Below, one piece after another: positions 1-64,000 of a DNA stretch of 64,000 nt (position 1 is its first letter; each line of letters begins with the position of its first letter). Both the position numbers and the translations under genes were made by a program. The stretch spans positions 1,736,001 to 1,800,000 of the forward strand of contig NZ_CP017770.1 of NCBI RefSeq assembly GCF_001857945.1, read 5' to 3'. The DNA is from Paenibacillus crassostreae (GTDB lineage Bacteria; Bacillota; Bacilli; Paenibacillales; Paenibacillaceae). The notes below the pieces were generated by a model that saw nothing but the letters and a program-made list of their open reading frames with translations, was not told the DNA's origin and did no database searches.

Positions 1-1388
1 GGAATACGCCTTGCTACTCCCGTTAGAATTGCCGCTTCAATAATGGCTTTTCGCACGGATGGCACGACTTGTTCATTGAATATGCTCGGGATGATATAGT
101 GCTCGTTAAGTTCGGTATCTGTTACGACGGAGGCGATGGCACGCGCAGCAGCTAACTTCATGGGCTCATTGATTTCTCTAGCTCTACAATCTAGTGCACC
201 TCGGAATAATCCAGGAAATACGAGTACATTGTTAATTTGATTCGGATAATCACTTCGTCCCGTTGCGAAGACCGCAACATGTTTAAGTGCCTCTTCAGGA
301 TTCACTTCAGGATCTGGGTTAGCTAAGGCAAATACAATAGATCGCTCGTTCATATTCTGAATGTCTGATCCACTTAATACGCCACCGCGAGAAACACCGA
401 TGAATACGTCTGCTCCATGGATGACTTCTTCTAAAGACCCTGATGCCTTCTCCACTTGTGGTTGATCGGCTAGCCATTGCCACATTGGATGAGTATACTC
501 TCCGCCACAGACAATGGCGCCTTCTTTATCTACTGGTACAAGCTTTGTGACGCCTGCATCCAACAGCATTTTACAGATAGACACCCCTGCCGCTCCAATA
601 CCATTAACAACGATTCGAACATGGTTAATCCGTTTATTGACGATCTTCAACGCATTTAATAATCCCGCGATCACAACGACGGCAGTACCATGTTGATCAT
701 CGTGGAAGATCGGAATATCCAACTCGTCAGTTAACCTTTGCTCAATTTCGAAACAACGAGGGGAGCTAATATCTTCAAGATTGATACCACCAAATATAGG
801 ACTAACAGCTTTAATGGTCCGAATAATTTCTTCGGTATCACTCGTATCTAAGCATAATGGAAATGCATCTACGCCACCTAATTGTTTGAATAGCATTGCC
901 TTTCCTTCCATGACAGGTGCTGCCGCATAGGGGCCTATATTCCCAAGTCCGAGCACCGCGGTTCCATCTGTAATAACAGCAACTGTATTTCGTTTAATGG
1001 TTAACGAATAGGCTTTTCCCGGATTCTCATGAATTGCCTTACATACTTTGGCTACACCTGGTGTGTATACCTGCGACAAATCCTCGCGATTCTTAATAGG
1101 TAATGTAGGTTCAATTTTGATTTTTCCACCAAGATGAACTAGAAAAGTACGGTCAGAGACGTTAATCAATTTGATTCCATCTAGACACTTTAACGATTCG
1201 ACCAATAAATCTTCACTATGATCGCCTGCATCTACGGTAATATCTCGTATCGACGATTCTTTACTCGAATGAATCACGTCAATCGATGTGATGTCTCCAC
1301 CTGCTTTACTCACTGCAGCGGCGACATCTCCGAAGCTCACTTGTTCATGATCCAACTCCAACCGAATGATAATACTTGTCTGAGCCAT
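1..1388 (-). CDS. NAD(P)-dependent malic enzyme with N-terminal ACT domain, 3' end cut by window edge
   Basis: Oxidative decarboxylation of malate to pyruvate in the cytoplasm. About 462 residues are visible and the C-terminus lies outside the window. Residues 1-75 form an ACT-like regulatory domain (start MAQTSIIIRLELDHEQVSFG). The catalytic part shows TDGTAVLGLGNIGP (about residue 138), GINLEDI, FHDDQHGT (about 227) and a Rossmann loop GIGAAG (about 261), all typical of bacterial malic enzymes. The ATG is preceded by GGAGGTGG. ACT domains suggest allosteric control by a small molecule, which is inference. The gene reads out of the window, so operon partners downstream are unknown. Confidence 0.93.
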   Translation of the reverse strand, partial: MAQTSIIIRLELDHEQVSFGDVAAAVSKAGGDITSIDVIHSSKESSIRDITVDAGDHSEDLLVESLKCLDGIKLINVSDRTFLVHLGGKIKIEPTLPIKNREDLSQVYTPGVAKVCKAIHENPGKAYSLTIKRNTVAVITDGTAVLGLGNIGPYAAAPVMEGKAMLFKQLGGVDAFPLCLDTSDTEEIIRTIKAVSPIFGGINLEDISSPRCFEIEQRLTDELDIPIFHDDQHGTAVVVIAGLLNALKIVNKRINHVRIVVNGIGAAGVSICKMLLDAGVTKLVPVDKEGAIVCGGEYTHPMWQWLADQPQVEKASGSLEEVIHGADVFIGVSRGGVLSGSDIQNMNERSIVFALANPDPEVNPEEALKHVAVFATGRSDYPNQINNVLVFPGLFRGALDCRAREINEPMKLAAARAIASVVTDTELNEHYIIPSIFNEQVVPSVRKAIIEAAILTGVARRI

Positions 1389-1542
1389 TCGTTAATTCCA
1401 CCTCCACCATTTCAATACAGTTATAAAACCAAACTTTACCAATTTATTTTGTACACATAATATACAGCATTTGAAAAAATTGGACAATATAATAAACAAA
1501 TTTACACTAACATAATATTAGACTCTATCTTCATGACTTTTT

Positions 1543-2019
1543 CTATTCTTCACACACTTGTTGAATATCTTGCTCTATAGATTCTGGGCTATCTGTGGGA
1601 GAGTATCTTCCTACGACATTTCCATCTCGATCAATAAGGAACTTCGTGAAGTTCCATTTAATACTTTTTAATAGAAAACCTTTACTGTTGCTGGTCAAAT
1701 AATCAAATAGCGGATGTGCCTCTTTTCCGTTCACTTTCACCATGTCGTGCATAGGGAAAGTAACACCATAACTCAGACGACATGATTGCTCAGCTTCTTC
1801 TCCGTTGCGAAGTTCTTGACCAAATTGATCCGAAGGAAATCCAAGAACAATCAGTCCTTCATCCTTATACTTTTTATGTAACATCTCCAAGCCATCAAAT
1901 TGATTTCTCAATCCACATTTAGTTGCAGTATTAACGATCAACATCGGTTTCCCTTTGTATTCATTAATTAGATATTTCGCCCCATCTGCTCTCGTAACTT
2001 CAATATCATAAATACTCAT
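1543..2019 (-). CDS. Glutathione peroxidase family thiol peroxidase (BsaA/Gpx type)
   Basis: Reduces organic hydroperoxides, probably with thioredoxin-type thiols as in other Firmicutes. The 158-residue product has the family core: NTATKCG with the peroxidatic Cys, the second motif LGFPSDQFG with the catalytic Gln, and WNFTKFLIDRDGNVVGRY near the end. An in-frame TTG lies two codons upstream, but the ATG at 2019 has the better spacing (9 nt) from AAGGAG. It sits just downstream of an OhrR/MarR-type repressor on the same strand with a 34-bp gap. The two are probably co-transcribed as a peroxide-response unit. Confidence 0.92.
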   Translation of the reverse strand: MSIYDIEVTRADGAKYLINEYKGKPMLIVNTATKCGLRNQFDGLEMLHKKYKDEGLIVLGFPSDQFGQELRNGEEAEQSCRLSYGVTFPMHDMVKVNGKEAHPLFDYLTSNSKGFLLKSIKWNFTKFLIDRDGNVVGRYSPTDSPESIEQDIQQVCEE

Positions 2020-2053
2020 CTTCAATCACTCCTTCAGTATTCATCCTATTCAA

Positions 2054-2488
2054 TCAGACTAATTGTTTCAAAAATGCATTTAAATTCTTCAAACTAATCA
2101 TGATTTCCTCGGCATTTACATCAAAATAGTTACAGCTGATGATTGTCTCAATAATGGCTGTTTCTATTGCCTGTTCTTGCACTTTGGCCTGCTCGGTTAG
2201 CGAGATAATAGAAGCTCTCTTATCCAGCTCTGACTGTTGCTTCACAATCCAACCTCGATCAATCATTCGATTAACAATCGGATTCAACGTTCCTATCCCA
2301 AGATCTAATCTAATACCGATGTCCTTAGTAAGCAAATGATCTTCTTCCCAAAGCGTGAGTAATACTAGATACTGTGTAAATGTTAAGTTAAAGGGCTCCA
2401 ACGTGCGTGCATATAACTTCGCAAAGTTTCCAGCAGCTTTGTATACTTCGAAGCATATTTGTTGATCAAGTTTTGACGTTTTAATCAT
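2054..2488 (-). CDS. ohrR: MarR-family organic-hydroperoxide sensor repressor (OhrR-like)
   Basis: Cytoplasmic winged-helix repressor, 144 residues. The N-terminal KLDQQICFEVYKAAG aligns with the OhrR segment that carries the redox-active Cys, and LTFTQYLVLLTLWEED and DLGIGTLNPIVNRMIDRG are typical of the OhrR DNA-binding domain. The ATG at 2488 has AAGGTGTG seven bases upstream. The open frame runs further upstream, but that part would overlap the operator palindromes. Two related palindromes immediately upstream suggest autoregulation, and the downstream glutathione peroxidase is a fitting target. The OhrR assignment over other MarR proteins rests on the Cys position and the gene partner. 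Confidence 0.85.
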   Translation of the reverse strand: MIKTSKLDQQICFEVYKAAGNFAKLYARTLEPFNLTFTQYLVLLTLWEEDHLLTKDIGIRLDLGIGTLNPIVNRMIDRGWIVKQQSELDKRASIISLTEQAKVQEQAIETAIIETIISCNYFDVNAEEIMISLKNLNAFLKQLV

Positions 2489-2516
2489 GTAATCACACCT
2501 TACAGCAATATTTATA

Positions 2517-2575
2517 AATATACATCGTACACGATATATATTTATCATAAACTATATCGTGTGCGATGTATATAG
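2517..2575. promoter_or_regulatory. Two OhrR-type operator palindromes
   Basis: Two near-palindromes share the pattern TAYATCG-N4-CGATRTA. The first is centred near 2529 (TACATCGTACACGATATA) and the second near 2562 (TATATCGTGTGCGATGTA), about 33 bp apart, i.e. three helical turns. They lie 30-90 bp upstream of the OhrR-like start. OhrR and MarR repressors bind such AT-rich palindromes, so autoregulation is likely. Confidence 0.7.
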
Positions 2576-2699
2576 TTTTATTCATAAGTGCCTATATCTC
2601 AATAAATAACAACGCTACCTAAGTTATGAGCGTGTTACAATAAGAGATATACGAATCAATTTCATACAATAACCTATTTAAACCTTTTGAGGAGAGCCC

Positions 2700-4958
2700 A
2701 TGGAACTCGAAACTAATCTATATACACCATTGAAACCCTCCAACCGTTCACGAATAAAATTAAAAATGAAATCAAGAATTAAGACGACATATGCCTTAGA
2801 TACAACCTTTTGGAGAATCGCTCAAAGTGGAGTTTGGGCAGTAGGCTGTTTCATGTTCGCATTAACAGCACTCAGCATGCCTACTAGCTTAGGCTCTATG
2901 CTCGATATACTCTTGATAATAACATTAGGTACACTAGGATTGTCATGCTCAGCCCATCTGATCGCACTCTTACTCGCCGTGATCGGAATTCGTATTCCAC
3001 GTCTTTTTGCAGGTGGAGTTTTATTTCATTTGATCGCTTTTTATTTCATATTCTGGGTTCCAGGTAGTGGTATCGTTGTATCCATCGTAATGGCGTTGTT
3101 CCTCACCTTGTTAGGTATAATTATAGGTTGTTGGATTGCACTGTTAGTTAGCCAACAAGTGAGGAGTCGTACCAAATGGATTGTAACAATCCTATTATCT
3201 ATCATCCTTTGTACCAGTATCATTTCTAATTCTATAGAGAGATCAGATATAATCTCAGAGTCACCAATTACAGATCCGACAGTTACAACACTCCAAGTCT
3301 CGAATCCATCTGAACTAGGTACTTACGATACTCAGTATTTCACATATGGCAGTGGCATTGATTTGCACCGCGAGGAGTATGGACCTAAGTCTGATCTGAC
3401 ATCTTCATCCGTAGACGCCTCCTTCTATATTGATGAATGGCCGCTTCTGCGCACTTTATTCTGGGGATTTAACCAAGAGGCACTTCCTCTTAACGGAAGA
3501 GTTTGGATGCCAACTGGGGAAGGTCCTTTCCCACTCGTACTGATCGTTCACGGTAATCATTTAATGGAAGATTATTCAGACGATGGGTATGGTTATCTTG
3601 GGGAATTACTTGCAAGTAGAGGGTTTGTAGCGATATCCGTCGATGAGAACTTTCTGAACTATTCCGTATGGTCGGGTATACCTGACAATGATATTAAAAT
3701 ACGATCATGGTTACTACTGAAACATATACAGCAGATGCAACTATTCTCAGAAGATCCTGAATCTCCCTTCTATCAGAGCGTGGATTTCAACAATATTGCT
3801 CTGATTGGCCATTCCCGTGGTGGACAGGCTGTGGCAATGGCTGCAGATGCGAAGCAATGGTTCCAATCTGACTCTGGACTTAAAGAAGACCTCCAGAATA
3901 AGACTTTTACTATACAAGCTGTTATCGCTCTCGCACCAACCGATTCAAAAGTCGATGGTTTGCAAGCTAAGCTTCAAAATGTAAGCTACATGGCTCTTCA
4001 AGGAGCACGTGATGGTGATCTGAATGAGTATTTCGGAGAACGTCAATACACTCGAACTAGCTTCTCTTCTGATGATGTAGGATTTAAAACCTATCTCCAT
4101 ATCCCCAACGCGAACCATTCCCAGTTCAATACTACATGGGGAGGGCTGGATACAAACTTGCCAAAAGGGTTATTCCTCAACCGCAAGCAAATGATGACGG
4201 GATCGGATCAAAGACAAATCGCTAAAGTGTATGTATCTGCCTTCTTGGAAACTGTCCTACACGATACTCAAGAATATGAACCTTTGTTTCGGGATTACCG
4301 CACAGGACTTAATTGGCTACCCAATTCTATCTATTTCAATAGATTCGAAGATGCGAAATTCACGGCGCTTGCGAGATACGATGAAGACGAGGATCGAACA
4401 ACTCTCTCATATGATGGCAAAGCTGAGGCAAGTGATGGAATACGCTGGACAGAAGAGTCTATCTCTCTTCAGAATAAGGGTGTTCTTTTAGAAACGACGG
4501 AAGATCACAGCAAAGAAACATCTTACTCGTTAAGTTGGGATGAAGAGGATGTGACTGATACATTTGCAGAAGCTGACGGGTTATCTCTATCTATCGCAGA
4601 TCAAAGTACACTTAAAGAAGAGATTCTTACATCAGGAGATATCCTCCCGATTGCCGACGTGGACATTGCATTAGAGACTAGTGATGGTGTATCCGTTACT
4701 CTTCCCTTATCTCAATTCATGAACCTTCAACCAATCATTACTCCTCAATTCACGAAGAGTGAATGGCTTGAGAAACATTTCGATAAGGGCAAATATAATC
4801 TTCCAGAGAAAGCGATCCTCCAGACGGTTGAATTACCTTTCGAAGAGATTCAGAAGGTTAATCCCAAGTTCAATCCTGCTCTTATCCATAGAATTACACT
4901 GAATTTCAGTCGTGTACCTAGTACAATCATATTAGATGATGTGGGGCTATACCGTTAA
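2700..4958 (+). CDS. Alpha/beta hydrolase fused to an N-terminal multi-pass membrane region
   Basis: A 752-residue protein. Residues about 35-185 hold four to five hydrophobic helices. An alpha/beta hydrolase domain follows: oxyanion-hole motif LIVHGNHL near residue 285 and nucleophile elbow GHSRGGQA near 370, with a candidate His in NANHSQF. The last 250 residues are beta-rich and lack a motif I recognise. The ATG has TGAGGAGAG upstream. The substrate cannot be told from sequence; esterase, lipase or peptidase-like activity on an extracytoplasmic substrate is possible. It stands alone, divergent from the OhrR gene, and ends at a hairpin shared with the convergent ABC operon. Confidence 0.85.
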   Translation: MELETNLYTPLKPSNRSRIKLKMKSRIKTTYALDTTFWRIAQSGVWAVGCFMFALTALSMPTSLGSMLDILLIITLGTLGLSCSAHLIALLLAVIGIRIPRLFAGGVLFHLIAFYFIFWVPGSGIVVSIVMALFLTLLGIIIGCWIALLVSQQVRSRTKWIVTILLSIILCTSIISNSIERSDIISESPITDPTVTTLQVSNPSELGTYDTQYFTYGSGIDLHREEYGPKSDLTSSSVDASFYIDEWPLLRTLFWGFNQEALPLNGRVWMPTGEGPFPLVLIVHGNHLMEDYSDDGYGYLGELLASRGFVAISVDENFLNYSVWSGIPDNDIKIRSWLLLKHIQQMQLFSEDPESPFYQSVDFNNIALIGHSRGGQAVAMAADAKQWFQSDSGLKEDLQNKTFTIQAVIALAPTDSKVDGLQAKLQNVSYMALQGARDGDLNEYFGERQYTRTSFSSDDVGFKTYLHIPNANHSQFNTTWGGLDTNLPKGLFLNRKQMMTGSDQRQIAKVYVSAFLETVLHDTQEYEPLFRDYRTGLNWLPNSIYFNRFEDAKFTALARYDEDEDRTTLSYDGKAEASDGIRWTEESISLQNKGVLLETTEDHSKETSYSLSWDEEDVTDTFAEADGLSLSIADQSTLKEEILTSGDILPIADVDIALETSDGVSVTLPLSQFMNLQPIITPQFTKSEWLEKHFDKGKYNLPEKAILQTVELPFEEIQKVNPKFNPALIHRITLNFSRVPSTIILDDVGLYR

Positions 4959-5007
4959 TAAAAAACCCTAGATGATATTTACAAGAATGCACATCATAAT
5001 ATAACTA

Positions 5008-5046
5008 GAGGCGTCCCCAAGTCATGAATATGGCTGGAGACGCCTC
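5008..5046. terminator. Hairpin between convergent genes
   Basis: Stem GAGGCGTC / GACGCCTC with a loop of about 23 nt, between the ends of the hydrolase gene and the convergent ABC permease gene. A T-rich stretch follows on the plus strand (TTGTTTC). Probably a bidirectional terminator, though the U-tract is weak. Confidence 0.55.
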
Positions 5047-5059
5047 TTGTTTCACGTAC

Positions 5060-5758
5060 TTATACAATATCCACTCTATCTATATTTCTAAAAGTGACGT
5101 AGGCTATGATCACACCAATCGCAGCCAACGAAAGCGGGATTGCGATAATATTACTAAGAGAGTGACCCATATTGTTAGAGTTAACTAATCCAATAATCAA
5201 TAGCGATGACACAATCGTAGTAGGGACTGATTTCTTTCGCATGCCAAAATATAAGGAGATAAGACTCATCCCCGTTGCGGCTATGGCCTGAACGACAATA
5301 TTGAGGAACTCTGAGGATCTCCAATGGCTAGCTAGATCATTTTGAACGAAATGAAAGTAATGATTAACCATGACAAAAGACCCTGCTACAAACACATTAG
5401 AAACCACGATTACAATGAATGTCATCCCAGTAATCAGCAGGATTTTAGATAGGATCACTTTCTTACGTTGGATTGGATAGGTAAATAGAAGTGAGATGGT
5501 ATTATTCTTATATTCATCAATGATTAATTTGGAATACAGAACACCTGCAAAAATAACAAATGTTACTCGAACTATCGTGCCTATGATTGATAGAGCTTCA
5601 GCTAAGTCTACAAAGGCGGGACCTTCCCCCTCCAGTTTCTCCACATAAGGCAAAAAACACATAGTTAGAACAATAATCACATTCGCAAGGATAACCCCTC
5701 TAAGGTACCATCCGAATTTATTCTTCTTCAATTCAAGCTTCATCAAATTAAACAACAT
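5060..5758 (-). CDS. ABC-2 type exporter permease
   Basis: A 232-residue integral membrane protein with about six hydrophobic helices and the internal EYKNNTISLLFTYPIQRKK, which is typical of ABC-2 permeases of the BcrB/LanFEG kind. The ATG at 5758 has GAGGGGG six bases upstream; a TTG two codons earlier is too close to it. It overlaps the ATPase gene by 11 bp, so translation is probably coupled. With the ATPase it should form an exporter or detoxification pump. The preceding two-component genes are the likely regulators. Confidence 0.85.
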   Translation of the reverse strand: MLFNLMKLELKKNKFGWYLRGVILANVIIVLTMCFLPYVEKLEGEGPAFVDLAEALSIIGTIVRVTFVIFAGVLYSKLIIDEYKNNTISLLFTYPIQRKKVILSKILLITGMTFIVIVVSNVFVAGSFVMVNHYFHFVQNDLASHWRSSEFLNIVVQAIAATGMSLISLYFGMRKKSVPTTIVSSLLIIGLVNSNNMGHSLSNIIAIPLSLAAIGVIIAYVTFRNIDRVDIV

Positions 5759-6671
5759 TCTCAACCCCCTCTATTTGTGTTAAGAAGTATTCTTCTAATG
5801 ACGCTGTCCTTTTATTAATAGATTCGATGTTAATATCATTTAGGATCAATGTTTTTGAAATGTCCGATTGAGCGATCCCTGTATCGTAAATACGAATGAT
5901 TGCGTTATCCATGACCTTAAAGTTTCTAAGTTGAAGCTTACTCTCTAGAATAAAGGCTGCCTTCTGGTAATCAGGAGTCTTGAGTTCAACATAATCTGTA
6001 CCCTGACCTCTCATCGTGTCCATGGAAATCTCTCGGATTAATCGTCCACTCTTAATAATTCCGATCGTATCCGCGATAACTTCAACCTCTCCCAATAGAT
6101 GACTTGAGATTAACAAGGTCATACCATACTCTTTACTCAACATACTGAAAATACTTCTCATATCTTTCATTCCGCTAGGATCCAACCCATTGATGGGTTC
6201 ATCCAGAATTAACAACTCCGGTCTCGTGATCATAGCTCTAGCGATACCCAACCGCTGCTTCATTCCTAGAGAGAAGTCTCGGACAGACTTTTGATCCACA
6301 TTAGTTAAATGGACTAGTTCCAACGTTTCTTTGAGAGCCTTCTTATTATAGAAACCCATATAAGCACAATGCAGTTCAAGATTCTCAAGTGCAGTCAATT
6401 TGTCATAAAAGACAGGAAATTCAATAATGCTACCGACCCGCTTAAGGTACTCAATGGACGAATATGTTAGGGGCTCTCCGAAAATTTCAATGTCACCACT
6501 AGTAGGTTTGACCAGATTAAGGAGCATCTTCATCACCGTCGTCTTCCCTGATCCATTAGGTCCGAGGAAGCCGTAAATCTCTCCTTGAAAGATATTCATA
6601 CTTACATCTGATACGACTTCTTTTCCTTGAAAAGATTTAGTTAAATGTTTCGTGCTCACGATAATACTCAT
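5748..6671 (-). CDS. ABC transporter ATPase (BcrA/LanF type)
   Basis: A 307-residue ATPase. Walker A GPNGSGKTT (residues 37-45), signature FSLGMKQRLGIARAM, Walker B LLILDEPINGLDP and H-loop SSHLLGE are all present. The C-terminal 90 residues after the nucleotide-binding domain match the length of the bacitracin/lantibiotic-resistance (BcrA) family. RBS AAGGAG lies eight bases before the ATG. It pairs with the overlapping permease. No peptide synthetase or lantibiotic gene is visible nearby, so a role in defence against external peptides is more likely than self-immunity. Confidence 0.9.
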   Translation of the reverse strand: MSIIVSTKHLTKSFQGKEVVSDVSMNIFQGEIYGFLGPNGSGKTTVMKMLLNLVKPTSGDIEIFGEPLTYSSIEYLKRVGSIIEFPVFYDKLTALENLELHCAYMGFYNKKALKETLELVHLTNVDQKSVRDFSLGMKQRLGIARAMITRPELLILDEPINGLDPSGMKDMRSIFSMLSKEYGMTLLISSHLLGEVEVIADTIGIIKSGRLIREISMDTMRGQGTDYVELKTPDYQKAAFILESKLQLRNFKVMDNAIIRIYDTGIAQSDISKTLILNDINIESINKRTASLEEYFLTQIEGVENVV

Positions 6672-6771
6672 TTATTTAGCTCCTTCAAATGTTCTTATCT
6701 AAAGAATAGAGCATAATCTTTTCTTTTTTGTTTCTTAATTCTTAAGAAATTCTTACGAATGAATAGCTCCC

Positions 6772-7707
6772 TTAATATGTCGCTCGTGGTAGTATCACCG
6801 TAAATGTTGTCTTCACGTATGGTTTGCTATGCAGACGGACTTCCCCACCCAATTGTTCCACCAATCTTTTCGTTATGGTGAGCCCGAGTCCACTTCCCTG
6901 AAAAGATCTATTCCTGGAGTCTTCGAGGGTGTACATCCTTTCAAAAACAAGATCATGGTGTTGCTCACTGATGCCCTTCCCTTGATCCCATACATCTATG
7001 TATACAAAGGCTTCGTCACTTCTTAAAGTTATGCCAATCACTTTTCCATCGGCCCCGTAGCGGATTGCATTATCTATTAAATTATTTAATATTCGATCTA
7101 ACGCTTCTTCATTAGCATAGGCGTAAATTGGTGACTCTGGTATGTCAATGGAAGGCTGGATATAGTTCGATTGAATGACATCATAGTAGGATAGAATACT
7201 ATTCTTACACACACCATTCATGTTCACACGCGTCAACGGAAAATCTTGATCATTTGACTCTAACTTCGCTAGATCAAAAAAAGTATGGATCATCTTAACG
7301 ATCTCTAATGCTTTTTGATGAAGCAATCTTAGTAATCGTTCTTGTTCTTCTGGATCTAAATTAGGATCATCTAGAATCATTTCGATCGTGCCGAGTACGA
7401 CGGTTAATGGCGTCTTTAAATCGTGGGATACGTTGGCGAGCATTCGCTTCATAACTATTTCTGTTCGCGTAAAATGTGCTGTTAACTCTTGATTAGCATC
7501 TAACAACAGATTCATCGCCGTTAATAGTTTTTGGATGCTGACATCATCTGTTACTCTCATTAGCTGCTCTGAAGACTTATTCTCCATAATAGACGTTAAT
7601 TTGTTGTAGCAATATTTCAGATCATCAGACCTTCTCTTCGCAGCTATGTACTGAAGTACAACAATCATACTTAATATAAAAATGATAGTTATCCATACAA
7701 TGGTCAT
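6772..7707 (-). CDS. Sensor histidine kinase of an ABC-exporter-linked two-component system
   Basis: A 311-residue kinase with a single N-terminal membrane helix (about residues 2-22) and no sizeable extracellular domain. H-box NVSHDLKTPL has the phospho-accepting His95; N-box NNLIDNAIRYG, G1 DQGKGIS and G2 GSGLGLTITKRL form the ATPase domain. The short input region suggests it senses at the membrane or through the ABC transporter, as intramembrane-sensing kinases of antibiotic-resistance systems do. Its RBS GGGGAG lies in the last codons of the response regulator gene. A gap of about 100 bp separates it from the ATPase gene. Confidence 0.9.
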   Translation of the reverse strand: MTIVWITIIFILSMIVVLQYIAAKRRSDDLKYCYNKLTSIMENKSSEQLMRVTDDVSIQKLLTAMNLLLDANQELTAHFTRTEIVMKRMLANVSHDLKTPLTVVLGTIEMILDDPNLDPEEQERLLRLLHQKALEIVKMIHTFFDLAKLESNDQDFPLTRVNMNGVCKNSILSYYDVIQSNYIQPSIDIPESPIYAYANEEALDRILNNLIDNAIRYGADGKVIGITLRSDEAFVYIDVWDQGKGISEQHHDLVFERMYTLEDSRNRSFQGSGLGLTITKRLVEQLGGEVRLHSKPYVKTTFTVILPRATY

Positions 7708-7708
7708 A

Positions 7709-8407
7709 CTAAAACTCCCCTAGCCTATATCCGATTCCCCACAGGGTCTTAATATATTGAGGCTCCGAAGGGTTGTCTTCGATCTTTTCTCTCAATCTTC
7801 GCATATGTACATTAATAATATTCTCGTCCCCGTAATAGGGTTCATCCCATACGGTTTGGTAGATATGTTCTTTGGTAAATACCTTTTTCGGATTAGTCAT
7901 GAATAGTTTGAGTATTTGATGTTCCTTAGAAGTTAATTTTATTTCCTGCCCTTTTTTACTACAGGTTAGATTCTCTACATCCATCATCAGTTCATGGATC
8001 TCAATGATATTTCTTCTACGATCCTCAGGGGCATTGACATGGTAATTAGCTCTTCGAAGAGCCGCGTTCACTCTAGCAGACAGTTCAATCATAGAGAATG
8101 GTTTGGCTATGTAGTCGTCTGCACCGAAGCCAAGTCCTAGCGCTTTATCTACTTCACCATCCTTCGCAGATAATATCAGAATCGGGATCAGGCTCTTCTC
8201 CCTAATCATTCTTAACAATTCCATTCCACTTAGCTTCGGAAGCATCAGGTCTAGAAGAATCAGATCGAATGACTCGAGGGTAAATATCCGTAATGCCTCT
8301 TCCCCATCCTTCGCATGGATAACAGTAAATCCTTCCTTCTCTAAGTAAGTGATAACCATCTCTCCTATGGAAAGCTCATCTTCCACGAGTAATATTGTTC
8401 CTGCCAC
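7709..8407 (-). CDS. OmpR-family response regulator
   Basis: A 232-residue regulator. Receiver domain with the acidic VEDE, phospho-accepting Asp53 in LILLDLMLP and conserved Lys102 in AKPFS; then a winged-helix DNA-binding domain ending RRLREKIEDNPSEPQYIKTLWGIGYRLG. The start is GTG with a weak AGGT upstream. It is first in the order regulator-kinase-ATPase-permease, and probably controls the transporter genes behind it in response to a cell-envelope or peptide stress. Confidence 0.92.
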   Translation of the reverse strand: MAGTILLVEDELSIGEMVITYLEKEGFTVIHAKDGEEALRIFTLESFDLILLDLMLPKLSGMELLRMIREKSLIPILILSAKDGEVDKALGLGFGADDYIAKPFSMIELSARVNAALRRANYHVNAPEDRRRNIIEIHELMMDVENLTCSKKGQEIKLTSKEHQILKLFMTNPKKVFTKEHIYQTVWDEPYYGDENIINVHMRRLREKIEDNPSEPQYIKTLWGIGYRLGEF

Positions 8408-8568
8408 TTTACCTATTCACCCACCCATCATGTTATATCCATGATTGTATCGTAATTTCAACAGTTTATCATCGTATAATTGGTAAATCCCGTATTAATT
8501 TCTCCATTTACTGTATATCATTGTAAGCTTATGATTAGACACATGTATACTTATAATGGAGGGTTATT

Positions 8569-9990
8569 ATGAAGAAATGGATCATCCTTACGGCGACGAG
8601 CTTAGTTATTATTACCGTGGCATTTACAAGCTACTTCTTAAGTAACCGAGAAGAGCCTATTATCTTTTTCGAGGCAGAAGATGGTGTCCTCAATGGGGTT
8701 GAGAAGAGTCAACAGACTGCTCTATTCTCTGGGAATGGATATGTTACTGGCTTCGATCAACCTGAGGATTCATTATCTGTAAAGCTACATGCTCCTGAAG
8801 AGGGAATGTATCAACTCTGGATCGGGTATAACGGCCCAAATGGTGATAAACAGAGCAACCTCTCGCTTAATGGACAACCATTTGCTGATGTTAAATTAGT
8901 ACCTACGACAGGATTTACTGAGTTGAAGTATGGAAGAGTTAAATTACTAGAAGGTGATAATACCTTCACCTTCACGACTGGATGGGGCTGGTATGATATC
9001 GATTATGTCAAAATTCAAAAGGTCGCTCCCAAATCAAAACATCAAGTGAAGAATGAACTTGTTAACCCTAACGCAACTAAAGAAGCACTCACACTACATA
9101 AATTTTTACTAGATCACTATGGAAAGAACATACTATCTGGACAGCAGAATCTTATTGAAGCGCTGGAACTAAAGGCTGAATATGGTAAGCTTCCTGCGGT
9201 GGTCGGATTCGATTTAATCGAATACTCTCCAACCCGTGTTGCACATGGTTCAAACTCGAAGGAAGTTGAGAATATCCTTCAGTGGGATGAACTCGGTGGA
9301 ATCACAACACTCGCATGGCATTGGAACGCACCTAAAGACCTGATTGATTCGGTTGAACAACCTTGGTATAAGGGCTTCTATACAGAAGGAACAACATTCG
9401 ATATAGAGCAAGCTTTAGCGAATCCCGATTCAGAGGATTATAAGATGATCCTAAACGACATCGATGTGATCGCCATACAATTAAAACGTCTTCAAGAGGC
9501 TAACATCCCTGTCCTTTGGAGACCTTTACATGAGGCTGAAGGGGGGTGGTTCTGGTGGGGAGCTAAAGGTCCTGAGCCTGCTAAAAAACTCTATCGTCTA
9601 CTCTATGATCGCTTAACTAATGTCCATCAACTCAACAATCTCATCTGGATTTGGAATTCAGAATCACCAGAGTGGTATCCTGGAGATGATGTCGTCGATA
9701 TTATCAGTATCGATTCTTATCCTTTAGCAGGAGATTATAGTCCTATTAACCACCGCTATGATCAACTCGTAGAACTTGTCCAAGACCGGAAGTTGGTTGC
9801 TCTAACGGAGAATGGGCCAATACCTGATCCTGATCTTCTTCAAGAATATCAGAGTGATTGGAGTTGGTTCTGCACGTGGGAGGGAGAGTTCATTAATGAT
9901 GGGATACAGAATAACAAAGAACATATCCAGCAAGTATACAATCATCCTTATGTCCTTACGTTAGATGAGCTACCCGAATATAAGAAATAG
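8569..9990 (+). CDS. GH26 beta-mannanase with N-terminal carbohydrate-binding module
   Basis: Hydrolyses internal beta-1,4-mannosidic bonds of mannans outside the cell. Of 473 residues, the first 26 form a signal peptide or membrane anchor without a clear lipobox. Residues about 32-150 resemble a CBM35/CBM6-type module (FFEAEDG start, WGWYDIDYVKI end). The GH26 domain follows from about 155: acid/base Glu in RPLHEAEGGWFWWG (about 323) and nucleophile Glu in ALTENGPIP (about 413). RBS GGAGGG lies five bases before the ATG. It is a single-gene unit ending before a palindromic repeat and a hairpin. Confidence 0.93.
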   Translation: MKKWIILTATSLVIITVAFTSYFLSNREEPIIFFEAEDGVLNGVEKSQQTALFSGNGYVTGFDQPEDSLSVKLHAPEEGMYQLWIGYNGPNGDKQSNLSLNGQPFADVKLVPTTGFTELKYGRVKLLEGDNTFTFTTGWGWYDIDYVKIQKVAPKSKHQVKNELVNPNATKEALTLHKFLLDHYGKNILSGQQNLIEALELKAEYGKLPAVVGFDLIEYSPTRVAHGSNSKEVENILQWDELGGITTLAWHWNAPKDLIDSVEQPWYKGFYTEGTTFDIEQALANPDSEDYKMILNDIDVIAIQLKRLQEANIPVLWRPLHEAEGGWFWWGAKGPEPAKKLYRLLYDRLTNVHQLNNLIWIWNSESPEWYPGDDVVDIISIDSYPLAGDYSPINHRYDQLVELVQDRKLVALTENGPIPDPDLLQEYQSDWSWFCTWEGEFINDGIQNNKEHIQQVYNHPYVLTLDELPEYKK

Positions 9991-9998
9991 AGTATCAA

Positions 9999-10058
9999 GA
10001 ATCAATTTCATAATTACGAAAATCGATTTAGATGCATCGGCGATTATGAAATTGATTC
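9999..10058. repeat. Palindromic repeat B, copy 1
   Basis: A 60-bp element with perfect 16-bp inverted ends (GAATCAATTTCATAAT). It matches the copy at 41774-41833 at 57 of 60 positions. Sequence to its right (GTAAAATTTATGCTTT) resembles the 3' arm of repeat A at 52985. The two repeats may therefore travel as a composite. Confidence 0.85.
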
Positions 10059-10085
10059 AAGTAAAATTTATGCTTTTTTTAAGCA

Positions 10086-10134
10086 ACAAGAGCTGTCCGC
10101 AACGTGTGTAACCACATCTGCGAACAGCTCTTGT
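10086..10134. terminator. Hairpin between convergent genes
   Basis: Perfect 11-bp stem ACAAGAGCTGT / ACAGCTCTTGT separated by 27 nt, between the ends of the mannanase gene and the DUF6081 gene. No long U-tract is present on either strand. Confidence 0.5.
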
Positions 10135-10157
10135 CTTCATTTAAATATACAACCCAT

Positions 10158-10931
10158 CTATTCCGTAACTTCCACTTCATTCGATACTTTAACATCTTTT
10201 GATCCCTCAATCGTAGTCACAGTAACCGGTGACCACTCCGCAATAATAGTCTGTCCATGAACAGATACGCTGCCTTCTGGCGATAGGTCCTTCTCAGTCA
10301 TCATCCCAAGCGCAATCGTGAACTGATTGAACTTGATCGGAATGTTCTTCTCCCGTCTGATCTCTACCCCATTTAGATAGAATACTGCTTCATCTTTAGC
10401 GCGATTATACGTTATTTTATATGTGTTGAATTCTCTCGCCTTAAAGTTCGTATCTTCTTTGAACACACAGAAGTATCGTGTCTTGTCAGATGGAGGAACC
10501 TCTACACCTGGAAAAGGTAGCACGGCATATACACTTGCATATTTATCATTTCCAGCAAAGAAATCAAGCGCTGCTCCTGTTGTGAAATCCAGCAAATTAA
10601 CAGATACATATCCATCATATAAATCTCCAGGAGCTGTATTCTGTGAACGTGCACGAATTTGAAGTTCAAAACTTACTTCGCCTGCTTCAGGTACTTCGAC
10701 GGGATCTACCGAATAGTACATATGTTTAGCATTATCTAGAATTTGGATATGATTATTCTGACGACTTAATGTTGCGCGAGCATACAGAATTCCATTGCGT
10801 ACGATCACAACTGCATCTGGCTCGCGATACTCCCAGAATGTTCCGTCAGGAAGTGGGAACCCACCTATTTTCCACACTTTCCCTTCATCTAAAATGGTAT
10901 GAAAATCACCAATCACACGCTGTTGTTCCAT
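10158..10931 (-). CDS. DUF6081 family protein (beta-sandwich, soluble)
   Basis: A 257-residue protein without signal peptide or membrane segment. Features such as TLSRQNNHIQILDNAKHMYYS, SFELQIRARSQNT and FTIALGMMTEKDL match my recollection of DUF6081, whose members often resemble concanavalin-like jelly-roll folds. The ATG at 10931 has GAGGG seven bases upstream; an upstream in-frame TTG lacks a suitable RBS. Function unknown. It lies 40 bp from the prenyltransferase gene and may be co-transcribed with it. Confidence 0.7.
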   Translation of the reverse strand: MEQQRVIGDFHTILDEGKVWKIGGFPLPDGTFWEYREPDAVVIVRNGILYARATLSRQNNHIQILDNAKHMYYSVDPVEVPEAGEVSFELQIRARSQNTAPGDLYDGYVSVNLLDFTTGAALDFFAGNDKYASVYAVLPFPGVEVPPSDKTRYFCVFKEDTNFKAREFNTYKITYNRAKDEAVFYLNGVEIRREKNIPIKFNQFTIALGMMTEKDLSPEGSVSVHGQTIIAEWSPVTVTTIEGSKDVKVSNEVEVTE

Positions 10932-10971
10932 CTTAAATCCCTCTTTCTTCAATATATTAACATCTTAATAA

Positions 10972-11886
10972 TCAGAACATTAGACCTTGAATAATCATGA
11001 TCAGGATGAGTATGGCTCCGAAGCGTACGGTCGCTTGCAAGGAACCTCCCATTAAAGGTAGATATGCTTGTGATTTATTATGTTCCTTCAACCCACCATA
11101 TACACGATACAACGGAATTAAAGCTAAACATGCAATCAATGAATAATAAGGCAACACACCTACGATAGTGCATACAACGAGCGATAGCGCCGCTAATAAA
11201 AGTAGTATTTTAGAGAAGCGAAGTGCCTTTGCTTCACCCCATACGACAATTAACGTCTTTTTGCCTGCTTGGCGATCCAATTGCCAATGTAAGAAATGGT
11301 GATTAAATAAAATAAGAGTCGTCAGTAGTCCGATCGGTAACGATAATAGTAGCGCACGAACATCCATATGAGCTGTCTGAACATAATAAGATCCCATTAC
11401 AGGTAACACACCAAACGAAAGGATAATAGCTACTTCACCCAACCCTTTTCCCCGATAACCAAGCTTCAGCGGAGGTGCCACATAGAAATAAGCAATCATC
11501 CCACCTAATAATCCTAGTACGAATGCCCACCAACCACTAAAGAAACTCAAGATGATACCACAACAAATAGCGATACCAAATAACAACCAAGTTACGAACG
11601 TGTAAGTACGTACACTCCACATCCCGTTTGTCAGAAAACCTGAGTGGCTAGTTATCGCATCTATCCCCTCTTCTACATTAGAATCGGCCCCATTCTTATA
11701 ATCCCATAGATCGTTAATCATATTTGAGAATAAATGTGCCAGTGCTGATCCTAAGAGTGTTAACAACAATAGTCCAATATGAAATACACCGTCCCACATA
11801 TAAGCTCCTAGTGCACCTAATGCAACAGGAATCAACATTACCATAATAATCGAAGCTCTTGATGCTTTCATAAATTGCCTAAACAT
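10972..11886 (-). CDS. UbiA/MenA-type prenyltransferase
   Basis: Membrane prenyltransferase, 304 residues with about eight to nine helices. The first aspartate-rich motif NMINDLWDYKNGADSN (about residue 57) matches the NDxxD of UbiA enzymes; a second conserved loop is NHHFLHWQLDRQAGKKT. MenA (1,4-dihydroxy-2-naphthoate prenyltransferase) is the nearest relative by length and motif, but no other menaquinone gene is present, so a paralogue with another acceptor is possible. The start at 11886 follows AGGCGGA. Confidence 0.82.
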   Translation of the reverse strand: MFRQFMKASRASIIMVMLIPVALGALGAYMWDGVFHIGLLLLTLLGSALAHLFSNMINDLWDYKNGADSNVEEGIDAITSHSGFLTNGMWSVRTYTFVTWLLFGIAICCGIILSFFSGWWAFVLGLLGGMIAYFYVAPPLKLGYRGKGLGEVAIILSFGVLPVMGSYYVQTAHMDVRALLLSLPIGLLTTLILFNHHFLHWQLDRQAGKKTLIVVWGEAKALRFSKILLLLAALSLVVCTIVGVLPYYSLIACLALIPLYRVYGGLKEHNKSQAYLPLMGGSLQATVRFGAILILIMIIQGLMF

Positions 11887-12015
11887 ATTCAATCCGCCTG
11901 TCACTCTCCTTATCCATAAAAAATAAGCCTGCACATGTCATTGCAGACGTCACTCTAACATCTTAAGCTTAAGAGTATCATATTTTGTAGGTTTTTGTCA
12001 TGGATTGATGTATGG

Positions 12016-12570
12016 TTACATTGGTAACCATTTCTCATATTTGCTAAAACCTTCGACTTCACCCTTATAGCTAAAACCACATTGTAGGTAAAAACTATTT
12101 AATAGTTCGTTATTGGCTATACAGTCCAGCCGAATAACATCCTTGTCTTTGAATTGAATACCCTGTTGCACCCAAAGCATGATTTCTTTTCCTAGACCCT
12201 GTCCACCATATCCACGACTAACCGCAAGTCTATGTACATATACAGAGTTATCGAGATGCGCCTCATGCTCACCCCATAAATTTATATCCCATGGACTAGC
12301 TTGCTGCTTCAGAATGACAATTCCCACACAAACTCCATTTTCTTTAAAAACAAATACCTCACCTTTTGAAATTGAGCCAATCATATCATGGCTATCTTCA
12401 CCATGTAATAGACCTTCCCATTGCCTAGAACCCTTGCTCTTAAGCCATCTTGCTATGCCTAACAGAATATCCATGATATCCTGTGCATCCTCATCCTTCG
12501 CTTGATACGCCCTAACTGTTTCATTAACATACTCGTTCATCTGGAATGATGCCATCTCACAACCATCCAT
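12016..12570 (-). CDS. GNAT family N-acetyltransferase
   Basis: A 184-residue acetyltransferase. The acetyl-CoA binding motif A is clear (VHRLAVSRGYGGQGLGKEIM), followed by RLDCIANNELLNSFYLQCGF. The substrate is not predictable. The start is uncertain: the ATG used lies about 19 bases from GGAGTG, and ATGs at residues 6 and 11 are alternatives. It is monocistronic. A perfect 8-bp hairpin lies just upstream at 12605-12623. Confidence 0.85.
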   Translation of the reverse strand: MDGCEMASFQMNEYVNETVRAYQAKDEDAQDIMDILLGIARWLKSKGSRQWEGLLHGEDSHDMIGSISKGEVFVFKENGVCVGIVILKQQASPWDINLWGEHEAHLDNSVYVHRLAVSRGYGGQGLGKEIMLWVQQGIQFKDKDVIRLDCIANNELLNSFYLQCGFSYKGEVEGFSKYEKWLPM

Positions 12571-12604
12571 TTCGTAGAAATTTGTAAATCACTCCTATTA
12601 ATAT

Positions 12605-12623
12605 ACCACGAACTCTTCGTGGT
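12605..12623. other. Perfect short hairpin upstream of the GNAT gene
   Basis: ACCACGAA-CTC-TTCGTGGT, eight base pairs with a 3-nt loop, in the gap between the aldolase end and the GNAT start. No U-tract follows. It may be a leader structure or a poor terminator. Confidence 0.4.
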
Positions 12624-12714
12624 CTGCTTATTATGAACAGAAAAATCCACCCTCCAGAATCAAGTAGATTAAGAAGGATGACTCTTTCATATAGCTAATT
12701 GGCAAATTAGTTGT

Positions 12715-13356
12715 TTATTGCTGAGTAATCTCCTGAAATTTAGCAACATATTGTGCAGCTAATTCTGTAATAAGGTCATAGCGATTGTCTTTGGCTGGAG
12801 CCGTTAAATTTCCACCGATACCGACTGCGATGCTTCCATTACGAATCCACTGTTCCATATTATTCAGATCCACGCCACCCGTAGGCATAATCTGCACATG
12901 AGGCATCGGTCCTTTAACAGCCTTAATGAAATCCGGCCCGAATGCACTACCCGGAAATAACTTCAGTACATCTACGCCCAACTTCAACGCTTCCTTCATT
13001 TCATTTAAGGTCAGACAACCTGGCATATAAGGTATGCTATACAAGTTACACATTTTAGCTGTCTCTTCTTCAAAAGAAGGACTCACGACAAACTCAGCAC
13101 CTGCCAAGATAGCAATTCTTGCTGTTAATGGATCGAGTACGGTACCCGCTCCAATAACTGCTTTATCACCATATTTCCGAGCAAGAATCTTGATCGCATG
13201 ATCTGCATCGGGTGTTGTAAAAGTTACTTCGATATTATTAAGTCCACCTTCAATACAAGCTTCAGACATCCGAATAGCCGCTTCAGGAGTATCAGCTCTA
13301 ATAACAGCAACTACGCCTACCGCTGAAATATTCTGTAACACTTTGATCTTCTTCAT
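12715..13356 (-). CDS. eda: 2-keto-3-deoxy-6-phosphogluconate (KDPG) aldolase
   Basis: Cleaves KDPG to pyruvate and glyceraldehyde 3-phosphate, the last step of hexuronate and Entner-Doudoroff catabolism. The 213-residue class I aldolase has Glu43 in NIEVTFTTPD and the Schiff-base Lys132 in DVLKLFPGSAFGP, and MPTGGV for phosphate binding. The ATG at 13356 has AAGGAG ten bases upstream. It is divergent from KDG kinase with about 195 bp between starts, the usual pairing in Firmicutes. A 15-bp palindrome lies 26 bp upstream of its start. Confidence 0.94.
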   Translation of the reverse strand: MKKIKVLQNISAVGVVAVIRADTPEAAIRMSEACIEGGLNNIEVTFTTPDADHAIKILARKYGDKAVIGAGTVLDPLTARIAILAGAEFVVSPSFEEETAKMCNLYSIPYMPGCLTLNEMKEALKLGVDVLKLFPGSAFGPDFIKAVKGPMPHVQIMPTGGVDLNNMEQWIRNGSIAVGIGGNLTAPAKDNRYDLITELAAQYVAKFQEITQQ

Positions 13357-13381
13357 TTTATTCATTCTCCTTTTTAATAAA

Positions 13382-13396
13382 AAGTTTAGTAAACTT
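13382..13396. promoter_or_regulatory. Candidate operator palindrome upstream of eda
   Basis: Perfect palindrome AAGTTTA-G-TAAACTT. The core TTTAGTAAA recurs as ATTTAGTAAAT at 15640-15650, upstream of the LacI-type regulator. A shared site would fit control of eda and autoregulation by that protein. This is inference from two occurrences. Confidence 0.45.
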
Positions 13397-13551
13397 GATA
13401 AAATAATTTTGTTATTATACATGAAATTCTAATTATTTCAACGTGATCAGTCAATAGAAATATAACTTATTATTGTTAAAAACCGTTTTATGTGATAATT
13501 TCTAAGTAAATAGTTTGATATGTGAACTCACACATTATTAAGGAGGTATTT

Positions 13552-14496
13552 ATGATGAACAACCATTTAGATGTAGTTACTTTTGGAGAGCCTATGGCGA
13601 TGTTCTATGCTAATGAACCTGGACCTTTACATGAGATTTTTTCATTCTCCAAAGCTCTCGCAGGAGCAGAGACGAATGTTGCGGTAGGATTGTCACGGCT
13701 AGGATTGAATGCGGGACTCGTAACCAAGCTAGGTGAGGACAACTTCGGAAAATTCATCGTAGAAGCTCTGAAGAAAGAGAAAATAGATACACGTAGCATG
13801 ACCTTTACAGAACAATATTCTACTGGAATGCTCGTGAAATCCAAAGTCATAACAGGTGATCCGATCGTTGAATATTTCAGAAAAAGTTCTGCAGCTTCCA
13901 AATTGAACGTATCTGATTTCGATGCTGATTATTTCTCATCCGCTAGACATATGCATATGACGAGCATATCGGTGGCGTTATCTCAGGAATGTCATGAATT
14001 TGCTGTCCATGCCATGAAATTCATGAAAGACAAGGACAAGACAATCTCCTTCGACCCCAATCTACGCCCGAAATTATGGCCTGATACCTCAACTATGGTG
14101 AAGACGATTAATGACTTATCCTCTAACTGTGATTGGTTCCTACCAGGAATTAATGAGGGGAGAATCTTAACTGGTTATGAGACACCTGAGGATATCGCTT
14201 CCTTTTATCTAGATCGAGGTATATCCGTTGTTGTCATTAAATTGGGGGCAGAGGGAGCCTATTATCAAACAGTAGAACAAGCAGGGTACGTTAAAGGTTT
14301 CCCTGTTACTCATGTTGTTGATACCGTTGGTGCGGGAGATGGATTTGCCGTTGGTGTGATCAGTGCACTTCTTGATGGACTTTCACTAGAGGAAGCTACC
14401 CGACGTGGGAATGCCATCGGTGCTCTTGCGGTCATGTCACCTGGGGATATGGACGGCTTACCTACTCGGGACAAATTGGAATCATTCATGAAATAA
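13552..14496 (+). CDS. kdgK: 2-keto-3-deoxygluconate kinase (PfkB family)
   Basis: Phosphorylates 2-keto-3-deoxygluconate to KDPG with ATP. The 314-residue product has the PfkB N-terminal pattern (VVTFGEPMAMF, ALAGAETNVAVGLSRLG) and the C-terminal signature DTVGAGDGFAVGVIS with the catalytic Asp. RBS AGGAGG is just upstream of tandem ATGs at 13552 and 13555; the second has better spacing. It is divergent from eda and precedes the convergent LacI-type regulator across a strong terminator. Confidence 0.94.
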   Translation: MMNNHLDVVTFGEPMAMFYANEPGPLHEIFSFSKALAGAETNVAVGLSRLGLNAGLVTKLGEDNFGKFIVEALKKEKIDTRSMTFTEQYSTGMLVKSKVITGDPIVEYFRKSSAASKLNVSDFDADYFSSARHMHMTSISVALSQECHEFAVHAMKFMKDKDKTISFDPNLRPKLWPDTSTMVKTINDLSSNCDWFLPGINEGRILTGYETPEDIASFYLDRGISVVVIKLGAEGAYYQTVEQAGYVKGFPVTHVVDTVGAGDGFAVGVISALLDGLSLEEATRRGNAIGALAVMSPGDMDGLPTRDKLESFMK

Positions 14497-14513
14497 TCAA
14501 TCTATATTTTTGG

Positions 14514-14554
14514 AAAAAGTGCTTAAGCAGAATTAACCTGCTCAAGCACTTTTT
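14514..14554. terminator. Bidirectional rho-independent terminator
   Basis: Stem AAAAAGTGCTTaAGCAG / CTGCTcAAGCACTTTTT with A- and T-rich ends. It separates kdgK from the convergent LacI-type regulator gene and should work on both strands. Confidence 0.85.
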
Positions 14555-14559
14555 GTGTG

Positions 14560-15582
14560 TTATATCCTAGTTATTGTTCTAACTGACTTTCCCCTATGTA
14601 ATTCAGGTACAAATCGATAAATAATCGGGACAGACTCTCCCGGTTCTTCAATACATTGAAGCAATATTCTCGCTGCCTGTTTGCCCATATCATGTGTTGG
14701 TTGACCAATAGTAGTAATATTAGGATTGTAAATATGAGCGAAGTCAGCATCATCAATACCAATCACCGAGATATCCTCTGGAATTTGAAGGTTATGCGTA
14801 CTACAGTATTTCAACATCTCCGCGAGTACAACATCATTCCCTGCAAGAATTGCTGTAGGTGGGTGCTGTAAATGAAGTAATTTATCCAGCATCTCCTGAA
14901 CCTCTTCCTTAGGTACACTTCGAATATACTCATCTCTAATTTCGAGTCCATTATCCTCCAGTGCCCGCTTATACCCACTCAATCTTTCCACCCTAGGCGT
15001 GATCCGATGTGTCTCGTGAGGCAATGTAATAAGCGCGATTCGCTCATGTTGATGTTGTGTTAGCTCTTGAATCGCGATCTTGACAGCCATTTCATTATCT
15101 AGAAGTAGACTATGTGTCGTGACTTGTTCAACAAGTCGATCCAGAAAGACAATCGGAAAATTCTGTTCAATCAGGCGACTGTACGAAGAAGCATTCTTCC
15201 CCGTTGGAAATATAATTAATCCATCGACCTGTCGAGCAAGCAGCATTTCAATATACTTACTCTCTTTGTCTGGATTCTCATCTGCATTACAGATAATGAC
15301 CTGAATTCCATGTAATTGTAACTCGCTCTCAATCGCTCGGATACACTGGATCGAAAGAGTATAGTCTATATTCGCTACAATGACTCCAACCATATGAGTG
15401 CGATTACTTTTCAAACTTCTAGCCAGACCATTAGGTTGGTAATTCAGCTCTTTAATAACCTCTTCAATCCGCGCTTTTGTGGATTCGCTCATATATTTAT
15501 ATCTTTTATTTAGGAACTGAGACACTGTACTCTTAGAAACTCCTGCTTGTAGGGCAACATCTTCAATAGTTAACTTCTTCAT
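14560..15582 (-). CDS. LacI-family transcriptional regulator, probable KdgR
   Basis: A 340-residue repressor. The N-terminal helix-turn-helix LTIEDVALQAGVSKSTVSQF and hinge QPNGLARSLKSNRTHMVGVI are classic LacI features; the rest is a periplasmic-binding-protein-like sensor domain (IDDADFAHIYNPNITTIGQP near the end). RBS AAAGGAG. By position next to kdgK/eda it probably responds to KDG or KDPG, as KdgR does in Bacillus. The palindromes at 13382 and 15640 are candidate operators. Confidence 0.88.
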   Translation of the reverse strand: MKKLTIEDVALQAGVSKSTVSQFLNKRYKYMSESTKARIEEVIKELNYQPNGLARSLKSNRTHMVGVIVANIDYTLSIQCIRAIESELQLHGIQVIICNADENPDKESKYIEMLLARQVDGLIIFPTGKNASSYSRLIEQNFPIVFLDRLVEQVTTHSLLLDNEMAVKIAIQELTQHQHERIALITLPHETHRITPRVERLSGYKRALEDNGLEIRDEYIRSVPKEEVQEMLDKLLHLQHPPTAILAGNDVVLAEMLKYCSTHNLQIPEDISVIGIDDADFAHIYNPNITTIGQPTHDMGKQAARILLQCIEEPGESVPIIYRFVPELHRGKSVRTITRI

Positions 15583-15639
15583 ACTTTATGCTCCTTTGAT
15601 ATCCTGAAAGGAAAAACATCTATAAAAATTATAGCTTTT

Positions 15640-15650
15640 ATTTAGTAAAT
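15640..15650. promoter_or_regulatory. Candidate operator upstream of the LacI-type regulator
   Basis: Palindrome ATTTA-G-TAAAT, sharing TTTAGTAAA with the longer palindrome upstream of eda. It lies about 60 bp upstream of the regulator start, where an autoregulatory site would be expected. Confidence 0.35.
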
Positions 15651-15811
15651 TTACACTATCCTATTACACTTCTGATTTAACATCATTTTTACATTTGTTG
15701 AAGTTACAGCTAATGTTTCATTGATACAATAATTTAACAACAATGTTCTTCAAGTCCATAAATTTGTTTAATTATAAAATTGATTCATATTAAAATATAG
15801 GAGGCTATATT

Positions 15812-16843
15812 TTGAAAATTGATTTCCACTTTCATTTAGAAGAAGGGTCCTATTCTCTGGCATGGCTTAATCGAACAGGATTAGCTTTGGAGCGAACTTC
15901 ACGGAATCATTCAAATCATACAGAGCGTAACTCTCGATCTTGGATCGAACATATCACAAGAAGCCTAGCTCGCAGAATGAAGGAAGGTTGTTATTCTGAA
16001 GACTGGGTCACAAGATATCTTGAACAAGGTCGCAAGAAGGGGATTCAAAAGTTCGGTGTTGTAGATCATTTATACCGCTTCTATGAGTTTAAAGCTTATT
16101 ATGAACAATTTATGGTATTAGATGACAGTCCGTTAGGTAGAATACAACGGGAATGGTTAGATCTCGTATGTACGAATTCCATCGATGATTATTTATCTGG
16201 AATGCGGAATGCCGCAAGGTTCTACGACGAATTATCTATTGGAGTTGAAGCGGATTATTTCCCTGGGAGCAAGGATACACTTAAAGCGCTTCTTCAACCC
16301 TACCAGCTAGATTATATCATTGGTTCTGTTCATTGCCACAATGGCTTGAGGTTTAATCACCTTGATCCACAGAGCCCATTTACTAATGAAGATCCCTCAA
16401 CACTTTACAGACAATATTATCAAACGGTTATAGAAGCAATCCATAGTGGTATTTTTCAATTTATGGCGCACTTGGATCATATCAAGGTATTCAATAACCG
16501 TCCTCCAGAAGATGAATTATTGGTACATTACCATGAGATAGCCGCTGCCCTAAATGTTACACAAGTCGCTACAGAAATAAATACAGGTCTAGTCTATCAG
16601 CATCCAAATATGGAAATATGCCCTAGCGCTTCATTCTTAACGATTCTGAAAGATTATGACGTTGCGATCACCCTGTCCTCCGATGCTCACTTTCCAGATG
16701 AAATAGGAACGATGTTGGATGAAGCCATTCAACTTGCTATAGAGATTGGATTTAAAGAAATCGTTTATTTTAAAAATAAACAGCGTCTCACTCTCCCTTT
16801 AAATTCTTCTACGGACATTCCACTTATAAGCCTAGCACAATAG
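15812..16843 (+). CDS. PHP-domain phosphoesterase (HisJ-like)
   Basis: Metal-dependent phosphatase of the PHP family, 343 residues. Metal ligands can be followed along the chain: HFHLEEG near the start, GVVDHLYRF, GVEADYFPG, SVHCHNG, MAHLDHIK and SSDAHFPDEIG. The fold matches HisJ-type histidinol phosphatase, but no his genes are nearby and the flanks are sugar-acid genes. A sugar-phosphate substrate is therefore equally possible. The start is TTG, supported by AGGAGG seven bases upstream. Confidence 0.85.
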   Translation: MKIDFHFHLEEGSYSLAWLNRTGLALERTSRNHSNHTERNSRSWIEHITRSLARRMKEGCYSEDWVTRYLEQGRKKGIQKFGVVDHLYRFYEFKAYYEQFMVLDDSPLGRIQREWLDLVCTNSIDDYLSGMRNAARFYDELSIGVEADYFPGSKDTLKALLQPYQLDYIIGSVHCHNGLRFNHLDPQSPFTNEDPSTLYRQYYQTVIEAIHSGIFQFMAHLDHIKVFNNRPPEDELLVHYHEIAAALNVTQVATEINTGLVYQHPNMEICPSASFLTILKDYDVAITLSSDAHFPDEIGTMLDEAIQLAIEIGFKEIVYFKNKQRLTLPLNSSTDIPLISLAQ

Positions 16844-16846
16844 AAA

Positions 16847-16876
16847 AAGGATCTCCTTAACCAAAAGGAGATCCTT
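16847..16876. terminator. Bidirectional terminator
   Basis: Stem AAGGATCTCCTT / AAGGAGATCCTT around a short loop, between the PHP gene and the convergent permease gene. AT-rich sequence flanks it on both sides. Confidence 0.8.
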
Positions 16877-16905
16877 ATATTTATTTCAAAAATGGAAATA
16901 ACTTC

Positions 16906-17817
16906 TTACTCCTTAACACCACCCACTTGCAGACCAGCCACAAAGTATTTCTGCATAAAAGGATACACAACTAGAATAGGCACAGCTGCAACGATCGTTA
17001 TGGCTGCACGAATAGAGATTGGTGTTATCATATTTCGTGCTGAATCTTGATCCATCCCTGCGACCATCCCAGGATTACTATTCGAATTCATTGTTGATGA
17101 CAATAACTTCATTAATTCATATTGCAATGTACTTAAATTCTGCTTAGAAGATGCAAACAAGAATGTATCGAACCATGCATTCCATTGACCTACAGCGACA
17201 AATAAGGCAATTGTAGCGAGTACTGGTTTACATAATGGAAGAATAATTTGCAGAAAGATTCTAAATTCTCCAGCTCCATCAATTTTAGCAGACTCAATCA
17301 GACTATCGGATAATGTTCGTATATACGTCCGAATGACGATTAGATTAAATCCACTAACCAATCCCGGTATAATATATACATAGAATGAATTCAGCAAATG
17401 TAAATCTTTAATCAAGAAATAATAGGGAATCAATCCTGCATTGAAATACATCGTCATGACCACTATTAACGTGAATGACTTTCTGAAATAAAACTCTCCT
17501 CTACTAAGCACGTACGCAAGCATAGAAGTTAGTAGAACGCTAAGCAACGTCGCGATGATTGTTCTAGCAACTGATATCCAGAATGCATTTAGAACAGTAC
17601 CTGTGATGAATACGGCTCGATAGTTCTGTAACGTCCAAGATCTAGGCCATAAATAGATGCCTCCACGAACTGTATCAACCCCAGAATTAAATGATACTGC
17701 AAGGGTGTTTAAGAACGGGTACAGGGTTACAACCGCTAATATAATCATAAATACCGTATTCAGTGTATGGAAAATAACCGGCTCTAGGCTACCAGAATTA
17801 TTAGATTTTCTTAGCAT
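16906..17817 (-). CDS. ABC sugar importer permease, LplC/YtcP type
   Basis: A 303-residue inner-membrane permease with six predicted helices. The EAA-type loop (SLIESAKIDGAGEFRIFLQIILPLCKP) that contacts the ATPase is present, and the C-terminus LQVGGVKE is typical of LplC. RBS GAGGAGG. It is the last gene of the importer operon. No ATPase is encoded here, so a shared MsmX-like ATPase is expected, as for other LplABC systems. Confidence 0.92.
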   Translation of the reverse strand: MLRKSNNSGSLEPVIFHTLNTVFMIILAVVTLYPFLNTLAVSFNSGVDTVRGGIYLWPRSWTLQNYRAVFITGTVLNAFWISVARTIIATLLSVLLTSMLAYVLSRGEFYFRKSFTLIVVMTMYFNAGLIPYYFLIKDLHLLNSFYVYIIPGLVSGFNLIVIRTYIRTLSDSLIESAKIDGAGEFRIFLQIILPLCKPVLATIALFVAVGQWNAWFDTFLFASSKQNLSTLQYELMKLLSSTMNSNSNPGMVAGMDQDSARNMITPISIRAAITIVAAVPILVVYPFMQKYFVAGLQVGGVKE

Positions 17818-17831
17818 AACATTAGACCTCC

Positions 17832-18812
17832 TCAGATCAATCTCTCTTCGCCAAGACGTTTGGCGATTGAATTCGCAGCAAAGATGAGGGTGATACTGAC
17901 GATGGTCTTAAATATTCCGGCTGCTGTGGCAAGTGAATAGTTACCTATTCGAAGTCCATATTTCAGTACGAAAATATCAATCGTTTCTGACCAATCGACG
18001 ACGAGACCATTACCTAATAAATATTGAACTTCAAATCCAGCTTCTAGAATCCAGCCTAAGTTCATAATTAATAGAATGACAATAATGGACTTAATACCTG
18101 GCAACGTAATATGTAACATTTTCTGGTAACGATTCGCCCCATCAATATCTGCTGCTTCATAAAGTTCTGGACTAATCGACGTAATAGCAGCAAGATAAAT
18201 GATCGCATTCCAACCCACTTCCTTCCAGACGTGAGATGATGCGACAATACCCCAGAAATATTTCCCTTCATTTAACCACATAATTGGACTATCTACAAAA
18301 CCTAACTTCATTAATAAGACATTCACGATACCATCTTCAATAGCTAATGAGTTAGCGACAAGCCCCGTTACAATAATCCAAGAGAGAAAGTGTGGTAAAT
18401 ACGAAACGGTCTGCACTGTTTTCTTGAAAAATTTAGATTTAATCTCATTGAGTAATATAGCGAATACAATCGCTGTCACGAATCCAAGGGCCATATTAAT
18501 CATACTCATAGCTAGTGTATTTCGTAATACTCGTAAGAAGGTCTCATCTGTAAATAGGAAGCTGAAATGCTTAAATCCTACCCAAGTCTGCTCCGTGAAA
18601 GCTTTCGCTGGTTTGAAATCCTGAAACGCCATTGACCATCCCCATATGGGAATATAAGAGAACAAAATAATGTATAAAATAACGGGTACAGACATGAACA
18701 TCAATTGTTTCTGATCACGAATCACTCTCCAACCTTTCTTTTTCGGGCTTATGAGAGTGCTTTTCTTAGATACTTCATTAGGGTTCGATACGGGTATATC
18801 AATTTCAGACAT
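17832..18812 (-). CDS. ABC sugar importer permease, LplB type
   Basis: A 326-residue permease with six helices and an EAA loop (ELYEAADIDGANRYQKMLHITLPGIK). Its N-terminus is cytoplasmic and charged (KKKGWRVIRDQKQL). The ATG at 18812 has GGAGGGAG six bases upstream; an upstream frame extension overlaps an intercistronic terminator and is rejected. The spacing of 14 bp to the next permease gene indicates one operon. Confidence 0.92.
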   Translation of the reverse strand: MSEIDIPVSNPNEVSKKSTLISPKKKGWRVIRDQKQLMFMSVPVILYIILFSYIPIWGWSMAFQDFKPAKAFTEQTWVGFKHFSFLFTDETFLRVLRNTLAMSMINMALGFVTAIVFAILLNEIKSKFFKKTVQTVSYLPHFLSWIIVTGLVANSLAIEDGIVNVLLMKLGFVDSPIMWLNEGKYFWGIVASSHVWKEVGWNAIIYLAAITSISPELYEAADIDGANRYQKMLHITLPGIKSIIVILLIMNLGWILEAGFEVQYLLGNGLVVDWSETIDIFVLKYGLRIGNYSLATAAGIFKTIVSITLIFAANSIAKRLGEERLI

Positions 18813-18840
18813 GCTCTCCCTCCATTTCTTTTTAAAAAGA

Positions 18841-18869
18841 AAGGTATGAAGCAATTTGCATCATACCTT
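18841..18869 (-). terminator. Intercistronic terminator/attenuator after the binding-protein gene
   Basis: Stem AAGGTATGA / TCATACCTT; on the minus strand it is followed by TCTTTTT. It sits between the solute-binding protein gene and the first permease gene. Such partial terminators lower permease expression relative to the binding protein. Confidence 0.7.
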
Positions 18870-18890
18870 CCTGATCCATATTTTTCCTGC

Positions 18891-20612
18891 TTATTCACTC
18901 CAATTTTCAACACGCCACTGAATCTGTTCATTCACTCGTGCTTCATAAGCTTCAATATTAGCTTTACCAAGTTCCTCTACATACTCATTCCAAACCTTAT
19001 CAAATTCATCAGGCTTAGATAAGATGGCCTTTGGTAAATGCTTCAATGAAAGATCATTGATCTTCGTATCTGCTACACTCGCTTCAGATCCTTCAATCAG
19101 ATCGATCTGCCAAGCTGCATAGTGAATAGGATTCTCTGGAGGTGCGGAAAAGAAATCAGTCCACATCCCATGTCCGTACGCATCTAGGATTTCCTTATCC
19201 AGCGGTTTCAGGCCATCTGTAAATTCTTTCAATTGTGAACCTGGAGTATTCGCATTCCCATCGCTAAACGATCCTTGAATTTTAGGGATATATTCCAAAA
19301 GATATTGTGCACGATTAGCTAGTTTCCACGCTGGATCTACTTGTTGATCACGCATCTCCTGCGTTCTATAGAACATTCCTTCTGCGTCTACTAGGTAATC
19401 ATCACCTTCGATTCCCCATTGTAACGTCTTCTGCCACTCCTCATCCATCATGGCTTCTAAGAACTTGATGATCCGAACTGGATCCTTAGCATTCACACTA
19501 ATACCGTAACCATTATTTAGATTGATAGGTGGACGATCACGATACCAGTCCGTAATACTATCATCATAAACTAAAGGAATTCCTACATAAGTACGATCAT
19601 CCTTTTTTTGTGTTGTCAGTGAATCCTCAGCAGATTGGAAGTTCCAGTGTTGATCGAACATTCCGAGAATACGACCACTAGCTACTTTCGCTAAATACTG
19701 ATCATAATTCTGAGCAAATGCTTCTTTATCCATCAATCCCAACGCATTAATATCATTTAACTTCTTATAATAATCTTTCGCGATTTGTTTATCTGCAAAA
19801 ATCTTGGCTACATTATTGTCTACCGTCACGCCACCATCGTTCGGATATCCAGCTAAATGCTGCGGTGCATTCTTGAGACCGAAAGTCCGCCAATCAAATG
19901 CTAGAGTTGAGAATCCAATCGTCGGTTGTCCATCAATTTCTGGATACTTTTCTTGGTATTGCTGAATGAGAGCGAAATATTCATCCAATGTCTTCACTTT
20001 TGGATATCCAAATTCCTTGAGAACTGCCTTCTGAATCCAGAAAGCTGGGCCCCCATACCAAGTTTCATTAAATGCCCCAGTATAAACACCATAGTTCGGC
20101 AACCAATAAATATGACCATCACTAGAGTCTTTCATTCTTTTTAAGTAAGGTTTATAATGTTCCAGCAATTTCGGGGCATGTTCTTCAAGCAAATCTTCCA
20201 AAGGAATGACTGCACCTGCTCCAACTAACTTCGTATCTGCTGTAATTAAATCTGGGTATTCACCACCTGCGATCATCACGCCCAGTTTTTGCTCATTATC
20301 CCCTACAAGAAACTCCATTTCGAGGGTAACTCCGAGTTCATCCTTAATCTTCTTGTAGATTTTATTACTCTCTGGTGCAGTCTGGCCTGGAGCGCCATTA
20401 TATACTGAGATCGTAATTGGCTCCAACTTTTCCTCGGTGTTAGTGTCCGTACTTGGAGTGTCTGTGCTTGGTGTATCATTGCTTATTGTGTTAGTCCCTG
20501 GTGTGTTAGTATTTGATGCGTTGTTGTTACTACTACATCCCATCATGACGACACTAAATATCATCATACAAATCAACACTGTCGTTAACGATCTTTTCCT
20601 CGTAACGCCCAT
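18891..20612 (-). CDS. Extracellular solute-binding lipoprotein, LplA type
   Basis: A 573-residue lipoprotein that should capture an oligosaccharide for the downstream permeases. Signal peptide with lipobox VMMGC (Cys26), then a Ser/Thr/Asn-rich linker (residues 27-60) and a large family-1-like binding domain. The length (over 540 residues) is typical of LplA-type proteins for oligo-uronides or other plant and host glycans. RBS GGGGG lies seven bases from the ATG. A perfect cre site sits in the promoter region. Confidence 0.92.
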   Translation of the reverse strand: MGVTRKRSLTTVLICMMIFSVVMMGCSSNNNASNTNTPGTNTISNDTPSTDTPSTDTNTEEKLEPITISVYNGAPGQTAPESNKIYKKIKDELGVTLEMEFLVGDNEQKLGVMIAGGEYPDLITADTKLVGAGAVIPLEDLLEEHAPKLLEHYKPYLKRMKDSSDGHIYWLPNYGVYTGAFNETWYGGPAFWIQKAVLKEFGYPKVKTLDEYFALIQQYQEKYPEIDGQPTIGFSTLAFDWRTFGLKNAPQHLAGYPNDGGVTVDNNVAKIFADKQIAKDYYKKLNDINALGLMDKEAFAQNYDQYLAKVASGRILGMFDQHWNFQSAEDSLTTQKKDDRTYVGIPLVYDDSITDWYRDRPPINLNNGYGISVNAKDPVRIIKFLEAMMDEEWQKTLQWGIEGDDYLVDAEGMFYRTQEMRDQQVDPAWKLANRAQYLLEYIPKIQGSFSDGNANTPGSQLKEFTDGLKPLDKEILDAYGHGMWTDFFSAPPENPIHYAAWQIDLIEGSEASVADTKINDLSLKHLPKAILSKPDEFDKVWNEYVEELGKANIEAYEARVNEQIQWRVENWSE

Positions 20613-20634
20613 TAACTAACCCCCTAAATCATAA

Positions 20635-20648
20635 TGTAAACGCTTGCA
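20635..20648. promoter_or_regulatory. CcpA operator (cre)
   Basis: TGTAAACGCTTGCA fits the Gram-positive cre consensus TGWAARCGYTWNCW at every position. It lies 23 bp upstream of the binding-protein start, where CcpA would block transcription. Carbon catabolite repression of this importer is well supported. Confidence 0.8.
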
Positions 20649-20713
20649 ATACCTATTATAAATGATCTATTCCTCTTTACCATTTGCAAACTATAGGTCT
20701 ACCCCCCATAAAT

Positions 20714-22531
20714 TTAGGTCCGATCATCCTCATTCATGTCCTCTTTCTTGATCTGACTAAGTGGAATCGTAAATTCTACCCTTGTACCCCGTCCTAATTG
20801 ACTCTCAATCCGGAATTCTACACATCCGTCATAGTAGAGTTCAAGTCTTTTATATACATTACGAATCCCTACATGTGCACCAGAATAGTCAATTTTTGAG
20901 ATAGACTCTATGACCTCTTGAATTCTATGCTCATCCATCCCCATACCGTTATCCTCTACAGTTACAATTAACTGGTCACTAGTTACATGTGCTGTGACCT
21001 CAATATTCCGGATCCCTTTTCGCGCTTGAAATCCATGCTTACATGCATTCTCCACTAACGGTTGAATGCTCATCTTCGGTATCTTGTATAATAATGCCGA
21101 CTCATCAATCGTCATTGTGTAGTCAAAATGTTCCATAAAACGAAACTTCTCAATTTGTAAATACATATCAGTAAACCGAGTTTCTTCTTGCAATGTTACA
21201 AGATCATCTGACCAACTTAACAAACGGCGAAGAATTAATGACAGGTCCTTAATAACATTTACAACCTCGGTATAACCATTCTTCGTACTAACCACCAACA
21301 AAGCATTCAACGTATTAAACAAAAAGTGGGGATTCAACTGACTCTGCAATACATTAAGCTCAGCACGAATCCGTTCAAGTTCTAAATCTTTCTTCTGAAT
21401 CTCTAATTTATATACATCGTTAATCAGCGAGTTAATTTTCCCTATCATCAGATTATAGCTATGAATCAGTCCACCCATCTCATCTTTACTTTCGGCTAAA
21501 ATCACTGGATCAAACACACCCATTCTGACCTTTCCCATATGCCTAGACAAGCTCTTCATTCGGAAATGATAAGATTTCAACATAATGATGATTAGAAGCG
21601 TCGGTATTAATGTACTGATCATCATCATTGTAATCATAAAGCTTCTTGATTGGTTCACCAGATCTGTTACTTTATGATGATTCGAAGTTCCGATTAATTT
21701 CCAACCCTTCATATAAGTAGCCACCCCTAAATTTCTCTCAAAGCGAACCTTCTCATCACCTATATCCCCGCTTATTGATAGCATTTCAGAAGAAGCCATC
21801 TTATCTTCCTGTTGACTTGTCAGCACAACACGATTGTGATTATCGATCAATTGAAATTCTAAATAATCCCGCTCGCTACTCAGAATCTCACTTAATTTAT
21901 CCATCTTGAGGTCAATTTTTAAATGCTTATTATAGGTTCGTAGATCTCTAAAGTTATCAAGTTTATACATAATACTAATCTGTCTAGTTGGTTTGTTCAG
22001 AGATAGGGATACTCCATTAATATAAGCATATACAATGACTTGATCGGTAGAGGATTGAATCTTCTTATACCATGAGGTACTTCTCAGGTTGGTATCTACA
22101 TAGAAATATTCACCACCACTTGCAATGGTGTCGTTATTCGTAAATATGCCTAGTTCCTGCAGATTGGGGTGAACTGACAAATGTACATTTAATTTGTTCC
22201 GCAAGATAAGATTATTGGCCTCATAGAATTCTACTGGGGTTGCATAAGTCCGGTCTATTGCCTCATATAGTGTTCTATCAATAGAGATTGTATGGCTTAG
22301 ACTAACTAAATCTTCGAACATCCTTGTCACTTCCTTCGTGGCTCGATTCATTGAGATCGCAATGTTCTCCTCTTCACGAAGTAGAATGTTCTGTGAAATT
22401 TGCTTATAGAAGAGAATGTTAATCGCAATAATGGGAATCAGCACACACAATAAGTAGATTAATAGGAATTTGTATTTCAATGGAATATCATTAATGATAT
22501 GAGTAAATCCCCTAATAGAGTGTCTCCGCAT
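20714..22531 (-). CDS. YesM-type sensor histidine kinase
   Basis: A 605-residue two-helix sensor. Membrane segments at about residues 20-40 and 290-315 frame an extracellular sensing domain, followed by a HAMP linker. The His_kinase domain has LNPHFLFNTLNALL with the phospho-acceptor His; the ATPase domain has PLVENACKHGF and DNGMGMDE. The ATG at 22531 is placed six bases after AGGGAGG, leaving a 26-bp gap from the regulator gene. It probably senses the sugar brought by the adjacent LplABC system. Confidence 0.92.
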   Translation of the reverse strand: MRRHSIRGFTHIINDIPLKYKFLLIYLLCVLIPIIAINILFYKQISQNILLREEENIAISMNRATKEVTRMFEDLVSLSHTISIDRTLYEAIDRTYATPVEFYEANNLILRNKLNVHLSVHPNLQELGIFTNNDTIASGGEYFYVDTNLRSTSWYKKIQSSTDQVIVYAYINGVSLSLNKPTRQISIMYKLDNFRDLRTYNKHLKIDLKMDKLSEILSSERDYLEFQLIDNHNRVVLTSQQEDKMASSEMLSISGDIGDEKVRFERNLGVATYMKGWKLIGTSNHHKVTDLVNQSRSFMITMMMISTLIPTLLIIIMLKSYHFRMKSLSRHMGKVRMGVFDPVILAESKDEMGGLIHSYNLMIGKINSLINDVYKLEIQKKDLELERIRAELNVLQSQLNPHFLFNTLNALLVVSTKNGYTEVVNVIKDLSLILRRLLSWSDDLVTLQEETRFTDMYLQIEKFRFMEHFDYTMTIDESALLYKIPKMSIQPLVENACKHGFQARKGIRNIEVTAHVTSDQLIVTVEDNGMGMDEHRIQEVIESISKIDYSGAHVGIRNVYKRLELYYDGCVEFRIESQLGRGTRVEFTIPLSQIKKEDMNEDDRT

Positions 22532-22557
22532 TCGCATCCTCCCTGAATATGATAGAC

Positions 22558-24123
22558 TCAACCATTATTTTTCTTATACATTGACGGGATACAATCCGTT
22601 AGAACTTTGAATTTCTCCACAAAATATTCCGGATTTGAGTAACCAACTTTCTTTGCAATATGTTCTATCTTTAAATCCGTCCGACGTAGTAACCTCTTCG
22701 CTTCTTCGATTCTTAAATAATGGATGTAGGCGTTAAAAGACATACCATTATATTTCTTGAAACATTGACCAAGGATCACCACATTCAATTTGAATTGTTG
22801 GGCAAGTGTTTGAAGCTGCAGTTTATGACTATAATTCAATTTCACATACTCGATAATTTCATACATCGGATCAAGCTCTGACTTCTCTTTCTTCAATACA
22901 TCTAGCATAGAGGCAATTTCGGTACATATTTCAATAAGTTCTCTCTTCAATTGCGTAATATAAATAGGGACATCCTCGGTAATCAAAGATACTCGATCGC
23001 TAATATTCTCTACAGCATTCCATTGCAGCATTAGATTCATTAACTGAGATCGGATGATCACCATAACATTCACAATATCCTGATAATTGGCTCCCATAGT
23101 ATTAAAATCTTCAAAAATCAAATGAATCTGCTCTGATAGCTCGACCAACTGCCCCTCTTTCACTATACTTATTAGCTTGTCTATACGCTTATTCAAAGTA
23201 TCATTAAACAGCCTATCTTTCGTTTGGGTAGTAAAGAAGAAGACCCCCGCTTTACTCGCTGTTAATCTAATCATCTTAGCTTGCAATGCCTGCTGGTATA
23301 ATTCGTGTAATTCTGTTAGTCCATACCCCTGACCACTTATGTAGAACGAAATGTCTAGTTGAAATGAGGATTTCACATATGAAGCTAATTTAGATAGATG
23401 ACTTATCACCGTTCTGCGGATCGTTGGTCCTTCAACCAACAAGACACCCATCCGACCATCTGGTTCATGGAACAATGAACATTTACACCAAGAGGTTATT
23501 TCTATGATGCATTGCTGTCCGATCTGTTCCATCACCGATTTAGGCATATTTCTGAGTACGTCATGCTTGTCACTCTCTAATTCTAACAATAGAATTCTAA
23601 AGGAGGGAGTTTTCTTAAATCCAAGCCAATCAGGGACATGAGAAGGCATTTCATTCAAAGATTCTCCACGAACCCATTGGGAAATCGTAGCGGTAAATGC
23701 CCTCTGTTTAATTTCCTGATCAAGAAGTAGCTGTTTACGTTCCAATTCCATATCTTGTTGAACCTTATGTAGAACCTCTTCCACTTCATCTGCCATAATG
23801 GGCTTCTGAATATAGTGAGATACCTTATAACGAATTGCCGTCTGTACATAATCGAATTTAATATGAGCGCTCAAAATCACAAATTTGGGGATAATTATGC
23901 ATTCCTTCATCGTCTTTTGAATCAGTGATAAGCCGTTCATGCATGGCATATCAATATCCGTTATGACCAAATCAGGCTTCAAACTATGCAGGAGTTCATA
24001 ACCTTCTTCTCCATCCATCGCTTCACCACATAGCTCGAACCCATACTTTGACCAATCCACCATCCATCGTAATCCTTCAAGAACATAGGGTTCATCATCG
24101 ATAATAAGAACTCTTTTCATCAT
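22558..24123 (-). CDS. YesN-type response regulator with AraC DNA-binding domain
   Basis: A 521-residue regulator. Receiver domain (IIDDEPYVLEGL, phospho-accepting Asp in VITDIDMPCMNG, Lys in IQKPI), a long middle region, and a C-terminal AraC pair of helix-turn-helices (IAKKVGYSNPEYFVEKFK). AAGGAGG precedes tandem ATGs at 24123 and 24120. With the downstream kinase it forms the usual YesMN unit that activates a neighbouring importer operon. A cre-like site lies 47 bp upstream. Confidence 0.92.
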   Translation of the reverse strand: MMKRVLIIDDEPYVLEGLRWMVDWSKYGFELCGEAMDGEEGYELLHSLKPDLVITDIDMPCMNGLSLIQKTMKECIIIPKFVILSAHIKFDYVQTAIRYKVSHYIQKPIMADEVEEVLHKVQQDMELERKQLLLDQEIKQRAFTATISQWVRGESLNEMPSHVPDWLGFKKTPSFRILLLELESDKHDVLRNMPKSVMEQIGQQCIIEITSWCKCSLFHEPDGRMGVLLVEGPTIRRTVISHLSKLASYVKSSFQLDISFYISGQGYGLTELHELYQQALQAKMIRLTASKAGVFFFTTQTKDRLFNDTLNKRIDKLISIVKEGQLVELSEQIHLIFEDFNTMGANYQDIVNVMVIIRSQLMNLMLQWNAVENISDRVSLITEDVPIYITQLKRELIEICTEIASMLDVLKKEKSELDPMYEIIEYVKLNYSHKLQLQTLAQQFKLNVVILGQCFKKYNGMSFNAYIHYLRIEEAKRLLRRTDLKIEHIAKKVGYSNPEYFVEKFKVLTDCIPSMYKKNNG

Positions 24124-24169
24124 GTTCCTCCTTTAAATCACTAGGAAAAGTATGCATGTTTATTAGTTT

Positions 24170-24183
24170 TGTAAGCGCATTCA
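24170..24183. promoter_or_regulatory. cre-like site upstream of the YesN-type regulator
   Basis: TGTAAGCGCATTCA matches the cre consensus except for one central position (A where T is preferred). It lies in the promoter region of the two-component genes. Confidence 0.5.
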
Positions 24184-24271
24184 ATAATACATCATTATTC
24201 TACAATAGAAATCCGAAATAATCTCTAACTATCCAAATATTATGTTATTTATATTATATATAAGCCAAAAA

Positions 24272-24300
24272 AAGAAGCTAGAGATAATACTCTAACTTCT
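24272..24300 (-). terminator. Rho-independent terminator of the dehydrogenase gene
   Basis: Stem AGAAGTTAGAG / CTCTAGCTTCT with one mismatch, followed on the minus strand by seven T. It lies 20 bp after the stop codon of the dehydrogenase gene. Confidence 0.85.
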
Positions 24301-24319
24301 TTATATTCCTTGAGTGAAA

Positions 24320-25189
24320 TTACTGTTCCATAATCTTATATTGTGCTTGCCATCCTAACATTTTCTTTGCTTTTGCACTTGATAACAGTGTGGCTCTTCC
24401 TTCAAGTGAATCACGAATATCAGTCACCCCTGGCAAATACCGCTTAACTAAATCTAGCGTAGGTTGATCTGAAGAAGAATCATCTGCAGCAAGATTTAAA
24501 GCGATCGCTCCAAGTCCATCTATCTCAATCGCCAGACGACAAGCGGAGGCGACATCTCTCGCATCAATGTAACTCCATAGAATACGAAGTCGATCCTCTG
24601 GCTGATCAAACCGTGCCTTCACTTCTGCATATCGTTCCGGTACAAGAATATTACCGAGACGGAAGCTTACTACCTGCATACCAGTTCGGCGATTAAATGC
24701 TTCTGCGGCGACCTCATTCACGATCTTAGACAATCCATAACTATCTTCTGGCAGTTGAGGGTGATCTTCATCCATAGGGATATATTTAGGTTCAAAGAAT
24801 TCATTGGCAAAGCAGATACCATATGAAGACTCGCTTGATGCAATAACTACTTTACCTATATTAAGATTAGCTGCAGCTTCCAAGATGTTATATGTACTCA
24901 TTACATTATTTCGATAGCACACTTCATTAGGATGAGTATAGGCTTGTGGAATGGCTGCGAAATGCACGATCCCTGCTACCTCTTGTCGGTGCCCACTACC
25001 ATATTGAGAGAGCGCATTATGAACTTGTCCCAAATCCGTTAGATCTGTTATGATCGTCCGACAAATAGATTCATCAGGGACTTTCATATCTAGATTAATC
25101 ACTTCATAATTCTGTTCTACAAAATGCTTCAATATCCATTTCCCTGCTAACCCGCTACCTCCGGTGACGATAACTCGTTGTTTACTCAT
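24320..25189 (-). CDS. NAD-dependent sugar dehydrogenase/epimerase (extended SDR), possibly uronate dehydrogenase-like
   Basis: A 289-residue extended short-chain dehydrogenase. NAD-binding TGGSGLAGKW, HFAAIPQAYTHP and SSESSYG, and the catalytic SYGLSK (YxxxK) are present. SYIDARDVASACRLAIE is shared with UDP-sugar epimerases and uronate dehydrogenases. Next to sugar-acid genes and behind a cre-like site, oxidation of a hexuronate is an attractive guess, but an epimerase on another sugar cannot be excluded. RBS AAGGAGG. Confidence 0.8.
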   Translation of the reverse strand: MSKQRVIVTGGSGLAGKWILKHFVEQNYEVINLDMKVPDESICRTIITDLTDLGQVHNALSQYGSGHRQEVAGIVHFAAIPQAYTHPNEVCYRNNVMSTYNILEAAANLNIGKVVIASSESSYGICFANEFFEPKYIPMDEDHPQLPEDSYGLSKIVNEVAAEAFNRRTGMQVVSFRLGNILVPERYAEVKARFDQPEDRLRILWSYIDARDVASACRLAIEIDGLGAIALNLAADDSSSDQPTLDLVKRYLPGVTDIRDSLEGRATLLSSAKAKKMLGWQAQYKIMEQ

Positions 25190-25221
25190 GATTTGCCTCC
25201 TTAGTTCCTATATCAATTTAT

Positions 25222-25235
25222 GGATAGCGCTTACA
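25222..25235. promoter_or_regulatory. cre-like site upstream of the dehydrogenase
   Basis: On the minus strand TGTAAGCGCTATCC matches the cre consensus except for the last base. It lies about 35 bp upstream of the dehydrogenase start. Confidence 0.5.
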
Positions 25236-25419
25236 CAAATTCATTGTATCGACAAAGTCTGATCCTGTAAACAGTTCGATTTGGACAATAGCCATTTACC
25301 ATGGCACCAATCGTAATCAGTAAATTTTATACTTCCCTTAATCTCTATAAGCTTTGTCATTGTGGCATACTGACAATTTAAGTTATACTTTACGTCGGTT
25401 TGTGAAAGGAGAAATGATC

Positions 25420-26328
25420 ATGTGGTTTGTATTTGCATTAATAACAGCTTTCGCTTGGGGCGGAGCTGACCTATTTTACAAGAAAGGTTCAGATAGCAGC
25501 GATAGATTCAGCCATATTAAGATCGTCATTATCGTTGGTTTAGTCATGGGGATTCATGGCATAGCTTATATGCTCATCACAGGAATAACATTTGATCCAA
25601 TGGACTTAGTTCGATATTTCCCTGTTTCCGCTCTTTACATTTTGTCAATGACCATCGGATATATCGGGTTGAGATATCTTGAACTTTCGATTGCATCTCC
25701 CGTGCAAAATTCATCTGGAGCCATAACAGCAATACTATTATTCATATTTTTCACCCACGAGCTGGGTATGCTTGAAATATTGGGTATAGTCATCATCACT
25801 TTAGGTGTGATTGGGATTGCTATATTAGAAAAGAAAGCTGAGAACAATGCTCTACGAGCAAATTCAACACTGATTGATAAGAAGTACCAAATTGGCTTTA
25901 TCGCCATCATCTTCCCGATTCTGTATAGCTTAATCGACGGACTTGGAACTTTTGCTGATGCAATCTATTTAGATGAGATGAAACTGATCAGTGAAGATGG
26001 AGCACTTCTTGCTTATGAGTTTACCTTTTTCATATGTGCCGTATTGTCATTTATTTACCTCAAATTCATAAGAAAAGAAAAATTCAACGTATTCAAAGAA
26101 CGAGACAAAGGATTGGCCGCTATTCTAGAAACAGCCGGACAGTTCTTTTATGTATTCGCTATGTCTAGTAACGCTATTATCGCAGCACCACTCATTGCTT
26201 CATACAGTATATTCTCGGTGATACTCTCCCGAATATTCCTCAAAGAGAAGCTCAGTAAGCTGCAGTACGCCGTTATTATTGTTGTGATTCTCGGTATTGC
26301 TCTGCTAGGTATCGCTGATGAAATGTAG
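25420..26328 (+). CDS. EamA/DMT superfamily transporter
   Basis: A 302-residue membrane protein with ten predicted helices in two EamA repeats (AFAWGGADLFYKKG at the start; SYSIFSVILSRIFLKEKLS in the second repeat). The substrate is unknown; metabolites or amino acids are usual for the family. The ATG at 25420 lies eight bases after AAGGAG; an ATG two codons earlier is too close to it. Single-gene unit. Confidence 0.9.
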   Translation: MWFVFALITAFAWGGADLFYKKGSDSSDRFSHIKIVIIVGLVMGIHGIAYMLITGITFDPMDLVRYFPVSALYILSMTIGYIGLRYLELSIASPVQNSSGAITAILLFIFFTHELGMLEILGIVIITLGVIGIAILEKKAENNALRANSTLIDKKYQIGFIAIIFPILYSLIDGLGTFADAIYLDEMKLISEDGALLAYEFTFFICAVLSFIYLKFIRKEKFNVFKERDKGLAAILETAGQFFYVFAMSSNAIIAAPLIASYSIFSVILSRIFLKEKLSKLQYAVIIVVILGIALLGIADEM

Positions 26329-26398
26329 ACTAGATTATTGACCTGCATTACATCTTATCAAGCAGAAAGCAGAAGGAGGCTCCTCATAGTCTATATAG

Positions 26399-26424
26399 AA
26401 CTTAAGAGAAACCTCTTTTAAGTT
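26399..26424. terminator. Weak hairpin between convergent genes
   Basis: AACTTAAGAG / CTCTTTTAAGTT with a 2-nt bulge, between the EamA gene and the end of the sugar operon. No clear U-tract. Confidence 0.4.
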
Positions 26425-26447
26425 ATAATAACGAGATAGATCATCAT

Positions 26448-27914
26448 TTAAGTAATAGCTCTCAACTGTTGTAGCGCTTCCTCGTAATACTTTTCCTCGC
26501 CATAATATTCTGTAAAATACTGTTCGAATCCCTCGACTCTATCATTCTGACCAGTCGTAACGAAACGTGCATACCAAGGAATAATAAAACTATAGAGTAC
26601 ATTCTTCTTATTTTCTCTTATATCTGCTTCCGTTAATCCATTATCGATGAAACTCTGTAGAATTTTTTGATAACTCTCTATAAATACACGCCCAAAATTA
26701 TAACCAATCGGATCGTTACCAGCATAGGTGAACATCGAGCGATGAATAATGCAGAACTTCGGCTGTTGTGCGAGTATTGCATACTGCCAATAGAGCTGAT
26801 TAAACGAAGAATCTATATATTTCGACTTATCCTCAAGTGCGAGCCAAGCATCACGCTGTAAGATCATGGATGAAATAAAGGTACCCGATATGGATGAGCC
26901 CTTAAGATATTCTGCAAGCCCTTCTCCAGTATCGACCCAATAACCTCCTTTTAGCAGATCAATGTGGAACACTGCACAGTCATGATGTTTATACAGCACA
27001 TGTAACAAAGGAATAAGTGTATTCTCCATAAAAAAATCATCGTCACCCTGAAGCTTGAGGAATTTCCCTCTGCCCTGTCCAAGTACATGCTGAATGTTAC
27101 GGTCGGCTCCGATATTCGTTGCATTTCGTTGATATTTCAAATTGTTATACTTTATACGAAATCGTTCAACGACTGATGGAGTCGAATCATCGGATGCATT
27201 ATCTGATATACATACCTCGAATAGATCGCAATTGCCGATCTGTGAATAGATGGAGGTCAGACATTTCTCCAGATCCGTAGATCGGTTATAGGTAGGAATA
27301 CAGATGGAGAGCAAGGGTTCTTCTTTTCTTTGCTTAAGTAGTTGTTCTACCTCTTGTTGGGTATTAGTTCTTACCCATTCATTCGTTGCTGGTTGATATA
27401 CCTTAAGAACTTTCGCAGGCGCTCCTCCAACGACGCAATAATCAGGTACATTGCGGACGACTACAGAATTCGCCGAGACCACACTCCCCCTGCCGATTCT
27501 AACATTTCCTACAATCACCGCGTTCGCGCCGATCCATGCTCCTTCGCCAATTATCACTTGATCCGATCGTGTCGTGATGCCTTGGGATAGAACTGGGACT
27601 CCCACTTCCCGATATTGATGATCCGTATCAGAAATATAGACATTGGGTCCAATAAGCACGTTAGTCTCCAACTCTATCCGATTGACTGCTGATAGAATAA
27701 GTCCTAGATTGCATTGACAACCATCACCGATAATAATCTTTGGCATATCGCCGATATGTGGATCAATCACATTAAACCAATATCTTGAGCGTATATAAAC
27801 ATTGGTCCCAATCGCTATTCCAGCCGGATTAATCGATTGGCCTCCTTCCTCAACATGACTATTCAAGCCAAATCGGTTAAAGAGCGCTGCCGTCTCCATG
27901 CCTATCCATCCCAT
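26448..27914 (-). CDS. Fusion of hexapeptide-repeat acetyltransferase and GT2 glycosyltransferase
   Basis: A 488-residue two-domain enzyme. Residues about 20-185 are a left-handed beta-helix acyltransferase (IGTNVYIRSRY, VLIGPNVYISDTDHQY, ending VVGGAPAKVLK). Residues about 200-480 are a GT2 domain (LLSICIPTYNRS, DNASDDSTP, and the metal-binding LQGDDDFF), similar in style to abequosyltransferases. The pair could transfer a dideoxysugar and O-acetylate it or its acceptor. AAGGGGG lies six bases before the ATG, which is directly after the ThDP-enzyme stop. Last gene of the rfbH-led operon. Confidence 0.88.
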   Translation of the reverse strand: MGWIGMETAALFNRFGLNSHVEEGGQSINPAGIAIGTNVYIRSRYWFNVIDPHIGDMPKIIIGDGCQCNLGLILSAVNRIELETNVLIGPNVYISDTDHQYREVGVPVLSQGITTRSDQVIIGEGAWIGANAVIVGNVRIGRGSVVSANSVVVRNVPDYCVVGGAPAKVLKVYQPATNEWVRTNTQQEVEQLLKQRKEEPLLSICIPTYNRSTDLEKCLTSIYSQIGNCDLFEVCISDNASDDSTPSVVERFRIKYNNLKYQRNATNIGADRNIQHVLGQGRGKFLKLQGDDDFFMENTLIPLLHVLYKHHDCAVFHIDLLKGGYWVDTGEGLAEYLKGSSISGTFISSMILQRDAWLALEDKSKYIDSSFNQLYWQYAILAQQPKFCIIHRSMFTYAGNDPIGYNFGRVFIESYQKILQSFIDNGLTEADIRENKKNVLYSFIIPWYARFVTTGQNDRVEGFEQYFTEYYGEEKYYEEALQQLRAIT

Positions 27915-27916
27915 CG

Positions 27917-29695
27917 TTATCCCCCTTCTAACTCATCAAGCATATCGATCAACATTACCTTTCTTAATTGTTCCCTCGTAAGTAAAGGCGACATGTCTTC
28001 AATAGGTCTATTTACGACTAACTTCGGATTCACATTCGTATTTATAGCAAGCATTACTTCTACGAAATAACTTCCTTTACTGCGCAGTGCCAGATCAATC
28101 TTCTCCGTAGCTTCAGACATATTGGCTATTCTAGTTCCTGGAATACCGTAAGCTTCTGCTACCTTGACCAAATCAGGACATCCGTATCCTTCCACGGTAG
28201 ATTGCTGGCGACCGTCGAAGTACATATCCTGAAATTGCCGAACCATACCAAGATTTCTGTTATTCATCACGAACACTTTAATATTAAGATGATTCTGTTC
28301 AATGGTATGCAATTCTTGAATATTAAGCTGTATACCCCCATCTCCAGCAATAACAATGATTCTGGCATTCGGTGCTGCCATTGCGGCACCGATAGCTGCA
28401 GGTAGCGCAAATCCCATGGCTCCCATCCCTCCTGCGTTCAGCAAACGCTGATCCTCGAGCAATTGGAATGATTGGCTCGCCCACATCTGATGTTGACCGA
28501 CATCCAGTACGATCACATCCCCTTCAGCGCACCGTGAAGACAATAATTCTATAAACTGGTTGGGATCAATCACATTGTGATTAACTATTGAATCACCACT
28601 TGGATATTTCACCTTATGATCACGAATCATCGCTGCCCATGGTTCGTAATCAGGTAACTTTCTTCCAAATAAAGCTTTGGTAATATCAAATAGGAATTGT
28701 TTCACATCCGCATGAATGGCCAGATCGACCTGTACCTTTGCATTCAACTCCACGGCTTCTATATCCACATGAATTTTCTTCGCTCCGCGGGCAAATGTCT
28801 GTGGTCTTGTCCCCGTCTGCCGGGTATCTAGTCGAGAACCTAATACAAGCAATACATCACAGTTCGCTAAGGCAAGATTGCTATAACGATTACCATACGA
28901 CCCGATCAGTCCCATATTCGAAGAATGTCCCGCTGGAAGCACATCTAAGCCCATCAATGAACTCACGACCGGAATACCAGTTAACTCAATGAAATCCCTA
29001 AGTTCCTTGACCGCATCAGCCGCCCTTACTCCTCCCCCAACAAGAACAATCGGTCGTTCCGCTTTCTCTAACAAAGTAATGACCTCTTCAATCTCCTCAA
29101 TCTGACAATCTATATTGAAATTAGAATATCCACGATATTCTTCACTATCAAAGAAGCTTTCCAGCAGATCGGGTTCAATCTGAGCTCGCTGAATGTTCAT
29201 CGGAATATCAAGTAGGACAGGTCCAGGGCGACCATGTTGGGCGATGAATACTGCTCGCTCCAATTGATATCGAATTTGACCGGCATCCGTAATCATCACT
29301 GCCGTCTTCGTAATGGGTGTGACGATACTTACAATATCTGTTTCTTGAAATCCAATCTGCCTCACTGGCTTATCAAACTTATATTCGTACGTATTAACCT
29401 GTCCTGTAATGAATAAACAGGGAATCGAATCAAAATAACAGCTGCCGATACCAGTAATCAAATTAAGCGCTCCTGGCCCGCTCGTCCCCATCGCTACTCC
29501 CAGCTTACCGTTAATCCGGCTATAGCCTTCCGCAGCAAATGCAGCTGCCTGCTCATGATGAACAGACACACATGATATATCCTGTTGCTCGATCGTCGAG
29601 TCAAGTAGATGAACGATTGCTCCTCCAGTCATCTCGAAGATATGATGCACGCCTTGCTTACTAATAAAATTAATGACGTAATCAGACAATTTCAA
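27917..29695 (-). CDS. ThDP-dependent acetolactate synthase-like enzyme, candidate YerE-type branching enzyme
   Basis: A 592-residue member of the acetohydroxyacid synthase family. ThDP N-terminal domain with the activating Glu in VHHEQAAAFAAEGY, central FAD/NAD-like domain, and the C-terminal ThDP motif AGDGGIQLNIQEL...VMNN. No ilvN or other branched-chain amino-acid gene is nearby. It sits between the CDP-glucose dehydratase gene and a glycosyltransferase. In Yersinia, YerE of this family transfers an acetyl group from pyruvate to a CDP-3,6-dideoxy-4-ketosugar to give yersiniose. That role is proposed here by context. The start is TTG with GGAGGG six bases upstream. Confidence 0.82.
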   Translation of the reverse strand: MKLSDYVINFISKQGVHHIFEMTGGAIVHLLDSTIEQQDISCVSVHHEQAAAFAAEGYSRINGKLGVAMGTSGPGALNLITGIGSCYFDSIPCLFITGQVNTYEYKFDKPVRQIGFQETDIVSIVTPITKTAVMITDAGQIRYQLERAVFIAQHGRPGPVLLDIPMNIQRAQIEPDLLESFFDSEEYRGYSNFNIDCQIEEIEEVITLLEKAERPIVLVGGGVRAADAVKELRDFIELTGIPVVSSLMGLDVLPAGHSSNMGLIGSYGNRYSNLALANCDVLLVLGSRLDTRQTGTRPQTFARGAKKIHVDIEAVELNAKVQVDLAIHADVKQFLFDITKALFGRKLPDYEPWAAMIRDHKVKYPSGDSIVNHNVIDPNQFIELLSSRCAEGDVIVLDVGQHQMWASQSFQLLEDQRLLNAGGMGAMGFALPAAIGAAMAAPNARIIVIAGDGGIQLNIQELHTIEQNHLNIKVFVMNNRNLGMVRQFQDMYFDGRQQSTVEGYGCPDLVKVAEAYGIPGTRIANMSEATEKIDLALRSKGSYFVEVMLAINTNVNPKLVVNRPIEDMSPLLTREQLRKVMLIDMLDELEGG

Positions 29696-29718
29696 TTGAA
29701 ACCCTCCGTTCATATCCC

Positions 29719-30813
29719 CTAGGCATCCTTTAACATATAAGCATTGATCTGATCTAAGGTTACATTCCTCATATCTTCTTGTCTCTGATAAGCCTTATAC
29801 CATTCTACTGTTCCAGTGATCGCCTGATCCACGTCCCATTTAGGCTGCCATCCTATATCCTGCTTGGCTCTTGCACTATCAAGCCTAAGTGTAGAAGTCT
29901 CATGGAGAGTAGTTCCACTCTGGATATCATAAAAGTCAGGTTCGCCCCATAACGCTCCTAATGTCTTGACTAACCAATTCACATTCCGAACACTGTCTTC
30001 ACTTGGTCCAAAGTTCCATGCATCAGCATACTTCTCTCCTTGCTCCACCATCCTCTGAATAAGTAACATGTAGCCTTGCAAAGGATCAAGTACATGCTGC
30101 CAGGGTCGGATCGCCGCAGGATAGCGGATGGGTAATCTATTACCAGATAATAAAGCACGAATACAGTCCGGAACGATTCGGTCCACTGACCAATCTCCAC
30201 CACCAATGACATTACCAGCTCTTGCCGTAGCAATACTGATACCATGCACATCGTAGTTGGTAGGGTGAAAATAACTTTTACGAAAAGCAGAAGTTACCAA
30301 CTCTGAACAGGCTTTACTATTGGAATAAGGATCATATCCTCCTAATGGATCATTCTCGCGGTAACCCCATGCCCATTCTTGATTCTCATAGCATTTATCT
30401 GTAGTCACATTGAGTACTGCATGGATGTTTATTCCGCTTATTGTAGCAGTTCGTATTGCTTCAAGGAGATAGACTGTTCCAAGAGTATTTACCTCATACG
30501 TTTCAACAGGATGGGTATAAGAATAGCGAACAAGTGGCTGCGCAGCCATATGAATAATAATCTCTGGCTTCACCTCATTGATCGTACGGAGTAATGAGTC
30601 ATAATCTCGAATATCAGCAGTAACGGAACGACAAATATCCTGAATACGTGCTGACTCGAACAAACTAGGGGAATTCCTAGGATTCAATCCATATCCAGTT
30701 ATTTGCGCCCCCAGTGCATGCAGCCATAAGCATAGCCAGCTTCCTTTAAATCCTGTATGACCCGTAATCATCACTCTTTTTCCATTCCAGAATGAATTAC
30801 TCAGCGCACTCAA
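29719..30813 (-). CDS. rfbG: CDP-glucose 4,6-dehydratase
   Basis: Converts CDP-glucose to CDP-4-keto-6-deoxyglucose. The 364-residue extended SDR has the NAD-binding TGHTGFKGSWL, the TTDKCYEN loop with the catalytic Thr-Asp, and YxxxK in GGYDPYSNSKACSE. RPWQHVLDPLQGYM is typical of RfbG/DdhB. The start is TTG, only a few bases after the rfbF stop; AAGGG lies about eight bases upstream. Part of the rfbH-F-G operon. Confidence 0.94.
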   Translation of the reverse strand: MSALSNSFWNGKRVMITGHTGFKGSWLCLWLHALGAQITGYGLNPRNSPSLFESARIQDICRSVTADIRDYDSLLRTINEVKPEIIIHMAAQPLVRYSYTHPVETYEVNTLGTVYLLEAIRTATISGINIHAVLNVTTDKCYENQEWAWGYRENDPLGGYDPYSNSKACSELVTSAFRKSYFHPTNYDVHGISIATARAGNVIGGGDWSVDRIVPDCIRALLSGNRLPIRYPAAIRPWQHVLDPLQGYMLLIQRMVEQGEKYADAWNFGPSEDSVRNVNWLVKTLGALWGEPDFYDIQSGTTLHETSTLRLDSARAKQDIGWQPKWDVDQAITGTVEWYKAYQRQEDMRNVTLDQINAYMLKDA

Positions 30814-30817
30814 CCCC

Positions 30818-31597
30818 TTAGCCCTTATTCCAGTACCCTTTACCCGATTTCCACAGGTCTTCTAAATAATTTTTATCACGCAAAGTGTCCATTGGATGCC
30901 AGAATCCGTGATGTTTAAAGGCCATTAGTTCACCAGATTTAGCAAGCTCTTCAAGCGGTTCTCGTTCCCACACCGTGCAATCCTTTTCGATTAGATTGAA
31001 GATCGTTGGCTCGAGCATAAAGAAGCCTCCATTCACCCAACCTCCATCCCCTTGTGGCTTCTCCTGAAATCCGAGCACCTGTTGCTTATCCGTCAATTGT
31101 AATGCTCCAAACCGTCCTGTCGGCTGTGTAGCTGTAACGGTTGCCTGCTTACCATGTGCATCATGGAATTTAACAAGTTCTCCTATATCGATATCCGATA
31201 AGCCGTCTCCATATGTCAGCATAAAAGCTTCATCACCCACATATTTCTGTATGCGTTTAATCCGCCCTCCCGTCATCGTATCTTGTCCCGTATCCACTAA
31301 CGTCACCTTCCATGGATCCAGATAGCGATTGTGTACAGTGATTTCGTTCGTATTGGAATGTCCGAAATCAATCGTTACATCAGAGCCATACAAATAATAA
31401 TGTGCAAAGTATTCTTTGATGACATTCCCCTTGTAACCGAGACAAATGATGAAATCCTGGTATCCATAATGCGAGTAGATTTTCATGACATGCCAGAGCA
31501 GTGGTTTATCACCTATCTCGATCATCGGCTTCGGCTTCAAATAGGTCTCTTCACTGATTCTCGTTCCATAACCTCCAGCCAGAATAACAACCTTCAT
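30818..31597 (-). CDS. rfbF: Glucose-1-phosphate cytidylyltransferase
   Basis: Makes CDP-glucose from CTP and glucose 1-phosphate, the entry step to CDP-dideoxyhexoses. The 259-residue nucleotidyltransferase has [31 protein letters not shown] (metal-binding Asp) and [19 protein letters not shown], which match RfbF/DdhA. Its ATG overlaps the rfbH stop by 4 bp, a sign of translational coupling. Confidence 0.95.
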
Positions 31598-32919
31598 GAA
31601 AGAACCCTTCCCTTCAACAGGTGATGAATACTATCAGCGACGTATTGAAGCATATCTAACGTTAGCCCTGGGTATAAACCTATCCAAAACGTATCATTCA
31701 TGATTCGGTCGGTATTCTGCAACGTGCCAACAATGCGATGTGGAATGTCTTTATATGCCGGCTGACGTAAAATATTACCTGCAAATAACAAGCGAGTCCC
31801 AATCCTTAATTTTTCTAGTTCTTGAACAAGTTCATTTCGTGAAAGAGGTGCCTGAGCCCTCACTGTAATGGGAAACCCGAACCAGGAAGGTTCACTGCCA
31901 GCAGTGGCTTCCGGTAAGATCAGTACATCCGCTAATAACTTTAACTCTTCCTTCAAGTAATCAAAATTGGACCTTCGCTTGGCAATAAAATCAGGTAATT
32001 TCTGTAACTGTGCAACACCAACTGCTGCTTGCATATCAGTAACCTTGAGATTATAACCAATATGACTGTACGTATATTTATGATCGTATCCATAAGGGAG
32101 ATCTCCTAGTTGCCAACCAAACCGCTTCCCGCATGTATTGTCCTTCCCGGGATTACACCAGCAATCTCTACCCCAATCCCGGAACGATTCTACGATTTTC
32201 TTAAGTTTAGGCGAAGCTGTTAGAACGGCTCCTCCTTCACCCATCGTAATATGGTGAGCAGGATAGAAGCTGACAGTGGCTAAATCACCGAATGTTCCAA
32301 CCTGTTGCCCCTTATATTTCGTTCCAACAGCATCACAACAATCTTCAATTAGCCATAGATTATACTTATCCGCTATTCGTTTCACTTCATCTACTTGATA
32401 TGGATTTCCGAGGGTATGTGCGATGATGATCGCCTTTGTTTTCTCTCCTATAGCCTCTTCTAATAATGAAATGTTGATATTATAAGTAGGGATATCTACA
32501 TCAAGGAATACAGGGATCATGCCATGTTGCAAAATTGGATTAACGGTTGTCGGAAATCCTGCCGCTACAGTGATCACTTCGTCTCCTGGCTGAAGTCGAC
32601 GTTCACCAAGCTGTGGAGAGGTTAATGCGGAGAATGCAAGCAAATTGGCGCTTGACCCCGAATTCGTTAGTAGCGCATATTTGCACTGCATGAATTTGGC
32701 GAATTCTCGCTCGAATTTGCGTCCGTAACGTTCTGACGTTAAAGTGAAATCAAGTGACGCATCAAGCAGATTCACTACTTCCGAACTATCGAATACTTTG
32801 CCACTGACCGGAACATAATCTACTCCACGCCGATAAGGTTTCTCTGGCCACTTGGTAGCATAATATTCAACGGCTAACTCCAATATTTGTTCCCGTATAT
32901 CCCGTGCTGATCCTGTCAT
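31594..32919 (-). CDS. rfbH: CDP-4-keto-6-deoxyglucose 3-dehydrase (E1), PMP/[2Fe-2S] enzyme
   Basis: Removes the C3 hydroxyl of CDP-4-keto-6-deoxyglucose. The 441-residue DegT-fold enzyme shows [14 protein letters not shown], where His222 replaces the usual PLP-binding Lys, the hallmark of E1. The Cys set in [20 protein letters not shown] (Cys253, 255, 263) matches the E1 iron-sulfur site. The ATG at 32919 has AGGAGG nine bases upstream. First gene of the sugar operon. The usual reductase partner E3 (RfbI/AscD type) is not in the window. Confidence 0.95.
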
Positions 32920-33058
32920 GTATTTAGTCCTCCTAGGCCAGTTCATTCTTCATACTTTCATTTATATGCCACGAATAATGAGCGGGTTCATCGTCAGTAT
33001 GAAAATGGGGATTAAGGTAGGAATGAATATGAGAATCTTGCCGAACATAGCGAACAAA

Positions 33059-33091
33059 AAAGGCGAACCTTTAAGATGCGGGTTCGCCTTT
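33059..33091 (-). terminator. Rho-independent terminator after the GT2 gene
   Basis: Stem AAAGGCGAACC / GGTTCGCCTTT, followed on the minus strand by a T-run. It lies 54 bp after the stop of the GT2 gene and separates the two-gene GT unit from the rfbH operon. Confidence 0.88.
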
Positions 33092-33144
33092 CAGTTGATA
33101 ATTAAATTAATTTCCCTCAATGAAACATCTTCACTTTATATTTA

Positions 33145-34398
33145 TTAGTAGGTAATAAGTATATCACTAGATTCTACATGTCCCTCCGATTCAAGTAGAA
33201 ATTCATCATTCAAATCATCCCATTGAAATGCTGCGTCCCGCCGAACAATCCGATTCCGCCGAACAATGGATGACTCACCTCCTGTTGTTGGTTCACCACC
33301 CTCCAACTGTAATTGGATTGAGACAGCATCCACCTGATCATGAAGAGATAGCTTTATACCTGATAACTTTCTCCGTTCATCAGCCGACATATGCTCTGCA
33401 GGATTCATCCAGAATAGAAACTTCTTCGTTGATTCTGTAACAATACGAGACCACCATACTTCCGGAGTATCCGTTCCCGATTTTACAACCTTACTCGTTA
33501 ACTCCAGTACTTTTGCTAATACACTAGCATCTGCACCCCTATCTAACACAATGATTTCTTCAGCCATCTGCTGAATCTGAGGAAGTATGACTTTTACATG
33601 GTCAACGGTATGCTCATCTATTGGAAGGACAAGCGTGATCGCTACCGGATCTTTATAAATCAGCGAGTGAATATCCTGACCCCACTTTTCCCTTGCCTTT
33701 TCCCGATTAATCACAAGCAAACCACCAAGATTCGCATTCTGTAATATTTTTGTTGTCATATGTCCAAAATGATGAATATATGAGTCGTAAACAACTCTTA
33801 ATCGATACCCCCGATTCAATACCCTCAGGCACATATCATCGTCCTCGTAGTTTCCCAGCCCATATCGTTCGTCGAATCCACCAACCTCTTCAATTATTTT
33901 GCGTTTAAACAACATGCAAAAACCGATAATCCTGCGAACATCAAATGAGTACCCCGCATGACGTGTCCCATGTTCATGGGCAAAAGCATTTAATCCTGTT
34001 AAATCATCATATCCAACTGCAATCTTCTGTTGTCCACTCGCATAATTCGTAACAGGTCCGACAGCCCCGATATCGTCATCTCCATATAACACCCTCAACA
34101 TTGCCGTTAGCCAGTTCGGAGTTACGATTGTATCATTATTTAAGAAGAGGATAGTATCTCCAGTCGCTACTTCTATTCCCTGATTACAGCCTTTGGCAAA
34201 GCCTAGATTGATATTATTGAATATAGATTTCACATCTGCCTGACTCTTTAAATAACTCACAGTCGCATCTGTTGATCCGTTATCTACAACAATCAGTTCA
34301 TAAGGCTCATCTGTATAACATCGAATGCTGGACAAACACATTTGGGTAATGGGTAATTGATTGTGAGTCAGAATAATGATGCTAGTCTTGTGTGTCAT
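33145..34398 (-). CDS. GT2 family glycosyltransferase
   Basis: A 417-residue glycosyltransferase without membrane helices. The GT-A core has SIIILTHNQLPITQMCL, VVDNGSTDATVSYL and the metal-binding LFLNNDT; YENDDMCLR-like NYEDDDMCLRVL and HFGH follow in the acceptor region, as in rhamnosyltransferase-like GT2s. The C-terminal 150 residues after about 260 look like a second, degenerate domain. GGAG lies seven bases before the ATG, and it overlaps the upstream GT gene by 4 bp. Probably extends the glycan on the adjacent collagen-like proteins. Confidence 0.88.
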   Translation of the reverse strand: MTHKTSIIILTHNQLPITQMCLSSIRCYTDEPYELIVVDNGSTDATVSYLKSQADVKSIFNNINLGFAKGCNQGIEVATGDTILFLNNDTIVTPNWLTAMLRVLYGDDDIGAVGPVTNYASGQQKIAVGYDDLTGLNAFAHEHGTRHAGYSFDVRRIIGFCMLFKRKIIEEVGGFDERYGLGNYEDDDMCLRVLNRGYRLRVVYDSYIHHFGHMTTKILQNANLGGLLVINREKAREKWGQDIHSLIYKDPVAITLVLPIDEHTVDHVKVILPQIQQMAEEIIVLDRGADASVLAKVLELTSKVVKSGTDTPEVWWSRIVTESTKKFLFWMNPAEHMSADERRKLSGIKLSLHDQVDAVSIQLQLEGGEPTTGGESSIVRRNRIVRRDAAFQWDDLNDEFLLESEGHVESSDILITY

Positions 34399-35477
34399 GA
34401 CGGATCTCCTATCTTATGAGTATCTCTGAAGTATTTGCGATTATAAATCATACTAGGATGAGTAGGATGAAATGCGGCTGCCTTCTCATTATGTTCATAT
34501 GCTTTGTCATATTGCTTCAAACGGTCGTAACATAAACATAGTTGAAGATGAGGATACCAAGTTGAAGAAGAACTATTGGTTATACCCAACCTAGCAACAT
34601 TCTCAATCTGGGTTGCCTGTACATACCAGTAAATTGCTGTATCGTACTGCTTCTCTGCAAAGAAGTAATTGCCGAATTCACAGGAAACCTCCGCACGTGG
34701 TTTCTCATAACATAAGACTCTAGCTAGAGATATGAATTGCTCATCTTTATTGCCCAACATACTATAACAATTTGCCATTTTCAGGCATGCTTGAATATTA
34801 TCTTCGATCCAGCCCTCTTTTGTTCGAAGCATTTTATCGTAAAATATGACTGCCTTGTCGTACATTTGGTGGTCTTTTAACTCGTTCGCATAATAATAGA
34901 GATCACGCGTCGAGAACTCTTCCCCAACATCCAATCTTTGCTGATAGATCTGTAAATTTCGATCTGTATAGGTCTTCTCCTTCCGATGCGTAATGCACAC
35001 ATCACTATCTAGAGATGGGCCGAAAACACTCAAGTATTCATGTACCGGACCAATCCATTGGAATCCGCATGCTCTACGTACAAGACGATTACGACGCAAG
35101 CTCGATGACGGCTTCCCATTGGTATCAAAAGAAAGTAAGTATGGCATCGTCACACGATCATATTGATTAGTTAACTTTTGCTTAAGCTTACTAAACCTCT
35201 TGCGATCGGCTTCTTCAATGACATCATCAGCATCCAACCATAATACAAAATCCTTCGTTGCTTTCGAGAATGAGTAGTTGCGAGCATCACCGAAGTTATC
35301 AATCCATTCATAATCGAAAATACGATCCGTATACTTTCCTACGATTTCTTTAGTTCGATCAACAGATCCCGTGTCGATAATATTGATCTCATCCACAATT
35401 CCTACCACAGACTTTAAACATCGCTCAATTGTGGCTTCTTCATCCCTTACGATCATACATAAGCTTATAGTCACCAT
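34395..35477 (-). CDS. GT2 glycosyltransferase with C-terminal TPR-like repeats
   Basis: A 360-residue protein. Residues 1-220 form a GT2 domain: TISLCMIVRDEEATIERCL, IDTGSVDRTKEI, WIDNFGDARNYSF and the DxD motif LWLDADDVI. From about 230 on there are helical TPR-like repeats (YYYANELKDHQMYDKAVIFY and later units). This architecture resembles peptide-modifying GTs such as SunS and the GT near collagen-like exosporium genes. The ATG at 35477 follows AAGGAGGGG at rather long spacing (12-14 nt), so the start is less certain. A paralogue lies at 40359-41531. Confidence 0.88.
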   Translation of the reverse strand: MVTISLCMIVRDEEATIERCLKSVVGIVDEINIIDTGSVDRTKEIVGKYTDRIFDYEWIDNFGDARNYSFSKATKDFVLWLDADDVIEEADRKRFSKLKQKLTNQYDRVTMPYLLSFDTNGKPSSSLRRNRLVRRACGFQWIGPVHEYLSVFGPSLDSDVCITHRKEKTYTDRNLQIYQQRLDVGEEFSTRDLYYYANELKDHQMYDKAVIFYDKMLRTKEGWIEDNIQACLKMANCYSMLGNKDEQFISLARVLCYEKPRAEVSCEFGNYFFAEKQYDTAIYWYVQATQIENVARLGITNSSSSTWYPHLQLCLCYDRLKQYDKAYEHNEKAAAFHPTHPSMIYNRKYFRDTHKIGDPS

Positions 35478-35537
35478 TTCTATTTGCTTCCCCTCCTTGC
35501 TGTCCTTCCTTAACAAGTGACATGTGTTTGTAATCAT

Positions 35538-35885
35538 ATATAAGCCTCAATCACCTTGGAATCATCGAATGAAAGTTGCAGCGTTCCCTCATACTCTTCT
35601 CTTACTTAATCCAGCTAACCTAACTGTTCATCACATTGAACCGCACGTAGCGATTGCCCACCAATCAGAACAACCAAGCGAAAGAAGCGATGCATACTAC
35701 AGTTTATACAGCCATAGAGGGAAGAGTGAGCCCTTTTTCAGAACAATGGATCATCTGATCTGAATGATTGTGGCATACCCATTCACTGCACAAATCCTAG
35801 ACAGGGGGACATCAGTTTACCTGCATCCACCTTTGAGGTTCGAGTCTTTAAGTAAACCATAAGATTTATCCTATTCTCGAGGAAC
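35538..35885. other. Intergenic region between GT unit and collagen-like gene, no gene seen
   Basis: Only short, unconvincing reading frames. It holds the promoter region of the two-gene GT unit on the minus strand. No repeat element or RNA gene was recognised. Confidence 0.5.
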
Positions 35886-35925
35886 AAAAAAACGCATGTT
35901 CTCATACACAGAACATACGTTTTTT
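35886..35925. terminator. Bidirectional terminator after the collagen-like gene
   Basis: Stem AAAAACGCATGTTCT / AGAACATACGTTTTT with one mismatch, with A- and T-runs on both sides. It lies about 60 bp downstream of the collagen-like gene stop. Confidence 0.85.
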
Positions 35926-35987
35926 AATATTTTACATAGTGGTTATTTACAGTCTGTAGAGAAAATCCTCTTTAGAAGAAATTCTTA

Positions 35988-38534
<2,547 letters not shown>

Positions 38535-38611
38535 CTAGAAAAAGCAACTCATGCTAGATTTATATTTTAATCATGTCCACTATCAATGAATGCTTTTACT
38601 ACTATAGTTAT

Positions 38612-38914
38612 CTACTCTTGAATAGCTCGCAATACCATTTCCAACTTATTCGTAAGAATCCATTCTTTTTTTCCTATTTCGCGAAGTGTTTCTCTAACAC
38701 TATTATTCATGTTCAATACATCACTTAGTGTTGCGACTGGTGAGGAGATGCCAGGTAGAGTACCAAGTACGTATTGAATCTTCTCTCCCTCTGCGTTAAT
38801 AATATGAGCAAGCCCTAACTCCTCCATCGCAATAGAGGTCAATATCAGGTTGATTGCATCGTCTCTGGTCAATGATATGGACGGAGTGATATTTGGAATA
38901 TTTGCTTGTGACAA
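38612..38914 (-). CDS. Stand-alone N-terminal domain paralogue of the collagen-like proteins
   Basis: A 100-residue protein that is only the shared N-terminal domain: [20 protein letters not shown], then [20 protein letters not shown] and [19 protein letters not shown]. No collagen repeats and no C-terminal head follow. It starts with TTG preceded by GGAGGAG. The stand-alone form suggests a structural or adaptor role in the layer to which the collagen proteins attach. A CATANNNTA motif lies 29 bp upstream, matching its neighbours. Confidence 0.85.
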
Positions 38915-38942
38915 TTAACTCTCCTCCTTCAGCTTAATAACA

Positions 38943-38951
38943 TAATGTATG
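38943..38951 (-). promoter_or_regulatory. Sigma-K-like -10 motif
   Basis: CATACATTA on the minus strand fits CATANNNTA exactly, 29 bp upstream of the TTG start. The -35 AC is not at the expected place. Confidence 0.45.
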
Positions 38952-39059
38952 TATTACAGAATTAAAGGGGACTGAGCGATACACCTATTTATATAAGTAG
39001 AAAGGCTAACGAAACAGACTTATATAACCCCTTATACACTACTGTGGAAAACAGTAATA

Positions 39060-39087
39060 AGCAGGTTCCCATACTGCGGAACCTGCT
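39060..39087. terminator. Hairpin after the second collagen-like gene
   Basis: Perfect 10-bp stem AGCAGGTTCC / GGAACCTGCT with an 8-nt loop, about 70 bp past the stop. The T-run after it on the minus strand is weak. Confidence 0.65.
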
Positions 39088-39154
39088 AGATTATCGTTAT
39101 TAATGGCCAACAGTTAATTCTTTTTTTATAATGTTCTAGAAGAAACTTAATGTA

Positions 39155-40237
39155 CTACACAATATTGATCTTGCATCTCTTCTTACAGATTACCTTTTTT
39201 TCGCATCTATAAGGTGCTTTGTATTTTTTTGAAACTTTACATTTTTTCGCTGCTAGTGTTTTGATAATACGTGCTACCGTTTTCTTCGATATACGAATAC
39301 CCCTTTTACGGAGGGCTTTGGTGATCTTCTCGACATCACACCTGAATTTATGATCGCAGATAACAGTATGGACCATCGATCGGCTTTGACAAGTTACTCC
39401 TTTTCTCCGCCCTCTAGCTCTGACATACACCGTTCGCCCTCGGGGTCCTGGAGGGCCCGGAGGGCCTGCTGGACCTACACCATAAGGTCCTGGAGGACCC
39501 GGAGGACCCGTTGGACCTACACCATAAGGTCCTGGAGGTCCTGGAGGACCCGGAGGACCCGCTGGACCTACACCATAAGGTCCTGGAGGACCCGGAGGAC
39601 CCGCTGGGCCTACACCATATGGGCCTTGTGGACCTTGAGGTCCTGCGACACCTTGAGGTCCTGCAACACCTTGAGGTCCTGCAACACCTTGCGGCCCTGC
39701 GGGGCCTGTGCCACCTATGCCATATGGTCCCGTGGGTCCTGCAATTCCTGCCGGGCCTGTGGGTCCGGCGACACCTGCGGGTCCTGCTGGACCTGTTGAA
39801 CCTTCACCATATGGACCCGTGGGTCCGGCAGGACCTGGGGGTCCAGCAAGACCCGTTGCGCCTGTCGCACCTGCACCCGGTCCAGTAGGGCCGATTGAAC
39901 CCGTTGGCCCTGTTGGTCCAGTTGCTCCCCTACCCGGAGAGACAAATTTTTTGAGTGAATCCATCTTATTTTGGAGAATAAATTCTGTCTTCGTAACCTC
40001 TTCTAGCATTTCCTTCACATTACAATTCAATGTTATAATTTCCTCAAATGTCGGTGCAGGCGTAACCCCTCCACCAGACAACGTTCCCAATGCATACTGA
40101 ATTTTTTCTGCTTCTGCGCTAAGAATATGGCTAAGACCTAGCTCCTGCATTGCAATAGAAGCTAATATTAGATTTACTGCATCATCACGAGTTACTGTAA
40201 TTTCAGGTGTAATATTAGGTATATTAGCTTGCGACAT
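39155..40237 (-). CDS. Collagen-like GPX-repeat protein with basic Cys-rich C-terminal domain
   Basis: A 360-residue protein. Residues 1-95 are the same N-terminal domain as its neighbours ([39 protein letters not shown]). Residues about 105-260 are Gly-X-Y triplets rich in Pro ([18 protein letters not shown]) with the punctuating GPYGVG, unlike the Thr-rich neighbour. The last 95 residues are strongly basic with about ten Cys ([28 protein letters not shown]). I recognise no known family there; disulfide or other cross-linking is a reasonable guess. AAGGAG lies about 11 bases upstream of the ATG. Confidence 0.87.
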
Positions 40238-40269
40238 TTTGCAATACACTCCTTCCCTTTTTTCATTCA

Positions 40270-40297
40270 TCACGTATGATATACGAACAATAATAGT
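40270..40297 (-). promoter_or_regulatory. Sigma-K-like promoter of the second collagen-like gene
   Basis: AAC, 17 nt, CATACGTGA (one mismatch to CATANNNTA), 33 bp upstream of the ATG. The same geometry as at 38451-38478. Confidence 0.5.
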
Positions 40298-40358
40298 TCA
40301 ATATCTACATCCAGTGTATGAATTCACTATAAAAGGGATTGGACTATCTTACCTGTTT

Positions 40359-41531
40359 CTACTCTCCAATGGCTCCGAAAGTTGTTGCAGAAGATCCTTC
40401 TATTAACTTAAGGGCTTCATGTGCATCCCTATGATCTGGTAACAATTCAAGGGTTTTCAAATAGGCATCCTTAGCTTTTTCATAGTTCTTCAGATTTTGG
40501 TGACAGACTCCAATATAATAATGAGAATAGAAGCTGCCTACGCCAACCATAATTAAATGTGCCGTATTTACCTCCTTCAGTTCCAAACAGTGATTAAAGG
40601 ATATCAACGCTTTCGTGTACTCCTTAGATTGCATATAGATAATCCCTCTGTAGAAGTGTAAATCCACATAGTCGGGATAGAGTTGAATTGCAAAATTTAT
40701 TCCATCTTTGGCACCTTCATAACTTCCAAGTGCAAGTAAAATAGAGTATTTTAATTTATACAATAGGGAAGGTGGCATGGATTTTTTTTCTAAAAAGCGA
40801 CGAATAGACGTGTTCACAGACTCGAAGGCCTGAACAAGTTCTCCTGAACGATAAAGTTCGCTACCGATATGATAATCGATCCAAGGATCATAATCTTCCA
40901 GTTGCTTCTCTTTCTCCAGTAGACGTAAATTGCGCTCGGATTTCCCTTTAACCTCTACCTCATAGTCCATATAACCATAATGATGAATATTGACAGGAAG
41001 TGTAATAACTGATTGTTTAGTTAAACCTAATTCGGATATATCTAATTGCTCATGAACGGCATTACGAAAGCGGAGATTGGAATTATTACGGAAGAGCCGA
41101 TACTGTGCTAACAAGTGCGACTGATTATAACTAGCTGGAAGTGGACCATAATAGTTAATGATTTGGACACTACCCAACCAATACTTATCTTCTTTTAACA
41201 CATTTCGTAATAATTCAACACTTTCCCCCGCCACTTCTTCATCAGCATCAAGCCAGAGCACCCAATCTCCTGTGCTCTTCTCGAGACCATAATTACGTGC
41301 AGCCGCGAAATCATCATTCCACTCGTAAGAATAGACTGAAGCATTGAAACTCAGGGCAATTTCTTTCGTCCGATCCTCTGAACCTGTATCGACAATAATA
41401 ATCTCATCGACTACAGCCCTAACACTCTTCAAGCATTGTGCAAGTTTTTCCTCTTCATTTCGTACAATCATACAGAGTGACAACTTTTTAAATTCCTCCG
41501 AATTATTATCCACGATTGTATATCCTCCCAT
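40359..41531 (-). CDS. GT2 glycosyltransferase with C-terminal TPR repeats (paralogue)
   Basis: A 390-residue protein. GT2 domain with LSLCMIVRNEEEKLAQCLKS, VDTGSEDRTKEI, WNDDFAAARNYGLEKS and LWLDADEEV, then TPR repeats (IQLYPDYVDLHFYRGIIYMQ; LKNYEKAKDAYLKTLELLPD). It is related to the GT at 34395-35477, so two such enzymes flank the collagen-like genes. Three starts are possible: ATG at 41531, GTG six codons later after GGGAGG, and a TTG closer to the conserved domain. Protein or core glycosylation of the collagen stalk is the inferred role. Confidence 0.87.
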   Translation of the reverse strand: MGGYTIVDNNSEEFKKLSLCMIVRNEEEKLAQCLKSVRAVVDEIIIVDTGSEDRTKEIALSFNASVYSYEWNDDFAAARNYGLEKSTGDWVLWLDADEEVAGESVELLRNVLKEDKYWLGSVQIINYYGPLPASYNQSHLLAQYRLFRNNSNLRFRNAVHEQLDISELGLTKQSVITLPVNIHHYGYMDYEVEVKGKSERNLRLLEKEKQLEDYDPWIDYHIGSELYRSGELVQAFESVNTSIRRFLEKKSMPPSLLYKLKYSILLALGSYEGAKDGINFAIQLYPDYVDLHFYRGIIYMQSKEYTKALISFNHCLELKEVNTAHLIMVGVGSFYSHYYIGVCHQNLKNYEKAKDAYLKTLELLPDHRDAHEALKLIEGSSATTFGAIGE

Positions 41532-41696
41532 TTATTCATAGTTCGATATTTAGAATACGCACCACAAAATGAGTTAGAGATTAGAGACTCATGTAATACT
41601 AACTATATGTCTAGAGCCGTTTTCTGTTACATATGACATTTTTCAGGGCGTGCCATCCTTACCCGCTCATAGAGTATAGTGTTGTTACCAAGCAAC

Positions 41697-41862
41697 ACAA
41701 GCTGAAACGGCTACGCCGTCCTTTTAAAGGACGGTATCTGTCTCTGCCGAAATATAAGGGTATAAAGTATGAAGAATCAATTTCATAATTACGCAAATCG
41801 ATTTTGATACATCGGCGATTATGAAATTGATTCAAGTGAAACTTATATTTTCTTATATTTAA
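41697..41862. repeat. Repeat A, copy 1, interrupted by repeat B
   Basis: ACAAGC, a hairpin-rich stretch with CCGTCCTTTTAAAGGACGG, and AAATATAAG form the left part; the right arm ACTTATATTTTCTTATATTT follows only after the 60-bp repeat B. It matches the uninterrupted copy at 52911-53010. Repeat B thus appears inserted into the loop of the long A hairpin. Confidence 0.75.
41774..41833. repeat. Palindromic repeat B, copy 2
   Basis: 60 bp, 16-bp perfect inverted ends, three differences from the copy at 9999-10058. Confidence 0.85.
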
Positions 41863-41863
41863 G

Positions 41864-41904
41864 AGAGGCCTCTCACAAGTTCAATGAACTCATGAGAGGC
41901 CTCT
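41864..41904. terminator. Double-stem terminator of the GH94-type gene
   Basis: Outer stem AGAGGCCTCTCA / TGAGAGGCCTCT encloses an inner stem AGTTCA / TGAACT. It lies 40 bp after the GH94-type stop. The same two-level design occurs at 50700-50742 and 53016-53054. Confidence 0.75.
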
Positions 41905-41943
41905 TTGTGCGAATTGCCTTAGGTTCTTAGGCCTTCGATAATT

Positions 41944-44325
41944 CTAGAATGGAATTTTCACTAACACCTTATATTCTACATCTGATTTCAGATCTTTAAT
42001 GATTCCATCTTCTATATAATTGCCATGAACATATACCTCTGTTGTGGTTACACTGGCATCTCGCTTTATATGGAATTGAAGTTCTACTCCTCTAAACATA
42101 CGTTTAACCGTAACCTCTTGCCACTCAGAAGGAAGCTGTGGCCGGATATGAATACCTTCTTTATTACCCTGTAATCCAAATAGACCATCAATCAAACAGC
42201 GATAAACCCATGGAACGGTTCCTGTATTAAATAAATGGCTGGACCGTCCAGCAGTATGCGGAATTTGTCTATATGCACCTCTATAATAATTAGGTATGAA
42301 TACAGGCAATTGACCACGTCTAATAATATCCTCTGAGTCTGGTCCTGGAATCATTTTTCGAAGTAAACGATAGGCATTATCTTTCTCTCCCACGGCGTAC
42401 AACCCATAGATATAAAATGCTGCAGCGTGATTATACACCGCCCCATTCTCTGCGGTCCCTGGATGTTTCTGCGTTACTCTACCTACATCCTCTCGCATTG
42501 CTGTAAAAGATGGTGCTAGTTTCTCAACTCCGTAGGGTGTTTCTAATTGATCTTTAACAGCTTGGATCAGCTTACGCTGTTTCAATTCATCGGCAGCACC
42601 ACTTAGTAATGCCCACCCCTGGGGATTGATGAAAATTCTACCTTCCTTATCTTCACTAATACCAAATACAACATTATCATCTGTTATTCCGCGCGCATAC
42701 CATTCTCCATCCCATAAATACTTATTCACCACTTCATTTGTTTCATTCGCCGCCAATCGATATTCTTTACTCATTTTCAATTGGTCACTGTGCTCACATA
42801 TATCAGCCCATATCATAAATGCATATGACGTTGCGATCGTTAACCACCCGGATACACCTTTTCCTTTGTAACCAACCATATTCATCGGGTCACACCAGTC
42901 GCCTTGATTAATAAAATTCAATCCTCGCTCATCTCTATCCTTCATAAGCCAGTGCATCGCACGATTGATATGTTCAAATACAGTTCCAACTTCCTTACGA
43001 TCAGCATAGGGAACTACTTCATCTAAGAGAGTATAATCATTTGTTTCATCTAAATAAGTACTCAAGCAGATGGGTAACCACACACAATGATCCGTATGAG
43101 GGACTTGATTAATATATTTCAACTCAGCATCCTCATGTAGAATAATACCATCCGGCATGGCACCGCTCGTATTCTGTTGGCTTAACGCTGTAAGAAAAGC
43201 ATTCCTTGCCATCTGTGGTTTAATGTAACTCATGCCCATATTGTCTTGAAGATAATTGCGAGTCTGAGGATCTGTTGTTAGACGATTAGTTTGGCCATGA
43301 TAATACATTTGCCGCGGTAACCAATGATTCACGAAATTATCTAAATCAGCATCCGGTGTCTTAATCTCAATACAGCCTCTGCCTTCTCTTATGTATTCTG
43401 CATATTCCAGTTCAGCTAACATAAAACCATCATCGCCACTGGCATTCGTATCTATGAAATAGGTCCGTCGAATCTGAGCAATCTCATCTTCCGTTTTAGC
43501 TGGACCGAATATGAACCGATAAGCCTTCTCTTCTCCTGGTTCCACATCGATTCTATATTGTAGAGCAGCAACAGGCATTTCATATCTGGCTTCTCCATTA
43601 GAGAGCAATTCGTTCTGGATCGCTGATGGGTTGGTTATACCACCTTCACCTTCAAAGGCTTCTTGATTGACTTCCCATGCGGAAGGTTCCTGATCAGCTA
43701 ATAGAAATGTCTTGTCTTTCAGAGTTTTGATCTTGTCATAATCTTGATATTTCTGATATGGAGTAATCGCCGAACACACAATCGCTTGTAAAGCTTCATT
43801 GTATTCCGCTGATTGATTCATCCATGACATATATCCTACTGTAAAATATGGATAAATACTTAATTTGCGTTTCATTGACGAAAGGTTGGTCACCTTCACT
43901 CGCCACAATTCCATTGGATCTTCTTTAGGTAAACTTAGACTCATTTCTATTAAAATATCATTACTTTCAATCTTCCATACGATATTATGTTTCCCTACTG
44001 AAAATGTATACTTATCGGGAAGTACACGAACAGGTTCATAAGGCGCAGAGAATATTTCACCACTCACCTCATCTTTCACATAAACAAAACGACCAGGATG
44101 ATGTGCATAATAAGGTTGCTCTGGTTGCATAAACGTCTTCGCTTCTAAGTTAGGAGCATAAGAGTATTTCCCCGGTTCTGGTTGCATGTACTGAGCCACA
44201 GCATACCCACGGCAATTCATGTGAATCATCATCTTTTCATTCCATAAGAATCCCGAAGCCTTTGGTAGAATAGTGGGACTTGTCAATTCAACATATTCAT
44301 TATTTTCAGTTGCCTTTATCATCAT
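41944..44325 (-). CDS. GH94-type (glycosyltransferase 36-like) carbohydrate phosphorylase
   Basis: A 793-residue cytoplasmic enzyme of the inverting phosphorylase family. The N-terminal beta-sandwich (GFLWNEKMMIHMNCRGYAVA) is followed by an alpha/alpha barrel with QNTSGAMPDG, HTDHCVWLPI and NQGDWCDPMNMVG, where the general acid Asp of GH94 enzymes is expected. The C-terminus RPQLPSEWQEVTVKRMFRG matches the family. The disaccharide substrate is unclear; the DWCDP form differs from the common DWND. The start at tandem ATGs near 44325 follows AAGGAGG. Confidence 0.85.
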   Translation of the reverse strand: MMIKATENNEYVELTSPTILPKASGFLWNEKMMIHMNCRGYAVAQYMQPEPGKYSYAPNLEAKTFMQPEQPYYAHHPGRFVYVKDEVSGEIFSAPYEPVRVLPDKYTFSVGKHNIVWKIESNDILIEMSLSLPKEDPMELWRVKVTNLSSMKRKLSIYPYFTVGYMSWMNQSAEYNEALQAIVCSAITPYQKYQDYDKIKTLKDKTFLLADQEPSAWEVNQEAFEGEGGITNPSAIQNELLSNGEARYEMPVAALQYRIDVEPGEEKAYRFIFGPAKTEDEIAQIRRTYFIDTNASGDDGFMLAELEYAEYIREGRGCIEIKTPDADLDNFVNHWLPRQMYYHGQTNRLTTDPQTRNYLQDNMGMSYIKPQMARNAFLTALSQQNTSGAMPDGIILHEDAELKYINQVPHTDHCVWLPICLSTYLDETNDYTLLDEVVPYADRKEVGTVFEHINRAMHWLMKDRDERGLNFINQGDWCDPMNMVGYKGKGVSGWLTIATSYAFMIWADICEHSDQLKMSKEYRLAANETNEVVNKYLWDGEWYARGITDDNVVFGISEDKEGRIFINPQGWALLSGAADELKQRKLIQAVKDQLETPYGVEKLAPSFTAMREDVGRVTQKHPGTAENGAVYNHAAAFYIYGLYAVGEKDNAYRLLRKMIPGPDSEDIIRRGQLPVFIPNYYRGAYRQIPHTAGRSSHLFNTGTVPWVYRCLIDGLFGLQGNKEGIHIRPQLPSEWQEVTVKRMFRGVELQFHIKRDASVTTTEVYVHGNYIEDGIIKDLKSDVEYKVLVKIPF

Positions 44326-44363
44326 CCTAGTCCTCCTTAAATTCATCATACAACTTCCTTATA

Positions 44364-45101
44364 CTAAAAGTTAATCTTCTCTAAGTAAAGCCCACATGCA
44401 TCTGCCATTCCACCGGTTTGAACCCGTTCCTTTGATTGGAGAATGGATGGTATTTCTTTGGCTTCTATCTCACCTAAGCCTACCTCGATCAGCGTGCCAA
44501 TCATCTTTCGAACCATATTATATAGAAAACCATTTCCACTCACGCGAAATTGGATGAAACCTCCACTCTCTTCTAGATCTAGAGAATAAATTTCCCGCAC
44601 CATCGTCTTTTTATTAGACTTAGCATTGGAATAAGCCGTAAAATCATGCTCGCCGACAAAATACTGACATGCTTTTCTCATTTGTACGATATCTAGCTTC
44701 TTCCTAACATGCATACTGTACTTTCTCATGATAGGATGGCTATAATATTCGTTCCAGATTTTATAAATATAAGTTTTATCCTTCGCATGATAGCGGGCGT
44801 GAAAACGGTCATCTACTAGTGTAATCTCCGGAATGCTAATGTCTGGAGGTAAATAACTATTCAATACTGTCATCATTTTAGATTCAGGTATATCTTCACT
44901 AATCTTAAAGTTAGCTATTTGAGCAAGTGCGTGTACTCCCGCATCCGTTCTACTCGATCCAATGATTTCAATAGAGTGTCCTACCAATTCTGATAAGGCC
45001 TTTTCTATTTTCCCTTGAACAGTATTGTCATTATCCCCTAACCGCTGCCAACCTTTATATCGACCACCATCATATTGAATTTTCAGTTTGTAATTATTCA
45101 T
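44364..45101 (-). CDS. truA: tRNA pseudouridine synthase A
   Basis: Isomerises uridines 38-40 in the tRNA anticodon arm. The 245-residue product has KIQYDGGRYKGWQRLGDNDN, the catalytic Asp in GSSRTDAGVHALAQ, ARYHAKDKTY and VSGNGFLYNMVRKMIGTLIE. RBS AAAGGGG. It is away from the ribosomal-protein cluster where Firmicute truA usually lies, so it may be a second copy. Probably co-transcribed with the GH94-type gene. Confidence 0.94.
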   Translation of the reverse strand: MNNYKLKIQYDGGRYKGWQRLGDNDNTVQGKIEKALSELVGHSIEIIGSSRTDAGVHALAQIANFKISEDIPESKMMTVLNSYLPPDISIPEITLVDDRFHARYHAKDKTYIYKIWNEYYSHPIMRKYSMHVRKKLDIVQMRKACQYFVGEHDFTAYSNAKSNKKTMVREIYSLDLEESGGFIQFRVSGNGFLYNMVRKMIGTLIEVGLGEIEAKEIPSILQSKERVQTGGMADACGLYLEKINF

Positions 45102-45222
45102 TGTTAACCCCTTTTTCTTTGTAATCCTATTCCCAATTCCGTTTATTATATTACTTCACTGAACCATATAATAACACAAGTTTATGGTTTTTCCATTTAC
45201 CAAACATGAAAGATACAAAAGA

Positions 45223-45265
45223 AAGACGCATCCAAGGAATTCTAATAATCCAAGAAATGCGTCTT
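45223..45265 (-). terminator. Terminator of the phn operon
   Basis: Stem AAGACGCAT / ATGCGTCTT with a long loop, followed on the minus strand by TTCTTTTG. It lies just after the last permease gene. Confidence 0.75.
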
Positions 45266-45284
45266 AACTGTTTATTCAATTTGA

Positions 45285-46094
45285 TTAACCTTTTACTAAT
45301 TTACTGCGCACTTTATTCGATACAACTTCCACTATTAAAATAAGTACAATAAGGCCAATTAGAATAGATCCTACTTCCGACCAGCGATAAGCATTCATTG
45401 CAAAAATAAGTGGGGCACCTATCCCACCGGCTCCAACTAATCCGAGAATAGCCGCATCACGTAGATTCATATCAAAGCGATAAATAACGATGGACATGAA
45501 CATGGCTGACAACTGAGGGAGAATACCGTAGCGAATCTTCTCGATTGTCGTACAACCAATGGATTCCATAGACTCAAGCACAGATGTATCTAAATCTTCA
45601 ATAACATCAACATATAGCTTCGATAACATACCGACGCTGGTCAGCGATATGGTAAGCACACCTGTAAAAGGACCTTGCCCTGTCACGCGAATGAACATTA
45701 ACCCATACACAATAGGTGGAATTGTGCGGATGACAATTAATAAGAGTCGAATAACATAAGCTACTGGTTTCGGCACAATATTGGATGCAGACAGAAAAGC
45801 AAGCGGAATAGCTAGCACCGCCCCAACAATGGTTCCTAAAAAAGCGATGGCCATGGTTTCAAGCAATAAATATAAGACCCCACCTGTAGTCAAATTAAAC
45901 AATAGTTCTGTATCTGGTTGAATTAGCCCTAATAAAATGTTTTTCGCGATCGACAATCCATTTGCTGTTACATTATCCAATTGCACTGCTGATGTAGACC
46001 ACACAAAAATAATGAGGACAATCACAGTGATTAGTAAATTAGGCAGATAGCGGTTTGTGGCTTGTTGTAACTGTTTATCTATAGCATTCATCAT
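45285..46094 (-). CDS. phnE: Phosphonate-type ABC importer permease 2
   Basis: A 269-residue permease with about six helices. The EAA-type loop SVLESMESIGCTTIEKIRYG and the NLRDAAILGLVGAGGIGAP motif are typical of PhnE. It follows the first phnE with an 8-bp gap, and GTAGGTGAAG lies before tandem ATGs. Tandem phnE genes are common in Gram-positive phn importers and probably form a heterodimer. Confidence 0.9.
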   Translation of the reverse strand: MMNAIDKQLQQATNRYLPNLLITVIVLIIFVWSTSAVQLDNVTANGLSIAKNILLGLIQPDTELLFNLTTGGVLYLLLETMAIAFLGTIVGAVLAIPLAFLSASNIVPKPVAYVIRLLLIVIRTIPPIVYGLMFIRVTGQGPFTGVLTISLTSVGMLSKLYVDVIEDLDTSVLESMESIGCTTIEKIRYGILPQLSAMFMSIVIYRFDMNLRDAAILGLVGAGGIGAPLIFAMNAYRWSEVGSILIGLIVLILIVEVVSNKVRSKLVKG

Positions 46095-46102
46095 TTCTTC
46101 AC

Positions 46103-46918
46103 CTACATCAGTTTCTTTCGGAAATATTCGCTAATCGTTTCAATCACGAACACGGTACATACGAGCATCAATAAAATCATCCCCACGTTGGCATAGTTTC
46201 TCCAGCCAAGACTCTCAGCTAACAATAAACCAATTCCACCTGCACCAACGTATCCTAATATAGAAGCATACCGAACATTCCCCTCGAAACAGAACAATGA
46301 TGTCGATAGATAGTTAGGTAGCACCTGTGGAAATATAGCATACCGGAACGATTGAATTGTTGTCAGACCCATTGCATTCATGGCCTCATAGGCACCCATT
46401 TCTGCATTTTCGATCTGCTCGTACAGCAATTTACCTATATAAGAAATAGTAAACAAGAAAATTGCAACCGTTCCTGCCATCGTTCCTAATCCAAAAATAA
46501 ATGTAGCGATCAGCGCTACAACTAAAGTCGGCAATGTTCGAAGTATACTCAAAATAAATTTGGTGACTGAAGGAATCCAACGACTGCGATTAATATTACT
46601 TGCTGCTAACATCGCGATCGGTAATGCACAAATAGCACCAAGTGCAGAACCGAATAATGACATCTTAATAGTAGCAATTAGTGGTTCCCATAGCTTCGGC
46701 ATATAAGCCCATGTTGGGGGGATCATTTCATTAATAATGACAAAAAACTGATTGATTCGTTTAAGTAATCTTTGCAGATCAAAATCAGTAATCTGCACGG
46801 AAAGATAGATCAGCACTATAAAAACTAATAATATGATCGGAGTCATCGATCGTTTTTGGATGACGACTTTTCCATTAGGCAACTCTATTGTTTTAGGTGG
46901 AAACAGCTTCGTTAGCAT
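46103..46918 (-). CDS. phnE: Phosphonate-type ABC importer permease 1
   Basis: A 271-residue permease. EAA-like EMGAYEAMNAMGLTTIQSFRYA and EGNVRYASILGYVGAGGIGL mark the PhnE family. It overlaps the phnC gene by 26 bp, so translation is likely coupled. Membrane partner of the ATPase and of the second phnE. Confidence 0.9.
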   Translation of the reverse strand: MLTKLFPPKTIELPNGKVVIQKRSMTPIILLVFIVLIYLSVQITDFDLQRLLKRINQFFVIINEMIPPTWAYMPKLWEPLIATIKMSLFGSALGAICALPIAMLAASNINRSRWIPSVTKFILSILRTLPTLVVALIATFIFGLGTMAGTVAIFLFTISYIGKLLYEQIENAEMGAYEAMNAMGLTTIQSFRYAIFPQVLPNYLSTSLFCFEGNVRYASILGYVGAGGIGLLLAESLGWRNYANVGMILLMLVCTVFVIETISEYFRKKLM

Positions 46919-47678
46919 GGCTACCGCTGCCTCCTTTTTCTACTTGACCATTGTATATAAGATGCAGTACTTGATCATTCACCTCTTGTGAAGGACCATC
47001 ATATACAACTTCACCAGCTCGTATACCAATGACGCGTGTAGCATAAGCCAAGGCTAATTCGACATGGTGAATATTAATAATCACGGTCATATTCATCTCT
47101 TCGTTAATACGTCTGAAATCTTCCATCACTTGATTGGCGGTAACCGGATCTAAGGAAGCTACTGGTTCATCTGCTAGAATAATTCCCGGATTCTGTGCTA
47201 ATGTTCTTGCCAAAGCAACACGTTGCTGTTGTCCTCCAGATAATTGATCTACACGTACATACGCCTTATCCAAAATACCGACTTTATCTAGCGACATCAG
47301 TGCTCTTCTCTTTTCATCTTCTGTAAATATCCCAAGTGTTTTACGCCAAAATGGCATCTCAGGTACGAACGCTACCAATACATTTTTAATAACTGAAATT
47401 CTTGTCACTAAGTTAAAGGATTGAAAGATCATTCCGATCTTCCGACGTAGTTGACGGATACCTCTTCCTTTAAGTTTACTAATTTCTATCCCCTCAACCG
47501 TCAATGTGCCTTCCGAAATATCATGCATTCGATTAATACAACGCAGTAACGTCGACTTTCCTGCACCTGACAAACCAATAATGGCGATATATTCACCTTG
47601 GTCAATTGACAAATTAATATCTTTTAATGCTACTAATCCATTCGGATATTGTTTGTGTACCTGCTTAAATTCAATCAT
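46893..47678 (-). CDS. phnC: Phosphonate-type ABC importer ATPase
   Basis: A 261-residue ATPase. Walker A GLSGAGKST, Q-loop FQSFNLV, signature LSGGQQQRVALAR, Walker B IILADEPVASLDP and H-loop NIHHVELA. The ATG at 47678 has GGAG seven bases upstream, and the frame extension beyond it runs into an attenuator hairpin. Energises uptake with the two permeases. Confidence 0.92.
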   Translation of the reverse strand: MIEFKQVHKQYPNGLVALKDINLSIDQGEYIAIIGLSGAGKSTLLRCINRMHDISEGTLTVEGIEISKLKGRGIRQLRRKIGMIFQSFNLVTRISVIKNVLVAFVPEMPFWRKTLGIFTEDEKRRALMSLDKVGILDKAYVRVDQLSGGQQQRVALARTLAQNPGIILADEPVASLDPVTANQVMEDFRRINEEMNMTVIINIHHVELALAYATRVIGIRAGEVVYDGPSQEVNDQVLHLIYNGQVEKGGSGSHANEAVST

Positions 47679-47700
47679 AGACGTACTCCAATCACTGAAA

Positions 47701-47728
47701 AATGAGAACATAACAACATGTTCTCATT
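47701..47728 (-). terminator. Intercistronic terminator/attenuator between phnD and phnC
   Basis: Perfect stem AATGAGAACAT / ATGTTCTCATT with a 6-nt loop, followed on the minus strand by TTTT. As at 18841, it would favour expression of the binding protein over the rest of the importer. Confidence 0.72.
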
Positions 47729-47759
47729 CTTCGTAAAATTAAGTTGTAATAGATAGTAA

Positions 47760-48860
47760 TTATTTTAATTGTTGTACTAGTTCTTGCGCTTTACGCTCAT
47801 TGTCATAATCGGCATCCGTTGCTACTTGGTAACCACCATGGCTATAAATAGCGATTACTTCTTTACCTTCAGCAGAATTACCAATATTGATAAATGCTTG
47901 CTCTAATGCAGTTTTTAAACTCTCATCCATGATTTCAGAGTTTTTACTTACACTTACTGTATCGTTATAGATCGCTGGCATTACACCGATTAGATCTGTT
48001 TCTTCCCAAATGGAAGCGGTGCGGGTAAATTCAGTTGTCCATTTTTCTTCGTAATCTCTACGTGCATCTGCATAAGTGACAAGCACATCGGTTTGACCAG
48101 CAGCAAGACGAGCAAATGCACTTGCATAAGAATCAGCTTGCACGACTTGAGAAAGATCCGTAATTGTTTTGCTGAAATTCTCTTTCAACCATAGTGCTGG
48201 GTAAATGTATCCAGCAGGAGATGATGATGACATCACGTTCCAAGATACATTATTCAAATCTTCAAACGTTAGTGCTTCACCATTATTCACTTTTGCCGCT
48301 AGTGCTTTTCCCTTATCCGAAGGGCCAGCTACAAGGATTGCACGATAAGAAGTCGCTTGATTGGTAGTTGGCGCTGTTGGCTCATTCTTATTCCAATCTG
48401 CAGGGTTATCTGAATCATTACTTAAGCCATCGCGAGTTGCAGTTAGAATAACTTCTGCGCCATCATCGTAGAGCACATAAGTGCCGCCCGGTATTAATCC
48501 AACATCAACTGTACCTGCAGATAAGCCCTCACCGACAGCTTCATAGCTTGTACCCACCGTAATTTCAACTTCACCTACATCATAACCAAGTCCTGCAAGT
48601 TCTTTCGTTAGCAACTCCTTTAAAGGCTCCGTAGCTGTAACGATTTCCGCAGGATCGCGTGATGGTACGAAACCTACCGAAAGCTTCTCAATTTCTTTAT
48701 TAGACTTTACTTCTTCTTCTGGAACTGTAGCATTTTCTGTTTTGGTAGTATTATTTGCACTAGGTGTATTATTTGATGAATTGGCCGTTCCCTCATTACC
48801 ACAAGCCGCTAATACGAATAACAGCATCAACGCTACACTTAACAATCCTAATTTTCTCAT
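47760..48860 (-). CDS. phnD: Phosphonate/phosphite-type substrate-binding lipoprotein
   Basis: A 366-residue lipoprotein. Signal peptide with lipobox VLAACG (Cys20), an Asn/Thr-rich linker, then a PhnD domain (KLSVGFVPSRDPAEIVT, GTVDVGLIPGGTYVL, SSSPAGYIYPALWL). RBS GGGAGGG. The ligand could be phosphonate, phosphite or a phosphate ester; no C-P lyase or phosphonatase gene is in the window. A PhoP-box-like array lies 50-88 bp upstream. Confidence 0.91.
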   Translation of the reverse strand: MRKLGLLSVALMLLFVLAACGNEGTANSSNNTPSANNTTKTENATVPEEEVKSNKEIEKLSVGFVPSRDPAEIVTATEPLKELLTKELAGLGYDVGEVEITVGTSYEAVGEGLSAGTVDVGLIPGGTYVLYDDGAEVILTATRDGLSNDSDNPADWNKNEPTAPTTNQATSYRAILVAGPSDKGKALAAKVNNGEALTFEDLNNVSWNVMSSSSPAGYIYPALWLKENFSKTITDLSQVVQADSYASAFARLAAGQTDVLVTYADARRDYEEKWTTEFTRTASIWEETDLIGVMPAIYNDTVSVSKNSEIMDESLKTALEQAFINIGNSAEGKEVIAIYSHGGYQVATDADYDNERKAQELVQQLK

Positions 48861-48909
48861 CTCTATTTCCCTCCCATGAATAACATACTCAATTAATATA
48901 CTTGCTAAA

Positions 48910-48948
48910 TGTAAAGACAATACCATTAGATTGTAAATAGTTTGTAAA
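48910..48948 (-). promoter_or_regulatory. PhoP box upstream of phnD
   Basis: On the minus strand TTTACA occurs at 48948-48943, 48937-48932 and 48915-48910: spacings of 11 and 22 bp, the 11-bp period of PhoP direct repeats (TTAACA-like). The missing repeat position is degenerate (ATGGTA). TATATT at about 48900 could be the -10. Activation by phosphate starvation is likely. Confidence 0.65.
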
Positions 48949-48970
48949 TAAAAATAATCAACTTGTTAAG

Positions 48971-49001
48971 AATCAATTTGCGTAATTATGAAATTGATTC
49001 T
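48971..49001. repeat. Palindromic repeat B, shortened copy 3
   Basis: 31 bp with ends GAATCAATTT / AAATTGATTC. It equals the reverse complement of copy 2 minus an internal 29-bp segment lying between short ATTT repeats, so it looks like a deletion derivative. Confidence 0.7.
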
Positions 49002-49064
49002 AATTGACAACATATACAGTTTAGACCCTATAATTAAATATTAATTAAATCAGAGGTGTAACTT

Positions 49065-50621
49065 GTGTCTACTCAAAAAATCCAAATACTTGTAACAAGT
49101 GATGTCCATGGTTATCTTATGCCTACTACTTACCGCGGTATAACAGAACCGGTTGGGCTTGCGAAAGCAGCGTCCCTTATTGAACAGTTACGACAACAAC
49201 ATCCAACTGTCTTGATTGATAATGGAGACCTCATTCAAGGAAGTCCATTAACTTATTACCATCAAAGATTTCATCCTGAACAGTCTAACCCCATCATCAA
49301 TGCTGCGAATGCACTACACTATGATTTAGCCGTGTTTGGTAATCACGAGTTTAATTATGGGTTACCTGTACTAGAGAACACGATCAAAGCTTCACACTTT
49401 CCGTGGTTGTCAGCCAATATCTATACCCAAGACGGAGCAACTTGGATGAATCCATATCTTATTCAGGAAGTGGCAGGTATTCGAATCGGCTTCATTGGCG
49501 TCACTACTCACTTTGTAAGCATATGGGAGGATCCAAGTCATATTGAAGGACTGAGCTTTGAAAATGCTTTTGATAGTGCTAAAAAGTGGTTAGGTATCAT
49601 GAAAGAAAAGGAGCAAGTTGATATTACAGTACTCTGTTATCACGGGGGATTCGCTCATGATCTAACATCAGGTAACTTACTTGAGCCAGATACTGGGGAG
49701 AATGAAGGCTATCGAATGTGTAAAGAGTTAGACTTTGATATTATGATTACTGGACATCAACATCGGGAAATCTGTACCCAAGCATTCGGGAAATCCATTG
49801 TACAACCAGGAACGAAAGCTGTCTGTGTAGCTGGTATTACCATCGATGTGGAGATGATCAACGGTACAAAACAAATGATTCAGCACGAGCCTAAATTATA
49901 TTATGTAGACGATCACACTTTGCTTGATGAGCGAGTGGTACGTGAAGCGAGGGAAATGCATCTCTTTACTGAACAATGGTTAGATGAACCGATTGGCTCT
50001 ATTACCGGAAATCTGCGATATAACAATGCTTTTGATGTACGAGTAAATAAGCATCCCTACATAGAATTTTTACAACATGTTCAAATGCATGTGGCGAACG
50101 CATCAATATCCTGTACATCTCTATTTCATGATCAACCTGGCGGTTTTAATGACCAAGTAACCATGCGTGATATCGTCACGAATTATATTTATCCCAACAC
50201 GTTAAAAGTACTACAAGTTACAGGACAGCATATTCACGATGCCCTAGAACAGTGTGCCTCCTATTTCGCCATTCAAGATGGTCATTTAGCGGTTAATCCC
50301 ACATTTCTACAACCAAAAGCACAGCCGTATAACTATGATATGTGGGAAGGAATCGCATATATAATAGATGTGCGACAGCCTATTGGTCATCGGATCATTA
50401 GCGTCGATTATCAAGGGAAACCTATAGATCTTAACGGCAACTACGAAGTTGTCATGAATAATTATCGTGCCACTGGTGCTGGAAATTTTCCGTACTTCGC
50501 AGACTGTCCCGTCATAAAAGACATTCAGACAGATATGACAGAAATAATCGCCGATTATTTTGCTGAATTTCCTGTAGTTCTAGCTACTTGCGTTCCCAAT
50601 TGGAAAGTCATATGGGACTAG
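49065..50621 (+). CDS. 5'-nucleotidase / 2',3'-cyclic phosphodiesterase family protein (YunD-like)
   Basis: A 518-residue metallophosphoesterase without signal peptide, so cytoplasmic. Metal-site motifs in order: VTSDVHG, DNGDLIQGS, FGNHEFNYG, LCYHGG and TGHQHREI. A 5'-nucleotidase C-terminal domain follows (about 320-490; YNYDMWEGIAYIIDVRQPIG near its end). The start is GTG after AGAGGTG. It is divergent from the phn operon; a role in releasing phosphate from nucleotides or cyclic nucleotides fits that company. Promoter candidates TTGACA (49005) and TATAAT (49030) lie just upstream, though with a long 19-nt spacer. Confidence 0.9.
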   Translation: MSTQKIQILVTSDVHGYLMPTTYRGITEPVGLAKAASLIEQLRQQHPTVLIDNGDLIQGSPLTYYHQRFHPEQSNPIINAANALHYDLAVFGNHEFNYGLPVLENTIKASHFPWLSANIYTQDGATWMNPYLIQEVAGIRIGFIGVTTHFVSIWEDPSHIEGLSFENAFDSAKKWLGIMKEKEQVDITVLCYHGGFAHDLTSGNLLEPDTGENEGYRMCKELDFDIMITGHQHREICTQAFGKSIVQPGTKAVCVAGITIDVEMINGTKQMIQHEPKLYYVDDHTLLDERVVREAREMHLFTEQWLDEPIGSITGNLRYNNAFDVRVNKHPYIEFLQHVQMHVANASISCTSLFHDQPGGFNDQVTMRDIVTNYIYPNTLKVLQVTGQHIHDALEQCASYFAIQDGHLAVNPTFLQPKAQPYNYDMWEGIAYIIDVRQPIGHRIISVDYQGKPIDLNGNYEVVMNNYRATGAGNFPYFADCPVIKDIQTDMTEIIADYFAEFPVVLATCVPNWKVIWD

Positions 50622-50699
50622 AAGGCAAAAGCTATCAACAGTGAGCATTCTGATATTCTTTGTATCGATGATATGAACGGTTTGACTATAATGAAAAAA

Positions 50700-50742
50700 G
50701 TAAGCTTCTCACAAAGTTCGTTTTGAACTCGTGGAAGCTTAC
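50700..50742 (-). terminator. Double-stem terminator of the ZinT gene
   Basis: Outer stem GTAAGCTTC / GAAGCTTAC, inner AGTTC / GAACT; on the minus strand six T follow. It lies just after the ZinT stop. Confidence 0.85.
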
Positions 50743-50753
50743 GATTAATAATA

Positions 50754-51473
50754 TTAATGGGCTATCATTTCATGAGCAATCGTGTGACCATCCATAGTTG
50801 AAGGATAATAAGTAGGCCAATTAACGACTTCCTCAAGTAATGCTTCTCGATCGTCACCCCCATATAAATGATAATGATCTGAAACATCTGGTGCGATGCG
50901 ATGATCACTAAATTGAATGTATTGAGGGAGCCCCTCAGTCGGTTCAACTAATTTAAATATATATCGCACACCTTTATTTTTAGCTTCATAGGTAAGAATT
51001 TCAAAGCCATCCGCCTCGTATTTACCCGAAACCTCCTCACCATCAGTGAAGAAAGTAACTGTATCCCCCTGTATCACAATTCGCTCTGTATCGGTTTTAT
51101 AACCGATCTCATAATATTCTTTGTATTCCGTTGCAGACATTTTTCCTGTTGCTTCAGCTTTATGGGTAAATACTTCATCCAATGTACCATCTAGCAAATA
51201 TGGATACACCGATTGCCAGTTCCCTTCCCAATCAGATAGTGAGCGATGCTCTACTTGATTATCCTCAAAATAGCCTTTATAAATTTTTTCATCCTCTTCA
51301 CTATGATCGTGATCGTGATCGTCACTATCATTATTACCTTGTGAGTGACTATCGACGACTTCCGTAGTTAAGGACCCATCTGCTAATTCTTCCTTTGCTT
51401 CTGTAGCTTGACATCCCACCAGTAGTAGACCTAAAGCTAATAATAACATCCATTTCATAGATGCAATTTTCAT
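50754..51473 (-). CDS. ZinT-like zinc-binding lipoprotein
   Basis: A 239-residue lipoprotein. Lipobox LLVGC (Cys21), a linker with a His/Asp cluster (DDHDHDHSEEDEK), then the ZinT domain (YFEDNQVEHRSLSDWEGNWQ near its start, SDHRIAPDVSDHYHLYGG and MDGHTIAHEM near its end), all His-rich. It should bind zinc at the cell surface and pass it to an importer, like the C-terminal domain of AdcA. No zinc ABC genes are nearby. GAGAGGTG lies six bases before the ATG. A Zur-box-like palindrome lies directly upstream. Confidence 0.92.
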   Translation of the reverse strand: MKIASMKWMLLLALGLLLVGCQATEAKEELADGSLTTEVVDSHSQGNNDSDDHDHDHSEEDEKIYKGYFEDNQVEHRSLSDWEGNWQSVYPYLLDGTLDEVFTHKAEATGKMSATEYKEYYEIGYKTDTERIVIQGDTVTFFTDGEEVSGKYEADGFEILTYEAKNKGVRYIFKLVEPTEGLPQYIQFSDHRIAPDVSDHYHLYGGDDREALLEEVVNWPTYYPSTMDGHTIAHEMIAH

Positions 51474-51490
51474 ATGTAACACCTCTCATT

Positions 51491-51511
51491 AATAGTAATG
51501 ATTACGATTAT
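51491..51511. promoter_or_regulatory. Zur box upstream of the ZinT gene
   Basis: On the minus strand TCGTAATCATTACTA differs at one position from the palindrome TCGTAATNATTACGA bound by Zur in Bacillus. It lies about 20-35 bp upstream of the ATG. Zinc-dependent repression is well supported by site and target together. Confidence 0.75.
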
Positions 51512-51718
51512 TAGTATACATAGGTGGCCGTTTACTGTCAATATAAATTGTAAAAATTACTATTATATTCAAAAAAACAATATCATCCCAATTTACTGAG
51601 AGCGTAAAATATGATGTGTAAATAGATAAATAGTATATTTATTAAACTATTTACGATCTAATCCGTTCTTAATTATATATCCCTTATTTTGCGTAACTAT
51701 CTACAAGGAGAGGATCTA

Positions 51719-51931
51719 TTGCTTATTATTACGGGAATTGTAGCAATCGCTCTCGGGTTACTTAATATCTATAACCCTTCATTCTCTTGGAAATTCAATG
51801 AAGGTTGGAAGGTCAGAGGTGAATCCGAACCTAGCGAAACCTATCTATCGGTTACGAAATTCTGTGGTCTGATTTCAACACTTTTTGGTTTACTGTTACT
51901 CATAGCTGGAATCTTTAAGCTTATCGCTTAA
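51719..51931 (+). CDS. Small two-helix membrane protein (DUF6199-like)
   Basis: A 70-residue protein with two hydrophobic helices (LLIITGIVAIALGLLNIY and LISTLFGLLLLIAGIFKLI) around the loop WKFNEGWKVRGESEPSETYL, which matches my memory of DUF6199. The TTG at 51719 is five bases after AAGGAGAGG, so it is a better start than the upstream one. Function unknown. Confidence 0.75.
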   Translation: MLIITGIVAIALGLLNIYNPSFSWKFNEGWKVRGESEPSETYLSVTKFCGLISTLFGLLLLIAGIFKLIA

Positions 51932-51956
51932 TATTATTGTTAATCCAGATAGGGAG

Positions 51957-52133
51957 TTGAGTGTCATAACTAAGAAAACGAGAAAAATTCTTAATAGATT
52001 GCAATTCATATTTCAATTAGTTGGATTGGTTTGCATATTACTAGATTCAACACTTTGGATGATCATCACCATCTCCATTTCTATAGTGATAAATATAGTT
52101 TTGATTCTAGTTAAAAAGACTGAACATAACTAA
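51957..52133 (+). CDS. Possible 58-residue membrane protein
   Basis: Frame from TTG at 51957 to TAA at 52131. A basic N-terminus (TKKTRKILNRLQ) is followed by two hydrophobic stretches and the tail KKTEHN, the layout of a small membrane protein. It directly follows the DUF6199-like gene. AGGGAG touches the TTG, so the start is doubtful. Confidence 0.4.
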   Translation: MSVITKKTRKILNRLQFIFQLVGLVCILLDSTLWMIITISISIVINIVLILVKKTEHN

Positions 52134-52242
52134 TATCAAGCCGAAACACTTATACTTTCTTATTATTCGAAAAAAGTATTGTATAAATTTGTTTGTTGTG
52201 TAAATATTTAAAATATGACAAGTAAAGAAGGAGCAAAACAAA

Positions 52243-52632
52243 TTGATTAATATACTGGGTCAAATTATGTTGTATGTAAATAACCAGGATGAATCATTGA
52301 AGTTTTGGACAGAAAAAGCTGGGTTTATCCTTATTTCTGAGGCGGATGACGGCCAAGGAATGAAATGGTTTGAAATAGCCCCAACCAAGGATGCTCAAAC
52401 AAGAATCGTCCTACACAACAAAGATTTAGTTGCAAAGATGTCCCCTGGAGTCAATCTGGAGACCCCTTCAATATTGTTCTTCTCGGATAACCTTGATCAA
52501 TTGTATAAGGACTATTCAGATAAAAATATTACTGTCGGAGAACTTGTCAATGTACCAGAGGGTAGAGTATTCAACTTTGCTGATAATGAAGATAATTACT
52601 TTGCTGTGGTAGAGAAAAAGTATCCACTATAA
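52243..52632 (+). CDS. VOC superfamily (glyoxalase/bleomycin-resistance fold) protein
   Basis: A 129-residue protein with two beta-alpha-beta-beta-beta modules: ILGQIMLYVNNQDESLKFWT opens the first, and FADNEDNYFAVVEK closes the second. The substrate is unknown; PhnB-like or dioxygenase-like members share this shape. The start is TTG with AAGGAG nine bases upstream. Confidence 0.88.
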   Translation: MINILGQIMLYVNNQDESLKFWTEKAGFILISEADDGQGMKWFEIAPTKDAQTRIVLHNKDLVAKMSPGVNLETPSILFFSDNLDQLYKDYSDKNITVGELVNVPEGRVFNFADNEDNYFAVVEKKYPL

Positions 52633-52648
52633 TTAGTGGATACTTTTT
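52615..52648. terminator. Bidirectional terminator
   Basis: Stem AAAAAGTATCCACT / AGTGGATACTTTTT with a 6-nt loop; it overlaps the last codons of the VOC gene. Confidence 0.88.
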
Positions 52649-52652
52649 CTTA

Positions 52653-52910
52653 TTAATTATTAAATTGTATCGTATCCAATGGTTCAACTGTATTTCTCTT
52701 GATTCTTGCCTCATCAAATTCTAAAGCTAAAATAGCTATTGTTTCCGCTCCATTTTTTAACTTCTCTTCAATATTAGCATCTCTATCGAAGAAATATCTT
52801 TTAACTTTTTCAATTTCAGATGAATCTAATAATCTCACAGTAGCTTTTTGAACCCTTATAAACTCATAATTCAAATCAAGGTTTTTAGAATCACATACAT
52901 ATGACAGTAA
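52653..52910 (-). pseudogene. C-terminal remnant of an unknown gene, truncated by repeat A
   Basis: About 84 codons remain (SKNLDLNYEFIRVQKATVRL to VEPLDTIQFNN). The same frame stays open upstream only through repeat A, where the translated sequence (FYAILSYISRLNTYRPYKDA) is clearly repeat-derived. The original N-terminus is missing. I do not recognise the family. Confidence 0.6.
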
Positions 52911-53010
52911 ACAAGCATAAACGCCTTCGGCGTCCTTATAAGGACGGTAAGTGTTTAAGCGAGAAATATAAGAAAGTATAGCGTAAAACTTATGCTTTCT
53001 TATATTTTGA
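52911..53010. repeat. Repeat A, copy 2 (uninterrupted)
   Basis: Starts ACAAGCATAAACG, contains CGTCCTTATAAGGACGG, and ends in a long hairpin AAATATAAGAAAGTATA / TATGCTTTCTTATATTT. Related to 41697-41862. Confidence 0.75.
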
Positions 53011-53015
53011 AAAAA

Positions 53016-53054
53016 AAGACCTTCCAACAGTTCAGTGAACTGATGAAAGGCCTT
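53016..53054 (-). terminator. Double-stem terminator of the SDR gene
   Basis: Outer stem imperfect (AAGGCCTTTCA / TGGAAGGTCTT on the minus strand), inner stem CAGTTCA / TGAACTG perfect, followed by a long T-run. It lies directly after the SDR stop. Confidence 0.8.
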
Positions 53055-53072
53055 CTCTTATAGATGAGAAAG

Positions 53073-53798
53073 TTAGAATGGGTTTGTATTTATAAGACTC
53101 GCTTGTTTCACATAAATTCGTTGACTTAACTTTAATTGTGACACAATGAATTCTGCTAGGTCTTCAGGATGCATATATTGTTCGATCTTGTTATCAGCGA
53201 TTAATGATGAATTGACAGCAAGATCTGTTGCTACTGTACTTGGTGTTAAGGCTGTAACGCGAATATTGTTGCGACGTACTTCCTGTGCTAAAGATTCTGT
53301 TAGACCAATCATACCGAATTTTGATGCACTATATGCACTAGATCCTGGCGCACCGCTTAACCCAGCTGTTGAAGATATATTAATAATATCTCCAGCATTT
53401 TTTTCGATCAATTGTGGAAGTAATGTGCGTGTAACATAGTATGTGCCCATTAGATTGACATCAATAATTTTTCTCCATTGGTCAACATCCATCTCTAATA
53501 GTTTAGCAAAACCACCAATGCCTGCATTATTGATTAGAATGTCCGCTGTGCCTATTTCATTTGTTATTTTTTTGATGGCTTGTTCCACTTGTTCTAGTGA
53601 AGAAACATCAGCTGCTGCATACGTGGATTTCACACCTATTGCTTCGATTTCGGCTGCTACTTCCTTTACTGCTTCCTCTGTTCTAGCAATCAGCCCCACG
53701 TTTACACCTTCTTTAGCTAAAGCAATTGCAACGGCTTTACCAATACCTCGTCCAGCTCCCGTTACAAATGCTACTTTTCCTTCTAGTGATTGCGCCAT
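53073..53798 (-). CDS. Short-chain dehydrogenase/reductase (FabG-like)
   Basis: A 241-residue classical SDR. Cofactor-binding TGAGRGIGKA, NNAGIGG, catalytic Ser in NISSTAG and YSASK. It resembles 3-oxoacyl-ACP reductases, but stands alone without fatty-acid genes, so the physiological substrate is open. The usual G in the C-terminal part is retained, and the chain ends early with VKQASLINTNPF. Confidence 0.9.
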   Translation of the reverse strand: MAQSLEGKVAFVTGAGRGIGKAVAIALAKEGVNVGLIARTEEAVKEVAAEIEAIGVKSTYAAADVSSLEQVEQAIKKITNEIGTADILINNAGIGGFAKLLEMDVDQWRKIIDVNLMGTYYVTRTLLPQLIEKNAGDIINISSTAGLSGAPGSSAYSASKFGMIGLTESLAQEVRRNNIRVTALTPSTVATDLAVNSSLIADNKIEQYMHPEDLAEFIVSQLKLSQRIYVKQASLINTNPF

Positions 53799-53879
53799 TT
53801 AGTACATCTCCTTCATCCTAATACTATATTTTTCACTTCTAATTATATTATAGTAAAAGCGGAGAAAAAACATCCACTT

Positions 53880-54113
53880 TTAAGGAGCTACGATCATGAA
53901 AATGAAATCAACGCCTTCATGGTTCGTTTCTTCCAGAATGCGCTTCGTGACATCTTCTGCTCTATAATCAATGGCTATAACTGCTCCAAGCGATTGTACC
54001 CAAGGATAATTGCTTAAAGAAACTGTTGTAAAAACCTTCAATCCAAGCTCTTTCCCAAGTTGAATCGCATATCCACCAACCCCTCCAGCTCCCGCGTATA
54101 TCAATATGGTCAA
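53880..54113 (-). pseudogene. Remnant of a zinc-type/quinone oxidoreductase (MDR)
   Basis: About 77 codons with the Rossmann segment of MDR enzymes (LIYAGAGGVGGYAIQLGKELG, VIAIDYRAEDV). Both the N-terminal catalytic domain and the C-terminal half are absent. It ends near a terminator and the left attachment site of the integrative element, so insertion or later deletions may have destroyed it. Confidence 0.75.
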
Positions 54114-54134
54114 CTTCTGTGTGTGATTTAATTG

Positions 54135-54160
54135 AAAAAGGCTCCTCTCGGGAGCCTTTT
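54135..54160. terminator. Bidirectional terminator near the left end of the island
   Basis: Stem AAAAGGCTCC / GGAGCCTTTT with a 5-nt loop. It lies between the MDR remnant and the left direct repeat. Confidence 0.85.
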
Positions 54161-54195
54161 AAACACTAGTATTTCAGGGTTTTTGATGTAATTAT

Positions 54196-54214
54196 TACAT
54201 CATGCCGCCCATGA
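54196..54214. repeat. Left attachment-type repeat (groEL 3' end)
   Basis: TACATCATGCCGCCCATGA, identical to 63913-63931. On the minus strand it encodes Met-Gly-Gly-Met-Met-stop, the characteristic GroEL C-terminus. The 32 bp to its right resemble the 32 bp to the right of the other copy. Confidence 0.75.
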
Positions 54215-54325
54215 CATTAGGCGAGTTTTATGTGTTTTTTGGTTCTATTAATTGATTTCAAGTCCACTATTCAGACAAAACCAGTCCATTATGTGCGGGG
54301 AGAAATGATACGTTCGCAGTGTTCG

Positions 54326-54354
54326 TGGTCAAAATGTGGTCAATTGGTGGTCAA
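54326..54354. repeat. Three TGGTCAA iterons, 11-bp period
   Basis: TGGTCAA starts at 54326, 54337 and 54348. The exact 11-bp period inside the left end of the element suggests protein-binding sites, for example integrase arm sites. Confidence 0.55.
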
Positions 54355-54369
54355 GCAATTTAATAGTCA

Positions 54370-54600
54370 TTACACCACATGTGTTGTATGTGGACCATAG
54401 GTTAATTGTTTAATTTTTGTGTTATAGGCTATTCCTTTGATTAATATAGGATTCCTAAATTTGGGTATAGTTCTGTTTGGTTGTCTTTTATCCTTCTGTA
54501 ATGGCTTTTGTCCCCAAAACAGAAATCTGCTTATTCCCATGAATTTAATAATTCTCCATTCAACACTAGAACCTGAATCTTGAAAATGATGTTTTGACAC
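54370..54600 (-). CDS. Hypothetical 76-residue basic protein, doubtful
   Basis: GTG start at 54600, just after the stop of the frameshifted gene upstream. The product is basic (KDKRQPNRTIPKFRN) with no motif I recognise and a weak RBS. It may be a chance frame within the decayed left part of the island. Confidence 0.25.
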   Translation of the reverse strand: MSKHHFQDSGSSVEWRIIKFMGISRFLFWGQKPLQKDKRQPNRTIPKFRNPILIKGIAYNTKIKQLTYGPHTTHVV

Positions 54601-54605
54601 TCGCT

Positions 54606-54834
54606 CTACATATCGGGATTATCGACGTAACCCCAAGTAAGACCAGGGATTTCAGACAATAGTTCTAATTCTTTTAATGCGTTCGAGGTCTTCAAAAACA
54701 TCTTTCCAACCTTTCCCGAAATCACCCTCTTTAACATTATCCAAAATTAAAACTCTTCCTTCACTAATTTCAAATACATAACCTTGACCACATTCGGGAC
54801 TCACACCTATAGATAGCGCCCATGCTGGGCGCAC
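54606..54834 (-). pseudogene. Frameshifted small gene of unknown family
   Basis: One frame reads GYVFEISEGRVLILDNVKEG up to WKDVFEDLER and then hits a stop at 54652. A second frame continues with ALKELELLSEIPGLTWGYVD to a TAG at 54606. The two halves read as one protein with a frameshift near 54680. The N-terminal end abuts a terminator and also looks truncated. Confidence 0.5.
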
Positions 54835-54836
54835 AT

Positions 54837-54874
54837 AGAAAAATAACCATGGAGTAATGCCCCATGGTTATTTT
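54837..54874 (-). terminator. Terminator of the giant surface-protein gene
   Basis: Stem AAATAACCATGG / CCATGGTTATTTT with a 9-nt loop and T-run on the minus strand, 35 bp after the stop. Confidence 0.88.
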
Positions 54875-54908
54875 CGTTATGATGAGAGATAGTTACAAAA
54901 GATCCTTC

Positions 54909-61490
<6,582 letters not shown>

Positions 61491-61508
61491 TTCTATACGT
61501 TCCTGCAA

Positions 61509-62380
61509 AAAAAGTCACTCCCCGATATAACATATTTGCGGCAGCAATGTGGCCACAAACTCTACTATATCTTTCCATTGTTAACGGAGATGTCAGAAAC
61601 GATTAATGTATTGTAAATACCCAGCGACACTCTCGCTGGGTACCGTCGTTTAAGAGCTATAGGATTCTGTCTTTCTTAGGAGTCACCGCCGCTTGGACCA
61701 GACTTTAATGTTTCCGCTGAAACATAATGCCCCAAAGCTGTCGGTATTGCCTGTCCAGAGATTGCCGGATATAATGACCATATATTAGTAAAGGAAGAGA
61801 GATATTTGCGTAGCATGTATCCCTGCTAGAACAGGCACACCGAAAATATCACTTATCATAGACATGATCATTGCAACAAAATATAAGTTGGTTGAAAAGT
61901 TCCCTATTGTTTTTTTGTATGTGGTGCAGAGAAGGTGGCTTGTTCTTGCTGCACACAGAACATGGGAGTCATCAGTAGCCTAAAGCGAAAGTCTAGAGGT
62001 GGGAGAGGTGTGGTGCGGAACCTTTTAATTTGTAGAGTTTGGTGTGTGGGATGCCGCTTCAAAATACTACTTTATCACCAACAATATACAGCAATCCACA
62101 TGAGTGGAGATGGTGAAAGGGATATAAATAAAATCACCTAATTAAATAGTGGAATCGCGAGGTGACTTCATGATATAAGCCTCTTTTTGTCATGTTTGCA
62201 AGGATACTGATGAAATATGTAGAATAGTAATATATACCTAAAATACTGGCATTCACAACAAATTAATCAAAAAACTTATTGCTAACCTCTATTGACGCTA
62301 TATTTTGATATAATGAACTATAAATGGAGATGATTACTTGAACGGCTTAGCTTTACTGTGAAGGATAATAAAAGATGCTT
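61509..62380. other. Gene-poor stretch upstream of the giant gene, with decayed frames
   Basis: No intact gene. On the minus strand, short frames look like protein remnants: GIHATQISLFLY-stop, and IYGHYIRQSLDRQYRQLWGI in another frame near 61700-61800. Two perfect hairpins lie at 61618-61642 and about 61710-61730. The promoter of the giant gene should be in the left part. Confidence 0.45.
61618..61642. terminator. Perfect hairpin upstream of the giant gene
   Basis: TACCCAGCGA-cactc-TCGCTGGGTA, ten base pairs. No strong U-tract on either strand. It may terminate the decayed upstream gene on the minus strand or lie in the leader of the giant gene. Confidence 0.45.
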
Positions 62381-62632
62381 TTAATCAAAACTAGTAGGGC
62401 AATACAAAGTAGGTGGGGTATTCCCATTCTTCCATTCTTCATACGCCCGCTTGAACTCATCATTGATAATTTGTTTCGGTCTTCCGAACTTAACACCATT
62501 ATTTAATGCAGTTGCAATTCCTTCTGCTTGTCTTCCGTTTATCTTCTCTCTCTCTCTCACGTTCAGCCATGTATGACAATAGTTCAAGTACTACACTTGA
62601 TATAAGTTTCTCTAATCCATTTTGGTACTTGG
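62381..62632 (-). pseudogene. Serine resolvase remnant with a frameshift in a (TC)7 tract
   Basis: One frame gives NGLEKLISSVVLELLSYMAE, a second gives EKINGRQAEGIATALNNGVK then FGRPK. Together they match the middle and C-terminal part of Tn3/Hin-type resolvases (LLSYMAE...RQAEGIA...GVKFGRPK). The switch between frames falls in the dinucleotide tract at 62545-62558. The N-terminal catalytic Ser domain is missing and the C-terminal helix-turn-helix is incomplete. Confidence 0.75.
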
Positions 62633-62676
62633 TTTATCTCTACCTGGATTATAATTACATAATAAAAAAAGTGGGA

Positions 62677-62853
62677 TTAATCTTCCCATACATCATCTAT
62701 AAGTTTCTTAATCTTCTGTTCTCGTTGTTCTGTTTCTGAGATATTTGTTCTCCAAACACCATCAACAAGAACAACGGCATCTCCAACATTGACAGATACA
62801 TCTACATTCAATTTATCAAAGTCCTGAGTTTGACCTTCAATCTCGATTACCAC
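62677..62853 (-). CDS. DUF3006-like small protein directly behind the integrase
   Basis: 58 residues from GTG at 62853, with GAGGGAG five bases upstream. The frame is open right up to the integrase stop; including that part it reads VVQYEGDYVVIEIEGQTQDF and ends SETEQREQKIKKLIDDVWED. This fits my memory of DUF3006 (EGDYAVIEI near the start, ETEKR..RI..L...L.E at the end). The family N-terminus would lie before the GTG, so the gene may be 5'-truncated. It is in the same frame as the integrase. Confidence 0.6.
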   Translation of the reverse strand: MVIEIEGQTQDFDKLNVDVSVNVGDAVVLVDGVWRTNISETEQREQKIKKLIDDVWED

Positions 62854-62877
62854 ATAATCTCCCTCGTATTGAACTAC

Positions 62878-63789
62878 TTAAATATTCAGAGAATTTAATG
62901 GATTATATTTATCATTTTCCAATCTCAGTTCATTCCCCCACATAGAAACATATCTCATCGTAACAGTAATGTTTTGGTGACGCATTAGCTTTTGAATGGC
63001 AACAGCACTCATTCCAGACATAGCAAGTCGATGGCAAAATGTATGACGAAAGGTATGAGCAGATACTCTAACATCTATAAAATTCATTTTTTGTCCCAGA
63101 TATTTAAAAACTAACATCAATGAGTTCTCAGTCATTTGAGTATTATCTCTTTTCACAAAAACATAATCACTTAAGTCTCCCCAATGCTGTTTACAGAAAA
63201 TATTATATGCTGCTAACTCCTTAGATAACTTATCAGTTATCGGAAGGGTATCTCTCCTTCTACTTTTCCCGAAGACTGCAATGGTTTGATTAATAAAATC
63301 AATATCCGACCATTTGAGATTAATAATTTCACCTCGTCTAATCCCAGTTCCGAGTAAAGTTACTATCATCATATAATCGCGATAAGCAACATAATTTTTG
63401 TCTCGTTGCTTAATACGTCTGTAGAAGTTCAGCATCTGTCGTATTTGTTCATCAGAGAAAACATTAGTCTTAACATCTTCCTTTTGCATTTTAACTCGTT
63501 TAGCAGGATTCTTCGTTATAACTTCACATTCCACCATATAGTTCAAAAAGGCTCTAATTCTCATGATTTTAGTATTGATTGAACCTGCTTTGTTACCTCT
63601 TTCTTGACATTCCATAAGATGTTGGCGTACATGGTTATAGGCAATGTCTTCTACACTTACAACCTCATGATGAATACAATATTCCACAAATGCTCCGAGC
63701 ATTGTTTGATAGTTCCTAATGTTCTTCTCTGTCGTGTTCCTGAACCGTCTGTCATCTAGAAAATCCTGATAAGCAAATTTTAATAACAT
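62878..63789 (-). CDS. Tyrosine recombinase/integrase
   Basis: A 303-residue integrase. N-terminal SAM-like DNA-binding domain (TTEKNIRNYQTMLGAFVEYC), then the catalytic domain: Arg in GTGIRRGEIINLKW, HTFRHTFCHRL (His-x-x-Arg), LMRHQNITVTMRYVSM with the nucleophilic Tyr. It lies 124 bp from the right direct repeat, the usual place for the integrase of an island. AGGAGG is 11 bases before the ATG and lies inside a strong stem-loop. Confidence 0.93.
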   Translation of the reverse strand: MLLKFAYQDFLDDRRFRNTTEKNIRNYQTMLGAFVEYCIHHEVVSVEDIAYNHVRQHLMECQERGNKAGSINTKIMRIRAFLNYMVECEVITKNPAKRVKMQKEDVKTNVFSDEQIRQMLNFYRRIKQRDKNYVAYRDYMMIVTLLGTGIRRGEIINLKWSDIDFINQTIAVFGKSRRRDTLPITDKLSKELAAYNIFCKQHWGDLSDYVFVKRDNTQMTENSLMLVFKYLGQKMNFIDVRVSAHTFRHTFCHRLAMSGMSAVAIQKLMRHQNITVTMRYVSMWGNELRLENDKYNPLNSLNI

Positions 63790-63793
63790 AAAA

Positions 63794-63825
63794 AAGACTA
63801 CCTCCTGTTTTTAGGAAGTAGTCTT
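63794..63825 (-). terminator. Stem-loop that masks the integrase RBS
   Basis: On the minus strand AAGACTACTTCCT-AAAAAC-AGGAGGTAGTCTT (13 pairs, one G-U), followed by TTTTTT and the ATG. It has the form of an intrinsic terminator, and the RBS AGGAGG lies entirely in the 3' arm. Confidence 0.75.
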
Positions 63826-63912
63826 TACTTTAGAAAATAGTTTTTTACGTGACCAGTTCTCAAAACGAGCGAAAAATAGCCTTAACTATTTCTCAAATGT
63901 AGGGCAAAAGCC

Positions 63913-63931
63913 TACATCATGCCGCCCATGA
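63913..63931. repeat. Right attachment-type repeat (groEL 3' end)
   Basis: TACATCATGCCGCCCATGA, identical to 54196-54214. A small hairpin (GTAGGGC / GCCTAC type) lies to its left, as expected for a groEL terminator. No groEL coding sequence lies to its right within the window. Confidence 0.75.
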
Positions 63932-64000
63932 GACAAATAAGATTTTATGGGTATTTTGAGTCTTTTTGTGGCGATTTTGTCCGATTGACTACAGAAATTA

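Follow-up and report, generated by a model that had tools for sequence, protein, structure and literature searches.

The question raised by this locus is what its glycosyltransferases and collagen-like proteins would build together. It lies in a 64,000-nucleotide stretch of Paenibacillus crassostreae DNA (the window; contig NZ_CP017770.1, positions 1,736,001 to 1,800,000), in which an earlier note had described family 2 glycosyltransferase (GT2) genes around genes for spore-surface glycoproteins. The locus probably makes a glycosylated endospore appendage of the A-ENA ("spore-silk") type late in sporulation, for which we infer fibre formation, location on the spore, and glycosylation.

Gene content and promoters

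All genes of the locus, including three GT2 genes and three paralogues, lie on the minus strand (Table 1). Pfam GT2 domains were found for the genes at 33145, 34395, and 40359, which surround the paralogues at 35988, 38612, and 39155, as the earlier note had proposed. The N-terminal domain that it had seen in all three paralogues was likewise recovered (the N-domain, ~95 aa; the copies in the two longer proteins are 77 and 59% identical to the 100-aa protein encoded at 38612). A search of the organism's own genome and a profile search found no N-domain genes beyond these three. The family alignment of the N-domain covered 29 of the 30 loci then available, with L004 omitted for an internal stop. 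Because it points to MSQ starts at 38420 for the large gene and 40237 for the third, these were favoured over the called starts at 38456 and 40273, the former of which is overlapped by a SigmaK promoter.

Table 1. Features of the locus, from the highest to the lowest gene coordinate, followed by promoters.
Feature	Position	Strand	Evidence or remark
GT2 with C-terminal TPR	40359..41531	-	PF00535 7.8e-27 + TPR
A-ENA-domain + short Gly-Pro-rich collagen + basic Cys-rich tail	39155..40237	-	Candidate anchor, uncertain
Basic/Cys-rich C-terminal tail of third protein	39158..39424	-	Partly like IS3-type transposase HTH region
Stand-alone 100-aa A-ENA fibre subunit homologue, TTG start	38612..38914	-	phmmer, AF2, Foldseek
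A-ENA-domain + short collagen + ~50-aa insert + 162-triplet Gly-X-Thr collagen + BclA_C head	35988..38420	-	
GT2 with TPR, SgtA-like architecture	34395..35537	-	PF00535 1e-16 + TPR
GT2, no TPR match	33145..34398	-	PF00535 E=7e-28
RfbH	31594..32946	-	NF011936 736.6 bits, cut-off 423
RfbF, glucose-1-phosphate cytidylyltransferase	30818..31597	-	TIGR02623 427.1 bits, cut-off 300.25
RfbG-like NAD-dependent sugar dehydratase	29719..30813	-	PF16363 5.6e-35
ThDP-dependent carboligase, YerE-like by context only	27917..29713	-	TPP_enzyme N/M/C domains
Hexapeptide acyltransferase-GT2 fusion	26448..27914	-	PF00132 + PF00535
SigmaK-type -10 CATACATTA	38943..38951	-	28 nt before TTG start of 38612; -35 without consensus AC
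SigmaK promoter (AC...CATATGATA)	38451..38478	-	30 nt before MSQ start of large gene

With the SigmaK consensus as quoted in PMC5749712, the motif occurred upstream of 15 of 127 N-domain genes compared with 9 of 473 others (p=8.5e-6; mostly intergenic upstream regions), one of these nine being an acyltransferase-GT homologue (L094). A first, unfiltered scan gave 17 of 165 and 13 of 692, respectively (p=3.8e-6); the p-values of this enrichment are optimistic, since related genes are not independent. Among the control motifs, ATAC...TA was slightly enriched before N-domain genes (p=0.04), and TATA...TA, CTTA...TA, and TTGACA showed no enrichment, nor did the SigmaE motif (0/165 vs 1/692). A generic sigma-70 scan returned 27 promoter-like sites compared with 18.8 (sd 4.6) in shuffles, a difference that allows no interpretation. 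The promoter before the large gene and the motif enrichment before family genes elsewhere agree with the earlier assignment to sporulation, and mother-cell expression under SigmaK is supported at the sequence level. Spore-specificity by genome co-occurrence was tried separately and rejected: SpoIVA was found in 34 of 36 N-domain genomes and in 300 of 362 genomes without the domain (p=0.09), a contrast that is uninformative because SpoIVA is present in 334 of the 398 sampled genomes.

The shared domain and its collagen fusions

The N-domain has no model in Pfam or NCBIfam. It is homologous to the A-ENA fibre subunit of PDB 9ihh (profile E=1.4e-26; 47-48% identity), a 101-aa protein solved as an ex vivo fibre and released on 2026-03-04, on which no publication was found in the open-access literature. 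The 100-aa protein itself matched 9ihh by phmmer at E=4.6e-20. Its AF2 model is a helical hairpin (pLDDT 88.4), and 9ihh was the sole Foldseek match below 0.001 (E=4.4e-4, prob 1.0, TM 0.77/0.81, 47% identity). The VIA Z was 9.9 and that of unrelated hairpins 9.5, so small a margin that the fold alone proves little; the hairpin match counts only in combination with the sequence homology. Given that homology, the 100-aa protein is most likely a fibre subunit and would polymerise into a 9ihh-like fibre. Both collagen proteins are, by sequence, collagen fused to this predicted fibre-subunit module. The earlier term "different anchoring domain" thus said too little of a domain homologous to a solved endospore-appendage subunit.

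The N-domain may also anchor, because in two loci it sits where an F-ENA anchor would dock. In L105, N-domain, collagen, and DUF4183 stand directly before a 94-aa protein with an MPITPPF start that resembles the F-ENA hook, and in L175 N-domain and collagen are followed by a tail resembling DUF4183. These loci, together with F-Anchor-2a, which has no exosporium leader and perhaps couples in a different way (PMC11952670), favour a BclA-type nap without a long fibre: the N-domain would only attach individual collagen trimers to the coat or exosporium, with the 100-aa protein as a partner in the basal layer. We consider such a nap unlikely, as 9ihh, the structure of the 101-aa homologue, is that of an ex vivo fibre; fibre and dock would also be compatible, should the collagen proteins insert into A-ENA fibres. 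The reading of the earlier note was close to this nap.

Of the 398 genomes sampled from the phylum, 36 have the N-domain. Thermoactinomyces has 38 N-domain matches, and Baia and Croceifilum have 29 each. The fetched loci held 166 N-domain ORFs, 100 of them with collagen, and in these loci 24 of 30 species carried both stand-alone and collagen-fused copies. In a tree of 152 rows including 9ihh, drawn from the 166 ORFs plus 9ihh after fragments, duplicates, and long rows without collagen had been removed, the fused or stand-alone label needs 11 changes compared with 47 when shuffled; the two kinds are therefore clustered yet exchanged, although the tree has few columns and leaves many forks open. 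The C-terminal tail alignment covered 80 of the 85 tails of at least 60 aa (from the 100 collagen proteins), the omitted tails being one each from L056, L085, and L098 and two from L037.

The large protein contains about 170 Gly-X-Y triplets, 167 of them with Thr in Y, and its main collagen run comprises 162 triplets (160 with Thr); the DNA of the array is a 27-bp tandem repeat (52.8 copies, 82% matches). The Thr-rich triplets described earlier were thus recovered, and the figure of "hundreds" was a little high. The BclA-like head was confirmed by BclA_C (PF18573, E=5.6e-44); a phmmer search of the head against PDB gave no match at E<=0.1, though the Pfam match is clear. An exosporium leader, an LVGPTLPPIPP-like motif according to passages of PMC10987987, was not found when the sequence of the large protein was read directly, and the NCBIfam scan, in which a short model could be missed, listed no exosporium-leader model. 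The large protein would be a glycosylated fibrillum with a C1q-like head. It would join the fibre as a tip or side branch through the subunit domain that it carries itself, and display a collagen rod of ~170 triplets that ends in the BclA/C1q-like head.

The third protein has a tail rich in K+R (34%) and C (8%), which matched PF13276 at 1.9e-5, under the model cut-off, and NF033516 (IS3 transposase) at 0.0025, far under the cut-off. By tblastn the tail aligns with transposase-like ORFs, one alignment having a ~49-aa gap; two kinds of these ORFs are present in five copies in a genome. The tail was not found in any of the other 165 N-domain ORFs. With these alignments and this uniqueness in its favour, we give an even chance to the reading that 39155 is not an anchor but a collagen gene disrupted long ago by an IS3-type insertion; this is compatible with the appendage proposed here. 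The open frame and the high K+R and Cys content argue against a broken gene, as do a K/R-rich stretch ahead of collagen in 11 of 15 inspected collagen frames (counted by eye) and the GT clusters of Thermoactinomyces (L079) and Croceifilum (L081), each with one N-domain protein that has a basic, Cys-containing tail. Of the other 165 N-domain ORFs, no more than two have a comparably basic stretch, with a different sequence and without collagen. In the proposed appendage, the third protein might perhaps serve as an anchor that tethers the fibre to the coat via this tail.

Glycosyltransferases and the sugar cassette

The products of 34395 and 40359 combine GT2 with a C-terminal TPR and are encoded beside a Thr-rich collagen gene, an SgtA-type arrangement. 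The nearest solved structures to the 40359 product were GmaR (E=5e-43) and then SunS (7e-23), and the nearest to the 34395 product was GmaR (3e-25). GmaR acts on a protein. SunS, as named in NCBIfam, acts on a peptide. The 40359 product is likely a direct protein O-glycosyltransferase. By analogy with SgtA/BclA3, both GT2-TPR enzymes would attach the first sugar to collagen Thr, and the 33145 product and the acyltransferase-GT fusion would extend the glycan.

Of the 76 fetched loci, 22 hold homologues of the 34395 and 40359 products (E<1e-30); these loci come from 20 of 30 species. Those of 33145 share loci with homologues of the other two enzymes in L033, L061 (split frame), L095, L079, and L081, and homologues of the fusion at 26448 occur in L032, L033 (split frames), L061, and L094. 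In the set of 60 relatives, the 34395 match starts 0.5-1.7 kb from an N-domain match in 5 of 14 other N-domain genomes (P about 3e-5 under a generous chance model).

The genes next to the GTs encode RfbF, RfbG, and RfbH type enzymes together with a ThDP carboligase, as in the YerE-type branched-sugar pathway, which fits the earlier expectation of sugars other than anthrose. We take the RfbH family to be a CDP-4-keto-6-deoxyglucose 3-dehydratase. By context, the 29719 product would be a CDP-glucose 4,6-dehydratase; its homologue sits between RfbF and the ThDP enzyme in L195 and L196 and also in L198, there with one extra dehydratase-like ORF in between. The ThDP enzyme (27917) scored 502 bits, under the NCBIfam acetolactate synthase cut-off of 538, and the solved structure closest to it, 5ahk (5e-128), bears the name acetolactate synthase II. 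In the YerE reaction, a ThDP enzyme acts on CDP-3,6-dideoxy-4-keto-glucose (PMC12247030). In Cohnella faecalis (L198) the cassette is flanked by N-domain genes and so lies inside an A-ENA locus, and because of this embedding the predicted sugar may be a 4-C-branched 3,6-dideoxyhexose. In P. phytohabitans (L197) the ThDP enzyme lies about 6 kb from N-domain collagens. Most N-domain genomes are without the cassette, with RfbH (E<=1e-100) in 9 of 30 and the ThDP enzyme (E<=1e-170) in 4 of 30. From enzyme families and gene order, the predicted product of RfbF-RfbG-RfbH and the ThDP enzyme is a CDP-activated, yersiniose-type sugar (3,6-dideoxy and 4-C-branched), which would go into the collagen glycan.

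Among the 60 relatives, homologues of the 34395 product occur in 37 and N-domains in only 15, and the homologues are often solitary in genomes without N-domain genes. A general role of the 34395 family as collagen-specific enzymes was rejected: where a homologue had no N-domain next to it, 18 of 20 regions held no collagen ORF, two of the 20 regions being short and at contig ends. With 37 of 60 against 15 of 60, and a collagen ORF in only two regions, the family is not fibre-specific. The solitary homologues and the ThDP cassette of L196, one of the four genomes with that enzyme, which by eye lies within a polysaccharide-like cluster, would suit GTs and sugar genes that work on a polysaccharide or a different glycoprotein and happen to lie next to the collagen genes. 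This is improbable in our judgement, given that the co-location recurs across Paenibacillus, Cohnella, and Thermoactinomycetaceae and that GmaR and SunS are the closest solved relatives of the GT2-TPR enzymes.

Implications and known systems

A domain without annotation is now tied to a solved spore fibre, and the fusions show how such a fibre could be coated or tipped. Tentatively, and with more doubt than confidence, the A-ENA hairpin may be a plug-in spore-surface module. Alone it would form the fibre, and fused to collagen it would insert glycosylated, head-bearing rods into this fibre or dock another appendage, as with N-domain-collagen-DUF4183 beside an F-ENA-like subunit. The fibre would have its own branched-sugar cassette, and an IS3-type transposase would have given rise to one anchor domain. 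If true, this would explain F-ENA coupling without an exosporium leader in some Paenibacillaceae and the radiation of collagen proteins in Thermoactinomycetaceae. For some genomes it offers a testable answer to how appendages couple without the leader, a question left by PMC11952670. A branched-sugar glycan on bacterial collagen is predicted, which bears on spore adhesion and glyco-engineered collagen.

The collagen-protein radiation of PMC13233619 concerns Thermoactinomyces, Baia, and Croceifilum, genera that also hold N-domain matches (Thermoactinomyces sp. DSM 45892 in our search, DSM 45891 in that paper); its passages on these genera describe collagen proteins and not the N-domain. The BclA/anthrose system of B. 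anthracis and B. cereus shares the BclA_C head and Thr-rich collagen. The present locus differs in having no exosporium leader, another N-terminal domain, and RfbF/G/H and ThDP sugar genes as neighbours. SgtA of Clostridioides difficile is a GT2 with TPR, encoded just upstream of bclA3, that transfers beta-O-GlcNAc onto collagen Thr in vitro (PMC7157674). The present locus likewise has a GT2-TPR gene adjoining a Gly-X-Thr collagen gene, a likeness of architecture and gene position rather than of compared sequence, but holds three GTs and a sugar cassette.

The A-ENA fibre (9ihh) shares the subunit of ~100 aa, the helical hairpin, and the level of identity given above. In P. crassostreae this domain is in addition the N-terminal part of two collagen-like proteins within a glycosylation locus. 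The F-ENA operon of B. thuringiensis comprises F-Anchor, F-ENA (pilin), F-BclA (collagen tip), and a glycosyltransferase (PMC11952670). Both it and the present locus combine a fibre subunit, a Thr/Ser-rich collagen protein, a BclA/C1q-like head, and a nearby GT. The F-ENA subunit is a DUF4183 beta fold, of which the P. crassostreae genome has 0 matches at E<=0.01, in contrast to the helical hairpin found here. The earlier comparison with BclA/anthrose holds for the head, the Thr-rich collagen, and GTs of a protein-glycosylating type, but not as the sole closest analogue; since the shared domain is homologous to a solved appendage subunit, that place falls to the F-ENA operon.

The proposed surface-protein locus and its shared N-terminal domain

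The gene arrangement described in the earlier note is real. All six gene positions were confirmed in the window, and Pfam assigned GT2 domains to each of the three presumed glycosyltransferases. The single N-terminal domain (N-domain) ascribed to 35988, 38612 and 39155 was also recovered; it spans ~95 residues with 59-77% identity to the 100-aa protein of 38612, and no fourth copy was found in a search of the P. crassostreae genome. In the large protein (35988), the N-domain is followed by a short collagen segment, a ~50-aa insert, a Gly-X-Y run and the expected BclA-like head (BclA_C, E=5.6e-44). The description of "hundreds of Gly-X-Thr" triplets held for Thr-richness, with Thr in Y in 160 of 162 triplets (99 GAT, 42 GET, 16 GDT), but somewhat overstated their number, as the main run comprises 162.

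Features of the window and of loci fetched from other genomes (L numbers)
Feature	Coordinates	Strand	Remarks
Kinase-regulator pair	20714-24123		histidine kinase and AraC-type response regulator, few kb from sugar genes
Acyltransferase-GT fusion	26448
ThDP enzyme	27917
RfbG-like dehydratase	29719
RfbF	30818		above NCBIfam cut-off
RfbH	31594		above NCBIfam cut-off
GT2	33145
GT34395	34395		GT2, C-terminal TPR
Large gene	35988	minus	MSQ start at 38420 agrees with family alignment
100-aa gene	38612	minus
Third gene	39155	minus	MSQ start at 40237 agrees with family alignment
Piece of third gene	39158-39424		IS3-type transposase helix-turn-helix-like, in-frame fusion after collagen repeat
GT40359	40359		GT2, C-terminal TPR
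SigmaK-like site	41602-41627		upstream of 40359; loose match, may be chance given region length
ORF of 2199 aa	54909-61508	minus
L105, Paenibacillus sp. P96	10001-13385		N-domain, collagen and DUF4183 in one protein
L147	7559-7906		stand-alone 115-aa relative (by eye) of L163/L150 N-terminal domain; adjoins GT34395 homologue
L150	4604-6844		Thr-rich collagen protein, another N-terminal domain
L163	3374-7918		Thr-rich collagen protein, another N-terminal domain (MSFLSTGPIENG...)
L195, Paenibacillus sp. P96			cassette beside two GT40359 homologues; nearly 30 kb from L032 stretch, apparently same contig
L196, Cohnella sp. WQ 127256			cassette inside polysaccharide-like cluster
L197, P. phytohabitans			ThDP enzyme and N-domain collagens about 6 kb apart; further collagen ORFs between
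L198, Cohnella faecalis			whole cassette flanked by N-domain genes, acyltransferase-GT fusion, GTs

The 100-aa protein matched no Pfam or NCBIfam family at E<=0.01. AlphaFold2, run with 29 family members, predicted a hairpin of two helices (mean pLDDT 88.4), with lower confidence in the N-terminal arm. The N-domain profile had one convincing PDB match, at E=1.4e-26, to chain 9ihh ("Ex vivo spore-silk A-ENA fibers"); for the two chains ranked after it, E was about 0.6. The single 100-aa sequence matched 9ihh at E=4.6e-20. The 9ihh chain was also the top and only Foldseek match below 0.001 (TM 0.77/0.81, 47% identity). Since the VIA-align score against 9ihh (Z 9.9; 2.7 A, 92 residues) hardly exceeds that of the unrelated hairpin 4abm (Z 9.5), the A-ENA argument rests on sequence. 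Homology of the N-domain to the A-ENA fibre subunit is well supported. No A-ENA or spore-silk paper was found in an open-access library that covers few subscription journals or preprints, and the terms "A-ENA" and "silk" are absent from PMC11952670.

Distribution, architecture and probable sporulation control

N-domain genes occurred in 15 of 60 relatives (own genome included), 36 of 398 genomes sampled across the phylum and 9 of 42 in the order of Thermoactinomyces sp. DSM 45892. A profile search of genome contigs gave 76 named loci from the best 80 of 474 confirmed matches, with 30 species counted from titles (among them Paenibacillus, Cohnella, Thermoactinomyces, Baia, Croceifilum and Bacillus atrophaeus). 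These loci and the window contain 166 N-domain ORFs, 100 with collagen (12 or more triplets), 50 below 135 aa without it and 16 others; stand-alone and collagen-fused kinds were both present in the fetched loci of 24 of the 30 species. Scanning of 80 C-terminal tails identified BclA_C in 28, a beta-propeller (YNCE) in four, and C1q and DUF4183 (the F-ENA subunit family) in one each. Beta-propeller-like tails replace BclA_C in L068, L037, L071 and L096, the Pfam match being seen singly for L068 only. Genomes G689, G690 and G692 had 38, 29 and 29 matches (fragments counted); collagen-protein expansion is described for their genera, Thermoactinomyces, Baia and Croceifilum (PMC13233619). Tandem arrays of 3-6 collagen genes each were seen among L037, L063 and L084. 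In L099 (Bacillus atrophaeus NRS 213), an N-domain collagen head 63% identical to the BclA_C head of the window adjoins a GT40359 homologue.

Basic residues and Cys are abundant in the tail of 39155 (K+R 34%, C 8%). Since collagen-DUF4183 proteins also have basic ends, this tail may be an anchor. A broken gene is equally likely: the middle of the tail matches HTH_21 below the family cut-off and can be aligned to ORFs of other genomes. Two of these ORFs occur in five copies and therefore look like transposases. Among the 166 ORFs (window and best 80 of 474 matches), only three reach 30% K+R over 40 aa, namely 39155 and one each in a Thermoactinomyces and a Croceifilum GT cluster.

The SigmaK motif AC-N15-17-CATANNNTA, after the consensus quoted in PMC5749712, was searched in mostly intergenic upstream regions and occurred in 15 of 127 N-domain genes versus 9 of 473 others (Fisher p=8.5e-6, optimistic because family members are related). 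In eight of the 15 it sits 29-31 nt upstream of the start; for the large gene of the window, which is among the 15, the distance to the corrected start is 30 nt. Upstream of the 100-aa gene, the -10 (CATACATTA) is exact and 28 nt from the TTG start, and the -35 is imperfect.

Glycosyltransferases and sugar cassette

The nearest solved relatives were GmaR (5e-43) and SunS (7e-23) for 40359, and GmaR (3e-25) for 34395. GmaR is an O-GlcNAc transferase acting on Listeria flagellin. C. difficile SgtA, a 358-aa GT2+TPR protein encoded just upstream of bclA3, adds beta-O-GlcNAc in vitro to Thr of collagen-region peptides (PMC7157674). Homologues of GT34395 or GT40359 were present in fetched loci of 20 of the 30 species (22 of 76 loci; best 80 of 474 matches), and a GT34395 match begins 0.5-1.7 kb from an N-domain match in five of 14 N-domain genomes among the 60 relatives, the window's genome excluded. 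Against specificity for N-domain loci, the GT34395 family occurs in 37 of the 60 relatives, and collagen ORFs were absent from 18 of 20 fetched regions around GT34395 homologues without adjacent N-domain. The two exceptions, L150 and L163, encode Thr-rich collagen with a different N-terminus. Scanned pieces of the L163, L150 and L147 proteins had no Pfam match and the 115-aa protein none in the PDB; their domain is possibly a further appendage type.

In the sugar cassette, the ThDP enzyme falls below the acetolactate synthase cut-off, yet the solved entry closest to it bears the name acetolactate synthase II. Because YerE uses CDP-3,6-dideoxy-4-keto-D-glucose as acceptor for activated acetaldehyde (PMC12247030), the predicted product is likely, by analogy, a 4-C-branched dideoxy sugar. 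Among 30 N-domain genomes, RfbH was found in nine (E<=1e-100) and the ThDP enzyme in four (E<=1e-170); the four are represented by L195 to L198.

Possible links to F-ENA and comparison with known appendages

Directly after the L105 gene follows a 94-aa protein whose start, MPITPPF, resembles the F-ENA-2a hook MPVIKPV (PMC11952670) when start sequences are compared. L175, one of 15 collagen frames from 30 loci fetched with it, combines an N-domain (E=1.5e-36), collagen and a tail similar to the DUF4183 tails in adjacent rows, and its genome has two DUF4183 matches; by eye, a K/R-rich stretch precedes collagen in 11 of the 15 frames. F-Anchor-2a is described as having no exosporium leader and may couple by a different route (PMC11952670); in L105 and L175 the N-domain is a coupling candidate in place of the leader. 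Both proteins would be hybrids of two appendage types, that of L105 beside an F-ENA-like 94-aa ORF.

The best interpretation of the locus is that it encodes a glycosylated appendage of the A-ENA type, with subunits fused to collagen, for which we infer a fibre, a spore location, a glycan and an anchor role. The A-ENA fibre is already known (9ihh); the variant here would lie in the glycosylation locus and the collagen-fused subunits.
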